Positions 1 through 64,000 of a DNA stretch of 64,000 nt are shown here, in pieces. A model generated the notes under the pieces. It did no database searches. It saw only the letters and a list, made by a program, of their open reading frames with translations, and was not told where the DNA came from. The translations under genes were made by a program, and so were the position numbers. Source of the stretch: Siphonodentalium dalli (taxonomy: Eukaryota; Mollusca; Scaphopoda; Gadilida; Siphonodentaliidae); contig CP136065.1 in assembly GCA_032622095.1 (NCBI GenBank), positions 95,301,343 through 95,365,342 on the forward strand, read 5' to 3'. Position 1 is the first letter of the stretch; each line of letters opens with the position of its first letter.

Positions 1-768
1 CAAAAGACCCTCGACGACTTATCAACATGGTGCTCTAGATGGAGAATAAAACTCAACGCCAAGAAAACCCAACTCATCATATTCCACCAGAGAAAAACAA
101 CACAGACTATCAACATCAAGATAGACAACGAGACCGTTCAACCATCCAACCAAGCCATCCTACTAGGAATCACCCTTGACCAACGAATGACCTTCGCCGC
201 GCACATCAAAAAAGTCGCTGACAAAGCCAGAAAAAGAACAAACCTGCTAAGTTGTCTCAGAGGTACCGACTGGGGAACCAACAGCCAGACCATCATCAAC
301 CTCTTCAAACTATACGTCCGCCCAGTAATGGAGTATGGCGCACCCATCATAACAGCAGCCTCCAACAGCTCAATCGAAACCCTGCAGAAAGTCCAAAACA
401 AAGCTTTCCGCATCGCTCTACATCAGCCAATCTTCACACCAATCCAAGCCCTCCACGACGCAGCAGACATACCTACGATGAAACAACGACTAACCGACCT
501 CAGAAACCAGACCCTCGCCAGAATCGACAACAGCCCACTCATCCAAGAACTCCATCTACGAAACCAGCTGCTCTCCACCAAAAAGACCAAGTCCATCCTA
601 GAAATCGACAACACCGACAGACCCATCAAGATCCCATACAACCGTCAACCAAGCCAACCAACAGCCAAATCCAACAGCCTCGACTCCTCCACCACGCTTC
701 CACTGCTTTGCCTCCAAATACAACAGCCTCAACAACCGATTTTCATCGAAGAATTAAAGAAAGGGTGA
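1..768 (+). CDS. LINE ORF2, C-terminal 255 residues (partial)
   Basis: The frame is open from base 1 to the stop at 766-768 and is the C-terminal part of a non-LTR retrotransposon reverse transcriptase. The palm active site lies upstream, outside the window. What remains is the thumb and C-terminal region, including a stretch of the type VRPVMEYGAPI and IETLQKVQNKAFRIAL that is typical of the region after the RT domain in Jockey-superfamily LINEs. No RNase H domain follows. The translation is the same as the end of the ORF at 6,232-7,785. It is a mobile-element gene, not a host gene. Confidence 0.8.
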   Translation, partial: QKTLDDLSTWCSRWRIKLNAKKTQLIIFHQRKTTQTINIKIDNETVQPSNQAILLGITLDQRMTFAAHIKKVADKARKRTNLLSCLRGTDWGTNSQTIINLFKLYVRPVMEYGAPIITAASNSSIETLQKVQNKAFRIALHQPIFTPIQALHDAADIPTMKQRLTDLRNQTLARIDNSPLIQELHLRNQLLSTKKTKSILEIDNTDRPIKIPYNRQPSQPTAKSNSLDSSTTLPLLCLQIQQPQQPIFIEELKKG

Positions 769-1398
769 AGGGAACTGCACAATGCATTCCGACCATCCTA
801 ACCGGCCTGCGGCCGGAAACTACACAACAACATTGCTGTCATTTGAGGGGTTAAGGAGAGGTGCCACTCGGCCCTTTCGAGAATCCCGGGCCAGCCACCC
901 AAACTACTATCTCTCTCTTGTTGTCATTTCTATGTTGAACGTTGTTGGGACAACATGAATATTATCATCGACTATGGACCATTTTCCTTACACAAAGCGA
1001 TCTAAATGATCTAGTTTACTAAACTAATCTTATTCCCCTTCTGTACTGGTGAACAAGCGCTTTCATTTTCAACTTGATTCCGAAATATCGAATATGATCG
1101 AGATTCGAATCGACGAATGCACAGCCCGGCCCCATGGATTTATTTTGTCATTTAATATACTTATTAAGTAACTTTCTTTGGTCGTAACATATATCAGTAT
1201 ATAATAACATCATTTGGACCATATTCATTGGCAACCAAACTGGTTTCAAGCGAAAAATCGCTAGAAAATTCGCAAGATTGTCAAGATGTATTGCAAAATA
1301 ATTCAAAGGGTTACGGGTGCGGGTGTACTCCGTTGATGCCCCGTTTGCGCGGAGTTAGAAAAGACGGGAAACGTCGCGTGAATAAACCGATTTTTTTC

Positions 1399-1431
1399 GT
1401 GGTACAATTGGAAAAATTAGAATTGTACCAC
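1399..1431 (+). other. Stem-loop in LINE 3' UTR (copy A)
   Basis: An 11-bp perfect inverted repeat (GTGGTACAATT at 1,399-1,409 and its complement at 1,421-1,431) closes an 11-nt loop about 55 bp before the end of the shared 3' UTR. The same structure is at 8,416-8,448. A conserved hairpin near a LINE 3' end may be the part recognised by the RT; that role is inferred. Confidence 0.5.
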
Positions 1432-1488
1432 AAAACTGGAACGAGATAGCCATGGTAACTCGGGCCACTGGCCAATCAGGACATGGCT

Positions 1489-2000
1489 GTTAGATTCAAT
1501 ACCCAACACAAAGAAAATAACACAAAGGTTTATTTGATGATATCCTGATGAGGATTAAATGAAGCTCAACTCCATGAGTGCAGTAAATGACAAACCAGCT
1601 AATTAAGTTTACTGATGTTCATCATGCACACCTACTTTGTTCAGTTAATTAGCCCTATTGTACCATGTGATTATACAGCCATTGTCTGCAGCAGTCCCAA
1701 TAATATATAATCCTAATTGAAGTTGGTTAGCCTATTGTATTCATATTAGAACATTTTATTGTCTGTATCATAAGTTTATTGCCATACATGCTGTATCCAA
1801 CATTTCAGCAATTATGTGTTTTTATCTGTGTCCACTGTCAGAATTAATGTACACAGTGTACCACATGAAAAAAATGTGCTAACTTTCTTATATGTTGTTT
1901 GTATATGTGCACACTCCACAGTACTACAATATGGGACTATGAGTATCCAATAGCCATCCATATGGATATTTTAGTAGAAGTAATCAAAATGTAATCATGA
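1489..2000. other. AT-rich spacer, nothing recognised
   Basis: Between the end of LINE copy A and the GATTAC-rich tract I see no coding frame, RNA gene or clear repeat. One short ATTGTACCATG motif resembles the TTGTACCAC motif in the LINE 3' stem-loop. Confidence 0.5.
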
Positions 2001-2135
2001 TTACAGGTACATTTGTAAGTGATCGATTACGATTATGTGTAATCAAAAAATGGCATGATTACTGATTACAGGCGATTACTACAAATTTTGTAATCGATTA
2101 CTTTGATTACGATTACTGATTACGATTACACCAAT
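2000..2135. repeat. GATTAC-type simple repeat tract
   Basis: Degenerate runs of GATTAC/GTAATC in both orientations (for example around 2,025-2,060 and 2,080-2,130). This is interspersed simple repeat, not a regular telomeric array. Confidence 0.6.
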
Positions 2136-2201
2136 CCTGACTCCCTGTATACATATATACCCCCCAATGACAATACACCAACAGCAAAGATGCACATACT
2201 T

Positions 2202-2348
2202 AAGAAATAAATACACGGTGTATCGGTGTGTATGGTCAAGTTGTACCACAAAAAACTGATTGTAGGACGACGCGTAGCGGAGTCCTACAATCAGTTTTTT
2301 GTGGTACAACTTGACCATACACACCGATACACCGTGTATTTATTTCTT
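2202..2348. repeat. Perfect 66-bp-arm hairpin
   Basis: Positions 2,202-2,267 are the exact reverse complement of 2,283-2,348, with a 15-bp loop (CGACGCGTAGCGGAG). The arms contain TTGTACCACAAAA, the same core as in the LINE 3' stem-loops at 1,421 and 8,438. It is probably a foldback MITE of recent origin, since the arms have not diverged. Confidence 0.8.
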
Positions 2349-2754
2349 TTGTAATACGACTGAAAGTTTATGGTCACAATTCGACTGAATAGTCAACGAA
2401 ATACTGCACTTTTTCGGTCTCAGCCTCAGCTTTTATGACAGATTGTAATTTGATAATGGCGTAAATAATATAAGTTATTAGTTTCCAGATGTCACTTAGA
2501 TATTTTCGCAAGGATAAATATTTAATGATTTAAAAAAAGATATTGATATAAATAAAAAAAATAATGACATTAAAATGGACAATCCCGGGTCCCCCCCCCC
2601 CCCAAATCACTCTTTCACATAAAGATTAATAAATTTTTAATAAATTATATATATAAAAATACTTCTAGTTCATCAAAATTATTTAAACTATTGTGTATTT
2701 TACCTGTGTCTGTTAGATTTTACGTTTTAGTCATTAATTGTGAACCGACCAGAA

Positions 2755-2880
2755 AACGATGATTTAATTTGGCCAAAGTGTTTTTTAATTTGGCCAAAAA
2801 ACATTTGGCTAAAGTTTTTTTCATTTGGCTAATAAAATTTTCATTTGGCTAAACTTTTGGCTAAAGTTTTTTTCGGTCCA
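2755..2880. repeat. Minisatellite of TTTGGCTAAAG units
   Basis: Irregular tandem copies of a roughly 20-bp unit built on CATTTGGCTAAAGTTTTTTT. The stretch is AT-rich with no coding frame. It lies just upstream of the 5' region of LINE copy B. Confidence 0.6.
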
Positions 2881-3264
2881 GCGTGAACACTGGTCTCAGG
2901 TGAGAAAACATTTCGTGGCGTAATTCGTATTGGGCGTACTCGATTCTTTGCATGGAGTACTCTAGTAATTTGTTTGCGTAAATAATCGTTGTGATTGGCT
3001 AATAAATGATGTGTTTTCAGCGGCGCCCGTGCCTTTCATTTAAATTGTACAGGAAATACGATTGCTGTCATTCAATCATCACAATTCACCACCACAGACC
3101 GAGTCAGCAGCACTCACAGGAACACCTCATCGAGTCAGCAGCACTCTTTATCGGAAAGTCTTCCTCCTTAAGGAGAACTTATAAAATTACCTCTAAGAGT
3201 AAAATCAAAGAGTAAACTTATATAAAATTGCTTAAACAAAGTGTAAAACTTTACAAAATCAGAT

Positions 3265-4812
3265 ATGGCCAGTAAACAAACATCCGCGTCGCAGTGCCCT
3301 TCTCAGGGCGCCGATTCGAGTGAGTTTATTGCCTTCCTGAAAGAAGATAACAAATCGCTCAGGAAACAGATCGCCAGTCTAGAAATACAACTTGCTGGGT
3401 TCAGAGCCTCTATCGACAAGATGGCCGACCGCTTACCCGAAAAGCAACCCACAGCAGAGAAATCTTCCAGCAAAAAAGAGAAAAAGACCGAGAAAATCAA
3501 AAAGAAACCTGATAAAAACACCACGACACCTGCCACATCATCAGCTCCAGTTCCAGATTTCGCCGCAAAACTACCCTCAGCAACCTCTGTACCGTCAGCA
3601 ACTCCAGTACCCTCCATACCGCCAGCAACTCCAGTACCCATCGTTCAAAAAAACCACGAAGACCACATCGAAGTTGAAATGACAGACGCTGAACAAGACA
3701 TCTCCGACGAAGAATTCGCCACCGTCTTCAAAAACAAAAGAAGACGAAAAGAAAGCATGATGATTCCAGATCCTATCAGCCCAATCAGCACGCCAGCCAA
3801 AAAGATCAGAACGCACAAACAGCCTAGCCCGACAAAAGAACCAGAACGACAAGCGACCAATCACTCCAGCAACAATCCAACCAAGCGAAGAGACATCATA
3901 ATAGTCGAAAACCTTACCAGCGAGATGAAGCAGAGTCCACATTTCCTCCATAGAACGATCACGACAAAATATCCCATCCGGACATCAACAACCAGAGCCG
4001 GCACTCTGCTAATCTATCCCCAGAATGATGAAACAAAGCAATATCTACTGAGAAAAGCAAAAGACATCCCAGCTTTCAAAGACAACAACATTACGTTCAG
4101 ACTAACCAACGGAAGCCGTCACCAGAGCACACCAACGACTCATAAAGCCGTTATATGTGGCATACCTCCATCTGTCACAGATGACGACATTACACAAGAC
4201 ATTGGCGACAAATACACTGTACAAAGACTAAAGAGCTCCCATGACAACCAACCAACATGGAAAGTTAAAATCACCTGCGAGAACAAAGAAGCAAAGCAAC
4301 TTATAATGAACGGCGTCAGACTAGGCTCCAACTTAAACAAATATAAAGTCATCGAATACAAAGAACGACCACACGCAACCCAGTGCTACAAATGTCAAAA
4401 GTTCAATCACACGGCCGAATTCTGCAAAAGCAACGACATAATCTGCAAAAATTGCGCGGGAAATCACAAACACCAAGACTGCACCAGTAACATCAAAATA
4501 TGCGCGAACTGCGACAGTGATCACCACTCAGCATACAAGGGATGCACAGTTTTTAAAACTGAAGTTACAACAAAAGAAACACAAAAGCTCACATACGCAG
4601 CCGCCACAAGCAAACCCGCCGACATCACTGAAACCCTAAAGCTTGCAGCTGTAATAACATCGACCATTGTCAGCGCCCTGTCTGACAAACAAAGAGATCC
4701 ACGAAATATCAAAGACAGCGTGTGTCAAAACGTCGAACATGCTGTCAACACCATATACAGAACTCAACTCACAAAAGAAACCATCCAACAGTTCACATAC
4801 AGCCAAAGCTGA
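3265..4812 (+). CDS. LINE ORF1, Gag-like nucleic-acid-binding protein
   Basis: A 515-residue protein. Residues 20-60 are a likely coiled coil (charged heptad-like stretch), residues 60-210 a low-complexity Lys/Pro/Thr-rich linker, and residues 210-370 an RRM-like or otherwise undefined domain. Three zinc knuckles follow: C374-x2-C-x4-H-x4-C387, C394-x2-C-x3-H-x4-C406 and C413-x2-C-x4-H-x5-C427. Tandem knuckles after a coiled coil are the usual layout for Jockey-superfamily ORF1, which packages its own RNA. The start at 3,265 is the first ATG of the frame and follows the C/A-rich leader. ORF2 begins 36 bp after the stop. Confidence 0.85.
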   Translation: MASKQTSASQCPSQGADSSEFIAFLKEDNKSLRKQIASLEIQLAGFRASIDKMADRLPEKQPTAEKSSSKKEKKTEKIKKKPDKNTTTPATSSAPVPDFAAKLPSATSVPSATPVPSIPPATPVPIVQKNHEDHIEVEMTDAEQDISDEEFATVFKNKRRRKESMMIPDPISPISTPAKKIRTHKQPSPTKEPERQATNHSSNNPTKRRDIIIVENLTSEMKQSPHFLHRTITTKYPIRTSTTRAGTLLIYPQNDETKQYLLRKAKDIPAFKDNNITFRLTNGSRHQSTPTTHKAVICGIPPSVTDDDITQDIGDKYTVQRLKSSHDNQPTWKVKITCENKEAKQLIMNGVRLGSNLNKYKVIEYKERPHATQCYKCQKFNHTAEFCKSNDIICKNCAGNHKHQDCTSNIKICANCDSDHHSAYKGCTVFKTEVTTKETQKLTYAAATSKPADITETLKLAAVITSTIVSALSDKQRDPRNIKDSVCQNVEHAVNTIYRTQLTKETIQQFTYSQS

Positions 4813-4848
4813 CACGCCCAAACACACAAGCCGATTGTAACACCTACA

Positions 4849-6063
4849 ATGGCTGACACGACCAAACAGACTACAACAACACGCCACACACACAACTTGC
4901 CCACACAAAAACACGCTTTTCACCTACTCCACGTTAACATAAACGGACTATCTGCTAAACGCCAAATTCTTCAAGAGTACATCACAGACCAACAACCAGA
5001 CGTTATCGCCATCAACGAAACGAAACTCAACGACAACAGCAGGGTTAGCTTCACCAACTACAAGATCGCCCGCCGTGACCGTACCGCACACGGTGGCGGG
5101 GTCGCTCTCCTCATCCATAAAGACCTGAAACACGCCATGCTCAACACCGACGACCTAGACGAAGAAACCCTGGCAGTAGAAGTCACCATTCGCAGTGCCA
5201 AGACTGCCATCATCGCCACATATAACCCGCCAAACACAGACCTCAGCAATGCCTCCTTCAAACACTTCACATCAACCCACCGCCACTGCATCTTCATCGG
5301 AGACTACAACGCGAAGCACACCTACTACGGCTGTAAAGATACCAACAGAAACGGTGACCGAATGTTCAACATCATCGAAGATCTTGATCTACTCATACTA
5401 AACAACATAGACGAACCAACACATCACCACGCGGCGACCAACAAATGGGACATCCTAGACCTAGCCATTGCCACTCCATCCATCGCATCTAAAGGAATCA
5501 TGTGCTATATTGGAGACGACGTATCCAGCGACCACCTACCCGTACACATAAGATCCAGCAATGCCTCAACCGATCGCCACCCGAAAACCCTCCGCCGCAA
5601 CCTAAATAAAGCCGACTGGGACAGTTTCCGACAGCAACTCACCAACAGCATAGACAATTCACCCATCACATCAACCAGCGACATTGACGCGACATGCCAG
5701 CACCTATCCCAAACCCTCGAATCAGCCCTAGATACAGCATGCCCGAAACAACAAGTCAACACCACAGCATGGCGAGTCTCCCCCGAAACTCTGAAAATGA
5801 TCCGACTTAAACGCAAGCTAAGAAGACTACAGCAGAAAAACCCAAACGACATGTACTACCGAAATCTTTACAACAACATGAACAGACAAGTCAAAACGGC
5901 AGTCAAAAAAGAAAAACAAGCATCCTGGCAGCGGTCGACAACCGAACTCGGCGATAAAAGAATGAACAGAAACTTCTGGAGTACCTTCAAATCCCTTACC
6001 GGCACAGGAAAAAACAACAACAGCACAGAAAAACCCCTCAAAAAAAAACAGATGGCAGCCTGA
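4849..6063 (+). CDS. LINE ORF2, N-terminal part: APE-type endonuclease
   Basis: 404 residues. The endonuclease starts at about residue 24 (HLLHVNINGLSAK), has the catalytic Glu in INETKL, the GDYNAKH motif and the closing SSDHLPV motif. This is the complete motif set of apurinic-type LINE endonucleases, which nick the target DNA before reverse transcription. The frame ends in a TGA at 6,061-6,063 just after an A9 run (6,042-6,050), before the RT domain. The expected continuation lies in another frame from about 6,050 to 6,230, so the ORF2 protein is broken here unless translation shifts frame. Confidence 0.85.
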   Translation: MADTTKQTTTTRHTHNLPTQKHAFHLLHVNINGLSAKRQILQEYITDQQPDVIAINETKLNDNSRVSFTNYKIARRDRTAHGGGVALLIHKDLKHAMLNTDDLDEETLAVEVTIRSAKTAIIATYNPPNTDLSNASFKHFTSTHRHCIFIGDYNAKHTYYGCKDTNRNGDRMFNIIEDLDLLILNNIDEPTHHHAATNKWDILDLAIATPSIASKGIMCYIGDDVSSDHLPVHIRSSNASTDRHPKTLRRNLNKADWDSFRQQLTNSIDNSPITSTSDIDATCQHLSQTLESALDTACPKQQVNTTAWRVSPETLKMIRLKRKLRRLQQKNPNDMYYRNLYNNMNRQVKTAVKKEKQASWQRSTTELGDKRMNRNFWSTFKSLTGTGKNNNSTEKPLKKKQMAA

Positions 6064-6231
6064 CCTCAGGAGACAAAGAGAAAGCAGAAGCCTTCGCCGA
6101 CAACCTTCAAAAAATCCACAACACCCACCAAGGCCCAGCCTACGACGACGCCTTCAAAGCAACTGTAGAAAACCACATCAAAGACAACCCCGACCTCTTC
6201 AAACCACTTCCAAGTACCACCAACGACCACG

Positions 6232-7785
6232 ATGATGTCTTCCCCAATCACACAAGACGAAATCGCATCTAACCTAAAGAAGGGAAAAGGCAACTCAGCA
6301 CCAGGCAACGACAGCATCACATACGCCATCCTACGACAAGCCCCTCCAGCCTTCTTCGCCAGACTACTCCTTCTATTCAACGCCTGCCTGACCATTGGAT
6401 ACTTCCCAACAGCATGGAAAACCGCCGTCGGTATCATGATACCCAAGCCAGAAAAAGACCGCGCCATTCCCAACAACTATCGACCCATCAGCCTCCTCCA
6501 ATGTACCGGGAAACTATTCGAAAGAATTATCAGCAGCCGACTACGAGAGCACCTTGAATCCTCCGACTTCTTCAACCCGTGGCAGCGTGGCTACCGACAA
6601 GGCAAAGAAGGCATGGAACACATCGTTCGACTAGCTGAAGACGCCCGACTATCCCTTGGCAAAAACTGGTTAACAGCTGCAGTATTTCTTGACGTTGAGA
6701 AGGCCTTCGATTCCGTATGGCACGACGGCCTAAGATACAAGTTCAGCCAGCTCAACATCGCCCGAAAATACACACGACTAGTATCCTCTTTCCTACAAGA
6801 TCGTCAACTCAGCGTCCGCATCAACAACGACACATCCAGCCCAGTATTCCTACGCGCCGGAACCCCACAAGGATCAGTACTCAGCCCACTCCTCTTCCTG
6901 ATATACGCCAATGACATACCCACCAACCCAAGAAACAACGTAGAAATCTCACAATTCGCCGACGACCTAGGACTCTGGACAACACACAAAAACCCCAGGA
7001 TCCTACAAAAACGATTACAAAAGACCCTCGACGACTTATCAACATGGTGCTCTAGATGGAGAATAAAACTCAACGCCAAGAAAACCCAACTCATCATATT
7101 CCACCAGAGAAAAACAACACAGACTATCAACATCAAGATAGACAACGAGACCGTTCAACCATCCAACCAAGCCATCCTACTAGGAATCACCCTTGACCAA
7201 CGAATGACCTTCGCCGCGCACATCAAAAAAGTCGCTGACAAAGCCAGAAAAAGAACAAACCTGCTAAGTTGTCTCAGAGGTACCGACTGGGGAACCAACA
7301 GCCAGACCATCATCAACCTCTTCAAACTATACGTCCGCCCAGTAATGGAGTATGGCGCACCCATCATAACAGCAGCCTCCAACAGCTCAATCGAAACCCT
7401 GCAGAAAGTCCAAAACAAAGCTTTCCGCATCGCTCTACATCAGCCAATCTTCACACCAATCCAAGCCCTCCACGACGCAGCAGACATACCTACGATGAAA
7501 CAACGACTAACCGACCTCAGAAACCAGACCCTCGCCAGAATCGACAACAGCCCACTCATCCAAGAACTCCATCTACGAAACCAGCTGCTCTCCACCAAAA
7601 AGACCAAGTCCATCCTAGAAATCGACAACACCGACAGACCCATCAAGATCCCATACAACCGTCAACCAAGCCAACCAACAGCCAAATCCAACAGCCTCGA
7701 CTCCTCCACCACGCTTCCACTGCTTTGCCTCCAAATACAACAGCCTCAACAACCGATTTTCATCGAAGAATTAAAGAAAGGGTGA
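6232..7785 (+). CDS. LINE ORF2, C-terminal part: reverse transcriptase
   Basis: 517 residues in the same frame as the endonuclease ORF. RT motifs in order are NYRPISLL (residues 82-89), the catalytic FLDVEKAFD (142-150, Asp144), TPQGSVLSPLLF (201-212) and the active-site FADD (242-245). The C-terminal region is of the Jockey type and no RNase H is present. ATG ATG at 6,232 is the first start of the open frame, but in the intact element the RT would be continuous with the endonuclease. About 170 bp of linker coding between the two ORFs is readable only in another frame. Confidence 0.88.
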   Translation: MMSSPITQDEIASNLKKGKGNSAPGNDSITYAILRQAPPAFFARLLLLFNACLTIGYFPTAWKTAVGIMIPKPEKDRAIPNNYRPISLLQCTGKLFERIISSRLREHLESSDFFNPWQRGYRQGKEGMEHIVRLAEDARLSLGKNWLTAAVFLDVEKAFDSVWHDGLRYKFSQLNIARKYTRLVSSFLQDRQLSVRINNDTSSPVFLRAGTPQGSVLSPLLFLIYANDIPTNPRNNVEISQFADDLGLWTTHKNPRILQKRLQKTLDDLSTWCSRWRIKLNAKKTQLIIFHQRKTTQTINIKIDNETVQPSNQAILLGITLDQRMTFAAHIKKVADKARKRTNLLSCLRGTDWGTNSQTIINLFKLYVRPVMEYGAPIITAASNSSIETLQKVQNKAFRIALHQPIFTPIQALHDAADIPTMKQRLTDLRNQTLARIDNSPLIQELHLRNQLLSTKKTKSILEIDNTDRPIKIPYNRQPSQPTAKSNSLDSSTTLPLLCLQIQQPQQPIFIEELKKG

Positions 7786-8415
7786 AGGGAACTGCACAAT
7801 GCATTCCGACCATCCTAACCGGCCTGCGGCCGGAAACTACACAACAACATTGCTGTCATTTGAGGGGTTAAGGAGAGGTGCCACTCGGCCCTTTCGAGAA
7901 TCCCGGGCCAGCCACCCAAACTACTATCTCTCTCTTGTTGTCATTTCTATGTTGAACGTTGTTGGGACAACATGAATATTATCATCGACTATGGACCATT
8001 TTCCTTACACAAAGCGATCTAAATGATCTAGTTTACTAAACTAATCTTATTCCCCTTCTGTACTGGTGAACAAGCGCTTTCATTTTCAACTTGATTCCGA
8101 AATATCGAATATGATCGAGATTCGAATCGACGAATGCACAGCCCGGCCCCATGGATTTATTTTGTCATTTAATATACTTATTAAGTAACTTTCTTTGGTC
8201 GTAACATATATCAGTATATAATAACATCATTTGGACCATATTCATTGGCAACCAAACTGGTTTCAAGCGAAAAATCGCTAGAAAATTCGCAAGATTGTCA
8301 AGATGTATTGCAAAATAATTCAAAGGGTTACGGGTGCGGGTGTACTCCGTTGATGCCCCGTTTGCGCGGAGTTAGAAAAGACGGGAAACGTCGCGTGAAT
8401 AAACCGATTTTTTTA

Positions 8416-8448
8416 GTGGTACAATTGGAAAAATTAGAATTGTACCAC
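8416..8448 (+). other. Stem-loop in LINE 3' UTR (copy B)
   Basis: The same 11-bp stem and 11-nt loop as at 1,399-1,431. The only base difference between the two LINE copies lies directly before it (8,415). Confidence 0.5.
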
Positions 8449-8506
8449 AAAACTGGAACGAGATAGCCATGGTAACTCGGGCCACTGGCCAATCAGGACA
8501 TGGCTT

Positions 8507-8994
8507 TTAAAGGTACTCAACCCGTAAAGCGGGTCCCCATCTCAACAGATTCCAACAACAACAATCCGATCAGAGGGTCCTATATTACTATTTCTTTGGC
8601 TTTGGGGGTAAAAAATATTTGATTCGAGTCGAGGAACCCATCAAACAAAGCTCAGAGTTATTAGATATTGAATTTTGAAAATTCTTATGTTCTCGAGATG
8701 AGTACTGATAACTGCCGTCAATTTGGTAACCTGCTCGAGATTTTACGCCAAAATTCTATTCAAACAGACAAGGATGGATAACTCTATAATCAAGTGGGTA
8801 ATAATAACGAATTTTTGATTGTCTTCTGGGCCAGAAAGAATTCCCGATAATGAAAAATAATAGATTTCTAAAATCGATATCTAACAAATCTGAGCTTTGA
8901 TGGGTGACTTCCTCGACTCGAATCAAATATTTTTGACCGCCGAAGCCATTGAAATAGTAATTGAGAGGAGTTTTATCGGGTTGAGTACCTTTAA
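8507..8994. mobile_element. TTAA-flanked MITE (family M1), 488 bp
   Basis: TTAA at 8,507-8,510 is followed by AGGTACTCAACCCG, and the right end is CGGGTTGAGTACCT followed by TTAA at 8,991-8,994. TTAA duplications with short inverted ends fit piggyBac-like or Kolobok-like transposases acting in trans. The interior has two internally inverted parts (near 8,600-8,660 and 8,870-8,960). It lies 1 bp from the end of LINE copy B. A second copy is at 57,411-57,795 and a left end is at 58,752. Confidence 0.75.
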
Positions 8995-8999
8995 GCATA

Positions 9000-9236
9000 G
9001 TTAGGCAGGGTCGTATTACAAATACATTATACACCTATGATCACAATGACACTTCATATATACCAACACGCTCGCCAATGACAATCCATCTATACATGTA
9101 TGCATATACACTTCAACAATCATGACCATAGAGCCGTTCCATGTACACCTATAATTATTATACCCATAACCATACAACCACTCCTTATTTATCCATACAC
9201 CCCACCCATGATCATACAACCAACACATGTACACCC
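9000..9236. repeat. Degenerate minisatellite (CCATACA/GTATACCT type)
   Basis: Imperfect units containing ATGACCATA, CAGCCACT and TGTACACCTAT recur here and again at 10,320-10,580. The two parts look like one array split by the repeat-B block in between. Confidence 0.5.
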
Positions 9237-10318
9237 AGGGACGTGGCTAGAGGGTCTCCGTTGGGGGTGTCCACCATGGGAAATTCAAATTGCACCCCCC
9301 TTGAATCAGAATCAGACCCCAAACACAAGTTTTGCATAATTCCATTTGCATACCCCTTGCACCTCAGTGCTCAGGCCTAATATCCTATATATTCAAAAAA
9401 CATGGTTCTATATATTCCCGGTATGAGAACATTCAGATATTTTAACCTAAAAAATTGCATAAATCATAACATCTAGTGGTCTAACTCCAGACAAATGCGC
9501 ACGGCTACGGGCAAGAGACCAGGACAAATCGGCTGACCATGGTTGTTCGGCTCGGTGTGAGAAATTTTGAAAACTCTACAAGAAAATTACAAATCCTAGT
9601 ATCTAGACTTGCTCAACTGAAGCTTCCCTAGTGTTGGAAATTTCAAACCTCATGCTCCCCCTCAGCTTGGGAAATTCTCCAACCGATGACCATTTCAGTC
9701 CACAAGTTGGACCAAATGTAGTAAAATTGTTGATTATTTTCTTAAACAAATTAGCAGTTTTGCATTGGCCACGGGGGAGGGACAATGACACACCGGGCCG
9801 ACCATGGTTCGGCCCGGTGTGGGAATTTTGTTTAATCTGAACAAGAATATCGCAAATCCTAGCATCTAGACTAGCCTCAAGCCTTCATAGAGTTGGAAAT
9901 TTCAAACCTGACACACCCACTTAGGTTGGAATATTTCCAACTGATGACAATTCCAATGACAATGTTAACCAAATGTATGACAATATTGTTTTCTTAAATT
10001 AACTAGCAGGTTTTGACTGGCCACGGGGGAGGGACCAGGACACAAGCTTTCCAAGTGTTTGAAATTTCCAACCTGTCACCCCCATAAGGTTGGAAAATTT
10101 CCAACTGATGACCATCTCAGTCAAAATGTTTGACCAAAGATAGGAAAATATGCAAATATTGATCCAAAAACAATTAATTCCCCCAATAAATTGTTTGAAA
10201 ATCAAACTACAAGAACATGTTCAACCTATTGTTGGTGTGAAATTTCCAACTAATGTTTTGGCAGGTATGAAATTTCCAACTGTTGAAAATTTTTACCAAA
10301 GTTGGGGGGGGGGGGTGT
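9237..10318. repeat. Repeat family B block with three ~290-bp subunits
   Basis: It begins GACGTGGCTAGAGGGTC, contains three diverged subunits (near 9,540-9,830, 9,830-10,020 and 10,030-10,300) sharing GAAATTTCCAACCT and GGCCACGGGGGAGGGAC, and ends at a G-run. The start matches 58,790-59,040, and the end (TTTCCAACTGTTGAAA) matches 59,830-59,855 in reverse. Repeat B is therefore a dispersed family. Confidence 0.65.
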
Positions 10319-10319
10319 C

Positions 10320-10580
10320 TATTACATAAACAACACACATATATGACCATGTAGCTACTCTTGTTATATCCATACACCAATCCAATGACCATACAGCCAC
10401 TACACGTATACCTACTCACCTCGTGCATTAGCACTCCTTGTATACCTGCATCTCACCATGAACACCTCACTCAAGACAATATAGACACTCCTTGTATAAC
10501 TAGTCACACCGTTCGTGATTATACTTAATGTATACATCACCTGTGACAATAAAGACACTCCCTGACTACCATCATGTATT
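10320..10580. repeat. Degenerate minisatellite, second part
   Basis: Repeated units of the type CCAATGACCATACAGCCACT and AGACACTCCTTGTATA. See 9,000-9,236 for the first part of the array. Confidence 0.5.
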
Positions 10581-10589
10581 AAGTTGATC

Positions 10590-13180
10590 AATGTTGATCA
10601 ATTTTAACGCTAATTTGTGAGAGTAGCCACATAAATTGGTCCCGCTCAGCTCAGTTTCGAAGTTCTGCATGCCTATTTCCGTTCAGAAACATTGCCAGAA
10701 TCTCAAAAGAAGTTTTTTGGCAAAATTCCATACTGCATCATTTAAAATGAATTTGTCATGCCTCATAAGGCACTGGGACAACCAGAATATAACCTATAGT
10801 TATCACTTGATTAAGTAACATGTTTAATAACCAAGTAGGTGCACAATTTGCTAACTTTTCGGAACAGCAGAGCATGCTTGGGATATATGTGAAAAATCAA
10901 CTGGTTAGGTGCATCAGAAATGTTAGTGTTCAATCTATATAAGACAGAATAGTCCATTTTTGTCATCAACCACAACTTGTATGTGAATACATGGCACGCA
11001 GCATGGGACAATATTTACCATTTTCTACATTTTGGCAGCCATTTTGAGCCAAAGTGATACTTTTGGTACAAATGAGCTGGAATATGCATAAGAAATGGAA
11101 TGTTTCACTAAAATTGCACAGTTCTCCCCATTTATTGATGAAATATGACTAGAAATCACAATGGTGATTTTTGGTAAATTTTTATACCGCTGTCTGTAAA
11201 ATCTAATTGTTGAGGGATCAGAAGGGTTTCTGACTCCATGAATGGCATATTTCATTGCCACAATGGTCAGTTAACATGAACAATACAACATAAAGTCATC
11301 ACAATTCTCAACCAGTACCAAACAGTATTAACTGATCTTAAAGATATTAGAGAAAAAATAAAATTGTCCACTTCCGGCTGCCATCTTGGCCGCCATTTTT
11401 GCAGCCATTTTGAGCCAAAGTGATAATTTTGATACTAATGAGTTGGAATATGCATAAGAAATGGAATGCTGCACTAAAATTACATAATTCTCCCCATTTC
11501 TTGATGAAATATTACTAGAAATCCCAATGGTGATTTTTGGTAAAATTTATACCTCTTTCTATAAAATAGAATTTTTGAGGGATCAGAAGGGTTTCTGAAT
11601 CCACGAATGGCACATTTCATTGCTCCAATGGTTAGTTAATATGAACAATACAACATAAAGTCACAATTTTCAACCAGTACCAAACAGCATAAACTGATCT
11701 TAAAGATATTAGAGAAAAGAAATCAAATTTTCCACTTCCAGTTGCCATTTTGGCGGCCATCTTGGACGGTGAGTACCAATTTTACCCTACAATAGTGGCA
11801 TTTTATATTATCTTCACAAAAATGTATACATTTGTATACATATGACAAGATTGTCCCACTATAATTTGCATCAAACTGACTTAGTGACCCGTCTGAAAAA
11901 CAGCTGCCATGTTGGGTGCCATCTTGAATTTAACGGGTTCCACTTAACCGAAAGCTGGAACCAGCTGGATTATAGTGGATATAGTGGACAATATATGTGC
12001 GAAGTATGATGCTTTAATCCGGAAGTGAACGATTCTTTTGTCATTGTGCGCTAAGCGACTCCACTATTTACTCCCTGGCTGCCATCTTGCCATCCACCCT
12101 GTATCCAGTTGATAAATTTTTAAGCTATTGGGCCAGAATAGCCACATATTAGGGTTCATTTCAGTTCCGTCTCAAAGTTCTGCCCATTTCCTTTCAATAA
12201 TATGGTCAGAACCACAAAAGATGTTCTCGGCAAAATTCCATACTGCAACTCTAAAATAAATTTGTCATGCCCCATACGGACCTGGGACAACCAGAATAGC
12301 ACATGCAATTGTCAGTTAATTATTTAACACGTATAATAACCAAGTGAGTCACAATTTGCTACCTTTTCGGAAAACGCAGATAATAATGTTTGGGATATGT
12401 GTACAAATTTAACTTTTGACCAAATGTGGTTGCCATTTTGGAAGCCATCTTCATCTTGAGCAATTTGGTCTAAAACACCGTAGTGTGACATATTTAAGAT
12501 AGACCAAAACAATAAACACCTTTTATACCAAAGATGGTTACATTTTACTTTGAAAAATTGTTAAACCTGAAAAGTGATTTTTTGCAGATATTTATGTCAT
12601 GTTTGTGTGAGAAAAATCCAATATTTCTGGTGATGTCAGTGTTGACAATAGTAACAATTAACCATGGTGTAGCAGACATGTTGGTATTAAACGTATAGAA
12701 GGCAGAATAGCCAATTGTATACATCAACTACAACTTGTAAGCGATTGCCGGGCACGCTGGCGATATATCTACCATTTTCCATTTCTTATAGCGGCCATTT
12801 TGGCAGCCATTTTGAACCAAAGTAACAATTTTGGATCCAATGAGTTGGAATATTCAAAGGTAATGATATGCCTCACTTACATTACAAAGTTCTCTTCATT
12901 TCTTGTTGAAATATGATTAAAATCCCAATTGTGATTTGTTTGTGAAATTTTATACCGCATTTTGTAAAATCGAAGTTTAGAGGGATCGGCAGGGGCTAGG
13001 ATCCCAATAATTACATAATTCATTGCTCCAATGATCAATTAATATAGAAAATACTAAATAAATTCACATTTCTCAACCAGTTCCAAACAACATAAACCGC
13101 CATTTGGCCGGCCATCTTGGATGGGGGGTTTCAATTTTGCCCTACAAAAGTGTCATTATGTTTTAGCTTCACGAAATATA
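10590..13180. repeat. Tandem segmental repeats rich in GCCATTTTGGC motifs
   Basis: 10,600-10,900 is homologous to 12,120-12,410, a period of about 1.5 kb. Inside, a roughly 375-bp unit starting TTTTG(G)CAGCCATTTTGA occurs at 11,027, 11,397 and 12,786. The units contain GCCATCTTGG/CCAAGATGGC palindromic motifs. No coding frame is preserved across copies, so I treat the block as non-coding repeat. Confidence 0.75.
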
Positions 13181-13185
13181 TATAG

Positions 13186-13595
13186 AATAGGTCATTGTCG
13201 CATGGTTTCGAACAAAAAGACACCCAGGATCTCTCAAACGGGCAAAAAGACACACAGGATGTCCCAAACAAGCAAAATGACACCCAGGATCTCAACGTCT
13301 CACCAAACAATGGGAATTTTGTTTAGTCGTCTGCTATTAATATTGGTCCAATTATCAAGGATGCGGAACTGCGCTGCCAGTCAGACTCAAAGCCCATTTA
13401 AATTTCGTTGATATTTCACTCCGATCACAAACAAATAATTATCATAATATTAATAACAGACGACTAAACAAAATTCCCGTTGTTTGGTATCCTGTGCGTC
13501 ATTTTGCTTGTTTGGGACACCCTGGGTGTCTTTTTGCCAGTTTGAGAGATCCTGTGTGTCTTTTTGCTCGAAACCATGCGACCGAATGACCTATT
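13186..13595. mobile_element. Foldback element with ~155-bp arms made of short tandem units
   Basis: The left arm (13,186-13,345, AATAGGTCATTG...) is repeated inverted at 13,449-13,595. The arms contain three tandem copies of a roughly 27-bp unit (CAAAAAGACACCCAGGATCT). The loop is about 100 bp. The element sits inside the GCCATTTTGGC repeat block. Confidence 0.75.
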
Positions 13596-13811
13596 CAGCC
13601 ATTTGACTTGTATAAATTTTACTAGATTTCCCCGCTATAAGTATAATTTGTATCAAACTTACTTATGGCCTAGTGTGAAAAACGGCGGCCATTATGGCCG
13701 CCATCTTGTCTGGAGTCCACACGACCACTTTTTTTCTTGTTAACATTGCGTAATAGTTGAAGGACATAATAAGGAACAAAATGAGTGTGGTGAAGCAAAG
13801 ACGTATATTAT

Positions 13812-14552
13812 ATGGATAGGACACAAAGCAATTACCGCTTTATCTCGCGATCGGCGTTAATTCGACCACAGCACAGGAACGCCGAAACCAGCCGTGGTTT
13901 GAAGAAGGGGCCTCCTAAGAGGAAGACGCCAGCCAAGAGAAGAAGGGACGCCACCAGACGGGCTAAATGGAAGAAGAAGACGGGGGTGACTGTTGATCTG
14001 CCGGTCACCCCTCCCCGTGTGGTCCAGCCGACGTCCACTGTTACAGCCGGTAGGTCGGAGTTGTCTGAGAGACGCCCAGACGACCCGACCTGCCCGGAGA
14101 CAGACGACATCAGACCAGCTAGCAGGGATTCCGTAGATCTGCCGGATATCCCTGCTGTCGTCATCGAGGCGATCGGAGAAAGGGAGCAGGAAACCACCCC
14201 TGCTGTTCCTGCCGCCAGCTTCGAGGTGGAATTGGACAGCTTGCCACCACGGACACCGGAGTTCCATCTCATCCCGGTGTCTCACAGCTCTACCACCAGC
14301 AACAACATCAGCACAGACACCATCCGCTCTGTGGAAGAGGTCATCGCCGAGTCCAACAGAGTACTGGAAAGGGCGAAAGAGGAGCAGAAACTACAACTCC
14401 AAGAAGGCAGGAGACAGCAACAGCAAAATAAGAAAGACCATGAAGAAAGAATTCAACTTCTTATACATCAGCACCAACATATATCTCCTCCATCTCCACA
14501 ATCATCAACAGAAAAACCTAATCCGAAGAAAAAGAGAAAGAAGAAAAAATAG
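13812..14552 (+). CDS. Basic low-complexity protein, possibly retroelement Gag-like
   Basis: 246 residues starting at ATG 13,812. Residues 30-60 are strongly basic (KKGPPKRKTPAKRRRDATRR). The middle is Pro/Thr/Asp-rich. Residues 170-215 form a predicted charged helix (Glu/Gln/Lys-rich), and the C-terminus is a Lys/Arg tail. I do not recognise a named domain. The KxxPxxRRRDxxRR pattern resembles the basic N-terminal region of Gag-like proteins of some invertebrate retroelements. Supporting a retroelement origin, the region 15,105-15,175 downstream shares a module with the 3' UTR of the Jockey LINE. It could also be a fragment of a host nuclear protein. Confidence 0.45.
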   Translation: MDRTQSNYRFISRSALIRPQHRNAETSRGLKKGPPKRKTPAKRRRDATRRAKWKKKTGVTVDLPVTPPRVVQPTSTVTAGRSELSERRPDDPTCPETDDIRPASRDSVDLPDIPAVVIEAIGEREQETTPAVPAASFEVELDSLPPRTPEFHLIPVSHSSTTSNNISTDTIRSVEEVIAESNRVLERAKEEQKLQLQEGRRQQQQNKKDHEERIQLLIHQHQHISPPSPQSSTEKPNPKKKRKKKK

Positions 14553-14588
14553 ATAACATCACCGGGCCAAATTGCTCATTTTTTTCTC

Positions 14589-14594
14589 AATAAA
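14589..14594 (+). terminator. Poly(A) signal AATAAA
   Basis: AATAAA lies 37 bp after the stop of the 246-aa ORF, a normal distance for a 3' processing signal, and supports transcription of that ORF. Confidence 0.4.
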
Positions 14595-15104
14595 GGCAAA
14601 AACATGAGGGATTAAAGGTAGGGTTGGCCTTGGCGGTGGGTATCCTGTGAAAATATTTACACCCGTCAAAAACCGCCACAAACAGAAAAAACATCAAAAT
14701 GTAGACAGACTTTGTTCGTATACAAATAAGAAATATCGCATAAACAGTATGTTATTGTCATCTGTTTGACCATTGTTATGTAAACAAAAGCATAAAAAGT
14801 AACTTTTCTGGTGTTTGTTTATATTATGATGGTAAACATAAAGAGCGTTCTTTGTTGCTGAATTCCTGATATGGAACTAATAAAGAGCGTTTATGCCATT
14901 TGTGTGTGATTAGCCAGTAGCATTGTGCTATCTTCTGTAGCACAATAAGACTCTTGCTTAGGTAAAATATAGTAGGTCTTTGTGATAACATGCTGTTTAC
15001 GCGATTGTCATGGCACATATGAACGAAACTGTATGCGTTTTAATGTTTTTCTGTTTACGGTGATTGGAACAAATATGAATATTTTCGACAACTAAGGCCT
15101 CACG

Positions 15105-15175
15105 TGCCTTTAAGGAAAGGGCCTCTCGGCCCTTTCGACAATCCCGGGGCCTGCCACCCCAAACCACTCACCCCA
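15105..15175 (+). repeat. 3' module shared with the Jockey LINE
   Basis: CTCGGCCCTTTCGACAATCC and the following GCCACCCC...AAACCACT align with 847-920 and 7,864-7,937 in the LINE 3' UTR. The flanks are unrelated. This marks the end of another retroelement, possibly the one encoding the ORF at 13,812. Confidence 0.55.
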
Positions 15176-15179
15176 GTTC

Positions 15180-15830
15180 GACCACAGCTGGCGAGAATTG
15201 CTTCCAGTGAAAGTTAGCCGTAGTAACCAGTGTAAACAATCTAGCGATTACGCAGATCTCGCGTAATATCGCTGTTTAATGCAGGTCGATGGTATTAATA
15301 AACGATATTTTGGTTATGTTAAATCTACGAAGCCAACGAAATTAATACGCTAGTGATAATAATAGGATAGTATTCCCCAAATAAGACGATTTTTCGCCGT
15401 TTATTTTCATATGCGACTGCATGCAGACAAATTTGAGTGTAAATTGTAGTACTGTGGCTGTGGCATACGCATAGTTAGCAGGACGCCGATAATAAACACA
15501 CTTTGTCACTTTGTGTTTATGCAACATTAATACCTTGCCTTATAGCACTAATCACACCATCAATTAATCATGATTACTTTTTGCAGGAAGTCATTGTTTT
15601 AAAACACACAACCACTCAAGGTGTCATAGGGATTAGGAACCAAGCCTTACATCCACTGACTCCAGTCATAACAAACTCACATGCCTAATGTTAAAAAATA
15701 ACAAAACACCAGGTCAGACATACTTTTGTCTATGTGTCATGTTTGACAATAAAGTTGCAAAGAATGCATAGAAGAGTATATTAGCAACGTTTATTTCGTT
15801 ACTTATTCCTTATTCCTTATTCGCAAAATA
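15180..15830. other. Intergenic, nothing recognised
   Basis: AT-rich sequence without a preserved coding frame, RNA gene or clear repeat. Confidence 0.4.
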
Positions 15831-17665
15831 TCGGAAAGTGTGGCAAATGGCCCCAAATTCGTAAGTGGCCAGGTGGGCGGAACATTTTGGGACGAAAAGT
15901 TTTTGGGTCGAGTTCGTAAAAGTGGTCCGAAAAAGTGTCCAACCTGTGCTCGGTCCGAGAAAAAATAGAAAATGTGGCAAATGACCACGGGAACATACTC
16001 AGTAAAAAATAACAAAAATTTGGGCGGAAAAAAATTGGGTCGAAACTCGGAAATGCCTCGAAATTAGGCAAATTCTAAAAAATGAAGGGAAAATTGCCCC
16101 AATGGGTCCAAATTTTCAAGTGGCCAGCTGGGCGGAACATTTTGGGACAAAGATATTTTGGGTCGAGTTCGTAAAAGTGGTCCGAAAAAGTGTCGAACCT
16201 GTGCTCGGTCCGATTTTTTGGGGAAAATGTGGCAAACGACGCCAAATTTTCAAGTGGCCAGCTGGGCGGAACATTTTGGGACGAAAAGTTTTTGGGTCGA
16301 GTTCGTAAAAGTGGTCCGAAAAAGTGTCCAACCTGTGCTCGGTCCGAAAAAAAATAGAAAATGTGGCAAATGACCACAGGAACATAATAAGTAAAAAATA
16401 ACAAAAATTTGGGCCGAAACAAATTTGGGTCGAAACGTCCGAATGCATCGAAATTAGGCAAAGTCTAAAAAATGAAGGGAAAATGGCCCCAATGGGTCCA
16501 AATTCTCAAGTGGCCAGCTGGGCGGAACATTTTGGGCCAAAAAAGATTTGGGTCGAGTTCGTAAAAGTGGTCCGAAAAAGTGTCGAACCTGTGCTCGGTC
16601 AGAATTTTTTGGGAAAATGTGGCAAATGACCCATTATTCGTAATTGGCCAAGTGTGCGGAACATTTTGGGCCGAAAAGTTTTTGGGTCGAGTTTGTAAAA
16701 GTGGTCCGAAAAAGTGTCGAAGCTGTGCTCGGTCCGAAATTTTTTAGAAAATGTGGCAAATTACCACGGGAACATACTCAGTAAAAAATAACAAAAATTT
16801 GGGCAAAAATAAAATTGGGTCGAAAGTCGGAAACGCCTCGAAATTAGGCAAAGTCTAAAAAATGAAGGGAAAATGGCCCCAATGGGTCCAAAATGTTCCG
16901 CCCAGCTGGCCACTTGAGAATTTGGACCTATTGGGGCCATTTTCCCTTCATTTATTAGACTTTGCCGAATTTCGAGGCATTTCTGACTTTCGACCCAATT
17001 TTTTTTTTCGGCCAATTTTTTTTTAATTTTTTACTGAGTATTTGCCACATTTTCTAAAAAATTTCGGACCGAGCACAGGTTGGACACTTTTTCGGACCAC
17101 TTTTACGAACTCGACCCAAACATTTTTCGGCCCAAAATGTCTCGGCCAGCTGGTTACTTGCAAATTTTGGGTCATTTGCCACATTTTCCCAAAAAAATCG
17201 GACCGAGCACAGGTTCGACACTTCTTCGGACCACTTTTACGAACTCGACCCAAATCTTTTTCGGCCCAAAATGTTCCGCCCAGCTAGCCACTTGAGAATT
17301 TAGACCCATTGGGACCATTTTCCATTCATTTTTTTAGACTTTGCCTAATTTCGAGGCATTTCCGACTTTCGACCCAATTTATTTTCGGCCCAATTTATTT
17401 TTTATTTTTTACTTAGTATGTTCCTGTGGTCATTTGCCACATTTTCTATTTTTTTTCGGACCGAGCCCCGGGCCACTTGAGAATTTGGCGTCTATGCATT
17501 TGCCACATTTTCCCAAAAAAATCGGACCGAGCACAGGTTCGACACTTCTTCGGACCACTTTTACGAACTCGACCCAAATCTTTTTCGGCCCAAAATGTTC
17601 CGCCCAGCTAGCCACTTGAGAATTTAGACCCATTGGGACCATTTTCCATTTTCCATTTTCCATTT
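15830..17665. repeat. Satellite array that reverses direction at ~16,891
   Basis: Units of about 145 bp (AAGTGGCCAGCTGGGCGG, then TTTTGGGTCGAGTTCGTAAA, then AACCTGTGCTCGGTCCG) are organised in a higher-order period of about 390 bp. They run forward from 15,830 to about 16,890 and in reverse complement from there to 17,665. The inversion falls at CCAAAATGTTCCGCCCAGCT. Short open frames in both strands come from the repeat itself. Confidence 0.85.
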
Positions 17666-18217
17666 AAAGTTAAGCTAAAGTTAAGTCCCAGGGGTGCAAG
17701 GGTAACGTAACCATATATCTGCTCCCGGACTATAAAAGTCCAAATAAATAAAATATATCTTAATCCGAATCGTCTAATTTGTTGGACTACGTAAATGTAG
17801 GCTGGGTGGTGTGTGGTCCATCACTGATCAGCCACAAAACAAGTCATTACTCTCGACTTTTGGGCACCTGCGGTATTTAAATAGTTCTAAGCGAGGGAGA
17901 GAACTCCACGTTGTAGTCTGATGGAGATTCACGAGTTTTTCAGAATGATAGAGTTGTTTCCCGTTCGTCAGAACGCCAACCGAGTACACCTGTTTCGAAA
18001 ACAACTTTGCAGTTTTGGATGAGAAAAGGTTTTAATCTCAGTTATAAATCATAATCACTATCCTTACACTAAATTAACAACAACAACGTGACTATGTAAC
18101 ACTAATACTTTATCCCACAAGTAAATGCCCAGTAGAATCTTTTAAATAGGTCGGAGAAAACATGCAAAAAAAAATGTTTAAAAATTCAAACAAAACCGTG
18201 AAACATGAGCTGCTGAG
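17666..18217. other. Intergenic, nothing recognised
   Basis: No coding frame or RNA gene found. A short CCATTTTCC triplication marks the end of the satellite array. Confidence 0.4.
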
Positions 18218-18726
18218 CACAGTTGTCACTGATTGTTGGCCATTATAGATAAATACTAATAGGAAAAGTACGGAAACTACATGTTCGAAGTACCCTCACA
18301 CCTCCCTTTTTGAACTCGAAATCTCATCAACACGAATACGCTTTTGACAGAAACACCTACGTATGCAAACAGGTCGGGCACAGGTGCCAAATGAGCTAAA
18401 TAGCTCATTTGAGCTCACATAGCTAAATTGAGCTAAATGTTTATTCAATGTTATTTAAGTCCATTTCCTCAGTTCAACACATGCATCAATTTATCGCATT
18501 GCGAATTTACATTCTTTAGTTAGACCCCACTTCAACTTCAAGCTTCACAGAAAATCCTTCCGTACAAAGTGCAAAGACGTGGCGCCAGATTTATCAAGAA
18601 CAACTTTAGGCGAATGGGGGTATCTGTAACCAACATGCTTGATGAACTGGAACTAACATCACTCCAAGAAAGACGCCAGGAAATAAGACTGACACAGTTC
18701 CACAAGATAGTGAGGGGGATGGTGCC

Positions 18727-20904
18727 GGGAGCTCATAAAAGCCGAACACAACCGAACACAACCGAACACAAGTCCAAATAATGGGAAATTTCACGAATAA
18801 AGTTCATAGGCATATGTATTCATGTTCACACTATAACTATACGAACTTTGGTGGATGGTGGAGTTCGGGCCAATAATAAGTGTTTTATTCGATATTTTGT
18901 AAAACGCGTTTAGTGTTCGGCATAGAAAAGCCGAACACAAGTTTATGTTCGACACTCAGTCACCGGTAATTAATTAACACATAGATATGCATAGATGTGG
19001 CGTTAGCTGGCGTTTGAGATATATAACTCTATATACAGTCTACTAAATATAAGACCACCTTGTAAAGTTCATAGGCATATGTATTCACGTTCATACTATT
19101 ACTATACGAAGTTTGGTGGAGTTTGGTTCAATAATGAGTGTTTTGTTGGGTGTTTTGTATAACGCGTTTGTGTTTGGCATCGAAAAGCCGAACACAAACT
19201 TCTGTCTCATGGATTAGATTATCCGCTGATAGGTGATAATTAATATCTGCCAGAAGGGATTTGGCAGGTTTAATTCGCGAGAAAAAACGTGTTTTGTTGT
19301 CCATTTTCGTCTGCATTCTCACTAAAATGTTACCCCCCCCCCCCCCCCCCCCCCGTTATTATTACAAGTCATTTCGTACAATTTGGTAGTTTAGATGGAT
19401 CATACTGGACAAATGCGAACATATCAGCACGCCCCGGACTTCTAAGAAGTAGTAAATCTGTTGTCGAGTTAAGATACTCATGCGGAAATGGTTCGGAGAA
19501 TATAATACTAACCACAAAACAAATAGTTTATTGCAATCATAAGTAAACATTGTAAAATTATATATAATAGTGTTCTTGTTGGCGACATAACATCTCTTGG
19601 TGATGGTGCAGGGAATTCTGGTGGAATTGATGTCAATCATAGAATATGTTCAAAGTACTATACAATATACTATACAATATACTTATATGCAAATTCTGTC
19701 CTCGGCGGAACGGATTTGGGCAGAGTTTGTTCTCCTTGAAGTCAGTGGATGGAAATGGCTCTGATGCGTGCCTAACTTTTGTGCATATATCATGCTGTAT
19801 GGTGGAATCCGATATAAAGCCAGTGTTCAACTTATCGTAGAAACACATGCATCGAATACCGATTGAATTGAAATGAATTGTCTGAATACGAATAAAGAGC
19901 GTTTCGTATTGTATCTTTTTAAAAGTCTGATATGCAGGAATTTAAGATCGTTTTCAAAAATGTGCCTGATATGACAGGAATGTGATATGAAAGGAATAAT
20001 TATTTTGCGCCAAGATACCTTTTGACGCTTGCTAGGGTTGATTGATCTAGTTTTGCATGCCTTTACTCTTTTAGTCTGACATGGCTTCTTGGCAATAGCC
20101 GCGGTTTTCGGTATCGTCAAACGTCCGTCAGTCGAAATTTGCCGAAGATTCTGGCATAAATTAAATTGGTCACCAAGCGATGACTTAGTAAAAAGTCATT
20201 GATTTTCAATTGCTGGCACTCTACATGAAACCATCGGTCACACATATCGCAGCCGATGCTGCGTATCTCGTGACATTCCTGGGAACAAACACCACATGGG
20301 TAAATCAATTTGGAATTAGGCATTGTAGAATTTTCAGACCTGTGATCAGAATGCCAAATACTGCTGAGATTGTGATTTGCCAAATAATATACCACATTCT
20401 TATATAGAACTTCTCGGATATTGCACCATGAACACACTTTCTTGTCACTCAAATATTGTTTTTACAATCGTACGTTGTCTTTCATGGCGGGGCCCACCAA
20501 AAGCATGTTGTTTCTATAATAGTAGGCGCCATCAAATACTGATTGCAACTAACTGTCAAAACACTGAACTACAATAGGTGAGAGACCGCCACCAACAACA
20601 ATTAAAGCCTTTCGGCTTAGTGACCATATATCTGATATTAATTATCACCTAGCTAGACAGCCGTTATAGACTAATACACGAGAGAAGCTTGTGTTCGGCT
20701 TTTCTATGCCGAACACTGAACGCGTTTTACAAAATATCGAATAAAACACTTATTATTGGCCCGAACTCCACCAAACTTCGTATATTAATAGTGTGAACAT
20801 GAATACACACGCCTATGAACTTTATTCGTTATATTTCCCATTATTTGGACTTGTGTTCGGTTATGTTCGGTTGTGTTCGGTTGTGTTCGGCTTTTATACG
20901 CACC
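18727..20904. mobile_element. TIR element (level 3) with 9-bp duplication GATGGTGCC
   Basis: GATGGTGCC is at 18,718-18,726 and again at 20,905-20,913. Inverted ends contain ATAAAAGCCGAACACAACCG and extend about 220 bp, including a CCGAACACAA minisatellite. The left end is duplicated once more at 19,060-19,200. A 9-bp duplication fits the Mutator (MULE) superfamily; that assignment is inferred from duplication size only. It disrupts the LINE RT fragment. Confidence 0.75.
20117..20452 (-). pseudogene. PHD-finger-like fragment
   Basis: The open frame has no ATG. It contains CGVCSQE, then CDMCDRWFHVEC, a C-x2-C ... C-x2-C-x4-H-x2-C pattern typical of the second half of PHD fingers. A preceding C-x2-C (CSWC) lies about 45 residues upstream. 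PHD fingers of this form occur in ORF1-like proteins of invertebrate mobile elements. The frame is inside the level-3 TIR element and may be a captured or degenerate exon. Confidence 0.5.
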
Positions 20905-23617
20905 GATGGTGCCAGCTCTTGATGTGCATGACTTCCTAACCCCAAAAAAGGAAAGCAGAAAGATAACTGCAACAAATTTCTCGGACTACATCTCCACCAA
21001 CATTGTCGAAAAGGAGGTTTGTAATAATAAATGGTCGTTCCAACTCAGGCGTACTAGCTGCGACCATTACAAACACTCCTTCTTCGTAAAAACGACAATT
21101 GACTGGAACCAACTTGAGGATTCTGTTGTGTGCGCTAGCGATTCGGAGGAATTCGTAGGGGCACTCCGAAAAAGTAGGATCGCTACTCCAGGAGAGTTCC
21201 ACCAATCGCAGCCTCCTGGAAAAACATCACACACCTCATCTCAGTGCGCCTAAAGCCAGCATTGGCTACTGCACAGGAACATTACAGATACAGATACAGT
21301 ACCAGTAATTAAAACAGCATGCAGTGACGCGATCAAAGGCAATTTGATTAACACTTTTAGGAGAATGATTAAACTTCTTTTTGAACTTACGAATTGTGTT
21401 TATAAAACTGCCGCTTATGCATATTAATTTACCTGGAATATATTTCTGAAGGTTAAGGACACACGGTTACAATGTCTTGTCCGACTAGATAAACCGCTGG
21501 CATCAATTTACGAGAAAACATACACTGATCTGCCATTAAGAGAAGAAAAAATACGGAAGCGCGAGTGGTCAGTACATTCATATTTTACGCATCGTTTACT
21601 GTGTCTTCTATTGTGTCGATGTGGTAAAAGCGCGTGGCTTTCCGTATCTCCCTACTAGTGAAATTCAATTAAAGTCATGCTTATAAACACATAGACAGAG
21701 CCTGTTTTGAGCAGCCAATCAGAACGTTTGTTTCATATTACCTTAGGATAAGCTTAGAGACAGCGGAGCAAATCTGACCAGCACGATTTGCCGACTGAAA
21801 AAGTCAATTTAAAACCATTTTCTCTTACGAATTTTAATGAAAACATATTGATAAATCCTTAAGCAAATATGACGTAAAAGATATCAAGACTGTTGTGAGT
21901 TGATGAGCACAAGATATATTTGTGAAGCTCAATATTAGGTTGGTCCAGTAGAAATAAATTCGTAATGCGATAATTTAATGCACGCGTTGAACTGAGGAAA
22001 TGGACTTAAATCACATTAAAAATTTAGCTCGATTTAGCTACGTGAGCTCAAATGAGCTATAGCTTATTTTGCACCTGTGCCCGACCTGGCAAAACTATCG
22101 AATATCGAGACGAAAGGCACACTTACCATACACTCCTTGATATGTTTATCCAGAAAAACAACTTTTATCAGCTGAATATAATCAAAATCACGAATTTTGC
22201 TCCACGCAACATCATTAGCACGGATATGTTAGGATCGATAACTCTTTCGAAAAACCGGTTCGTCAAAAAGGCGAAATACTTTAAGCAGGCCAACCCTTGA
22301 CTTGTCCCCGCACTATAAATTTTAACCTTGCCATTGTTCTGCTGTGGACATCGTTATTATATGGGTGGGCACGCCACAGAGTGACAGCGTCGTACGTAGT
22401 GTTTGACATATATGAGCCAGGGACGAGTCTGGGAAAACTAAATACTAATATATAATATATATATTTGAAAAGCCAGCCAAATTCAAATTTGCAAGTTTTT
22501 AATCTAGAAATTCAGGATAACTTTTGCAATATATATTCTGATATGTATTGATGCGTTATTCAAAGATAATATTTCCAACTATCGGAAATTTTTTAAAAGT
22601 TGAAAAGTTGGGCGATGTCAGAGACATACCCCACACATCCCTGCCCCCTCCCACCCAAAGCACCTTCCCATATTACCATGACACCATGTCCGTCACCATA
22701 ATATATTTAATGAAGTGCAACGAAGAATTATTTAGAGATAGGGGTGTTCATAGAAATTATTGGGTCGACGTGGATTGAATCGATGATGCAAATCTGTGTG
22801 ATTGGCGACAATAGTTCTCGCGTGAAAAGCGTTGACTTCTATTGAACAGATTCAGCACGGGTTTCTCGACTATTCTCAAGTGTGCTGGAACGCCAACGAA
22901 GATTTTAGCGCTCATTCAGCTTTTTAAGCGCATGGTTGGTCCACAATCTCACCCAGATTTAGTAAAGTAGATATTCGATTATATTGGCTTTTGAAAAAAC
23001 ATGATCATCATAGTGTTGAAACGATTAATCGACTTGTCGACGCGATTATTAAATTAGTTGATCCCGAAATCTGCTAGTCGATTAGACGGGAAAAAGCACT
23101 ACCTATGTGCTATCATGACAGCAGTGCCATTGCACGTATTTAGTTTGCCCAGACCCGTCCCTGGCTCATATGTCAAACACTACGACACTGTCGCTCTGTG
23201 GCGTGCCCGCCCATATAATAACGACGTCCACAGCAGAGCGATGGCAAGGTTAAAATTTATAGTCCAGGGACAAGTCAACGGTTGGCCCGCTTAAAGTATT
23301 TCGCCTTTTTGACGAACCGGCTTTTCGAAAGAGTTATCGATCCTAACATTTCCGTGCTAATGATGTGTCGAGCCAAATTTTATCGTGATTTTGATTCAGC
23401 TGATAAAAGTTGTTTTTCTGGATAAACATGTCAAGGAGTGTATGGTAAGTGTGCTTTTCGATATTCAATAGTTTTGCATACGTAGGTGTTTCTGTCAAAA
23501 GCGGATTTGTGTTGAAAAAAGGGAGGTGGGAGGGTACTTCGAACATGTTGTTTCCGTACTTTTCCTATTAGTATTTAGTCTAGGGCTAATATTTATCTAT
23601 AATGGCCAACAACTGTG

Positions 23618-24735
23618 GGCCACAGTACCGGGTACCTCGAAAATAGGGAACATGAAACAAGAATAAATTAATGTCGTTTTGGCTTATGGTTCATAATTGG
23701 GCCTATATACGTTTATTAACTCAATTTGATATGTGAAGGGGTATTGGTGGATGCAAACATTGAGCATTGGTTGGAGGGTGGTGATTTTTTAAGCGGGTTG
23801 AATATTGTTCACATACAGGGAACTCATGCTTTCACACATCATGCTATTATGGGATAGCCACTGCAATGGAGTGAACTCTAAAAACTGACTTATATCAAGA
23901 TCATACATAGGCCTACATGTATATTTAGGACTATTAATTTGAATATAATAGTTTTAACTACTAGCTACATGACATAACAGCCTTCTTGGCTAATAATATT
24001 TAACACAGTTGTTTTTAAACGGACGTGGCTCATTCAAGCTTCCAAATTTTGTCTTCATAATTTTGGAAGGAAGTATAAGATAGATTGACAAATAAACGAA
24101 ATATCAACGTACTAGTAACATGCTATACATGTTATATAGTATTTTTAATGTCTACATAAAAGTACTGTCCATGGCAATAGCCATTTTCCAATTTTTCCCA
24201 CAGAAGTGAAACAACACTCATTATTTCTACAATATCAGGAATAGACTAGCTAGCCCGGAATTCTCTATTCTGTTCAATGTCTTGCACATGGCTATTTGTT
24301 TGGGACCCAAACAGTGTGTTTAAAGTTGTATTTGTTATGACTTCAATACATCATTCTGGGACATATATAATGTCCGTTGAAATGTAGTTCAGGTATTTAT
24401 CAACATATTTCGATAACGGGAAAAATTCAAAAGCATATATTATTAAGTGTATTTAATTTTGGAGTTCAAACTGCCATGTGGCTATAAGATCACCACTATA
24501 ATATGCAGGACATAGATGTGCGTGAAGTTCTTTCCTTGGCCCTTGCACATTCTGAAGGAACGTTAATAGAAACAATAAAACAATAAATTACACTATATTC
24601 TAATAGAATCCACTTAGTTTATTATTTTATAGTCAATTACAAACAAGTAGAAGTAGGCTTTCATATTTATTTTGAGCAAAGTTGAAAATAAAATGAAAAA
24701 ATAAAATAAAAAGCCACCCCCCCCCTCCCCTATTT
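23618..24735. other. Intergenic with a dispersed repeat copy at 24,220-24,320
   Basis: No gene recognised. 24,220-24,320 is the inverted counterpart of 31,675-31,775 (shared TTTGGGACCCAAACAG and ATATCAGGAATAGAC), so it belongs to a dispersed family. Confidence 0.5.
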
Positions 24736-24737
24736 TT

Positions 24738-25435
24738 AGCTCAACTTACTTTTGTAAGTTTGAGCTATTGCCATGGCTTGGCGTCCGTCGTCCGTGTGTG
24801 CGTGTGTCAGTCAACAATTTCCTTTGGCGCGGGCTACAGGTCGTACCTTTGGTCTGATCTTTATGAAATTTTGCATGAATGTTGACATTAACATGTAGAT
24901 GGGAACGAGTCATTTTGGGGTCATTCGGCCAAAAAACATGGCCGCTGGTGGCCATCTTGGATTTCAAAATTCAATCCATTGGCGCGGGCTACAGGTCGTA
25001 CTGTTCGTTTGATCTTTATGAAATTTGTCATGGATGTTAATATTGACATGTAGATGGGAACGAGTCATTTTGGGGTCATTCGGCCAAAAAACATGGCTGC
25101 CAGTGGCCATCTTGGATTTCAAGATTCAATCCATTGGCGCGGTCTACAGGTCGTACTGTTCGTCTGATCATCATGAAATTTGTAGGTCGTAGCTTTGGTC
25201 AGATCTTCATAAAATTTGGCATGGATGTTAACAATTATACGTAGATGGGAACGAGTCCTTTTGGGGTCAATTGGCCAAAAAAAATGGCCACCAGCAGCCA
25301 TCTTGTATTTTACTCTTTGCATCACTAAATCCTTTGGCGCAGGTTAGACATTTCAATTAGCACCTTTCCTATTCCTCCATTTACTGTCAACCATTAAATT
25401 ATTCCCCTACCTAAGTTGAGCTACAGTGTCATTGA
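24738..25435. repeat. GTTGAGCTA-ended repeat with ~180-bp tandem units
   Basis: The ends are TTAGCTCAACTT (24,738) and AAGTTGAGCTA (25,413). Inside are three tandem units of TTGGCGCGGGCTACAGGTCG, ATGTAGATGGGAACGAGTC and GGCCATCTTGGATTT. Related pieces are at 28,790-29,500, 30,020-30,180 and 32,895-33,190. The family is common in this window and non-coding. Confidence 0.7.
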
Positions 25436-25444
25436 CACTTTCAT

Positions 25445-28400
25445 TTTCCTGCATGTCACCAGAAACACAGGTATATATATTTTTTGGCCTCATCCAACCT
25501 CAAACTGTGCACCAATCTGTGATTCGTTGGAATTAAAATGTATGTTCTATTAAAATTTAGAGTAAGATTCAATGCAACGGTCAACTAGGTTAAAACAGTA
25601 ATATATTTTGATTGACGACCGGACTGAAACTATAAATTTTCCCCATACTCGGTGTTTCATAACCAACTTGTCTCCTGTAGACCAGCTCAAATTTCGTACC
25701 ATTACCCTGCATTCCAATTTTGCATTGAAGTGCACCACATATTTTAACAAATCAAATAGTGTGTTTCTTATATAGCCCAGGTGTCATATTGAATGCGCAT
25801 CAAGACTTGACGGAAACGATATTATTGAGCAAGTAAAGAATCATTTTTCATAGTTTTACAGACACGTTTCGCAATTTTTATGAGGTACGAGTACGACGTC
25901 TGAAATGAGGATTAAACTAAAATATTGGTCCAACATTCCCAGGTTTGCATTTTAATTTGCTAAAATATTAATGATGTTTTTGAGTAGCCATTCATCATGT
26001 ATAACATGCCTGCTCGGGACTATCCATTACTAGTATTTCTTATTTTTGAGGAGACCGATTGATAGGATAGGTTGATAGGATACCTCGAAAACTTGAAATA
26101 TCAACAAAGCTAAGTATATAATGTCTGGAGAGCAACCCTGGAATACATTGATTCTGGTTTGGTTATATCAACCTAAATTAGAGGGTTCCTAAAATGCTGT
26201 TAGGGTGGCACAATTGTGTCTTATTGGCACTTGTGTTCTACTTCTAAAAAGCATGCCTTTTTCCCCTGGAATTAATTATGCCAGGAATTTAGGGATCTGT
26301 ATATATGCACATGAATGCTGCACATGTATCATCTAATAATTCCATGGACAGCTGCTTTGCCTATGCCCTCTGAGACCATCAATGCCAGTATCTTCTAGGG
26401 GCCCACCCATAACAGCTGTATTGCTTATGCCCTCTGAGACCATCAATAACAGTATCATCTAGAGGCCCACCCATTTATAACCAAATAAAGAATGTTTAAT
26501 GAAACTTGATCATTCAACGATGGACTTTTAATTTGTATAGCCTTATTTTAAAATAATGAAGATATGAACATATATCCACTCACAGTAATTTCGTGCAATT
26601 GCAATGGAGTTGAATTGTTAAAATGTTCAAACATGATTTACCCGATAACCACTGAATTTGGGTTAGAATACAAAACACATTGATACATTGGTTTTCAAGC
26701 ATATCTTTATTTAAAAGAACAGAAGAACGAACGTACATATGTCCACTTACCTTAAGTTGAATTTGAATTTGCAACCACTCCGTTATATCTGAAGCAATGG
26801 CTATGGAAATAGTGGTTTAGACATCTGATAATTTTATATGGATCCGGGCCAGCTTGTCCCAGGGCCAACTCCGGCAACTCGGTTCAGAAACAGTTCTAAA
26901 TTCACTTACTGCAGAGTTAGAGGTATTACAATGACATTCTTCCATTGATTTCAATGTAAACAGTTTGTTATGCATGGTTGATATATTATCAAAAATGCCC
27001 TGATACCAGATTACTCCTCAATATTATTAAATAGCCTATTAGTTTATATAGTCAACAGTTAAATTAGTTTTAAAAACTTGATTATTGAGTTTTGAATATT
27101 TGACTTTGTGCTCCTTTTTTATACATTTATTGTGGTGACAAATCTTCCTCATGCAATATCCTCTGCATTAAATAATGTATATATGACATCGGTCATCAAA
27201 ATTACTAGATGTTTCATAACAGATGGGCTAAATCAATTTTGGGTGAAATTAATAACCGGCATGGGAATAGATTCACTGCCTTGTGGTCGCATATTCTATG
27301 CATATAAAAACAAGCTTCGATTTGAAAATTGAAAACAATGATACAGCTCCCAAAATGTATATATGGGTTTAATTATTCTGCATGATTTGTCGTTAAGATA
27401 GGTTTTGGTTTTCCATATCAATAATATATCGGCCGTTTGACCACGTACGTGGCTGGGACTCTCGGGAGTCAATTGCAATTTCGAAATTTACTGAACACAG
27501 TCTTACAGCAAAGTCAGTCGACTATTTTTGGTACCGTACATACTTTAATTTATCTCCAAGTCTTCCAATGTATGGTTACGTTTTAACACATATTCACCGC
27601 AGTAACGACCATATATTCTTTAAAATATAAGAGGCTCACCATGCTTACCATTATCTACCATGTAGAAGACATATAAGAACTGTTTATTTGAAAGTTGATT
27701 GACCTTTTTCTCACTTTGCTGGAAAAATGGAAATAATCAGAACCACCATTGGAACCGCAGGATTTTCTTCCGTGGCCAATTATGAATAGACAAACGAAAA
27801 TATAGGCCAAGTGCTGTTTCAGTTAATCTGTTCAACACTGGAAATGTGTTTATTTTATGCCAATACATCAAACATATGTTCCTGCATAGTTTTCGACTTG
27901 TAAACAATTCATGGGGCAGGTGGGCATGGAATTCATCGAATACAATCAATTTACTTATCTGAAAATCCACAGCAATATGAATATAATCCACATAAGTGAC
28001 TAACTATAATAACTATTGTGCATATCATACTCTCGTCGAATCTTGCCATGCAGGAATCTTGAAAGACCAAGCGTCCAGGTTAACCATAAAGCATTGACTA
28101 TTACGCCTTTTAAAAGTAATCAATTTTGCATTTCAAAAATAATAAAATAATTTCCATATCCCTTCAAATATTGAAAAAGCATGTCTATTTTGGGGAAACA
28201 GAAATGGCATAATTTTGACACAAACACTAGTATCATGAAAATGTCATCAAAATCGGACAAAAAGATCCATATTATTGTTATTTATCAAACAAATAACCTT
28301 TGGTGCTAATCTTCTATCTATAAATAACAACAATTTGACCCAGTTGATATTTCCAGATCTGCATAATATATCTTTTTTGTCACGAGTAATCAATTTGCCT

Positions 28401-28790
28401 GGCCTATGTGTGTCATCATTGCAATCATTTATTTTCAAAATGGTGATATGTTTTACACTCCGAGTTTAAACTAACAAATCTGCAATTCTGACAACTTGTA
28501 TATCGCAATCTATGTGTAAGCACAAAGAATACTATCTATGCTGCAGGTAAGACTCATATATTTGTAGATTATTTTAGAGAAAATGGTATTTGAAGCTATG
28601 ATATTTAAAGATAAAAAGAAAGGTTTTCAAAACATTTCAATTGTTATGTTCATGCATTTATCATCTAGTTTCTCTTCTCTGGGAAGTAAATAAGATTTTG
28701 AGTGGGAGGTTTTTTTAATTCAACTTGACAGTACACCCTGCAGTCCACATTTATTGGAAAAATGTTTTGAAAATTTACAGGCATGTTTAG
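25445..28790. other. Intergenic, mostly featureless; 73-bp duplication at 26,345-26,475
   Basis: No gene, RNA or element recognised. The one clear feature is a tandem duplication sharing TATGCCCTCTGAGACCATCA (26,363 and 26,428). Short frames here are chance. Confidence 0.45.
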
Positions 28791-29500
28791 GATTACTTCT
28801 AGATGGGAGATATCAAATTTGTCCACATTTCATTGAAAAACATGGCCACCAGCAGCCATCTTGATACTCTTTCCATCACTACATCATTTGGCACACCATA
28901 CAGGCCACATCCCTCATCCCTCATACGATCATCACCAAATTTCATATGGATCTTCGTTGTGACCTCTAAATGGGAGCCATTGATTTTTTCCGAAATTCGT
29001 TAGAAAAAAACATGGCTGCCAGCAGCCATCTATCTTCACATGACCAAAGCCTTTGGCACATCCTACATGCCACATCACTTATCCAATCATCACCAAACTT
29101 TATATTGATCTTCAAGGTGATCTCCAGATGGGAGCTATCTATTTTTTCCCCATATTTGTTAAAAAACATGGAATCCAGCAGCCATCTTGGTTTCACATTT
29201 GAAATATCGGTTACATCATGCAGCCCACATTTATTGGAAAAATGTTTTGAAATGTCAGGATAACTTCTAGATGGGGGCTATCAAATTTGAATTATTGTTT
29301 ATGATAAAATGGTCACTGGCAGCCATCTTTGAGTTTACTCTTTGCAAGACTAAATACTTCAGCACATGCCACAGCCAGCATATATCATCCAGTTGATCTC
29401 AAACATCATATGGCTCTTCATGTTGACCTCAGTTTCACCAAATTGGGCTACAGTGTTATTGACAATATCAGTTGGGTAGGTAGGGTCATGTCAATTTTGG
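28790..29500. repeat. Diverged copies of the GCAGCCATCTT / GAGCTA repeat family
   Basis: Three or four degenerate units contain AGATGGGAG, AAAAACATGG and AGCAGCCATCTT at about 28,850, 29,020, 29,175 and 29,320. See 24,738-25,435. Confidence 0.6.
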
Positions 29501-29699
29501 CCTCATGGTATATACATGTACATGTAGCATATGACTGATTTGCTTCCATAATTATAGTAGTTTCAACTTTCCAACCTGTACTCTCTCTCCATACTCTTAA
29601 ATTGGCTTCTACAGAATTATCCTTTTGTAGTTAACCACAGTGTACTGAACACTGCTGGTTTTGTATTACTGTTGCATGTTGTAAGCTCTTTTATATTTT

Positions 29700-30200
29700 T
29701 TGTCAAGTCAAGTTGACGGGCGCGAGACCGTTAGCTCAATAACTCAAGCAAACGTCAACCAATTTAATTGATATTTGGTATATGGATCTATTGTAAAAAT
29801 ATCTAGTTTGAGTTCGAAAACTAGGTTTGTCCAATCTTTTATATAAGAGTTATGGGCCTTAGTTTGTCCATTTTTAGCAATTTTGATCATTCACGGCCCT
29901 TAGAGCAATAGCTCAAACAAACTTTGACTGATTTCAACGATATTTGGTATATGAGTTTAGGATCACCTCTAGATGGGAGCTGTCAAATTTGAATGATTTT
30001 CAATGACCAACATTTTTTATTTATTATTGTGTGACCAAATCTCCTTTAGCACACATTACATGTTACATGTTTCATTCTATCATCTTCAAACTTCATATGG
30101 ATCTTCGGGGTGACCTCTAAATGGGAGCCTCTCTTTTTTCCCGAAATTTGTTTAAAAAAAACTTGGCTGCCAATATTCTTTTTTTGCGACAGATCCACTC
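29700..30200. repeat. Further dispersed repeat units upstream of the Kelch-like gene
   Basis: Two units with (T)TAGCTCAATAACTCAAGC / AGAGCAATAGCTCAAACAAA and GATATTTGGTATATG (29,730 and 29,905), followed by a GCAGCCATCTT-family remnant to about 30,170. Confidence 0.5.
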
Positions 30201-30286
30201 TTTCAGGCAAAAAAAATCTTGATGAGTGCCATCTACTGATGCACACCCCTTGTGTATTGTTATTTCTTTACAGGCGACATCCAATC

Positions 30287-32800
30287 ATGTCGGAGAACAG
30301 TGATGGAAGTTTTCATGAGAAGTTGTCAGATGGCCTACTTCGGGCTTTCAGAGCTGGGATTCATACAGACACAACGATCCACGTCAGCAGCAAAAAATTC
30401 CAAGCTCACAAGGTCATACTCGGTGCCATATCTCCATTTTTTGAAGCAATGTATCTGTCCGGCATGAAAGAGAGCAGTACCGGAGTTGTCACCCTTGAAG
30501 ACATCAATGAAGAAGCTTTCGAAAGTGTATTAACATATATGTATTCTGGTACAATTGCAGTAATTGACGATAATGTTGGGGATATTTTACATATTGCGTC
30601 AATGTTGCAGATCTTACCGCTTATTCAACGCTGTGAGTCCTACCTTAATCAGCAGCTTAAAACAGACAATTGCCTGTTCGTGTGGAAACTGGCGAACTTA
30701 CACAGCTGTGATAGCCTGGCTCGCGAAGCTTGGATCCTTGTCATGTTTAATTTTACCGAACTTTGGCGAACTGAGGATTTTGTTAATTTAGACAAGAATG
30801 ATGTAGTAGCTTTAATAACTGACAATGATCTCAACACTCCAAATGAAGAGCTTGTTTGTGAAGCAGTTTTCTCATGGTTAAATTCTGATATTGACAACCG
30901 CGGACAGTATTGTAGCGAATTGTTTGAGCATTTACGTCTTCCATTGGTTCGGCCTGAATATCTCATTGAAGTCGTCGAGAATCATGAACTGGTAAGAAAC
31001 AGTGACTGCTGCCGCGATATTATCGAGGAATCCAAGAGGTACCATCTGCTGCCTGCCCGCCGACAAGAATTTGTTTCACCGAGACTTATTTACAGAAACC
31101 ACGGAGAGCACGAAGAGGTTAGCATACTTCATTATATTTTCATCAACTTTTTAGAACACACCAATCTTACAGTCTGGATTACTAGATGTAGGAGGGAAAA
31201 TAATAATAATACAATTATTCATCATCGTCTCAATGATAGACAAATATTGGAAATGTACATGAATTTCACAAGATTGTAAGATGGGTTAGTAAACCAGGCT
31301 ATTAATTTCTGTTGCCGTACATCAAATTATAAATCATGACCCACTTCCAGAGGACTAAACATGTTATTACATTGTCAGGATGTTACTACACTCTCAGTAC
31401 TGTGTCATGATATGATTTGTTTGCGTTTTTGGTATCCTTGCACATTATTAGTATATTAACACAGAGAAAATGGTTGGTTAATTTTGGAAGCCTTTGGGCT
31501 GATGATTATCAATTCATATTACAATTCACATAAATATATCAACTAAATTGTACTGAGGTATAAATATTTCAGCATGAGTTTGGGAGCTTGAAATTACATT
31601 TACTTCTATTTAAATTTGCACATTGTTACTTTGTGCCTTGTTTTAAAGCCACCTGGCGGTTTGCACAATACAATATACCACTATGAACACAGTGTTTGGG
31701 ACCCAAACAGCCATTTGCATGACATGGAACAGAAAAGAGAATGTTAGTCTATTCCTGATATGGTAGAAATAAAGAGCGATGTCTGATTAATTTTGCAGAC
31801 TTCTAGTAAATATTGAGTAATGTTGATTGAAAACTGACAAGTACATTTTCATAATAATCAGCCTTCGGGTAGTATTAAAAAGATTTTAAAAACTGGATAT
31901 TACATGAACAAAAATAATTTTCAGGTGATATGCTGCATTGGCGGTGGAGAAACACTTGGTCAAACAAGCCATGAAGTTATTTGTTACAGCCCTCGACAAC
32001 AGCAGTGGTTTCAGCTTGCACCGTTGCCATTTAATCCCGGGAACGAGTTTGCTACATGTGCCTATGGTAATGCTATTTTCCTTTCTGGCGGAACGTCAAG
32101 TTTGGATTCTGTGCTGTATTACCAAAGCACTTACAACAAGTGGTATATCTGTGAACGGATGCCATCAGGGCGTCGCCGGCATGGTATGGTTGCGATTGGT
32201 GAATCATTATATGTCTTCGGTGGCTACGATGACAATCTTGAAGACGACACTAAGACATTGAGCTCTGTTGATGAATATCATATTATTCATCAGCGATGGC
32301 GTTGTGTCGGAAATCTTAATGAAAAAGTGCGGTCATTTTCGTCAGCAGTCATGCAAGAGAAAATTCTGATTTTTGGTGGAATTCTCAGTTCGAACAGTGA
32401 TACTCCTGTGATACAATGTTTTGATACACGCCATCAAACATGCACTACTATAGCTGATTTACCATTTTCTTGCCGTCTATCGAATGCTCTTGTTCACAAT
32501 CAGAGCATTTTAATTATATGCACTGAGGGGCAAATAATTCAGTACAAAGATAGCGGTGTGATTTCTACATTGATGCAGATTCCGGAATTTGAGAGGTGTA
32601 CATTCTGTACTGTGCATCATGACGGGAAACTTCTCATTATGGGAGGCGTTGACACAAATACAACATATGATGAAATCATAGCTGTCGACCTCAACAATAT
32701 GACGTCAAATAGATCTTTGTTAAAGCTGCCGACACCTCTCTATGGCTTTGGATGTACTAAGATTGTCATGAGTAAAAAGTATCTTGATTCTGTGATATAG
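30287..32800 (+). CDS. Kelch-like (BTB-BACK-Kelch) protein, two coding exons
   Basis: The coding parts are 30,287-31,117 and 31,925-32,800, joined in phase 0 across a GT-AG intron of 807 bp, giving 568 residues, a usual Kelch-like length. The ATG at 30,287 follows an acceptor (TTTCTTTACAG ending at 30,273), so a non-coding first exon lies upstream. Residues ~25-125 are a BTB domain (FQAHKVILGAISPFFEAMYLS); 130-235 are BACK; 278-560 hold five to six Kelch blades (IGGG, LSGG, VFGGYDD, IFGG, IMGG). Such proteins dimerise through BTB, bind Cullin-3 and present Kelch-bound substrates for ubiquitination. Layout resembles the KLHL24/KLHL35 group, but I do not assign an ortholog. Confidence 0.88.
31118..31924 (+). 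other. Intron of the Kelch-like gene
   Basis: Donor GAAGAG|GTTAGC and acceptor AATTTTCAG|GTGATA. The intron contains one copy of a dispersed repeat (31,675-31,790) that is inverted relative to 24,220-24,320. Confidence 0.75.
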
Positions 32801-32894
32801 ACCATGGCTAAAAATAAGTGTGTTTTCAGTAATGTTTACCATTTGGTAGATTAGGAGATAATATATTTTTGCTGCAAATATTTTATTCAGCTTT

Positions 32895-33190
32895 TAGCTC
32901 AACATGATGTTTGACCTATTGCCATGAGTTGGCATCTGTCTTGTGTGCATTTGTGAGTTCCTGAACAATTTCCTTTGGCACACCCTATTAGGCTTCATAT
33001 GGTTCTTTGTGGTAACCTCTAGATGGGAGCAAACAAATTTCTCCTAAAAATTGTTAAAAAACATGGCCGTCAGCGGCCAACTTGGATTTTACTCTTTGCA
33101 TGACTAAATCCTTCAGGACACCATACAGGCACATCCCTCAATCGATTGTCACCAAACTTCATATGGTTCTTTGGGGGTGACTTCTAGTTT
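32895..33190. repeat. GCAGCCATCTT / TTAGCTCAAC repeat family copy
   Basis: It begins TTTTAGCTCAAC and contains TTTCCTTTGGCAC, AGATGGGAGC and AAAAACATGGCC. It probably lies in the 3' UTR or just downstream of the Kelch-like gene. Confidence 0.6.
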
Positions 33191-33458
33191 TAAAGCTCAT
33201 GAATGGTGTAACTCATTGGCTGGTTCTTCTTTCCTATGGCTCCGTAGAGTACACTATATTTTAAATAATTTTCATCTTCATGTTGTACTTAACAAAATTT
33301 AAGTTTTGTCAAGAGCTATCCGGTAGTCACAATCTTCAGTTTTAATGGAAATTGAATTACCTGCGTTATGCTCAGAATACTTTCTTGCTGTTTTTAGCCC
33401 ATACCTCTGTATTCTAGCAGTAATTTTGTAAACATTTGCACCTGTTATTGATGATCCA

Positions 33459-33464
33459 ATAAAA
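33459..33464 (+). terminator. Possible poly(A) signal of the Kelch-like gene
   Basis: AATAAA about 660 bp after the stop codon. It is one of several AT-rich candidates. Confidence 0.3.
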
Positions 33465-33479
33465 TAGAGAGTAATTAAC

Positions 33480-33980
33480 TGGTTTTCATGATTCTGAGAA
33501 ATAATTCACGAGGGAGCCGGCCCTGGTAAAACTCGAGTAGCGGAGCAAACAAGGGTGTTACCAATAGGACTGGTTGCCCGAGTGAATTATTTTTATGCAA
33601 TTATCGAAATCAATTGATTATTCTGTTTATTACACACTAAAAGCACTAATTCTAAGGATGTTATGTGACAAAATAGTCCCTGACCAGCTGATCGCGTCCG
33701 GTCACTGGGGACGTAATTCACGGGTCTGACATTATGATCATTATCACTTTTAATTCACCAAGAAATCCTTATAAATCACGACTAAGTGTGTAATAAATTT
33801 TGATAGTCTATGGTTCCAGAGAGTGGATTGGTTTTTGGTAACATATATTTTTAGGACAATCTTAAAAAAATCCTGACAGTTGTTGGAAATTCTTATCAAA
33901 ATCCACCGTTAGATACATATTCTATCATACCTTCTTTATTAAATGGATTCTCCATTTCATTTATAAAAGTATATATTTGA
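33480..33980. other. Intergenic, short dispersed repeat fragments only
   Basis: An AATAATTCACGAGGGAGCC / CCCGAGTGAATTATTTTT pair at 33,500-33,590 forms a short inverted repeat. Nothing else recognised. Confidence 0.4.
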
Positions 33981-34083
33981 ATGGTCAATTATTCATTTGG
34001 AGGAGTGTTCACGAAAAAATGAGCAGATGACAGACTGATGAAAAGATAATACCTGTTTAGAAGTATTTCTATTTATTTGTGGG

Positions 34084-34145
34084 AAATGTTCAGATGATAA
34101 GTTCAATAAACGGCCTATTGTAGAACTTATTATCTGAACATTTCT
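34084..34145. repeat. Short hairpin
   Basis: GAAATGTTCAGAT...TAAGTTC and its inverted copy GAACTTA...ATCTGAACATTTC with an 18-bp loop. Confidence 0.6.
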
Positions 34146-34450
34146 TAACACTTCTATGACTGGAGCTTCCTGAAATTTTGCGAAAACCCTGTGCCAATGC
34201 ATTCTCTTATAAATGCTAGTCTCCCATAGGGAGCATCGCATATATAAGAGATTAAGAGAATACATTGGCCTAACAATATTTACCTTGACCTTGTAAGCCA
34301 GTGCATTCTCTTGTATTTTATGCGATGCTCCCTATGGGAGACTTGCATATATAAGAGAATGCACTGGCACAAGATCATTAATACCACACAAGCGCGCAGC
34401 TCCCGTCATGAGAAATACATGTCAGTGGGTATTTAGTAATGAAAGGGCTA
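34145..34450. mobile_element. MITE family M2 copy (internal hairpins)
   Basis: It contains TGACTGGAGCTTCCTGAAAT, then several AATGCATTCTCTTATA / TATATAAGAGAATGCA inverted units and CCCATAGGGAG, and ends near GCTCCCGTCATG...AAAGGG. The best complete copy is at 38,975-39,221. Confidence 0.65.
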
Positions 34451-35395
34451 ATAATAATATAGACTAGTATGGAAAGCTGGCCAATTTAGAATCAACCAGA
34501 CTCCCGTTACTACCATTCGTTTCAAGCCCTTTTCAGACTAAAAAGTAGTAGATATCGCTGTTGAACACTGAAAATCTGAAATGATTTGTCATTTTTTGTG
34601 ACGCTGATCACTTTGAATTTCCAATAACACCGAATTTGTAAATTGAACGAGTCACCATCCAAGTCACAGTCTATAACTAGAAGCATGGTTTGGTTATGAT
34701 GTAAAATCTTGGATGGCGACTTTCAATCTCACACTGGTGCTTTCCATACTCTCTGTATTAAAGTAATGGCATGTGTATTTATTGACAGATTTTAAAAACA
34801 ATTTGCAACAACTGGTCCAACATTAAATGGTCGATTGTGAACCTAAACTATTTTCTTTATATATTTGGTATGTGAGCTTGTGAGTAGAGTAGCATTCAGA
34901 TGAATCTGTTGCATTGGTCTGTACATTATATTGACACATTCTGTTGTCTGCATTAAACTATTCACATGGAGGCATACATTGCACTATAATGCAGAGCTTC
35001 CGATTAATAAATGCAGTTCATTTTGATTTTGGAATAAATGCAATGTTGCAAATCAACCCGTCTGTAATAAATTAATTCTACAATAATGTCAAATCCTGTA
35101 ATGTATCGGATGCATCATTATTGTCTGTAATCCAATTTCAACTCAACGTACACAACAGACTCATCTGAACACTACTTTGACACAGGTCAAGTTTTAAAGG
35201 GGGACTGTACCCTATATCCGGCCATTAATGGGACCATCTCCTTTTATACTCAACAGAATATATGCAACAAATGAATTTGAGCCATGGATGAGTGCAAAAT
35301 ACACTCATGTGCTCTATGAATGATGCAAACAACATTGTAATTATAATGAATTTATAACTCCAATCATAAGCTCTAAAGCCCTTAACAAGATACGC
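34450..35395. other. Intergenic, nothing recognised
   Basis: AT-rich DNA without a preserved coding frame or clear repeat. Confidence 0.4.
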
Positions 35396-35815
35396 TTTGC
35401 AGATATGTCTGTCATTTGCAGAATGAGGTGCCCAGAGGGTGAATTTAGTGACACTTTCCCCGCATATGTACAGTGGGCTAGCATCACCATATTCAACCTC
35501 TGGGGGATCCCATTCTGCTTCTAAAGGCATCATCTTCTATAGTCTGATATTAACATTAACCTTTTCCTTTCTTGGCGGTATCTATATCCCCTAATTTTCA
35601 GAATATAAAATACATTATCGAGGTGACCAATAGATGAACATCATCAACTTCAACTGGGGAACTTCAATCTGATTCTAGTTCTCCCATAGCAGTTGAGGCC
35701 TAAGCAGAATGAGGTTCCCAGAGGGTAAATTTGGTGACACTAGCCTGTCGTGAGTGATAACATCACTAAATTCACCCTCTGGGGACCTCATTCTGCAAAT
35801 GACAGACACACTATT
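35395..35815. repeat. MITE family M3 copies (CAGAATGAGGT / ACCTCATTCTG)
   Basis: Inverted units CAGAATGAGGTNCCCAGAGG and CACCCTCTGGGGACCTCATT occur at 35,420-35,520 and 35,704-35,810, bounded by GTCTGTCATTTGC motifs. Confidence 0.65.
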
Positions 35816-36080
35816 TGCAGGTTGGTCCAGTAAACAAGCTACATATTTTACAGCTCTGTCCTATTATTTGTCTGATGCTTTCATCTTGACACTTGAAACA
35901 TGCCATGTTAAAACCACACTGCAATTGCAGCTGATGCATGTTTCATGTTGCTGGCTCTAAAGCCCTTAACAATATTTGCTTTGCAGATGTCTCTCATAAA
36001 CCTTCCTCTGGTATTGTAGATTATTCCCATTTAACATTGAGTATATGCAAAGTATCTTTAATATTGTAATATTTGAATCC

Positions 36081-36282
36081 AAGCCTTGAAATAGTGTGTC
36101 TGTCATTTGCAGAATGAGGTCCCTAGAGGGTGAATTTAGTGATGTTATCACTTTCACCTCAGCAGAATGAGGTTCCCAGAGGGTGAATTTGGTGATGCTA
36201 ACCCGCTATGCGGGGTAGCATCACTAAATTCACCCTCTGGGGACCTCATTCTGCAAATGACAGACACACTATTTCAAGGCTT
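36081..36282. mobile_element. Foldback MITE family M3, 202 bp
   Basis: AAGCCTTGAAATAGTGTGTC at 36,081 is mirrored by GACACACTATTTCAAGGCTT ending at 36,282. The interior carries a second nested unit. Symmetric and little diverged. Confidence 0.75.
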
Positions 36283-36435
36283 GTTTGAATCATTTGTGCA
36301 CAACATGTTACAGGTGCTATTAACATGAAAGTATTATAAACCTTAGTATTTTCTCACTTTGTGCTTTGATGTAAACACAGAATTTTAGTTAATGTTTGTT
36401 AAAATTCCTTGGCTCATATATATCAACTGGGTTTA

Positions 36436-37360
36436 TTATGCCCCCGACTTGATGTCGGCGGGTATATAGTCGACGTCTCTGTCCGTCCGTCCGTACGTCC
36501 GTCCGTACAAACATTTTGCATTATTGTTCAGCAACCGCTTGGCAGATTTAGCTGTTATTTGGTATGGTGATAGAGCAGCATGCGGGAACAGCTACATGCA
36601 TAGCGCGGGTTTCGTCCACCCATTTTCACCCGAGTTATGGCCCTTTTTTGACTTAGAAAATTCAATTTTGTCCGTCCGTACAAACATTTTGCATTATTGT
36701 TCAGCAACCGCTGGGCAGATTTAGCTGATATTTGGTATGGTGATAGAGCAGCATGGGGGAACAGCTACATGCATAGCGCGGGTTTCGTCCACCAATTTTC
36801 ACCAGAGTTATGGCCCTTTTTTGACTTAGAAAATTCAATTTTGTCCGTCCGTACAAACATTTTGCATTATTGTTCAGCAACCGCTGGGCAGATTTAGCTG
36901 ATATTTGGTATGGTGATAGAGCAGCATGGGGGAACAGCTACATGCATAGCGCGGGTTTCGTCCACCAATTTTCACCAGAGTTATGGCCCTTTTTTTACTT
37001 AGAAAATTCAATTTTTCTCTTGTTTTTTTGGGTTTCCAGATGATAGCGTGAGCTTTGGTGGTATGATTGCAAATCCCGTATTTTTGTGGATCAGTTATAT
37101 GAAAATACATGTCAAGTGCGAATTTGGGTATGATCTGATGATTGTTGCCAGAGTTATGGCCCTTTTTTCAACTTAGAAAATTTGAATTTTCGCTTGTTTT
37201 TGGGTTTCCGGATCAAAAGATATGCCTCCTGACTTTAGTCGGTGGGTTTTTAGTCAACATTTCTGTACGAACTTCTTTTGGAATGGTGATATAGACCTCC
37301 TCGGATATCCGCAGTTTCGTCCATGCTTAATCCGAATTGCTACGGTCGGGGGCAAATGCC
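36436..37360. repeat. TIR element with a 173-bp tandem array
   Basis: The ends are TATGCCCCCGACTTGATGTC (36,437) and GGTCGGGGGCA (about 37,345-37,355). Inside, three tandem 173-bp units start at GTACAAACATTTTGCATTAT (36,505, 36,678 and 36,851), and a fourth is diverged. A (GTCC)n run precedes them. All are non-coding. Confidence 0.75.
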
Positions 37361-37756
37361 ACGTGACAGCGTACCTCTTGTATCTGTGGTGGTTTTTGAT
37401 TGGATAGATATCTCCGCAGTATAGGATTATCCAATCAAGGCGATTTGGCAGCGATTATAGATTGACCACTACTGCTATTATTGATCGCTGGTTACATAAA
37501 GCATACGCATATATAACTGTACACATTTGGTTCATTTCAATCATGACCAACCGTGGGAAAGGTCATGGAGCAATGTTCCCCACCGATGAAATGAGTGAAA
37601 TTTTTAGTATAGTACACAAAAACGTCCACATCGTTGAAAATAAGGAGAACAGCCATATCCACCAGCGCCAGGTTGTAACTGGTGAGTTTTTGCGATTTAG
37701 TTGTGAGGTAGTGTCTAATGACATATTGCAAATCTGATAGACTGGGTCAATCATAA
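37361..37756. other. Intergenic, nothing recognised
   Basis: Frames of 60-90 codons on both strands over 37,462-37,754 overlap each other and match nothing I recognise. I see no splice or poly(A) evidence that selects one. Confidence 0.35.
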
Positions 37757-37764
37757 GTTAATCG

Positions 37765-37955
37765 ACTCCTTAACCACAGCAGAATTGTGGGTAATTTTTC
37801 AGGATTTAGCTGGAAATATGGCTTGTTGCCATTCATCGGAAAGCTCTCACCTAGAGCTTTCCGATGAATGGCAACAAGCCATATTTCCGACTAAATCCTG
37901 AAAAATTACCCATAATTCTGCTGTGGTTAAGGAGTGGATTATTTGGGCCATTACT
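37765..37955. mobile_element. Hairpin MITE family M4, copy 1
   Basis: ACTCCTTAACCACAGCAGAA at 37,765 folds back onto TTCTGCTGTGGTTAAGGAGT ending at 37,935. It is almost a perfect hairpin with the axis near 37,850. The outer end GGGCCATTACTGTA lies on the right; the left outer end is eroded. Confidence 0.8.
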
Positions 37956-38169
37956 GTAAATTGTGTATTAATCCGCTGCCCAATAAACTACCCGTTTTAT
38001 CAAATAAATCCAGTTGGTGAATGCCTCAGTGTCTCCAGTAGTAACTCCCAGGAATTAATTTTTAGCAGAATTAGTGAAGCTGACGAATAACGGTAAAGGC
38101 ATATATGAGTCAAAAAATAGCGCAGTAAAGTTGTAGACCATGATCAAATGTTTACAAGATAACAAAAAC

Positions 38170-38360
38170 TTGTCACATTATTTAAGAATATATAAGAGAA
38201 TACATTGGCCTGACAACATTTACCTTGACCTGGTAAGCTTACCAGTGCATTCTCTTATATATGCAAGGCTTCCTATGGAGACTCGCATAAATAAGAGAAT
38301 GAACCGACACAGGATCTTTAATGCTTCACCAGCTTAGCTCCCATCACGAAAGGGTTAATG
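38170..38360. mobile_element. MITE family M2 copy
   Basis: TATAAGAGAATACATTGGCC to GCTCCCATCACGAAAGGGTT; left part truncated. Confidence 0.6.
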
Positions 38361-38717
38361 ATGAACAATGGACAGCATCAAATGACGAATTCCAAAGCTG
38401 TATAAATAAGGTCTGGAATGATTGGTTCAACATAAAATATGTTATACATGTATGTAACATATTTGTCTATAGGTGAAAAATTATCATATCTATTTCCAAA
38501 CTATGTAGATATATAAATGTAACTTGGAGTTATGGTACTAGTAATTTTTCATAAATGGCAGAAGTTTATAAAAGAAACAATGACATCCCAGTGAAACCCA
38601 CTCTCTGGGAGCTGACTGCCAGGGAGTGTCAGTGTTAAAAGTACTAATTTGCTACATTTGCAGGCTATAATTGTATAATTAAAGGATTGAACACTATGTG
38701 TGACTATTAGGTTTAGT

Positions 38718-38933
38718 ATAGTAATTCCCTAAATAATTGACTCCTTAGCCACAGCAGAATTATGGGTAACTTTTCAGGATTTAGTCGGAAATATGGCTTG
38801 TTGCCGTTCATTGGAAAGCTCTCACTGAGAGCTTTTCGATGAATGGCAACAAGCCATATTTCCAACTAAATCCTGAAAAATTACCCATATTTCTGCTGTG
38901 GTAAAGGATTTGATTATTTACGGCATTACTGTA
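38718..38933. mobile_element. Hairpin MITE family M4, copy 2 (full length)
   Basis: It is bounded by TA, starts AGTAATTCCCTAAATAAT and ends ATTATTTACGGCATTACT next to GTA. It has the same fold as copy 1. The TA at both ends fits a Tc1/mariner-type target. Confidence 0.75.
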
Positions 38934-38974
38934 TCTTCAATCAACAAAACCTGTTTCCCATACAATTCTGTTTA

Positions 38975-39221
38975 AAACCCTTCCATGACTGGAGCTTCTT
39001 GATATTTTGCGAAAACCCTGTGCCAATGCATTCTCTTATATATGCAAGTCTCCCATTTAGAGAATACATTGGCCTAATACTATTTATTTTGACCCTGTAA
39101 GCCAGTGTTATATATGCAAGGGCCCCTATGGGAGACTCACATATATAAGAGAATACACTGGCACATAATCTTTAATGCTGCACAGCGTAGCTCCCGTCAT
39201 GGACCTCATGAAAGGGTTAAA
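38975..39221. mobile_element. MITE family M2, complete 247-bp copy
   Basis: The ends AACCCTTCCATGACTGGAGC and GCTCCCGTCATG...CATGAAAGGGTT are inverted copies. Internal inverted units TGCATTCTCTTATATATG recur. Partial copies are at 34,145, 38,170, 40,890 and 41,950. Confidence 0.75.
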
Positions 39222-40180
39222 AGGACATACGGCATCAGCAGTGAGTAGATTTGAGAATTCTTCAGTACATTGATCATCACAAAGTAGAACATGGGGGAAA
39301 TACTCACTGGTCGACTTTAGTTCTCATATTGACTATAGATTATTGTCCAATAGTGATATCTCCTATCTTGAAACCATTGTTAGTTAAACATTACTGTTAC
39401 AGCAGGTGATCAACAAACATTCAAATATTTAAATAATTAAGATAGTCAAGTCTAAATCTTTTTTCTCAGAATCTTTTCAATGCTTTGTGATTTTCCAATG
39501 TTTACCTTTACGTTTTTCTTGGACTTTGGTATTTTATTGGACTTATTGTCATTTGATTGGTATTAAATATACATGTAGCCGTAACAGTGATGTTTACATA
39601 ACAATGGGTTTTATATGAGATATCTCGTTATTGGAGAATAATTGATAATGATATTAAGTATAATGTTGATATATTTGTTACATATATATGTACTTATAGA
39701 TTATAACAATTGGCTCACTTTAGCTTTAAATGCTTTAAACTAATTGTTATCACATGTTTAACAATTAATGAACGATACATTATTATATTGTTGTTAAATA
39801 TATATTCTTTGTCATATTTGCTACTCTTTTGCTTCCATATAATTCTGTTGACAGGCTGTTATGTTAATGAAGTGAACAATGACATCTTGGTGTATCTCAG
39901 TGATATTTCCAAGTGTTAGCAGCACTGTTCTTGTGTCCTCTTCAAATTTAAAAACAAATCATTATCAAAACTTCGTAAGGCCACCCCAAAATTATAAGCC
40001 TGGTTTACGAACATTTGGGAGCAAAAAGTAGATGCAGGAGTGAAAAAAAAATAAAAAAAATATATATTGATCAGCACCACAACACTTGAAAAACAGTGGA
40101 ACTGTACATGAATTTCACAAGTTTTTTGAAAATGATCTGTTTTATTAAAAGAATAAAGATACACTGAGGTATATTCCCAG
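39222..40180. other. Intergenic, AT-rich, nothing recognised
   Basis: No supported gene. A 139-codon minus frame (39,916-40,335) overlaps a LINE 3' tail and reads as chance. Confidence 0.45.
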
Positions 40181-40740
40181 TTGAAATAATAATAGTGTAT
40201 AGCATTTGTAAAGCGCCTTATCCCATGAGGCCCAAAGCGCTCAATGATAAAACAAATGACAGTTATATAAATACTCTCATACATGGCCATTTGCAGAGCT
40301 CCTACACATCCAAACACATGCACATGTACACACAAACAATAACTACAATGAAATAAATCAAAATTTTCATATTAAAATCAGGATGAAGGCTGCGTATATA
40401 GTATAAAACAATGCAGGAAAGATGCGGTTAGCTTTGGTCATCGTTGTTGCCATTGTGAATGTTTTGAGTTCTGTTTTGAAAGATTCCAAAGTAGCAAAAT
40501 TTTAAGCAGGAGTGAATTCCAAAGGTTTGGGACATAGCATTCAAAAGATTGACAACCATAATTAGCAATGTCACGTTTGGGGACAGCAAGTAATATTTTA
40601 TCAGCAGACCTTAAGCCTGTTTTACCAGGTACATAGCATGAAAGAGATTCGATATATATACAGGGAGGGGCGAGAGACATTCAAATTTATCACAACATAA
40701 GACAGCATTTTTATATTTTTATAGTCAATATGAAAAAGAA
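40180..40740 (-). pseudogene. CR1/L2-type LINE 3' relic
   Basis: Read on the minus strand, 40,680-40,438 encodes a stretch with LLAVPKRDIANYGCQSF and PNLWNSL. These are the conserved patterns (L-x-VP ... YG-x-x-SF ... P-x-LWNSLP) at the extreme C-terminus of CR1/L2-like reverse transcriptases. It is followed on the minus strand by a LINE-like 3' tail, AGCGCTTTGGGCCTCATGGG and GCGCTTTACAAATGC, ending near a short ATT repeat at about 40,185. Only the 3' end is present, as usual for 5'-truncated insertions. Confidence 0.7.
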
Positions 40741-40889
40741 GGAGGAAGCAAAATATAATAGTCTGCCATCAACCGCTTCCTATTTTAGTAAATGGGATCG
40801 TAAACCAAACAATAAATGTCTTTATTTATTTACACAACATGCTGCAATATGGGGGAAAAGTTCAATTAGCGGTTCATAAACCAGCCTAT

Positions 40890-40960
40890 TAGCCCTTCCA
40901 TGACTGGAGCTTCCTGAAATTTTACGAAAAACCCTGTGCAATGCATTCTCTTATACAGGC
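40890..40960. mobile_element. MITE family M2, left end only
   Basis: CCCTTCCATGACTGGAGCTT to ATGCATTCTCTTATA, then unrelated sequence. Confidence 0.6.
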
Positions 40961-40964
40961 TTTC

Positions 40965-41595
40965 CGCCAGGTTTTGGGGAACGGGTCCTGTATCCGCCAA
41001 GGGGAAAATGCAGTCAATGTTTTCAATGTCGTGGAAACACTAGTGGACCTACTTTTGTTGTATCGGCCAATAGAAGAATCAGAGAGTAGATTTGCTAATC
41101 GTTTTGCATCCATTTGCTACCCAAGTTACTATGCTATCAACGGCAATAACTTTAAAACCTAGAAAATTTATCAGATAAAAATTAATTGTCAGGTTATAGA
41201 TCACCGGTGGTGAAGGCCTTGCGTTGTTCCCAGTATACGGAAACACGCCCGTTGAAGTTAAATGACTCACTATTCAAGACTCGACAGATAGTTCGGATGC
41301 ATAACGTGCCGGAATATAATACTCAGCAGATAGACGATTAGCAGGTTGGAAGCAATGAATGAGTAGAATAAAGGCGCAATGTTTTAGTTCTAAATATCAA
41401 GCTAAATTATAATAAACATAGATAAGATGCTTTGAAAAAAATGGAGTGATATATATATATTATGTATGACATGGAGATAGAATCAGTGGGTATGATTAAA
41501 TTATCGGCAGTCATTTTTCGTAACCTAACCGCAGCAATGTAACCAGCGGACTCCAAAGCATGTGTTCTAGCGATGTCGGGTTTGATCACTTCCTC
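40965..41595. other. Intergenic, nothing recognised
   Basis: Short frames on both strands (about 60-70 codons) show no recognisable domain. Confidence 0.4.
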
Positions 41596-41597
41596 AG

Positions 41598-41762
41598 TTC
41601 ATCTAACAGTGTCTGCATGTTGGAGCTAGCATGCAACGTGCAGAGCCGTGTGTGCTCGTTCAGAATCCTATATTCTAAATGGAACACATCGACTCTGCAC
41701 GTTGAATGTTAATTAGCTCCGGCCTACAGACATACTGACATATCCAACTTTTAGTGTTAGAT
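41598..41762. mobile_element. Short foldback MITE (165 bp)
   Basis: The ends ATCTAACAGTG and the inverted TAGTGTTAGAT frame inverted inner parts GGAGCTAGC...CAACGTGCAGAG and CTCTGCACGTTG...TAGCTCC. Confidence 0.6.
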
Positions 41763-41949
41763 CGGTCCGAGTGTGTATTCTCGCTAGAAATCAAATAAAG
41801 TTGACAACTATTTAAATTTCTTAGCACTGTCCCAACAAAATTGAGAAGTAAACATCTTTATACATATGGAATATGTCCTGTGGTATGACAGAAGGGGAAA
41901 AATTGGCTGGGGGAATGGGACCCTTAAAGGGACCCCCTGCCCAACTAGC

Positions 41950-42140
41950 AGAAAGCCTGTCTTATATATGTGAGTGTCCCATATGGAACCTAGTATATAT
42001 AAGAGAATGCGTAATTGGCTTAACAATATTTACCTTGACCTCATGAGCCATGCATTCTCTTATATATATGCCTATGGGAGACTCGCCTATTTAACAGAAT
42101 ACACTGGTACAAGATCTTTAGTGCTGCATCATGAAAGGGT
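41950..42140. mobile_element. MITE family M2 copy
   Basis: Units TATATAAGAGAATGCG, ATTTACCTTGACCTC and GCCTATGGGAGACTCGC, ending GCATCATGAAAGGGTTAA. Confidence 0.6.
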
Positions 42141-42186
42141 TAAATTGATGAATTATTTAACATGACTTGAACGCATATGATAAGCC

Positions 42187-42252
42187 AGTCTGAACAAATC
42201 AAGACACATATCAAATATTGTTATCTGATATGTGTCTTGATTTGTTCAGACT
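42187..42252. repeat. Perfect 27-bp-arm palindrome
   Basis: Arms at 42,187-42,213 and 42,226-42,252 (AGTCTGAACAAATCAAGACA and onward) with a 12-bp AT loop. There is no other copy in the window. Confidence 0.75.
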
Positions 42253-42259
42253 GATGACG

Positions 42260-43067
42260 TTGGAGCAGGCCCTTTCTCAGTCTCACTCAAGCTAGACGAA
42301 TATCTCATTACAATCAACTGGGTCTAGAGACTCCAGTACTTACATTGACTTTGGAGATGAACAAGGATCGCCAGCTCGCGACAGCTCATTAATAATCATG
42401 TTCCAAATAAAGTTAATAAAACACTCTTTTGCTGTACATGCGACAATGCCCACATGCAGAGGTAAGTAAGGTAACAATGGCAATTTGCATAAACCTCCAT
42501 CAAGCCGGTCCTGTCGAAGAAAACGGGAGCAAACTGCACAATACATGATTTATTATTCACATGATTTATCATAACCTCAAAAGGCAATTGGGAGGTAGCA
42601 ACAAAATGTACAATAAACAAGAAGGAAATGGTGATATAAATCATATAATGGTAAACAAGCTATTTGTTCTTTGTGATGGTGCCTCATTTGCTACATTCCC
42701 ATGCAATTTACTATGATCTAGAATACAAGCATAGTTTAATTTCTGTCTGATCATTCCCCAATTATGAAGTAACATATATTACCTGTTTTTTTAACCCACA
42801 ACACATACACAGTTAATGTAAAAAGTGCGACGTAACACATGGTTTCCAATAATTAGGTGAGACTGCAGTCAAACACTGGGTGTGGCTTGTGTGAATAAGT
42901 AAAAAAGTGTGAATAGTAATTTCATTTTGCAGGAAGCTATTGATTGGTTGAAGCATCGCATTCTTCGATGTGATGGCCATCTGCGCAATTCCTCCCATTT
43001 GAAATAATTCATTCCGAAGTCCATTGGAGTTTCTAGACCCGTTGATTGTAATGAGATCTTTGTCTAC
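42260..43067. other. Intergenic, nothing recognised
   Basis: No supported coding frame or repeat. Confidence 0.4.
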
Positions 43068-43175
43068 AGTAATGCCCTAATTAATCGACTTCTTAACCAC
43101 AGCAGAATTATGGGTAACTTTTCAGGATTTAGTCGGAAATATGGCTTGTTGCCATTCATCGGAAAGCTCTTTACT
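43068..43175. mobile_element. Hairpin MITE family M4, left half only
   Basis: CAGTAATGCCCTAATTAATC to CATCGGAAAGCTCT, the left arm of the 38,718-38,933 element, stopping at the hairpin axis. The inverted right arm is missing. Confidence 0.7.
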
Positions 43176-43728
43176 GTAGCTTGAGAGAGACTGGCCTTTC
43201 CTATGCAAATTTTTATAAGAGAATGAGGTAGGAGCTCCTCCCTAGACACAACGCGAGCCATGCAAAAAAAATTTAACTGCCTATTGTCTGTTCAGATATA
43301 TGTTGTACATGTACATGTATATATGGTTGACGCCTTCTTGGTGCAAGCTATTTATTGTCAACATGAGATTTTTGAAGTGTGATTTAAAAGATACCTCTTC
43401 AACATCGAAGTCGATTCTTCCAATTCTTCCAAAACAGTTTAAATGCATAAAAATTATCAACATTTAATCTTGACAGTTGTGTTTGCGGAAACATCCATCA
43501 GTTACAGTTAGTCTCACTTGGTTTCAATGCCTCACAAAACTGGCATTTTATATCAAAGGAAACTAGTATATATAATCTTGAAAAAAATGGTCATTAGATG
43601 ATATTCCTAGATTTCCTTTGGCCAAGTCAAGTGGTGGGAACCTCTCCCGAAAAAAAATTGGGTGAGATTGAGATGAATGAGAACAAGTTTCTTATGGTGA
43701 GACCTGTATAATATTATCTCACCTGTCA

Positions 43729-46700
43729 TTAAAATAAAAGGAAAAATACAGTTGCAATCAAAATGTAGGAAAACCAACTGCTCAGATTGCTAGCTGAGGA
43801 AGTAGATTCTGCCAAATCATCCAGAAGCCTGTGAAATTCCATTCTTTTACTGAACACATCTTCTCTTACTTTGAACTCTGAACCTATATTCATATATGAT
43901 TTTTGGCCCCCATATTCTGGCCATCTTGTTAATCCAGCACCATTTGGATTTCTGAAATAGAAGGAGGTGTATGCATGAGATCTTTCTGTTGACTGGTATC
44001 ACATATGATATTTTTAAAAGCTGATCTATCTCTTCCCAGAAAGTTTTATATATATTACATTGTATAAAATAATATATATGAATTGAGTACACCTGTCCAG
44101 AAAAGTTTCTATCATTCAATGTTATTTAGATTTTTTTATCACATCAGTAAAAAGAAGGACAAATCTAGCTTGTTACCTGTCTCAGTCACGACAAGTTGCA
44201 TTCAAACTTTAGATTTCACCATGATCTTAATAAACCACTATTGTATGCCTTTATGGAGGTATGATATATTCAATTATATATGTATTTTATTTAAAAAAAT
44301 AGTAAGTTGTAGTTTTGAAATTGTGATTTATAAACATGATGATGTTGTTGTTGTAATTGTGACCCGGAAGAGATAGACCATCTTTAAAACTGTTATTGTC
44401 ATTTTGGCTCAGTTCGAATCAAAAGACAATATACGAGACAATTGTTTCTAAAATGACATGGTATCAGCAAATCTTTGGTCTGAAAAATATGTCATGTGTT
44501 TGAAACTTACCCATAATGTGGCATAGCCATTAGGTGTTGAATCTGGTAATTTTTTGGACACAACAGTCTTGAGCAATGTCTATGTATGCATGCTACCAGC
44601 CTACAACCCATGTAGTTCGGGTTATCAACTTGTGCTATATGTTACAATAGCAAGAACTGACTCCAGAACTTTTGGAGCTCATTCAGTATACTTCCAAAGT
44701 GAATTATGAATTGTTTATTATCATATATAGTCAACATAGAAGTTGCAGCACGCTATATATAAGAAGATAGAGGGCCTCGTTCGCGTCACATCTAAAAATA
44801 GAATCTTTGGGGTCTAAAATTGGTTGTACTAAAATATTCCCAAAATAACAAAACCCAAAAAAAAATTCAAAACTTCAAAAATTTATTTTTTTCCAAAAAT
44901 TATTTTTTCCAAAAAATAAAAAAATTTCCAAACTTCCAAATTATCAAAACCCCAAAATTTCCAAACTTCCAAATTATCAAAACCCTCAAAATTATTTCTC
45001 TAAAAAAAGTTTAAATAAAAAATTTATAACGAGTTTTCGGTTTCTGATAAACTCGATATTAAAAAATGTCGAATGTTAAATTATTTGCGCGTAATATCTT
45101 TCGTAATATTTTTTGTTCAAATATTTTTCATGAATTTATTAATCGATGTTTAGAAATAGCTTTATTGGACATTGTGACCATCGATATGAATGCATACATT
45201 CCAGTGTATTATCGGACGCAGTTCATATAATTGTCATACCTGAAAATAGACACTATTACTTTTACATAAATAATAAAGAGCGTTTATTCTTTACACTCTC
45301 TCTATCCCATATGACAGGTGTGTATTATCGTGAATTATTGGAAGTTTTGAGATGTACTATGTTCAATCCCTAACGGTCGAAAATTGTAATGTGAAATTAC
45401 AACCCTCCAGAATGAATTGTCATATTCGCTGTACACGCAATCACACGCGACATTGGTTGTAACAATGTGTCTTTCACACCTTTGCTTTACCAAATGAATT
45501 ATATTATTTCCCCGGTCACAGTTATATGCTATTCAGAAAACATATCGATTTAATGTCTGAACAAACGAGTTAGTATCAATTAAGGTTGATAAACTGTGTC
45601 ATTCACACGATCATTCACACGATAATTAGTTAGCCAAAACATGCATACGTCCAGGACACTCAATTATAGAAATTGCTTTGATGACATTGTTATAACAACA
45701 TTACGTAATAACCAATTATCGCCCCCACATTCATACTTACGATTTGGACATTTTATCAGTTTATCACGTGATCACTAAATGTGGCAATCGGGTATCCTCC
45801 GATGCCTGCAATATATTATTTATAATAATTGGACTCATTGATCTCACGTGAATAATACTCTTAGTTGTTCCAATAAAATAGTTATCAAATTCGATCACCA
45901 ATAGATTTGACTGTGGAATGTAATGACCTTTAACTTATTTATCGATCTAAAGGGACACTCATTATGAATGAATGTTAACAATACAAGCGCACGAATGAAG
46001 AGCGTTGAACATATACGAAATTACTACACGAATGAATTGAACCTTGAAATTTATATTTCACATCTTACCAACAACAGCTACAGACATAATCATAGTATTA
46101 TACTGTCTTGCATGTACACACGCTATGACATCATTAAAGGTGGACAATCCACTCAAGGTGTGGCAACAGATACGGACATAGGCATAGTGTTATACAGTCT
46201 TCTATGTACCCACGCTATGACACCCTTAACGTACATTGGATGTTAGGTATATGACTCTTGAGTATGCACCAATCAATGAGCAAATGAGCAAAAAACTGAG
46301 CAAATGAGCAAAAAATGAGCAAATGAGCAAGAAAATGAGCAAATGAGCAAGAAAATGAGCAAATGAGCAATAAAAATGAGCAAATGAGCATAAAAATGAG
46401 CAAATGAGCAAGAAAATGAGCAAATGAGCAATAAAAATGAGCAAATGAGCATAAAAATGAGCAAATGAGCAAGAAAATGAGCAAATGAGCAAGAAAATGA
46501 GCAAATGAGCATAAAAATGAGCAAATGAGCAAGAAAATGAGCAAATGAGCAATAAAAATGAGCAAATGAGCATAAAAATGAGCAAATGAGCAAGAAAATG
46601 AGCAAATGAGCAAGAAAATGAGCAAATGAGCAATAAAAATGAGCAAATGAGCAAAAAAAATGAGCAAATGAGCAAGAAAATGAGCAAATGAGCAATAAAA

Positions 46701-49700
46701 ATGAGCAAATGAGCAATAAAAATGAGCAAATGAGCAAAAAAATGAGCAAATGAGCAAGAAAATGAGCAAATGAGCAAGAAAATGAGCAAATGAGCAATAA
46801 AAATGAGCAAATGAGCAATAAAAATGAGCAAATGAGCAATAAAAATGAGCAAATGAGCAAAAAAATGAGCAAATGAGCAAAAAAATGAGATGTAACATTA
46901 TATCACTGTTATTGTATCAATTGATAGGTTCAGACAAGTTCGATGTTTAGAAAAGAAAAGTTACCTATAATTCTGCTGTGGTTAAGCAGTCCATTATTTA
47001 GGGCATACCTGTATGTAGGCCTATCAGTGGATGAATAGTCTGTCGGAGAAGTACTGTGTAGACAGGTCTTGACGGTAAGAGAGTCAGAAGAGAAGTGAAG
47101 GCTCGGCTATTAAAACATAGTAATGCGATAGCGAACATCAAACGAGTCTGCGCACGCATATCTGTCAAAAGGATACAATAGCAGTCATTGGTCAATTTAT
47201 CCCCGGTGTCAGCTCAGTACCCAATCGGGACGAAGCCGAAGGTCAACTCATTTTTTTTTGCTCATTATAGTACGTCACTTGGACATTTTATCAGTTTATC
47301 ACGTGATCACTAAATGTGGCAATCGGGTATCCACCGATGCCTGCAATTTATTATTTATAATAATTGGACTCATTGATCTCACGTAAATAATACTCTTAGT
47401 TGTTCCAATAAAATAGTTATCAAATTCGATCACCAATAGATTTGACTGTGGAATATAATGACCTTTAACTTATTTATCGATCTATGTTAGAACATGGTCT
47501 TAACAAAAAACTTGACCATAACAAAAATTACCTTACATTTATGCATGAATCTAATTAGACCATACGTAAATATTGTCAGCTTATCGTCTGATGAGCAAAT
47601 CCGATGTTTATCAAAAATAGTACAACTTCCAGTTGGTAATTACTCTTACGAATGAAGAGCGTTGAACATATACGAAATTACTACACGAATGAACTGAAAT
47701 TTATATTTTCACATCTTACCAACAACAGATACAGACATAGTCATAGTGTTATACTATCTTACATGTACCCATGCTATGACATCATTCGAAGGGGCAATAC
47801 ACTCAAGGAGTTAAAGTGACACGAAACAAGGGACGTGATGTAATATTGGTGTTTGAATCTTAAAGGAACACAAGACACTCTAAAGGGGCACTCATTATGA
47901 ATGAATGTTAACAATACAAGCACACGAATGAAGAGCGTTGAACATATACAAAATTACTACACGAATGAATTGAACCTTGAAATTTATATTTCACATCTTA
48001 CCAACAACAGCTACAGGCATTATCATAGGGTTATACTGTCTTGCATATACACACGCTATGACATCATTAAAGGCGGACAATCCACTCACGATGTGACAAC
48101 AGATACAGACATAGGCATAGTGTTATACAGTCTTCTATGTACCAATGCTATGACATAATTAAAGGGGGATAATACACGCACGGTGTGGAATGTTAAAGTG
48201 ACACGCGGTAAGGGACGTGATGTAATATTGGTGAAACCCCCTCCCCACTTATAGATATATAACGAAGACGAGAATAACATGTTGATGAAGTTTATTGAAA
48301 TTTAATCATTGTCTGAATCTTCGACCGTTAGATTTACTTCTAAGAGTTTCTTGAATTTTCTCATCGCTTCATCTGCAGCCCATTCATTATTATATCCGTG
48401 TTTGGTCAGTTTGACCATTTTCTTCATGATCATGGTATGTATACGTGATGTTTTCAATCGATACTGGTATTCTATTAATCGTCTATAACTTTTGAGAAAC
48501 AGAGCAAACTCTGTGTCGATGGTATCCTCTTTTCCCGACATGCTCTCATCTCCCGAAATGCTCTCTTCTTCTTTCACATCATTGGTGACGCGTTTCATCA
48601 TACTTTTGAATGTGTCCATCTCGTTGACACATCGCGCAGCTTTCTTAAGACCGAATACCGTTCTACTACCGACGCCATTACCATCTTCTGAATCTGATAG
48701 CGTTCCACGTTCATCTTCATCTGAATCTAGAACCGCTTCGTCAGATTCATCGGTATCTTCTCCGAAGAGAGTTGGTTTTGTCTCGGACATAACTCCGTGT
48801 TTAATCTGTTTATGTCTTTGTAGATTGTAGTTCGTCGATAAAATAATGCCACATAAATCACACCCGTGCATTATCGCGAATTATTGGAAGAACCATCACT
48901 CTTATAAGTAGCGATAAAAAGAGAGAATAAGGTGTGGTATACAACCGTCGCTCTAAGAGTACGTTCGTCCCGGGGGGCTAGGGTATAGATATTTGACCGC
49001 CGGTGATTCAATTAATGCCAATTTATCAGTATGGTACTCTATGTATTCATTCATGATTTGGCTAATCGTATGACACTGATCTTTTCATTTTCTTCTTATT
49101 ATTAGACAAACCTCCATCAGACACTCTCTTGTTGGTTTGTTTGGACGCTTTACGAGTGTTTGTCAACTTATTTGCTGCAACTTCAGCCTTAGCCATTTCA
49201 ATCGCTTGAGCGATGGGTGTCACCACGTTAATAATTGGTTTTAGAACGTCTTCTTCACTATCACTATTTTTAGTTCTGTCAATAAAGTATCGACCCTGAT
49301 TATCTGGTATTAACTTCCCATCAACCATATCTCTGAAATGTTTTCGCCACATTTCAAGATCTGCTGGAATATACGGGATCGACATGTTTCTTCAAAATGT
49401 ACAAGTCACTCTTTTTTCTGCATTTTATTTTAGAAAGTTTATCGCCTCTTATAAAAATCGATTATTGCATCTAAAAATAGAATCTTTGGGTCTAAAATTG
49501 GTTGTACTAAAATATTCCCAAAAACCCAAAACTTCAAAAATTTCAAAAAACTTCAAAAATTTCAAAAAACTTCAAAAATTTCAAAAACTTCAAAAATTTC
49601 AAAAATTTCAAAAACTTCAAAAATTTCAAAAACTTCAAAAATAAGACCCCGCCGGCGGCGGGCGGCGGCGGCACCGCCGGCGGCGCCAGTTGTTGTTGTT

Positions 49701-52700
49701 GTTGTTGGTGGTGTTGTTGTTGGTGGTGTTGTTGTTGTTGTTGTTGTTGTTGTGGCGGCGGCGGCGACGGCATTGCGGTATTTTACTGGGGCGACGGCGC
49801 CGCCGCCGCCGCCGGGGTCCGCCGCCGGCGGACCCCGCAGTAAAATACCGCAATGCCGCCGCCGCCGCCGCCGCCACAACAACACCACCAACAACAACAC
49901 CACCAACAACAACAACAACAACTGGCGCCGCCGGCGGTGCCGCCGCCGCCGGGGTCCGCCGCCGGCGGGGTCTTATTTTTGAAGTTTTTGAAATTTTTGA
50001 AGTTTTTTGAAGTTTTTGAAATTTTTGAAATTTTTGAAGTTTTTGAAATTTTTGAAGTTTTTTGAAATTTTTGAAGTTTTTTGAAATTTTTGAAGTTTTG
50101 GGTTTTTGGGAATATTTTAGTACAACCAATTTTAGACCCAAAGATTCTATTTTTAGATGCAATAATCGATTTTTATAAGAGGCGATAAACTTTCTAAAAT
50201 AAAATGCAGAAAAAAGAGTGACTTGTACATTTTGAAGAAACATGTCGATCCCGTATATTCCAGCAGATCTTGAAATGTGGCGAAAACATTTCAGAGATAT
50301 GGTTGATGGGAAGTTAATACCAGATAATCAGGGTCGATACTTTATTGACAGAACTAAAAATAGTGATAGTGAAGAAGACGTTCTAAAACCAATTATTAAC
50401 GTGGTGACACCCATCGCTCAAGCGATTGAAATGGCTAAGGCTGAAGTTGCAGCAAATAAGTTGACAAACACTCGTAAAGCGTCCAAACAAACCAACAAGA
50501 GAGTGTCTGATGGAGGTTTGTCTAATAATAAGAAGAAAATGAAAAGATCAGTGTCATACGATTAGCCAAATCATGAATGAATACATAGAGTACCATACTG
50601 ATAAATTGGCATTAATTGAATCACCGGCGGTCAAATATCTATACCCTAGCCCCCCGGGACGAACGTACTCTTAGAGCGACGGTTGTATACCACACCTTAT
50701 TCTCTCTTTTTATCGCTACTTATAAGAGTGATGGTTCTTCCAATAATTCGCGATAATGCACGGGTGTGATTTATGTGGCATTATTTTATCGACGAACTAC
50801 AATCTACAAAGACATAAACAGATTAAACACGGAGTTATGTCCGAGACAAAACCAACTCTCTTCGGAGAAGATACCGATGAATCTGACGAAGCGGTTCTAG
50901 ATTCAGATGAAGATGAACGTGGAACGCTATCAGATTCAGAAGATGGTAATGGCGTCGGTAGTAGAACGGTATTCGGTCTTAAGAAAGCTGCGCGATGTGT
51001 CAACGAGATGGACACATTCAAAAGTATGATGAAACGCGTCACCAATGATGTGAAAGAAGAAGAGAGCATTTCGGGAGATGAGAGCATGTCGGGAAAAGAG
51101 GATACCATCGACACAGAGTTTGCTCTGTTTCTCAAAAGTTATAGACGATTAATAGAATACCAGTATCGATTGAAAACATCACGTATACATACCATGATCA
51201 TGAAGAAAATGGTCAAACTGACCAAACACGGATATAATAATGAATGGGCTGCAGATGAAGCGATGAGAAAATTCAAGAAACCCTTAGAAGTAAATCTAAC
51301 GGTCGAAGATTCAGACAATGATTAAATTTCAATAAACTTCATCAACATGTTATTCTCGTCTTCGTTATATATCTATAAGTGGGGAGGGGGTTTCACCAAT
51401 ATTACATCACGTCCCTTACCGCGTGTCACTTTAACATTCCACACCGTGCGTGTATTATCCCCCTTTAATTATGTCATAGCATTGGTACATAGAAGACTGT
51501 ATAACACTATGCCTATGTCTGTATCTGTTGTCACATCGTGAGTGGATTGTCCGCCTTTAATGATGTCATAGCGTGTGTATATGCAAGACAGTATAACCCT
51601 ATGATAATGCCTGTAGCTGTTGTTGGTAAGATGTGAAATATAAATTTCAAGGTTCAATTCATTCGTGTAGTAATTTTGTATATGTTCAACGCTCTTCATT
51701 CGTGTGCTTGTATTGTTAACATTCATTCATAATGAGTGCCCCTTTAGAGTGTCTTGTGTTCCTTTAAGATTCAAACACCAATATTACATCACGTCCCTTG
51801 TTTCGTGTCACTTTAACTCCTTGAGTGTATTGCCCCTTCGAATGATGTCATAGCATGGGTACATGTAAGATAGTATAACACTATGACTATGTCTGTATCT
51901 GTTGTTGGTAAGATGTGAAAATATAAATTTCAGTTCATTCGTGTAGTAATTTCGTATATGTTCAACGCTCTTCATTCGTAAGAGTAATTACCAACTGGAA
52001 GTTGTACTATTTTTGATAAACATCGGATTTGCTCATCAGACGATAAGCTGACAATATTTACGTATGGTCTAATTAGATTCATGCATAAATGTAAGGTAAT
52101 TTTTGTTATGGTCAAGTTTTTTGTTAAGACCATGTTCTAACATAGATCGATAAATAAGTTAAAGGTCATTATATTCCACAGTCAAATCTATTGGTGATCG
52201 AATTTGATAACTATTTTATTGGAACAACTAAGAGTATTATTTACGCGAGATCAATGAGTCCAATTATTATAAATAATAAATTGCAGGCATCGGTGGATAC
52301 CCGATTGCCACATTTAGTGATCACGTGATAAACTGATAAAATGTCCAAGTGACGTACTATAATGAGCAAAAAAAAATGAGTTGACCTTCGGCTTCGTCCC
52401 GATTGGGTACTGAGCTGACACCGGGGATAAATTGACCAATGACTGCTATTGTATCCTTTTGACAGATATGCGTGCGCAGACTCGTTTGATGTTCGCTATC
52501 GCATTACTATGTTTTAATAGCCGAGCCTTCACTTCTCTTCTGACTCTCTTACCGTCAAGACCTGTCTACACAGTACTTCTCCGACAGACTATTCATCCAC
52601 TGATAGGCCTACATACAGGTATGCCCTAAATAATGGACTGCTTAACCACAGCAGAATTATAGGTAACTTTTCTTTTCTAAACATCGAACTTGTCTGAACC

Positions 52701-55700
52701 TATCAATTGATACAATAACAGTGATATAATGTTACATCTCATTTTTTTGCTCATTTGCTAATTTTTTTGCTCATTTGCTCATTTTTTTGCTCATTTGCTC
52801 ATTTTTATTGCTCATTTGCTCATTTTTATTGCTCATTTGCTCATTTTCTTGCTCATTTGCTCATTTTCTTGCTCATTTGCTCATTTTTTTGCTCATTTGC
52901 TCATTTTTATTGCTCATTTGCTCATTTTTATTGCTCATTTGCTCATTTTCTTGCTCATTTGCTCATTTTTTTGCTCATTTTTATTGCTCATTTGCTCATT
53001 TTCTTGCTCATTTGCTCATTTTCTTGCTCATTTGCTCATTTTTATGCTCATTTGCTCATTTTTATTGCTCATTTGCTCATTTTCTTGCTCATTTGCTCAT
53101 TTTTATGCTCATTTGCTCATTTTTATTGCTCATTTGCTCATTTTCTTGCTCATTTGCTCATTTTCTTGCTCATTTGCTCATTTTTTGCTCATTTGCTCAG
53201 TTTTTTGCTCATTTGCTCATTGATTGGTGCATACTCAAGAGTCATATACCTAACATCTCATGTACGTTAAGGGTGTCATAGCGTGGGTACATAGAAGACT
53301 GTATAACACTATGCCTATGTCCGTATCTGTTGCCACACCTTGAGTGGATTGTCCACCTTTAATGATGTCATAGCGTGTGTACATGCAAGACAGTATAATA
53401 CTATGATTATGTCTGTAGCTGTTGTTGGTAAGATGTGAAATATAAATTTCAAGGTTCAATTCATTCGTGAAGTAATTTCGTATATGTTCAACGCTCTTCA
53501 TTCGTGCGCTTGTATTGTTAACATTCATTCATAATGAGTGTCCCTTTAGATCGATAAATAAGTTAAAGGTCATTACATTCCACAGTCAAATCTATTGGTG
53601 ATCGAATTTGATAACTATTTTATTGGAACAACTAAGAGTATTATTCACGTGAGATCAATGAGTCCAATTATTATAAATAATATATTGCAGGCATCGGAGG
53701 ATACCCGATTGCCACATTTAGTGATCACGTGATAAACTGATAAAATGTCCAAATCGTAAGTATGAATGTGGGGGCGATAATTGGTTATTACGTAATGTTG
53801 TTATAACAATGTCATCAAAGCAATTTCTATAATTGAGTGTCCTGGACGTATGCATGTTTTGGCTAACTAATTATCGTGTGAATGACACAGTTTATCAACC
53901 TTAATTGATACTAACTCGTTTGTTCAGACATTAAATCGATATGTTTTCTGAATAGCATATAACTGTGACCGGGGAAATAATATAATTCATTTGGTAAAGC
54001 AAAGGTGTGAAAGACACATTGTTACAACCAATGTCGCGTGTGATTGCGTGTACAGCGAATATGACAATTCATTCTGGAGGGTTGTAATTTCACATTACAA
54101 TTTTCGACCGTTAGGGATTGAACATAGTACACACCTGTCATATGGGATAGAGAGAGTGTAAAGAATAAACGCTCTTTATTATTTATGTAAAAGTAATAGT
54201 GTCTATTTTCAGGTATGACAATTATATGAACTGCGTCCGATAATACACTGGAATGTATGCATTCATATCGATGGTCACAATGTCCAATAAAGCTATTTCT
54301 AAACATCGATTAATAAATTCATGAAAAATATTTGAACAAAAAATATTACGAAAGATATTACGCGCAAATAATTTAACATTCGACATTTTTTAATATCGAG
54401 TTTATCAGAAACCGAAAACTCGTTATAAATTTTTTATTTAAACTTTTTTTAGAGAAATAATTTTGAGGGTTTTGATAATTTGGAAGTTTGGAAATTTTGG
54501 GGTTTTGATAATTTGGAAGTTTGGAAATTTTTAAATTTTTTGGAAAAAATAATTTTTGGAAAAAAATAAATTTTTGAAGTTTTGAATTTTTTTTTGGGTT
54601 TTGTTATTTTGGGAATATTTTAGTACAACCAATTTTAGACCCCAAAGATTCTATTTTTAGATGTGACGCGAACGAGGCCCTCTATCTTCTTCTTATATAA
54701 ACAAACACAGTCATATGCATACATGCCTATCAGTCAAACTTGCATATATATTCTTTCTGTGATCGTATGAGTCTATTAAAAGTATTATGGATATGTATAA
54801 CTGCATATTGTTAACGCTTACCCTGTTTTCGCGAAGTTTGTCCAGTATGACATCATCTTCCTGGATATATCTTGATCTTCTTGACTTGCCGATGTGTTTG
54901 TTGGATATAGCCCTTGTTCGCTCAGTCCAAACACATAAAATATCTCGTCAGCATGGTTTGCCCCCTTGAACCACGGAGCCTGTGCCTGTATGTATCTGTA
55001 TTCCGGCGTATGATCAAACAAGTACTGAAATGTGTTGGATCTATTGGCCTGGGAGTGAGATAGTGCCGTGGCAACAGTCGGCGCTGTATAAACTATATCT
55101 CCGAAAAGCTCAACGGCCAACCTTGTCTGGTTATCGGCATCATTATTGTCATCTGCGCGTTTGCAAAGGACAGACGACAAATAATCTCGTCCGAAGAAAT
55201 CTCTCGACATAGCGGGTCCAACTTTCTCACACAATATGTTTCTAGATATCTGCTTCTCTGGGTCAAAGTCGAACAGATCTTTGAAAGACCTAATCTTGAG
55301 ATACAAAATGAGACCTTCTGCGTTATTGTTCCCAAATAGCCGATCTGTTTCAGCAAATTGCTCGAAGGACTTGGAACTTTTATCTTTAAGCAGATCTATT
55401 GGATGGCGCGGTAGGAAGTCTCCATCGACAACGGGTCCGAATGGAGGGTTAAAGGATATAATACCTGGCTTACTCAGTGTTTTAATGGCAGTTAATATCT
55501 CTGACGTAGTTTTACCTCTGAGACATTCGACAAACGACTCCATGTCACCTTTTGCGGCTGAGATGTCAGGGCAACGCAAAGCAAGTCCCGTCCTTCTCGT
55601 GGCATCTATGACGGCCTTTCTCCCGATAACAGCAGTTGGTCCCAACGCGACGCCACTTTGACATATTGCCCTTTGAAATAAATTATTGTGTGGTGACAGA

Positions 55701-56386
55701 ACCTGCAGTCCGACTGCCATTGCGCCAGCAGACTCCCCGAACACTGTAATTGCGGATGGATTCCCACCGAACGCGTTTATGTTTTCCTTAACCCATTTGA
55801 TGGCCAGTTTCTGATCCCATAGCCCGTTGTTGCCTTGGAAACGTTGTTCCTTGTCGTCCAGAGCCATGAACCCAAACACGCCAACGCGGTAGTTAATAGT
55901 AACGACGATGACGTCACCAGTCAAAGCAAGATAAGAACCATCGAACATGTTAGCTTGGCCGACATTATACCCTCCACCATGAATCCACACCATCACCGCT
56001 CTGTTTAAAGTCCATGTATCGTTCGATGTCCGTGGAACGAACAAATTTAGATACAAGCAGTCTTCACTAATTTCTAAATTCGGTAGAAACCTTTTGTCGT
56101 TTCCAGATAAATTCTGCGCACATGACGGTCCGAATGACGTTGCATTGTAAACCCGTGTCCACGATTTCGCTGCTTCCGGTTTCGCGAACCTCAAATCTTC
56201 TATGGGAGGCTCCGCAAAAGGCACATTTAGGAATTTATAAACGACTTCTCCTTGTACATTGTCCTCAATCCCTCTCAGTTCTCCAAGTGTTGTTGTCACT
56301 ACCGTGTCAGTTTGAACCAAAGGAACTAGAAACTGATTCAACAAGAGAATGGTGGCTGCCAACAGCCAAGAACTTAGGGCTCCCAT
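43729..56386 (-). CDS. Type-B carboxylesterase, secreted, probably GPI-anchored (two exons)
   Basis: Coding parts on the minus strand are 56,386-54,822 and 43,951-43,729, joined in phase 2, total 595 residues. Start MGALSSW at 56,386 begins a signal peptide. Visible: oxyanion HGGG (136-139), Ser219 in GESAG, Glu357 in NNAEG, His478 in GANHADE, and cysteine pairs 89/110 and 272/288. The triad is complete, so the enzyme should hydrolyse esters; cholinesterase-like and neuroligin-like relatives share this fold. Exon 2 supplies RWPEYG, normal after the WTNFAKTG end of exon 1. It ends with small residues then a hydrophobic tail (WFSYILIATVFFLLF), typical of a GPI signal. Donor GTAAGC and acceptor CTATTTCAG are good. 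The intron holds the giant palindrome. Confidence 0.88.
44756..44761. other. Target-site duplication TATATA, left
   Basis: TATATA directly precedes the element start AGAAGATAGAGGG. The partner is at 54,694-54,699. Low complexity means chance cannot be excluded. Confidence 0.55.
44790..44845 (+). repeat. Subterminal repeat T, outer left copy
   Basis: ATCTAAAAATAGAATCTTTG followed by GGTTGTACTAAAATATTCCC. It also occurs at 49,469-49,527 (same orientation) and inverted at 50,101-50,158 and 54,608-54,662. Each copy is followed inward by AT-rich CAAAACTTCAAAAATTT-type sequence. Confidence 0.8.
45146..45441 (+). pseudogene. Outer-arm small ORF, left copy, disrupted
   Basis: Corresponds to the 94-codon frame at 54,022-54,306. 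A 32-bp insertion near 45,333-45,364 shifts the frame and ends it after 75 codons. Whether either copy is a real gene is unknown. Confidence 0.4.
45744..45949. repeat. Repeat R1, left arm copy 1
   Basis: A block of about 205 bp (TTGGACATTTTATCAGTTTA to TTATTTATCGATCTA) present twice in each arm: here and 47,278-47,484, mirrored at 53,547-53,752 and 52,143-52,349. Confidence 0.8.
45955..46227 (+). repeat. Repeat R2, left arm copy 1 (contains a 92-codon frame)
   Basis: GAATGAAGAGCGTTGAACAT and an internal ~90-bp tandem unit (ATAGTRTTATACTGTCTT...). The frame starts MNVNNTSARMKSVEHI. The internal tandem units are read in different frames, so the open frame may be incidental. Related copies are at 47,652-47,819 and 47,885-48,200. 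Confidence 0.6.
46270..46888. repeat. Minisatellite (ATGAGCAAATGAGCA), left arm
   Basis: About 30 copies of a ~20-bp unit, AAATGAGCAAATGAGCAAGA with AG/AT/AA variants. The unit has no stop codon on the minus strand in any frame, and its length is not a multiple of three, so all three minus frames stay open; I do not call these genes. The right-arm counterpart is about 131 bp shorter. Confidence 0.9.
46957..47015. mobile_element. Hairpin MITE family M4, right half, in left arm
   Basis: AATTCTGCTGTGGTTAAG...ATTATTTAGGGCATACCTGT matches the right arm of 38,718-38,933. Mirrored at 52,612-52,670. Confidence 0.6.
47278..47484. repeat. Repeat R1, left arm copy 2
   Basis: See 45,744-45,949; only a few substitutions apart. 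Confidence 0.8.
47652..47819 (+). repeat. Repeat R2, left arm copy 2 (55-codon frame)
   Basis: Starts MKSVEHIRNYYTNEL. A 6-bp deletion relative to the other copies keeps the frame. Too short to judge as a gene. Confidence 0.5.
47885..48200 (+). repeat. Repeat R2, left arm copy 3 (85-codon frame)
   Basis: Starts MNVNNTSTRMKSVEHI; mirrored at 51,427-51,742. It ends in a module GTGACACGCGGTAAGGGACG that also follows copy 2. Confidence 0.6.
48302..48871 (-). CDS. C2H2 zinc-finger protein of the palindromic element, left copy
   Basis: 189 residues. One zinc finger at the N-terminus (C4-x2-C7-x12-H20-x4-H25). Then an acidic Ser/Asp/Glu region (residues 38-66 and 100-116) and a basic, helical C-terminal half (residues ~118-178, SYRRLIEYQYRLKTSRIHTM). 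It is probably a DNA-binding or virion/nuclear factor of the element; the function is unknown. The ATG lies 36 bp after a TTATAAGAGTG box, and AATAAA begins 5 bp after the stop (48,296-48,291). It differs from the right-arm copy at residue 176 (Leu here, Pro there). Single C2H2 proteins are known from some Polinton-type genomes; this match is by character, not by search. Confidence 0.75.
   Translation of the reverse strand: MHGCDLCGIILSTNYNLQRHKQIKHGVMSETKPTLFGEDTDESDEAVLDSDEDERGTLSDSEDGNGVGSRTVFGLKKAARCVNEMDTFKSMMKRVTNDVKEEESISGDESMSGKEDTIDTEFALFLKSYRRLIEYQYRLKTSRIHTMIMKKMVKLTKHGYNNEWAADEAMRKFKKLLEVNLTVEDSDND
48897..48908 (-). promoter_or_regulatory. TATA-like box of the left zinc-finger gene
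   Basis: TTATAAGAGTG on the minus strand, about 36 bp before the ATG at 48,871. A similar box precedes the 107-aa gene. Confidence 0.5.
49062..49385 (-). CDS. 107-aa protein of the palindromic element, left copy
   Basis: Identical in sequence to the right-arm copy. Residues 12-21 are MWRKHFRDMV, followed by a GRYFID stretch (31-36), VVTPIAQAIEMAKAE (54-68) and a basic C-terminus (NNKKKMKRS) that could be a nuclear signal. I do not recognise a named domain. The aromatic N-terminal motif followed by a VTP...A...A helix gives a weak impression of small proteins in Polinton/adintovirus genomes, which I cannot confirm. It is the first gene out from the central hairpin, about 190 bp before the zinc-finger gene and on the same strand. 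Confidence 0.7.
   Translation of the reverse strand: MSIPYIPADLEMWRKHFRDMVDGKLIPDNQGRYFIDRTKNSDSEEDVLKPIINVVTPIAQAIEMAKAEVAANKLTNTRKASKQTNKRVSDGGLSNNKKKMKRSVSYD
49443..49454 (-). promoter_or_regulatory. TATA-like box of the left 107-aa gene
   Basis: TTATAAGAGGCG on the minus strand, 69 bp before the ATG at 49,385. Confidence 0.45.
49469..50158. repeat. Central inverted repeat with GC-rich triplet core
   Basis: Bounded by subterminal repeat T in inverted orientation (49,469-49,527 and 50,101-50,158). Moving inward: CAAAAATTTCAAAAACTT units, then a GC-rich core (49,644-49,973) of GCC/GGC triplets, (GTT)n and its complement, and the short inverted pair GCATTGCGGTATTTTACTG. The axis is near 49,815. 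Long Gln/Asn/Arg-rich frames here are products of the triplets. The core probably forms a strong hairpin or cruciform. Confidence 0.85.
50173..50184 (+). promoter_or_regulatory. TATA-like box of the right 107-aa gene
   Basis: TTATAAGAGGCG, 69 bp before the ATG at 50,242. It is nearly the same as the box before the zinc-finger gene. Confidence 0.45.
50242..50565 (+). CDS. 107-aa protein of the palindromic element, right copy
   Basis: Same protein as 49,062-49,385, with no residue difference. It starts with MSIPYIPADLEMW and ends with a basic tail. The two copies diverge from the central hairpin, so each half of the palindrome is a complete small transcription unit. Function unknown; an element-encoded structural or DNA-binding role is possible. 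Identical translation in both arms shows either recent origin or continuing gene conversion. Confidence 0.7.
   Translation: MSIPYIPADLEMWRKHFRDMVDGKLIPDNQGRYFIDRTKNSDSEEDVLKPIINVVTPIAQAIEMAKAEVAANKLTNTRKASKQTNKRVSDGGLSNNKKKMKRSVSYD
50720..50730 (+). promoter_or_regulatory. TATA-like box of the right zinc-finger gene
   Basis: TTATAAGAGTG, 36 bp before the ATG at 50,756. It matches the box at 50,173 in its first nine bases. Confidence 0.5.
50756..51325 (+). CDS. C2H2 zinc-finger protein of the palindromic element, right copy
   Basis: 189 residues. Finger residues are C4, C7, H20 and H25, then an acidic Ser/Asp/Glu-rich segment and a basic helical C-terminal half. The single residue difference from the left copy is Pro176 in place of Leu176 (CCC against CTC). 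It has its own TATA-like box and a poly(A) signal AATAAA at 51,331-51,336, so it looks like a complete gene. Role unknown; DNA binding through the finger is likely from the family. Confidence 0.75.
   Translation: MHGCDLCGIILSTNYNLQRHKQIKHGVMSETKPTLFGEDTDESDEAVLDSDEDERGTLSDSEDGNGVGSRTVFGLKKAARCVNEMDTFKSMMKRVTNDVKEEESISGDESMSGKEDTIDTEFALFLKSYRRLIEYQYRLKTSRIHTMIMKKMVKLTKHGYNNEWAADEAMRKFKKPLEVNLTVEDSDND
51331..51336 (+). terminator. Poly(A) signal of the right zinc-finger gene
   Basis: AATAAA 5 bp after the stop codon; mirrored at 48,291-48,296 on the minus strand. Confidence 0.6.
51427..51742 (-). repeat. Repeat R2, right arm copy 3
   Basis: Mirror of 47,885-48,200, with the same 85-codon frame on the minus strand. 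Confidence 0.6.
51808..51975 (-). repeat. Repeat R2, right arm copy 2
   Basis: Mirror of 47,652-47,819. Confidence 0.5.
52143..52349. repeat. Repeat R1, right arm copy 2
   Basis: Mirror of 47,278-47,484; one visible difference is TTTACGCGAGATC here against the mirrored TTTACGTGAGATC. Confidence 0.75.
52612..52670. mobile_element. Hairpin MITE family M4 half, right arm
   Basis: Mirror of 46,957-47,015 (AGGTATGCCCTAAATAATGG and CTTAACCACAGCAGAATTAT). Confidence 0.6.
52738..53222. repeat. Minisatellite (TGCTCATTTGCTCAT), right arm
   Basis: Mirror of 46,270-46,888 but about 131 bp shorter, with differing variant order. Three plus-strand frames are open for the same reason as on the left. Confidence 0.9.
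53269..53541 (-). repeat. Repeat R2, right arm copy 1 (92-codon frame)
   Basis: Mirror of 45,955-46,227. It differs in the translation at a few residues (FTNEL for YTNEL, end MRC for IGC). Confidence 0.6.
53547..53752. repeat. Repeat R1, right arm copy 1
   Basis: Mirror of 45,744-45,949. Confidence 0.75.
54022..54306 (-). CDS. Possible 94-aa protein of the palindromic element, right arm
   Basis: The minus frame starts MFRNSFIGHCDHRYECIH and contains an aromatic/hydrophobic middle (IPENRHYYFYINN, LFFTLSLSHMTG) and several Cys. No recognised domain. The left-arm counterpart is broken by a 32-bp insertion, so the frame is either dispensable in one copy or not a gene. It points inward, opposite to the other genes of its arm. 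Confidence 0.35.
   Translation of the reverse strand: MFRNSFIGHCDHRYECIHSSVLSDAVHIIVIPENRHYYFYINNKERLFFTLSLSHMTGVYYVQSLTVENCNVKLQPSRMNCHIRCTRNHTRHWL
54694..54699. other. Target-site duplication TATATA, right
   Basis: It directly follows the element end CTCTATCTTCTTCT. It is the partner of 44,756-44,761. The right terminus has one extra AAG/CTT triplet relative to the left. Confidence 0.55.
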
Positions 56387-56619
56387 TTTTTCAGCGCGAC
56401 AAAATACGCTTAAGGATAACCCGGCAGATAAATATATCAATTATCTTTCTTTTGGCTAACAAAATACTATAAATGTTTCTGCCGACAGTGCATCCTGTTC
56501 AGTTCAGTTTGCGCTGTATTAGTTTTACTTGCATGCCCGATCGCTCAAGAATAAAACAACGTAGACTCCGTAAATAAAATAAGCATAGCAGGGTGTCGTC
56601 ACAGTGTGTTTCCTTGCTT

Positions 56620-56715
56620 GACTTGAGGACTTGGACTTTTGCAGATCTATTGGATGACGTGGTAGGAAGTCTAAACAAACAACGGGTCCTGGTGGTTAAA
56701 GTATACAATGCTTTC
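56620..56715 (-). pseudogene. Relic fragment of the carboxylesterase exon
   Basis: TTGCAGATCTATTGGATGAC and GTAGGAAGTCTAAACAAAC and AACGGGTCC align with 55,368-55,455 inside the gene (the part encoding PVVDGDFLPRHPIDLL), with substitutions and small indels. Same strand, about 240 bp upstream of the gene start. A decayed partial tandem duplicate. Confidence 0.65.
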
Positions 56716-57200
56716 ACGTTCACGGTGACAGTTATACTGGGAAAGATATTTTTGTGATAAGGAGGCAAGACAAGAAAAAATTGTAGTTTATTCATCATTG
56801 AATATAAAGGCATTCGATTTGTTATTGTGAATGGTGCGTGAAGTGTTTTATGTCGATGAAGATAAGCGAGACTAAATAAAATAACAAGGACACATTGAAA
56901 CGGGTTCATGACCCGTTCACAAGACGTTGTACTGTATTGCATTGTACATAAGTTTTCTGAATTTCTAGCACTCCTCAGCAACGAAGAGATTAGTACCGAT
57001 AAAAATATGTGAAATTTTGCATGCACCTGAAATTCATGATTCAATTGTTTACAAAGTATTCAAAATGTGTAGATATAGTTAAAACTCCTGAAAATTACGT
57101 TTGTAGACAAATTGGTATGACGTCTGCTCTGGGCTCACTGAGTTGCTACCATATTGGATCCATACCCCCCCCCCCCCATTTCGCGGTTTAATTAAGTGCT
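56716..57200. other. Intergenic, nothing recognised; C-run near 57,166
   Basis: A 181-codon minus frame over 56,499-57,044 runs through the relic fragment and has no recognisable domain. I do not call it a gene. Confidence 0.4.
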
Positions 57201-57204
57201 ATAC

Positions 57205-57325
57205 TGGCCAAAATTCTGGAGTAGCATTTCATAAATGGAGTTTTGAATATACCTGAATTCCTTATATGGAATTCATGAATATTCAAAAGCTCCATGTATG
57301 GAATGCTACTCCAGAACTTTGACCT
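57205..57325. repeat. Foldback hairpin (CTGGAGTAGCATTCCATA type)
   Basis: TTCTGGAGTAGCATTTCATA and ATGGAGTTTTGAATAT on the left pair with ATATTCAAAAGCTCCAT and ATGGAATGCTACTCCAGAA on the right. The axis is near 57,265. Confidence 0.7.
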
Positions 57326-57410
57326 GTTGCACTGAATGCGCGGAACGGGGCTGGATGGATCCAATAGTGTAGCGACTCAGTAATCTCGCTTATGTATATA
57401 ACAACCTCAT

Positions 57411-57795
57411 TTAAAGGTACTCAATCCGATCAAACTCCTCTCAATTACTATTTCAATGGCTTCGGGGGTCAAAAATATTTGATTCGAGTCGAGGAAGTCA
57501 CCCATCAAAGCTCAGATTTATTTGATATCGATTTTAGAAATCTATTATTTTTCATTATCGGGAATACTTTCTGTCCCAGAAGTTTACCGAAAAAGCCGAC
57601 CGACATACTCTCGATACTAAATAACATTGAACAAAATGTTGCTATACAACACATTTTGGACAATTATATACGATAGTTCACAGTCGTTAGCATTATTTTT
57701 GGATAATTAATCGATTCTGATAACTAATGTGACATTTGATAATTTTGTGTTGTTGTTGGAATCTGTTACCCTCTGATTAGATTGAGTACCTTTAA
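57411..57795. mobile_element. TTAA-flanked MITE (family M1), copy 2
   Basis: TTAA + AGGTACTCAATCCGATC at the left and GATTGAGTACCT + TTAA at the right. The interior GATTCGAGTCGAGGAAGTCA is shared, inverted, with 8,907-8,927 in the first copy. It has no coding capacity beyond a 94-codon chance frame. Confidence 0.75.
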
Positions 57796-57934
57796 TTCAC
57801 TTTACCTCCATTTGATTGGAGCTGGCAATTATCTATACGTGTATTTAATATTACTATGATTAAAGTAGAGTAGACGTAAAATTTCTAGCAGACGACCGAG
57901 ACCAAGCTAGCTCTTGAAACGTGTGTATCCATTA

Positions 57935-59346
57935 TGGAATCCTATTACGGCCACTTGCTAATGGCGCTTTCGGCGCACTTTTTGTCGCTTTTGGCGCGAT
58001 GCGCCGATAGCGCCGAAAGCGACAAAATGTGCGCCATTAGCGTTGTTTCGGCGCGCGCCGAAAGCGACAAAATATGCGCCATTAGTGCAATCGGCGCGGT
58101 GCGCCATTAGTGCATTCGGCGCGGTGCGCCATTAGCGCGGTGCGCCGAAAGCGACAAAATATGCGCCATTAGCGCATGTACAATTAAGTATGTGATCACC
58201 CCAGCAGGGGTGCCGGAAGAGGGGGCAGATGGGGCAGCTGATCCCCTGCCCTTGACCAAGGGGGCGAGCGGGGGCAGGACTTGCCCTTTTTCTGGAGAAA
58301 GAAAATGCTTTTTGTGTGTTTAATCTCATGTTTTTACAGTAAAATGTGACTTTTTTGTCCAAATACCACCAATGTCACAAGGAATATAATTTTGTTGTCA
58401 ATTTTGTCACAAAACGGCCATAAAAACCGACAAATACCTTTAAAATAGGGATTTTTGCCACAATGAATTTATGGTTATTTTTCCGAGTTTGCGGAGAAAA
58501 TGCCCTTTTTTTTGCAGAAAAGTGCCCTTTTTGTAGGCTCTGCCCCCCCTGCCCTTGGATGCTTCCGGTGCACCTGCACAGATCGGGCATGGCCATATGT
58601 ACAATGTATAGGCCTACCGGTATATATGTATCAATTTTAAAAGGGAGGGGCTGAATTTTGCTGTAGATAGACCTCCAAATGCTATAATTTGTCATTATTC
58701 AGATTTAAAATTATTGTGGCCGTGTGGTCCTGGTCCCTCCTTTGTGGGTAGTTAAAGGTACTCAATCCGATCAGACGGTCCCAGGGATGTGGCTAGAGGG
58801 TCTCCGTTGGGGGTGTCCACCTTTGTGAAATTCCAACTGCACCTCCTTGAATCAGAATCAGACAAAACACAAATTTTACATAATTCCATTTGCATCCCCC
58901 CCCCCCCCCTTGCACCTTAGTGCTCATGCCTAATATCCTAACATCTAGTGGTCTAAATCCAGACACAGTGTGAGAAATGTTTTTGAAAACTGTACAAGAA
59001 AATCACAAATCCTAGCATCTAGACTGGCCTCAACTGAAGCTTGGGTCAGCTGCCCACTCTGCCCCCTCTTCCGGCACCCCTGCTGGGGTGATCACATACT
59101 TAATTGTACATGCGCTAATGGCGCATATTTTGTCGCTTTCGGCGCACCGCGCTAATGGCGCACCGCGCCGAATGCACTAATGGCGCACCGCGCCGATTGC
59201 ACTAATGGCGCATATTTTGTCGCTTTCGGCGCGGTGCGCCGAAACAACGCCAATGGCGCACATTTTGTCACTTTCGGCGCGATGCGCCGAAAGCGACAAA
59301 AAGTGCGCCGAAAGCGCCATTAGCAAGTGGCCGTAATAGGATTCCA
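57935..59346. mobile_element. GC-rich foldback element with minisatellite arms
   Basis: TA + TGGAATCCTATTACGGCCAC at the left and the inverted GTGGCCGTAATAGGATTCCA-type end + TA at the right (59,346). The arms (57,935-58,245 and 59,043-59,346) are built from short GC-rich words such as GCGCCATTAGCGC, GGCGCGGTGCGCC and GAAAGCGACAAAATATGCGC. The interior carries other repeats (58,250-58,680 and 58,752-59,040). TA flanks suggest Tc1/mariner-type mobilisation. Confidence 0.75.
58752..59040. repeat. MITE M1 left end followed by repeat B
   Basis: TTAAAGGTACTCAATCCGAT (M1 left end, 58,752-58,790) stops at GGGATGTGGCTAGAGGGTCT, the start of repeat B as at 9,237. Repeat B continues to the arm of the foldback element at about 59,043. 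Confidence 0.65.
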
Positions 59347-59349
59347 TAT

Positions 59350-59790
59350 TATGGTCCATCATCGCTTTTAAAATGTGTATGTATACCTTTACTTCAATTT
59401 GAAAGCCTGATACCCATTCCCAATGATAGTTTAAACAATAATTTATTCAAAATCAAAACAATATAGGTTAACATAATATACATTACACGAAAATACATGG
59501 GTTACCAGGGGTTATAGTCAGTCCGTCATTGCTCACAATGCACATGTAGAAATGTTGTTGGGATTGAGAATCGACGGACCAACAGGCCAAAAACAAAAAA
59601 GAAAACAAAGGAATTGAGAAACAAACAAAAGCAGTACCCTGCATAAATGACATTGAGATGATATGGTGGAATACGGGGTTGTCATCGAACTTATTCTTTT
59701 CCAGTGTGCTGGCGGGTTTGGTTGAAAAATCGAGGTTTAACACACCCGACCCGAATGGAGATACTCTAGTGACGTCCCCATGAGGTGATC
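59350..59790. other. Intergenic, nothing recognised
   Basis: An 86-codon minus frame has no recognisable domain. Confidence 0.35.
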
Positions 59791-59795
59791 AAAGG

Positions 59796-60055
59796 AACGT
59801 GGCGACGGGGGGGGGGGGGGGGGGGGGGTTAAAATTTTCAACAGTTGGAAATTTCATACCTGACACAGCATTAGTAATGATTAGTTGGATTTTTTACATC
59901 ACATAATATTTACCAACCAGTACTCATTGGAATATGTTTTGTTATTAGCCAAACATTAGCTTATTTTTATACTGTTAGATAACATTTTGGTCTGATGAAA
60001 ATCGAAATTTCAAGTGGCACACCCCCCCCCCCCCTCAACCCGTCTCTAGCCACGG
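59796..60055. repeat. Repeat B family member with G/C runs
   Basis: It begins ACGTGGCGACGGGG with a long G-run and ends with a C-run, CTCAACCCGTCTCTAGCCAC. The ends are inverted copies (CGTGGC...GCCACG), so this may be the complete short form of repeat B. Confidence 0.6.
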
Positions 60056-60059
60056 CACT

Positions 60060-61020
60060 GTATACGGTGCGTATGTACATGTATATAGCCTATTCGCCCA
60101 AATTATGGCATATATGGTTAGACTGCATTCATCTTGCATACTAGTCCAAGTCTTCTCGTACTAAAACCGGCTAAGATATTGGGATGGAGGTGCCGGTCTT
60201 TAGTCCGAGTTCCAGGCCCATGCATTCTTATGACACGACTTAAGCGTTAGTGACCCGCTCAAATAAAACCACAATTATATGAAATAAAATATCACAATTG
60301 CGACAATAAACGGATATTTTCCGCAGAAGACATGCTATTTTATCTGAAACCCACATCAGTTGTGAATTTAAAACGGTAATTTAATGCGAAAAGAGACATT
60401 TACCTCAATGTTTACAATTTTTTAAAAGTATGCGAACTCGGTTGACCTCGCGAACTGTGTTCGGCATTTTCCGTTGAAAATATTCCGTAGATTTTAGACA
60501 ACAACGCAAATTACGATGAATTCTCCATTGTAATCGTAATTATGTGTGTCAATAAATAAAATAATAAATAGATTAATTAAACATTGGAGATATAAATGTA
60601 ATACACTAAATAAATGAACCTTAAGTTTGAAAAGTCCCACTAAAACGGAAGAACTATATTTCGAAACTGTGTGATTCGGTTCTCCGATTATTTTATCAAC
60701 ACAGATGTCAAAATGCACATCAAAATGCATAGACCATTTTACAGATAACCATTTTGACTGTTGCATTCTGGGCCAGAAACTATCCAAACAAAGCCATGTG
60801 CTTTACGGCCGCATGCATTTACTATGGGGGATTTAGGGTGGGTCTATAAAACTAATTATAACTTTGGTATATGTCATAGTTTACGCGAGAAATTTTAAAC
60901 ATATATCAGGGACATGTACCCCTTCTAGAATGTTCAAAAACATTTCCAGTTGCTTGTCGTATTTTAATTGATTTTATGCGATGAAATAATGCGAAAATTC
61001 AGAAAATTGCACTAATCTCT
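60060..61020. other. Intergenic, nothing recognised
   Basis: AT-rich DNA. A 97-codon minus frame (60,494-60,787) shows no domain. Confidence 0.4.
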
Positions 61021-64000
61021 CAATATTTTGCGGTTTTAGTAAACGCCTGATAAAACTCGTTCTATTGGGAATTTTTAAACCAAATTTTCAGATAATATAG
61101 AGTAAACACAGTACTATCGGAATATCGTCAAGGAGTTCTGTACATTTGGTATTAATTAACCCTCAGACTGCCGAAGCTGCCGTCAATAAATTCGTTTTTT
61201 CGTGTTCGACGAAAATGAAACTTGTCTGTTTAAAGGTCCCATTTTCGTGTCGAATGGTGATAGAATCTCCATTTGTCAAGTTCGTGGATAAATTACGTCA
61301 CAATTAATCGGCTTATGTCCGCGGCCATAAACCTGTGTTTTTATAACAATTTATTTGAGACAAACTGTTGCGCGCATACGTAGCAGACGGCGCTTATCAG
61401 TTGAAGTTAATAATCGTGAAGCCTGTATAACAAATGTTCAAATACAACAGAAAAAAATACGTAAAATAAATAGCGTGACCAATGAGCATTCACAAAACAA
61501 TATACATCAGTTTTGAAAACGATTATAAATGAATTATCGTGTACCGGCGCTTTTGCGCAAGAAGGTTTTTAATATTCTCAATATTTTGCGGTTTTAGTAA
61601 ACGCCTGATAAAAGTCGTTCTATTGGGAACTTTTACAGCAAATTTTTAGAGAATATAGAGTAAACACAGTACTATCGGAATATCGCAAAGGAGTTCCGTG
61701 CATAATTACCCCTCAGACTGCCGAAGCTGCCGTCAATAAATTCTCTCTTCGCACATCTGGCTTCGCATGCGTTTCACGAAAATGAAACTGTTTTATGAAA
61801 AACTTCATGTTTTAACTGACAACTGAAGCATGTGAGGGGCGAGGTGATACTCTTTCATGTCTATTGTGACATGTTGAACCTAATCCATATGCTAGGGTCT
61901 CTTCAAAAGTTGTCTGAAAATGCCACCACTGCCTGCTATATATGCGACTTGGTTTGGAGAACAAAATCACCGGAGTGAAGGAGAAGATCTCTCGATCTTT
62001 TCGACCATCCCGGGCGCTTCGCACCCTTCTACTCTCATTCAACAAAATCACTTCGCTTCGTGCCCATCTACTACCCTTACAAAAACATAAATTGAAAATG
62101 CCTTCAAATCGCTGTGCAGTTTTCGGTTGCAATAATGACCGATGTAACCCAGAAACGTGAGTATTATTTAATTTGATATGAATATTCGTACATGTACTAT
62201 AAGTTTATTGATTTCCTACAAAAAACTTTCAAGTTTAGAGTAATTCGGAAGGTCATTTTATACCATATAAAACGGAACCAATACAGAGCGTTTATGTTCT
62301 CATTACATGACCGCAAATATGTCGTTTTCAATCTACATCGATGTGTTAAGATGGAGATGCACGTTTTGCATAAATACAGCAAAATATGGCAAGAGATTTC
62401 AACAAAGTATTTCTTTCGATCTATCTGGCGAAAAATCTTGAATTTCACATCTTCGTTGTATGTAGAATCTGAGCATTTATTAAGAGACAACAAAAACTCC
62501 AGGCATAACAACTTCGCTTTTTGGGTATTAACCGTTTTCTGTTGATCATCTGCCGACTGAATAACTGGAAATTTCTGTTTGTGACTGCCTACTCGGCTAG
62601 CTGCACTTTCTCATCTTTTTTTCGTCTAGTTGATGGAACACCACGGTCGTTTAGGAAGGTTTTTAGTTCGCTGTCTGTACATCAACTGGTCATGCTTCTA
62701 TTTTATATACCCCATAAAACTTCCGTTAGATGTTCTCACTTGTGTTTCAACAATTCACCGAAAGTGACCACGTGTCATGTATACTAAACATGTGTGATAT
62801 ATACGGCATGAATTTGGCAAAGTATGACTTGTGTTCACTGCGTGCTCACCAAAGAATCACAATAGACTGTAACAACACCCGTGATGTTTTACCTCAACTT
62901 TCAAAAGAGGAAGTTTGAACACATTTTGTATTGTTTGTTTTTTTTAGCCTAGAACAAAATCCAATGATTGCGTCCATTAAAAACCTCCTTGGGCAAAAGC
63001 GCCGGTACACGATAAAGAGCGTTTTCATTTATAATCATTTTTACTCGTTTGCAAAACTGATGTATATTGTTTTGTGAATGCTCATTGGTCACGCTATTTA
63101 TTTTACGTATTTTTTTCCCGTTCTATTTGAACATTTGTTACACAGGCTTCACGATTATTAACTTCAACTGATAAGCGCCGACTGCTGCGTATGCGCGCAA
63201 CAGTTTGTCTCAAATAAATTGTTATAAAAACACAGGTTTATGGCCGCGGACATAAGCCGATTAAGTTTGACGTAATTTATCCAAAGGGGCAACATCATCA
63301 TTTATTGTCTACCATCTATATATAAGACATTCAAGACAAATTACAAATAAATATATACAAGTAATATATACAGTCACGTGTGCATCATCACGCATAATAT
63401 AATCATAATACATTGAATTAATTTCCCTGTTCATTTAAGATCTTTCTAACATGTATTAATCTATAGTCATTTAATTAACTTGATTTATATATATATCATA
63501 TATGTGGTTATTATTAGGTGCGTATTTATATAACAGAACATTTTGCCGGGCTGGTCCGGCTCGCCAAGAGTAGAGATCGACGCTGGGCGAGCATGACCAA
63601 CTCGGGCCCATGTCAAGTTACATGTTATATACGGACCCAAAGCCTACGCTCTATGGTAGATATAATACCATTTACTGCCGAATGAGTTGGCTGTGAGTGG
63701 GATGGATCAACCGCATATGCATACACTGTTCTACATTTCACTTGACAAATGGAGATTCTATCACCATTCGACACGAAAATGGGACCTTTAAACAGACAAG
63801 TTTCATTTTCGTCGAACACGAAAAAGCGAATTTATTGACGGCAGCTTCGGCAGTCTGAGGGTTAATTAATACCAAATGCACAGAACTCCTTTATGATATT
63901 CCGATAGTACTGTGTTTACTCTATATTCTCTGAAAATTTGGTGTAAAAATTCCCAATAGAACGACTTTTATCAGGCGTTTACTAAAACCGCAAAATATTG
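61021..64000. mobile_element. TIR element with long arms, cut by the window edge
   Basis: 61,021-61,570 is repeated inverted in two parts: 63,739-64,000 and 62,985-63,281. The right arm is split by about 457 bp of unrelated DNA (63,282-63,738). 61,575-61,745 is a further direct copy of 61,017-61,190. Shared words include TTTTGCGGTTTTAGTAAACG and CAGACTGCCGAAGCTGCC. A THAP-like exon lies between the arms. Confidence 0.7.
62098..62156 (+). CDS. THAP-like first coding exon (partial gene)
   Basis: The ATG at 62,098 opens MPSNRCAVFGCNNDRCNPET, which has the form of a THAP-domain N-terminus: M-P-x-x-C-x3-GC-x-N. A strong donor (AAAC|GTGAGT) at 62,157 would end the exon after 59 bp in phase 2. THAP domains are zinc-dependent DNA-binding modules found in P-element transposases and in host proteins derived from them. 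The next exon was not identified; a frame at 62,730-62,918 is a weak candidate. The location between inverted arms favours a transposon gene over a host gene. Confidence 0.45.

Follow-up and report, generated by a model that had tools for sequence, protein, structure and literature searches.

Positions 44762-54693 of the window (the whole stretch of 64,000 nucleotides of Siphonodentalium dalli DNA that was analysed) hold a genuine palindrome of 9.9 kb, with arms of about 4.9-5.05 kb and two genes per arm. This structure raises the question of what kind of element it is, and by which route a gene-bearing DNA became its own mirror image. The explanation that we favour, at a probability of roughly 0.82, is that it is a non-autonomous palindromic derivative of a Maverick/Polinton, belonging to a large family, that originated by copy-back replication and was inserted by an integrase acting in trans.

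Layout and ends of the palindrome

The features of the element are as follows (strand in brackets, a dot where none applies).

44756..44761 (.) left 6-bp target-site duplication TATATA; size backed by other copies
44762..45743 (+) left outer terminal inverted repeat, Maverick-type, starting AGAAGA (two AGA units)
44789..44811 (+) T core (CATCTAAAAATAGAATCTTTGGG), outer copy
45321..45352 (+) 32 bp in the left arm only, from arm comparison; ORF in L150, by eye
46275..46889 (.) 20-bp minisatellite, left arm
46955..47013 (.) piece of about 59 bp common to a dispersed host repeat; mirror at about 52614-52672
48302..48871 (-) 189-aa C2H2 zinc-finger protein gene, left copy
48995..49054 (-) 20-codon remnant of capsid-position gene, left copy; placed by mirror of the right copy
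49062..49385 (-) 107-aa PW-position gene, left copy
49468..49490 (+) inner T core (T'), left
49644..49977 (.) hairpin at the axis (about 49813), GC-rich
50137..50159 (-) inner T core (T'), right
50147..50181 (+) T' joined to TATAAGAG, a promoter-like stretch of the 107-aa gene
50242..50565 (+) 107-aa PW-position gene, right copy; 74% to Maverick L148
50573..50632 (+) 20-codon remnant of capsid-position gene (MNEYIEYH...), right copy, from alignment; deletion scar common to L155, L198 and L199
50756..51325 (+) 189-aa C2H2 zinc-finger protein gene, right copy; homologs in L155 and L151-L153
51394..53752 (.) right arm: repeat blocks without coding sequence, and the minisatellite (52738-53221)
53753..54693 (-) right outer terminal inverted repeat, Maverick-type, ending (TCT)3
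54694..54699 (.) right target-site duplication TATATA

The inner part of the arms is an ungapped inverted match of 2801 bp (46841-49641 with 49986-52786) carrying 3 substitutions, one of them within the minisatellite; between the outer parts there are 5 substitutions, one indel of 32 bp and one of 12 bp, and the minisatellite measures 615 bp in the left arm and 484 bp in the right. An earlier, sequence-only reading had described two arms of about 5 kb mirrored at constant coordinates; the arms stand, and the constancy is only approximate because the indels and the unequal minisatellite make the coordinate sum drift by about 175. The same reading was right that each arm bears the same two genes, since the 107-aa proteins are identical and the 189-aa proteins differ by one residue (P/L at 176), and that the spacer is a GC-rich hairpin, with a folding energy of -213.5 kcal/mol versus -94.8 (sd 4.1) in 100 shuffles. 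It also had the ends beginning with AG, as they do (the right end has one AGA unit more than the left), and a 6-bp direct repeat flanking the whole. The 32 bp found only on the left were probably lost from the right arm, because the ORF in the terminal repeat of the Maverick L150 seems, by eye, to continue through that stretch; the idea that they are a copied promoter was dropped, as the Maverick repeat appears to carry them.

The junction between T' and TATAAGAG is present in 97+96 copies genome-wide, allowing at most 2 mismatches, and the T'/TATA module at the axis probably acts as a bidirectional promoter, serving the first gene in each arm. Exact matches to the T core were found in 0 of the viral contigs searched.

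Taken singly, the TATATA of the window is ambiguous because it is its own reverse complement and chance 6-bp matches arise (0.04% with a fixed boundary, 1.5% with boundaries free by 3 either way). The size of the duplication is settled by other copies, which bear exact and mostly non-palindromic 6-bp duplications: 9/9 related elements of 15-18 kb and 9/10 of 6-12 kb, versus 0/342 in the control. In a first sample of loci the figure was 7/9, C4_184M and C8_91M being without a clean duplication. The ends of the family are trinucleotide repeats, (AGA)2 or (AGT)2, and passages of PMC8097293 give (AGT)2 as the commonest published Maverick end motif. The first 40 nt were identical to those of a 15-18 kb element in 1/10 elements of 6-12 kb. 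As a separate observation, the uneven AGA count at C1:80481147 is explained by its flank, and the window element and C1:16701741 are the cases of end slippage that are left.

A family of palindromes and its full-length relatives

A genome-wide search for other copies, which the sequence-only reading had proposed, found the same palindromic structure at many loci of the 2.23-Gb, 9-contig genome. The end motif occurs in 912+894 copies (control, 0). Among the first 100 end matches listed (contig C1, 0-108 Mb), 41 inverted pairs delimit elements and 9 ends are unpaired; 4 of the elements are under 6 kb, 27 are of 6-12 kb, 1 is of 13.5 kb and 9 are of 15-18 kb, so that there are two main sizes, the 6-12 kb elements outnumbering those of 15-18 kb by three to one in the counted stretch. 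Of the 27 elements of 6-12 kb, 15 were examined and 14 of these are palindromic, as seen in 8/8 sampled centres, in 3/4 halves and, for 3 more, from genes or junctions found as inverted pairs; in L154, whose ends are the same, the half that was read showed no palindrome. What had been missed before is that the window palindrome is one member of a large, gene-swapping family, that other palindromes bear other genes, and that the 107-aa gene is, judged by its alignment, a Maverick gene.

Single palindromes are classic artefacts of assembly from fold-back reads. Here the arms differ by indels and substitutions, the host flanks are unrelated to each other and exact duplications occur at many loci, and an artefact is for practical purposes refuted by the recurrence of the palindrome at so many places.

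In 6/8 sampled centres the arms meet without a gap, and in the other two there is a single-copy stretch at the axis (615 bp in L195, 168 bp in L198), which copy-back might leave and a deletion in one arm would equally produce; the L195 junction has a few filler bases and lacks clear microhomology. These gapless centres, the great stability of the axis fold and the one axis junction common to the 97+96 copies would all suit an element with hairpin telomeres (parvovirus- or poxvirus-like), the axis being the replicated hairpin end that joins two monomers. This origin is nonetheless highly improbable: the gene content beside the axis varies between palindromes, so no single telomere is common to all, and the outer ends, the duplications and the captured gene are all of Maverick type. 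In the few pieces read, no gene of Rep/NS1 or telomere-resolvase type was noticed.

The elements of 15-18 kb have the same ends and 6-bp duplications as the window palindrome. Pieces of three 16-kb elements, taken together, encode an integrase with rve (5e-15) and chromo domains, a PolB (DNA_pol_B_2, 3.9e-29), a P-loop ATPase (weak AAA/Pox_A32 matches) and an adenain-like protease (Peptidase_C5, 5.7e-4, just short of Pfam's cut-off), and for this reason they are taken as Mavericks. A full-length relative with the same termini, PolB, integrase and capsid genes had been predicted; PolB and integrase are present in these pieces, and the capsid genes are recognised by position alone. Likewise, the view of the window element as a non-autonomous, head-to-head dimer holds; PolB and integrase lie in the 16-kb relatives instead.

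The right end of the palindrome (53753-54690) matches the ends of the 16-kb Mavericks L146, L149 and L150 at 88-97% identity, in pieces, and no inverted repeat of at least 100 bp was found in the Maverick pieces L146-L150. The identical anatomy would result if the terminal repeats of a Maverick had lengthened to 4-5 kb and its core genes were lost, with the two repeats left back to back, and passages of PMC12220804 mention Polinton-like viruses whose repeats run from hundreds to thousands of bp. We consider this parentage unlikely, since the similarity of the arm's outer end to the Maverick pieces covers about 0.8-1.1 kb, the 107-aa gene occurs among L146-L150 only in L148, deep inside, and the deletion scar beside this gene is also found in the non-palindromic L155; furthermore, vertebrate Maverick repeats are given as 46-1447 bp in passages of PMC8097293.

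Genes carried by the arms

In the arms, no ORFs are conspicuous besides those of 107 and 189 aa, and PolB and integrase, which mark an autonomous Maverick, were not found there. The 107-aa gene is 74% identical to a gene of Maverick L148 (E 2e-48), shows a dN/dS of 0.33 and occupies the place described for PW in vertebrate Mavericks. The gene order in L148 (145 aa, 109 aa, 420 aa, adenain-like protease) fits PW between the minor and major capsid genes, where the 145- and 420-aa genes are taken as capsid genes by position; neither had a Pfam match and the 420-aa gene had no PDB match. An identical 20-codon remnant follows the 107-aa gene on its 3' side in L155, a 3.3-kb linear deletion relative with the same deletion joint as the window palindrome, which indicates that the deletion at the capsid position can exist without the palindrome. 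The 189-aa zinc-finger gene was absent from the Maverick pieces examined.

As single queries, the 107- and 189-aa sequences retrieved no relatives, and the E values in PHROGs were only 0.14 and 0.041. When viral contigs were scanned with degenerate DNA patterns built on motifs of the 107-aa protein, 66 and 31 stretches came up, none of them a relative by eye on the translations. A profile of three PW-type sequences detected two relatives in a protein collection, P0001 (E 2.3e-12, 54% identity over 58%, with a Lys-rich tail) and P0002 (E 3.1e-9, 39% over 75%), and had no match in the viral contigs. Structure models built from single sequences were of low quality (mean pLDDT 66.5 and 47.5); the first was used for a fold search, in which 372 matches came up at E <= 10 and not one at E <= 0.001.

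Origin of the palindromes and their possible role

The window element shares with the Mavericks/Polintons (adintovirus-like) of the same genome the terminal sequence, the AG start with trinucleotide end repeats, the 6-bp duplication and one core-module gene, that at the PW position, as a non-autonomous derivative would. It differs from them in being palindromic and about 10 kb long instead of about 16 kb, and in having no PolB, integrase, protease, packaging ATPase or full major or minor capsid gene, the 20-codon remnant being all that is left at the capsid position.

A route by copy-back would begin with the protein-primed polymerase of a Maverick copying the element from its ends; during strand displacement the growing strand would turn onto itself, yielding a palindrome that ends in the same terminus on either side, the arrangement found here, and a Maverick integrase would insert it in trans with a 6-bp duplication. 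Copy-back, mobilisation in trans and any satellite role are what we infer; recombination between inverted repeats, or renewal by symmetric gene conversion, would leave a similar palindrome. Copy-back (snap-back) defective genomes are familiar from protein-primed linear replicons, for example from incomplete adenovirus particles, with their symmetric DNA, and from a hairpin form derived from a yeast linear killer plasmid. Those genomes are likewise palindromic, with the same terminus at both ends and internal genes lost, whereas the palindromes described here are inserted in the chromosome, present in many copies and diversified, with gene frames mostly open (the frame count took in only copies of the 107- and 189-aa genes of at least 95% length).

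The palindrome could also have arisen within the chromosome, by inverted duplication or by recombination of two inverted copies after integration. Deletions specific to one arm and unequal arms (C4_184M, C2_186M, C1_216M, C1_206M and C9_85M) show that arms change independently, as this route would allow; however, at most of the loci tested both mirror-image ends border directly on intact 6-bp duplications, from which it follows that the palindrome was inserted as a palindrome, and the host flanks in the window are not mirrored, which makes a chromosomal origin very unlikely. The two arms of one element were not always each other's closest relatives: they were so in 12/20 cases by k-mers and, for two blocks, in 8/14, a weak result, and 14/16. 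That arms are renewed together is therefore proposed as a tendency only.

Galileo fold-back transposons have very long inverted repeats and 7-bp duplications. Vesanto/bidna-like viruses carry few genes per segment, and their segments are not known to be palindromic throughout. By the descriptions in PMC4168063 and in passages of PMC8363768, the former belong to the P superfamily, which sets them apart from the window element, and the latter resemble it in having several segments with similar inverted terminal repeats. Teratorn, the herpesvirus-piggyBac fusion, is also virus-like, its inverted repeats being long and bordered on the inside by modules that resemble ends, and differs in virus, transposase and size and in retaining a unique region between the repeats, as far as passages of PMC6431247 describe it. 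No description of palindromic gene-bearing Maverick derivatives was found among the matches listed in the open full-text literature, most subscription papers lying outside it.

Tentatively, the palindromes might be a lineage of true satellites of an endogenous animal DNA virus, and not dead defective copies, whose own genes would redirect Maverick replication and packaging to a smaller palindromic genome rebuilt each round. We find this possible, though rather doubtful. The candidate satellite genes, kept and swapped, would be the stolen PW gene, the gene of the 189-aa zinc-finger protein and one for a zinc-finger/poly-Q/A32-type packaging-ATPase fusion. If true, the matched arms would reflect the rebuilding of the palindrome in every round, and these elements would be an animal counterpart of phage satellites. 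The palindromes record naturally what protein-primed replication may bring about in the genome of an animal; they are relevant to the way in which Mavericks are copied outside the chromosome, and through them one can test whether animals' endogenous DNA viruses have their own satellites.

The palindrome and the host DNA around it

The palindrome is 9,932 bp long and, as the sequence-only reading had claimed, consists of inverted arms that carry the same two genes and are separated by a GC-rich hairpin, which measures approx. 330 bp. In the inner 2.8 kb of the arms, which include both genes, only three substitutions were found; in the outer parts, the arms are distinguished by five substitutions, one 32-bp piece, one 12-bp unit and the length of a minisatellite. 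The 107-aa ORF is identical in the left and right copies, and the 189-aa ORF, a C2H2 zinc-finger gene, differs by one residue. When 1000 arms with the trinucleotide make-up of the real arm were simulated, no ORF of 189 aa was obtained (the longest had 185 aa); ORFs of at least 107 aa appeared in 146 of them, and two such ORFs in 9. Because of this frequency, the case for the 107-aa ORF depends chiefly on its relatives. A 23-bp motif, the T core, is present at each end of the palindrome and again, in the same direction, beside the axis (T'); with up to 3 mismatches allowed, it was not detected elsewhere in the window. Six of the seven CTA(W4)TAG sites of the window, which we take to be MEF2-like, are inside the element, two of them within the copies of the 107-aa gene.

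Features of the palindrome and its surroundings (window coordinates)
44762–54693: palindrome
44756–44761 and 54694–54699: TATATA, flanking the palindrome
44792, 49264, 49471, 50147, 50354, 54651: CTA(W4)TAG sites in the element
54818–56440 (−): carboxylesterase exon
near 43923 (−): matching last carboxylesterase exon (NPNG...RWPEYGG), by eye
46955–47013: left-arm copy of an approx. 59-bp piece common to a dispersed, partly palindromic host repeat
37759–38933 and 43065–43170: host-repeat copies sharing this piece
1–1492 and 7018–8509: copies 99.9% identical, overlapping or adjoining LINE-type endonuclease/reverse transcriptase ORFs
15833–17650: tandem array, units of approx. 390 and 134 bp
36497–37015: tandem array, unit of 173 bp

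The surrounding DNA is animal, with LINE-type, BTB-BACK and Kelch, and carboxylesterase ORFs. Near 54822 the carboxylesterase exon terminates, by eye, at what resembles a splice donor, and on the same strand a suitable last exon is present past the palindrome; the element is therefore probably located in the last intron of this gene, where it would fill most of the intron. The approx. 59 bp that each arm has in common with the host repeat indicate that the element, or its parent, may have acquired host DNA.

Element ends and the Maverick relatives

There are 912 forward and 894 reverse matches to the end pattern CTCGTTNNNNNCACATCTAAAAATAG genome-wide, and none (0) to its backward control; these figures do not correspond to exactly 900 elements, because some ends carry two tandem copies of the pattern. 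Pairing of the first 100 end matches listed gave 41 elements and 9 unpaired ends; four elements are shorter than 6 kb, 27 measure 6–12 kb, one 13.5 kb and nine 15–18 kb. The 60-base ends of all nine elements of 15–18 kb and of ten of the 27 of 6–12 kb were compared, and the 6-bp duplication claimed from the window held up in the other copies: it is exact in 9/9 and 9/10, respectively, versus 0/342 for ends taken from different elements. In the tenth 6–12 kb element one end is offset by a base, with CTTGGC flanking both sides (by eye). The AG start was likewise recovered, since the sampled ends are (AGA)2, or (AGT)2 in one 15–18 kb and two 6–12 kb elements. Among vertebrate Mavericks, (AGT)2 is reported as the most frequent motif at the ends, and such repeats are tied to jumping-back in protein-primed replication (PMC8097293, PMC4974454). 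One end carries an extra AGA unit in the window element and in C1:16701741, as would be expected of end slippage.

Five pieces of three 15–18 kb elements (L146–L150) were analysed separately, and the gene set pooled from them identifies the elements opened as Mavericks.

Proteins encoded by the 15–18 kb elements (L146–L150 pooled)
P-loop ATPase
rve integrase with chromodomain, 5e-15
family-B polymerase, DNA_pol_B_2, 3.9e-29
PC4-like protein (transcriptional coactivator p15), L147 38–649 (−), 4.5e-15
adenain-like protease, Peptidase_C5, 5.7e-4, slightly below Pfam's cut-off

Thus the pieces read of the predicted relatives with the same ends do, between them, encode PolB and an integrase; the capsid genes are putative and assigned by position only, i.e., the 145-aa and 420-aa genes, neither of which gave a Pfam match, nor the 420-aa gene a PDB match. 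In none of the five pieces, among them L147, which crosses the middle of its element, was an inverted repeat of at least 100 bp detected.

A 109-aa protein of L148, whose gene sits between the 145-aa and 420-aa genes, shows 74% identity to the 107-aa protein (E 2e-48). The order reported for vertebrate Mavericks (PMC8097293) is integrase, minor capsid, PW, major capsid and protease, and on this position-based ground the 107-aa gene was named PW. On its 3' side in the window, the 420-aa gene is represented by its initial 20 codons, followed by a deletion joint, and the same joint is present in the centres of two other elements (L198, L199) and in a 3.3-kb non-palindromic derivative (L155); this is most simply explained by a single deletion derivative that arose first and palindromes with different axes that arose afterwards. 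The 189-aa gene had no match in L146–L150, which together span nearly all offsets of the 16-kb element provided that the three copies are collinear. It could still turn out to derive from a Maverick, because the search covered these pieces only and zinc-finger genes are reported from some adintoviruses (PMC11071296).

Palindromes across the genome

The genome-wide search for the two genes proposed by the sequence-only reading gave at least 42 matches to the pair (40 of 1699 candidates scored) in the 2.227 Gb and 9 contigs, with inverted pairs at 14 loci among the matches listed, including the window, which corresponds to C5:95301343–95365342. Ten of twelve apparently single loci were fetched; nine are two-ended palindromes of 6.5–11.6 kb and one is one-sided. 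The nine have duplications that are exact over 6 bp in seven, have one mismatch in another and match at 4 bases only in the last; arm lengths are clearly unequal in five (C4_184M, C2_186M, C1_216M, C1_206M and C9_85M, by contig and approximate Mb), the axis position being assumed for two. At C8:179696094–179706862 two inverted gene pairs lie approx. 7.5 kb apart, possibly as adjacent or nested insertions.

The 2.4-kb centres of eight further 6–12 kb elements (of the 27), taken in map order regardless of content, were all palindromic, with arms 95–99% identical where alignable.

Gene content of the eight centres
L195, L198, L199: PW and 189-aa genes
L194: zinc finger and 189-aa gene
L196, L200: zinc-finger/ATPase
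L197: Maverick 167-aa gene and zinc finger
L201: no gene recognised

Four other elements were read slightly beyond their midpoint; L151–L153 are palindromic round the axis within the part read, and the half read of L154 (C1:44005020–44009019, an element of approx. 7.5 kb that also has the end motif) showed neither palindrome nor recognised gene. Three more of the 27 have inverted gene or junction pairs (C1 22406963, 74648133 and 97456289). In L153 a 589-aa protein combines C2H2 fingers, poly-Q and an A32-type ATPase domain (Pox_A32, 1.2e-5; approx. 31% identity to the Maverick ATPase), and terminates in a 189-aa-like region; the equivalent frame is split in L151 and L152. L152 has a zinc-finger gene instead of PW behind the same promoter and leader, the sequences diverging right before the start codon. 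The T'/promoter junction of the window axis occurs 97+96 times genome-wide. Among 100 junction matches listed there are 41 inverted pairs (spacer 134–2079, median 646 bp) and 18 unpaired junctions, and no neighbours less than 3 kb apart in non-inverted orientation.

Formation and status of the palindromes

The palindromes share their ends and duplication size with Mavericks, carry a captured gene and are inserted as palindromes. We propose that protein priming at the element ends would start the Maverick polymerase, that copy-back on either the displaced strand or the growing one would produce the palindrome, and that the Maverick integrase would insert it. DNA of incomplete adenovirus particles and the yeast hairpin plasmid are mechanistic parallels. 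In L195 one arm ends approx. 580 bp before the axis-side end of the other, so that 615 bp remain single-copy, and the joint shows no clear microhomology; this structure fits copy-back, and a later deletion in one arm would give the same picture. The arms of one element tend to carry the same subfamily variants, and the best match by k-mers is the mate arm in 12/20 cases, as it is in 14/16 and 8/14 by two blocks, ties counted, which suggests, not decisively, that both arms are renewed together.

No palindromic or non-autonomous Polinton appeared among the matches listed in searches of the open-access full-text literature; exact phrases matched no paper, and a search on defective genomes of protein-primed viruses yielded nothing of use. 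Strictly speaking, the window element is no Maverick, because it has neither PolB nor integrase, but a non-autonomous Maverick derivative. Such palindromes could be dead copies, and the dN/dS of the 189-aa gene (0.61–0.71, a figure without significance test) speaks against a satellite; furthermore, the copies are alike and possibly just young. Nevertheless, most frames are open in the fetched copies of at least 95% length, window included (15/18 for the 107-aa and 16/19 for the 189-aa gene), the dN/dS of PW against the Maverick gene is 0.33, and the 189-aa gene was not detected in the Mavericks read. These features favour the reading, to which we give roughly one chance in three, that the palindromes are satellites of Mavericks.
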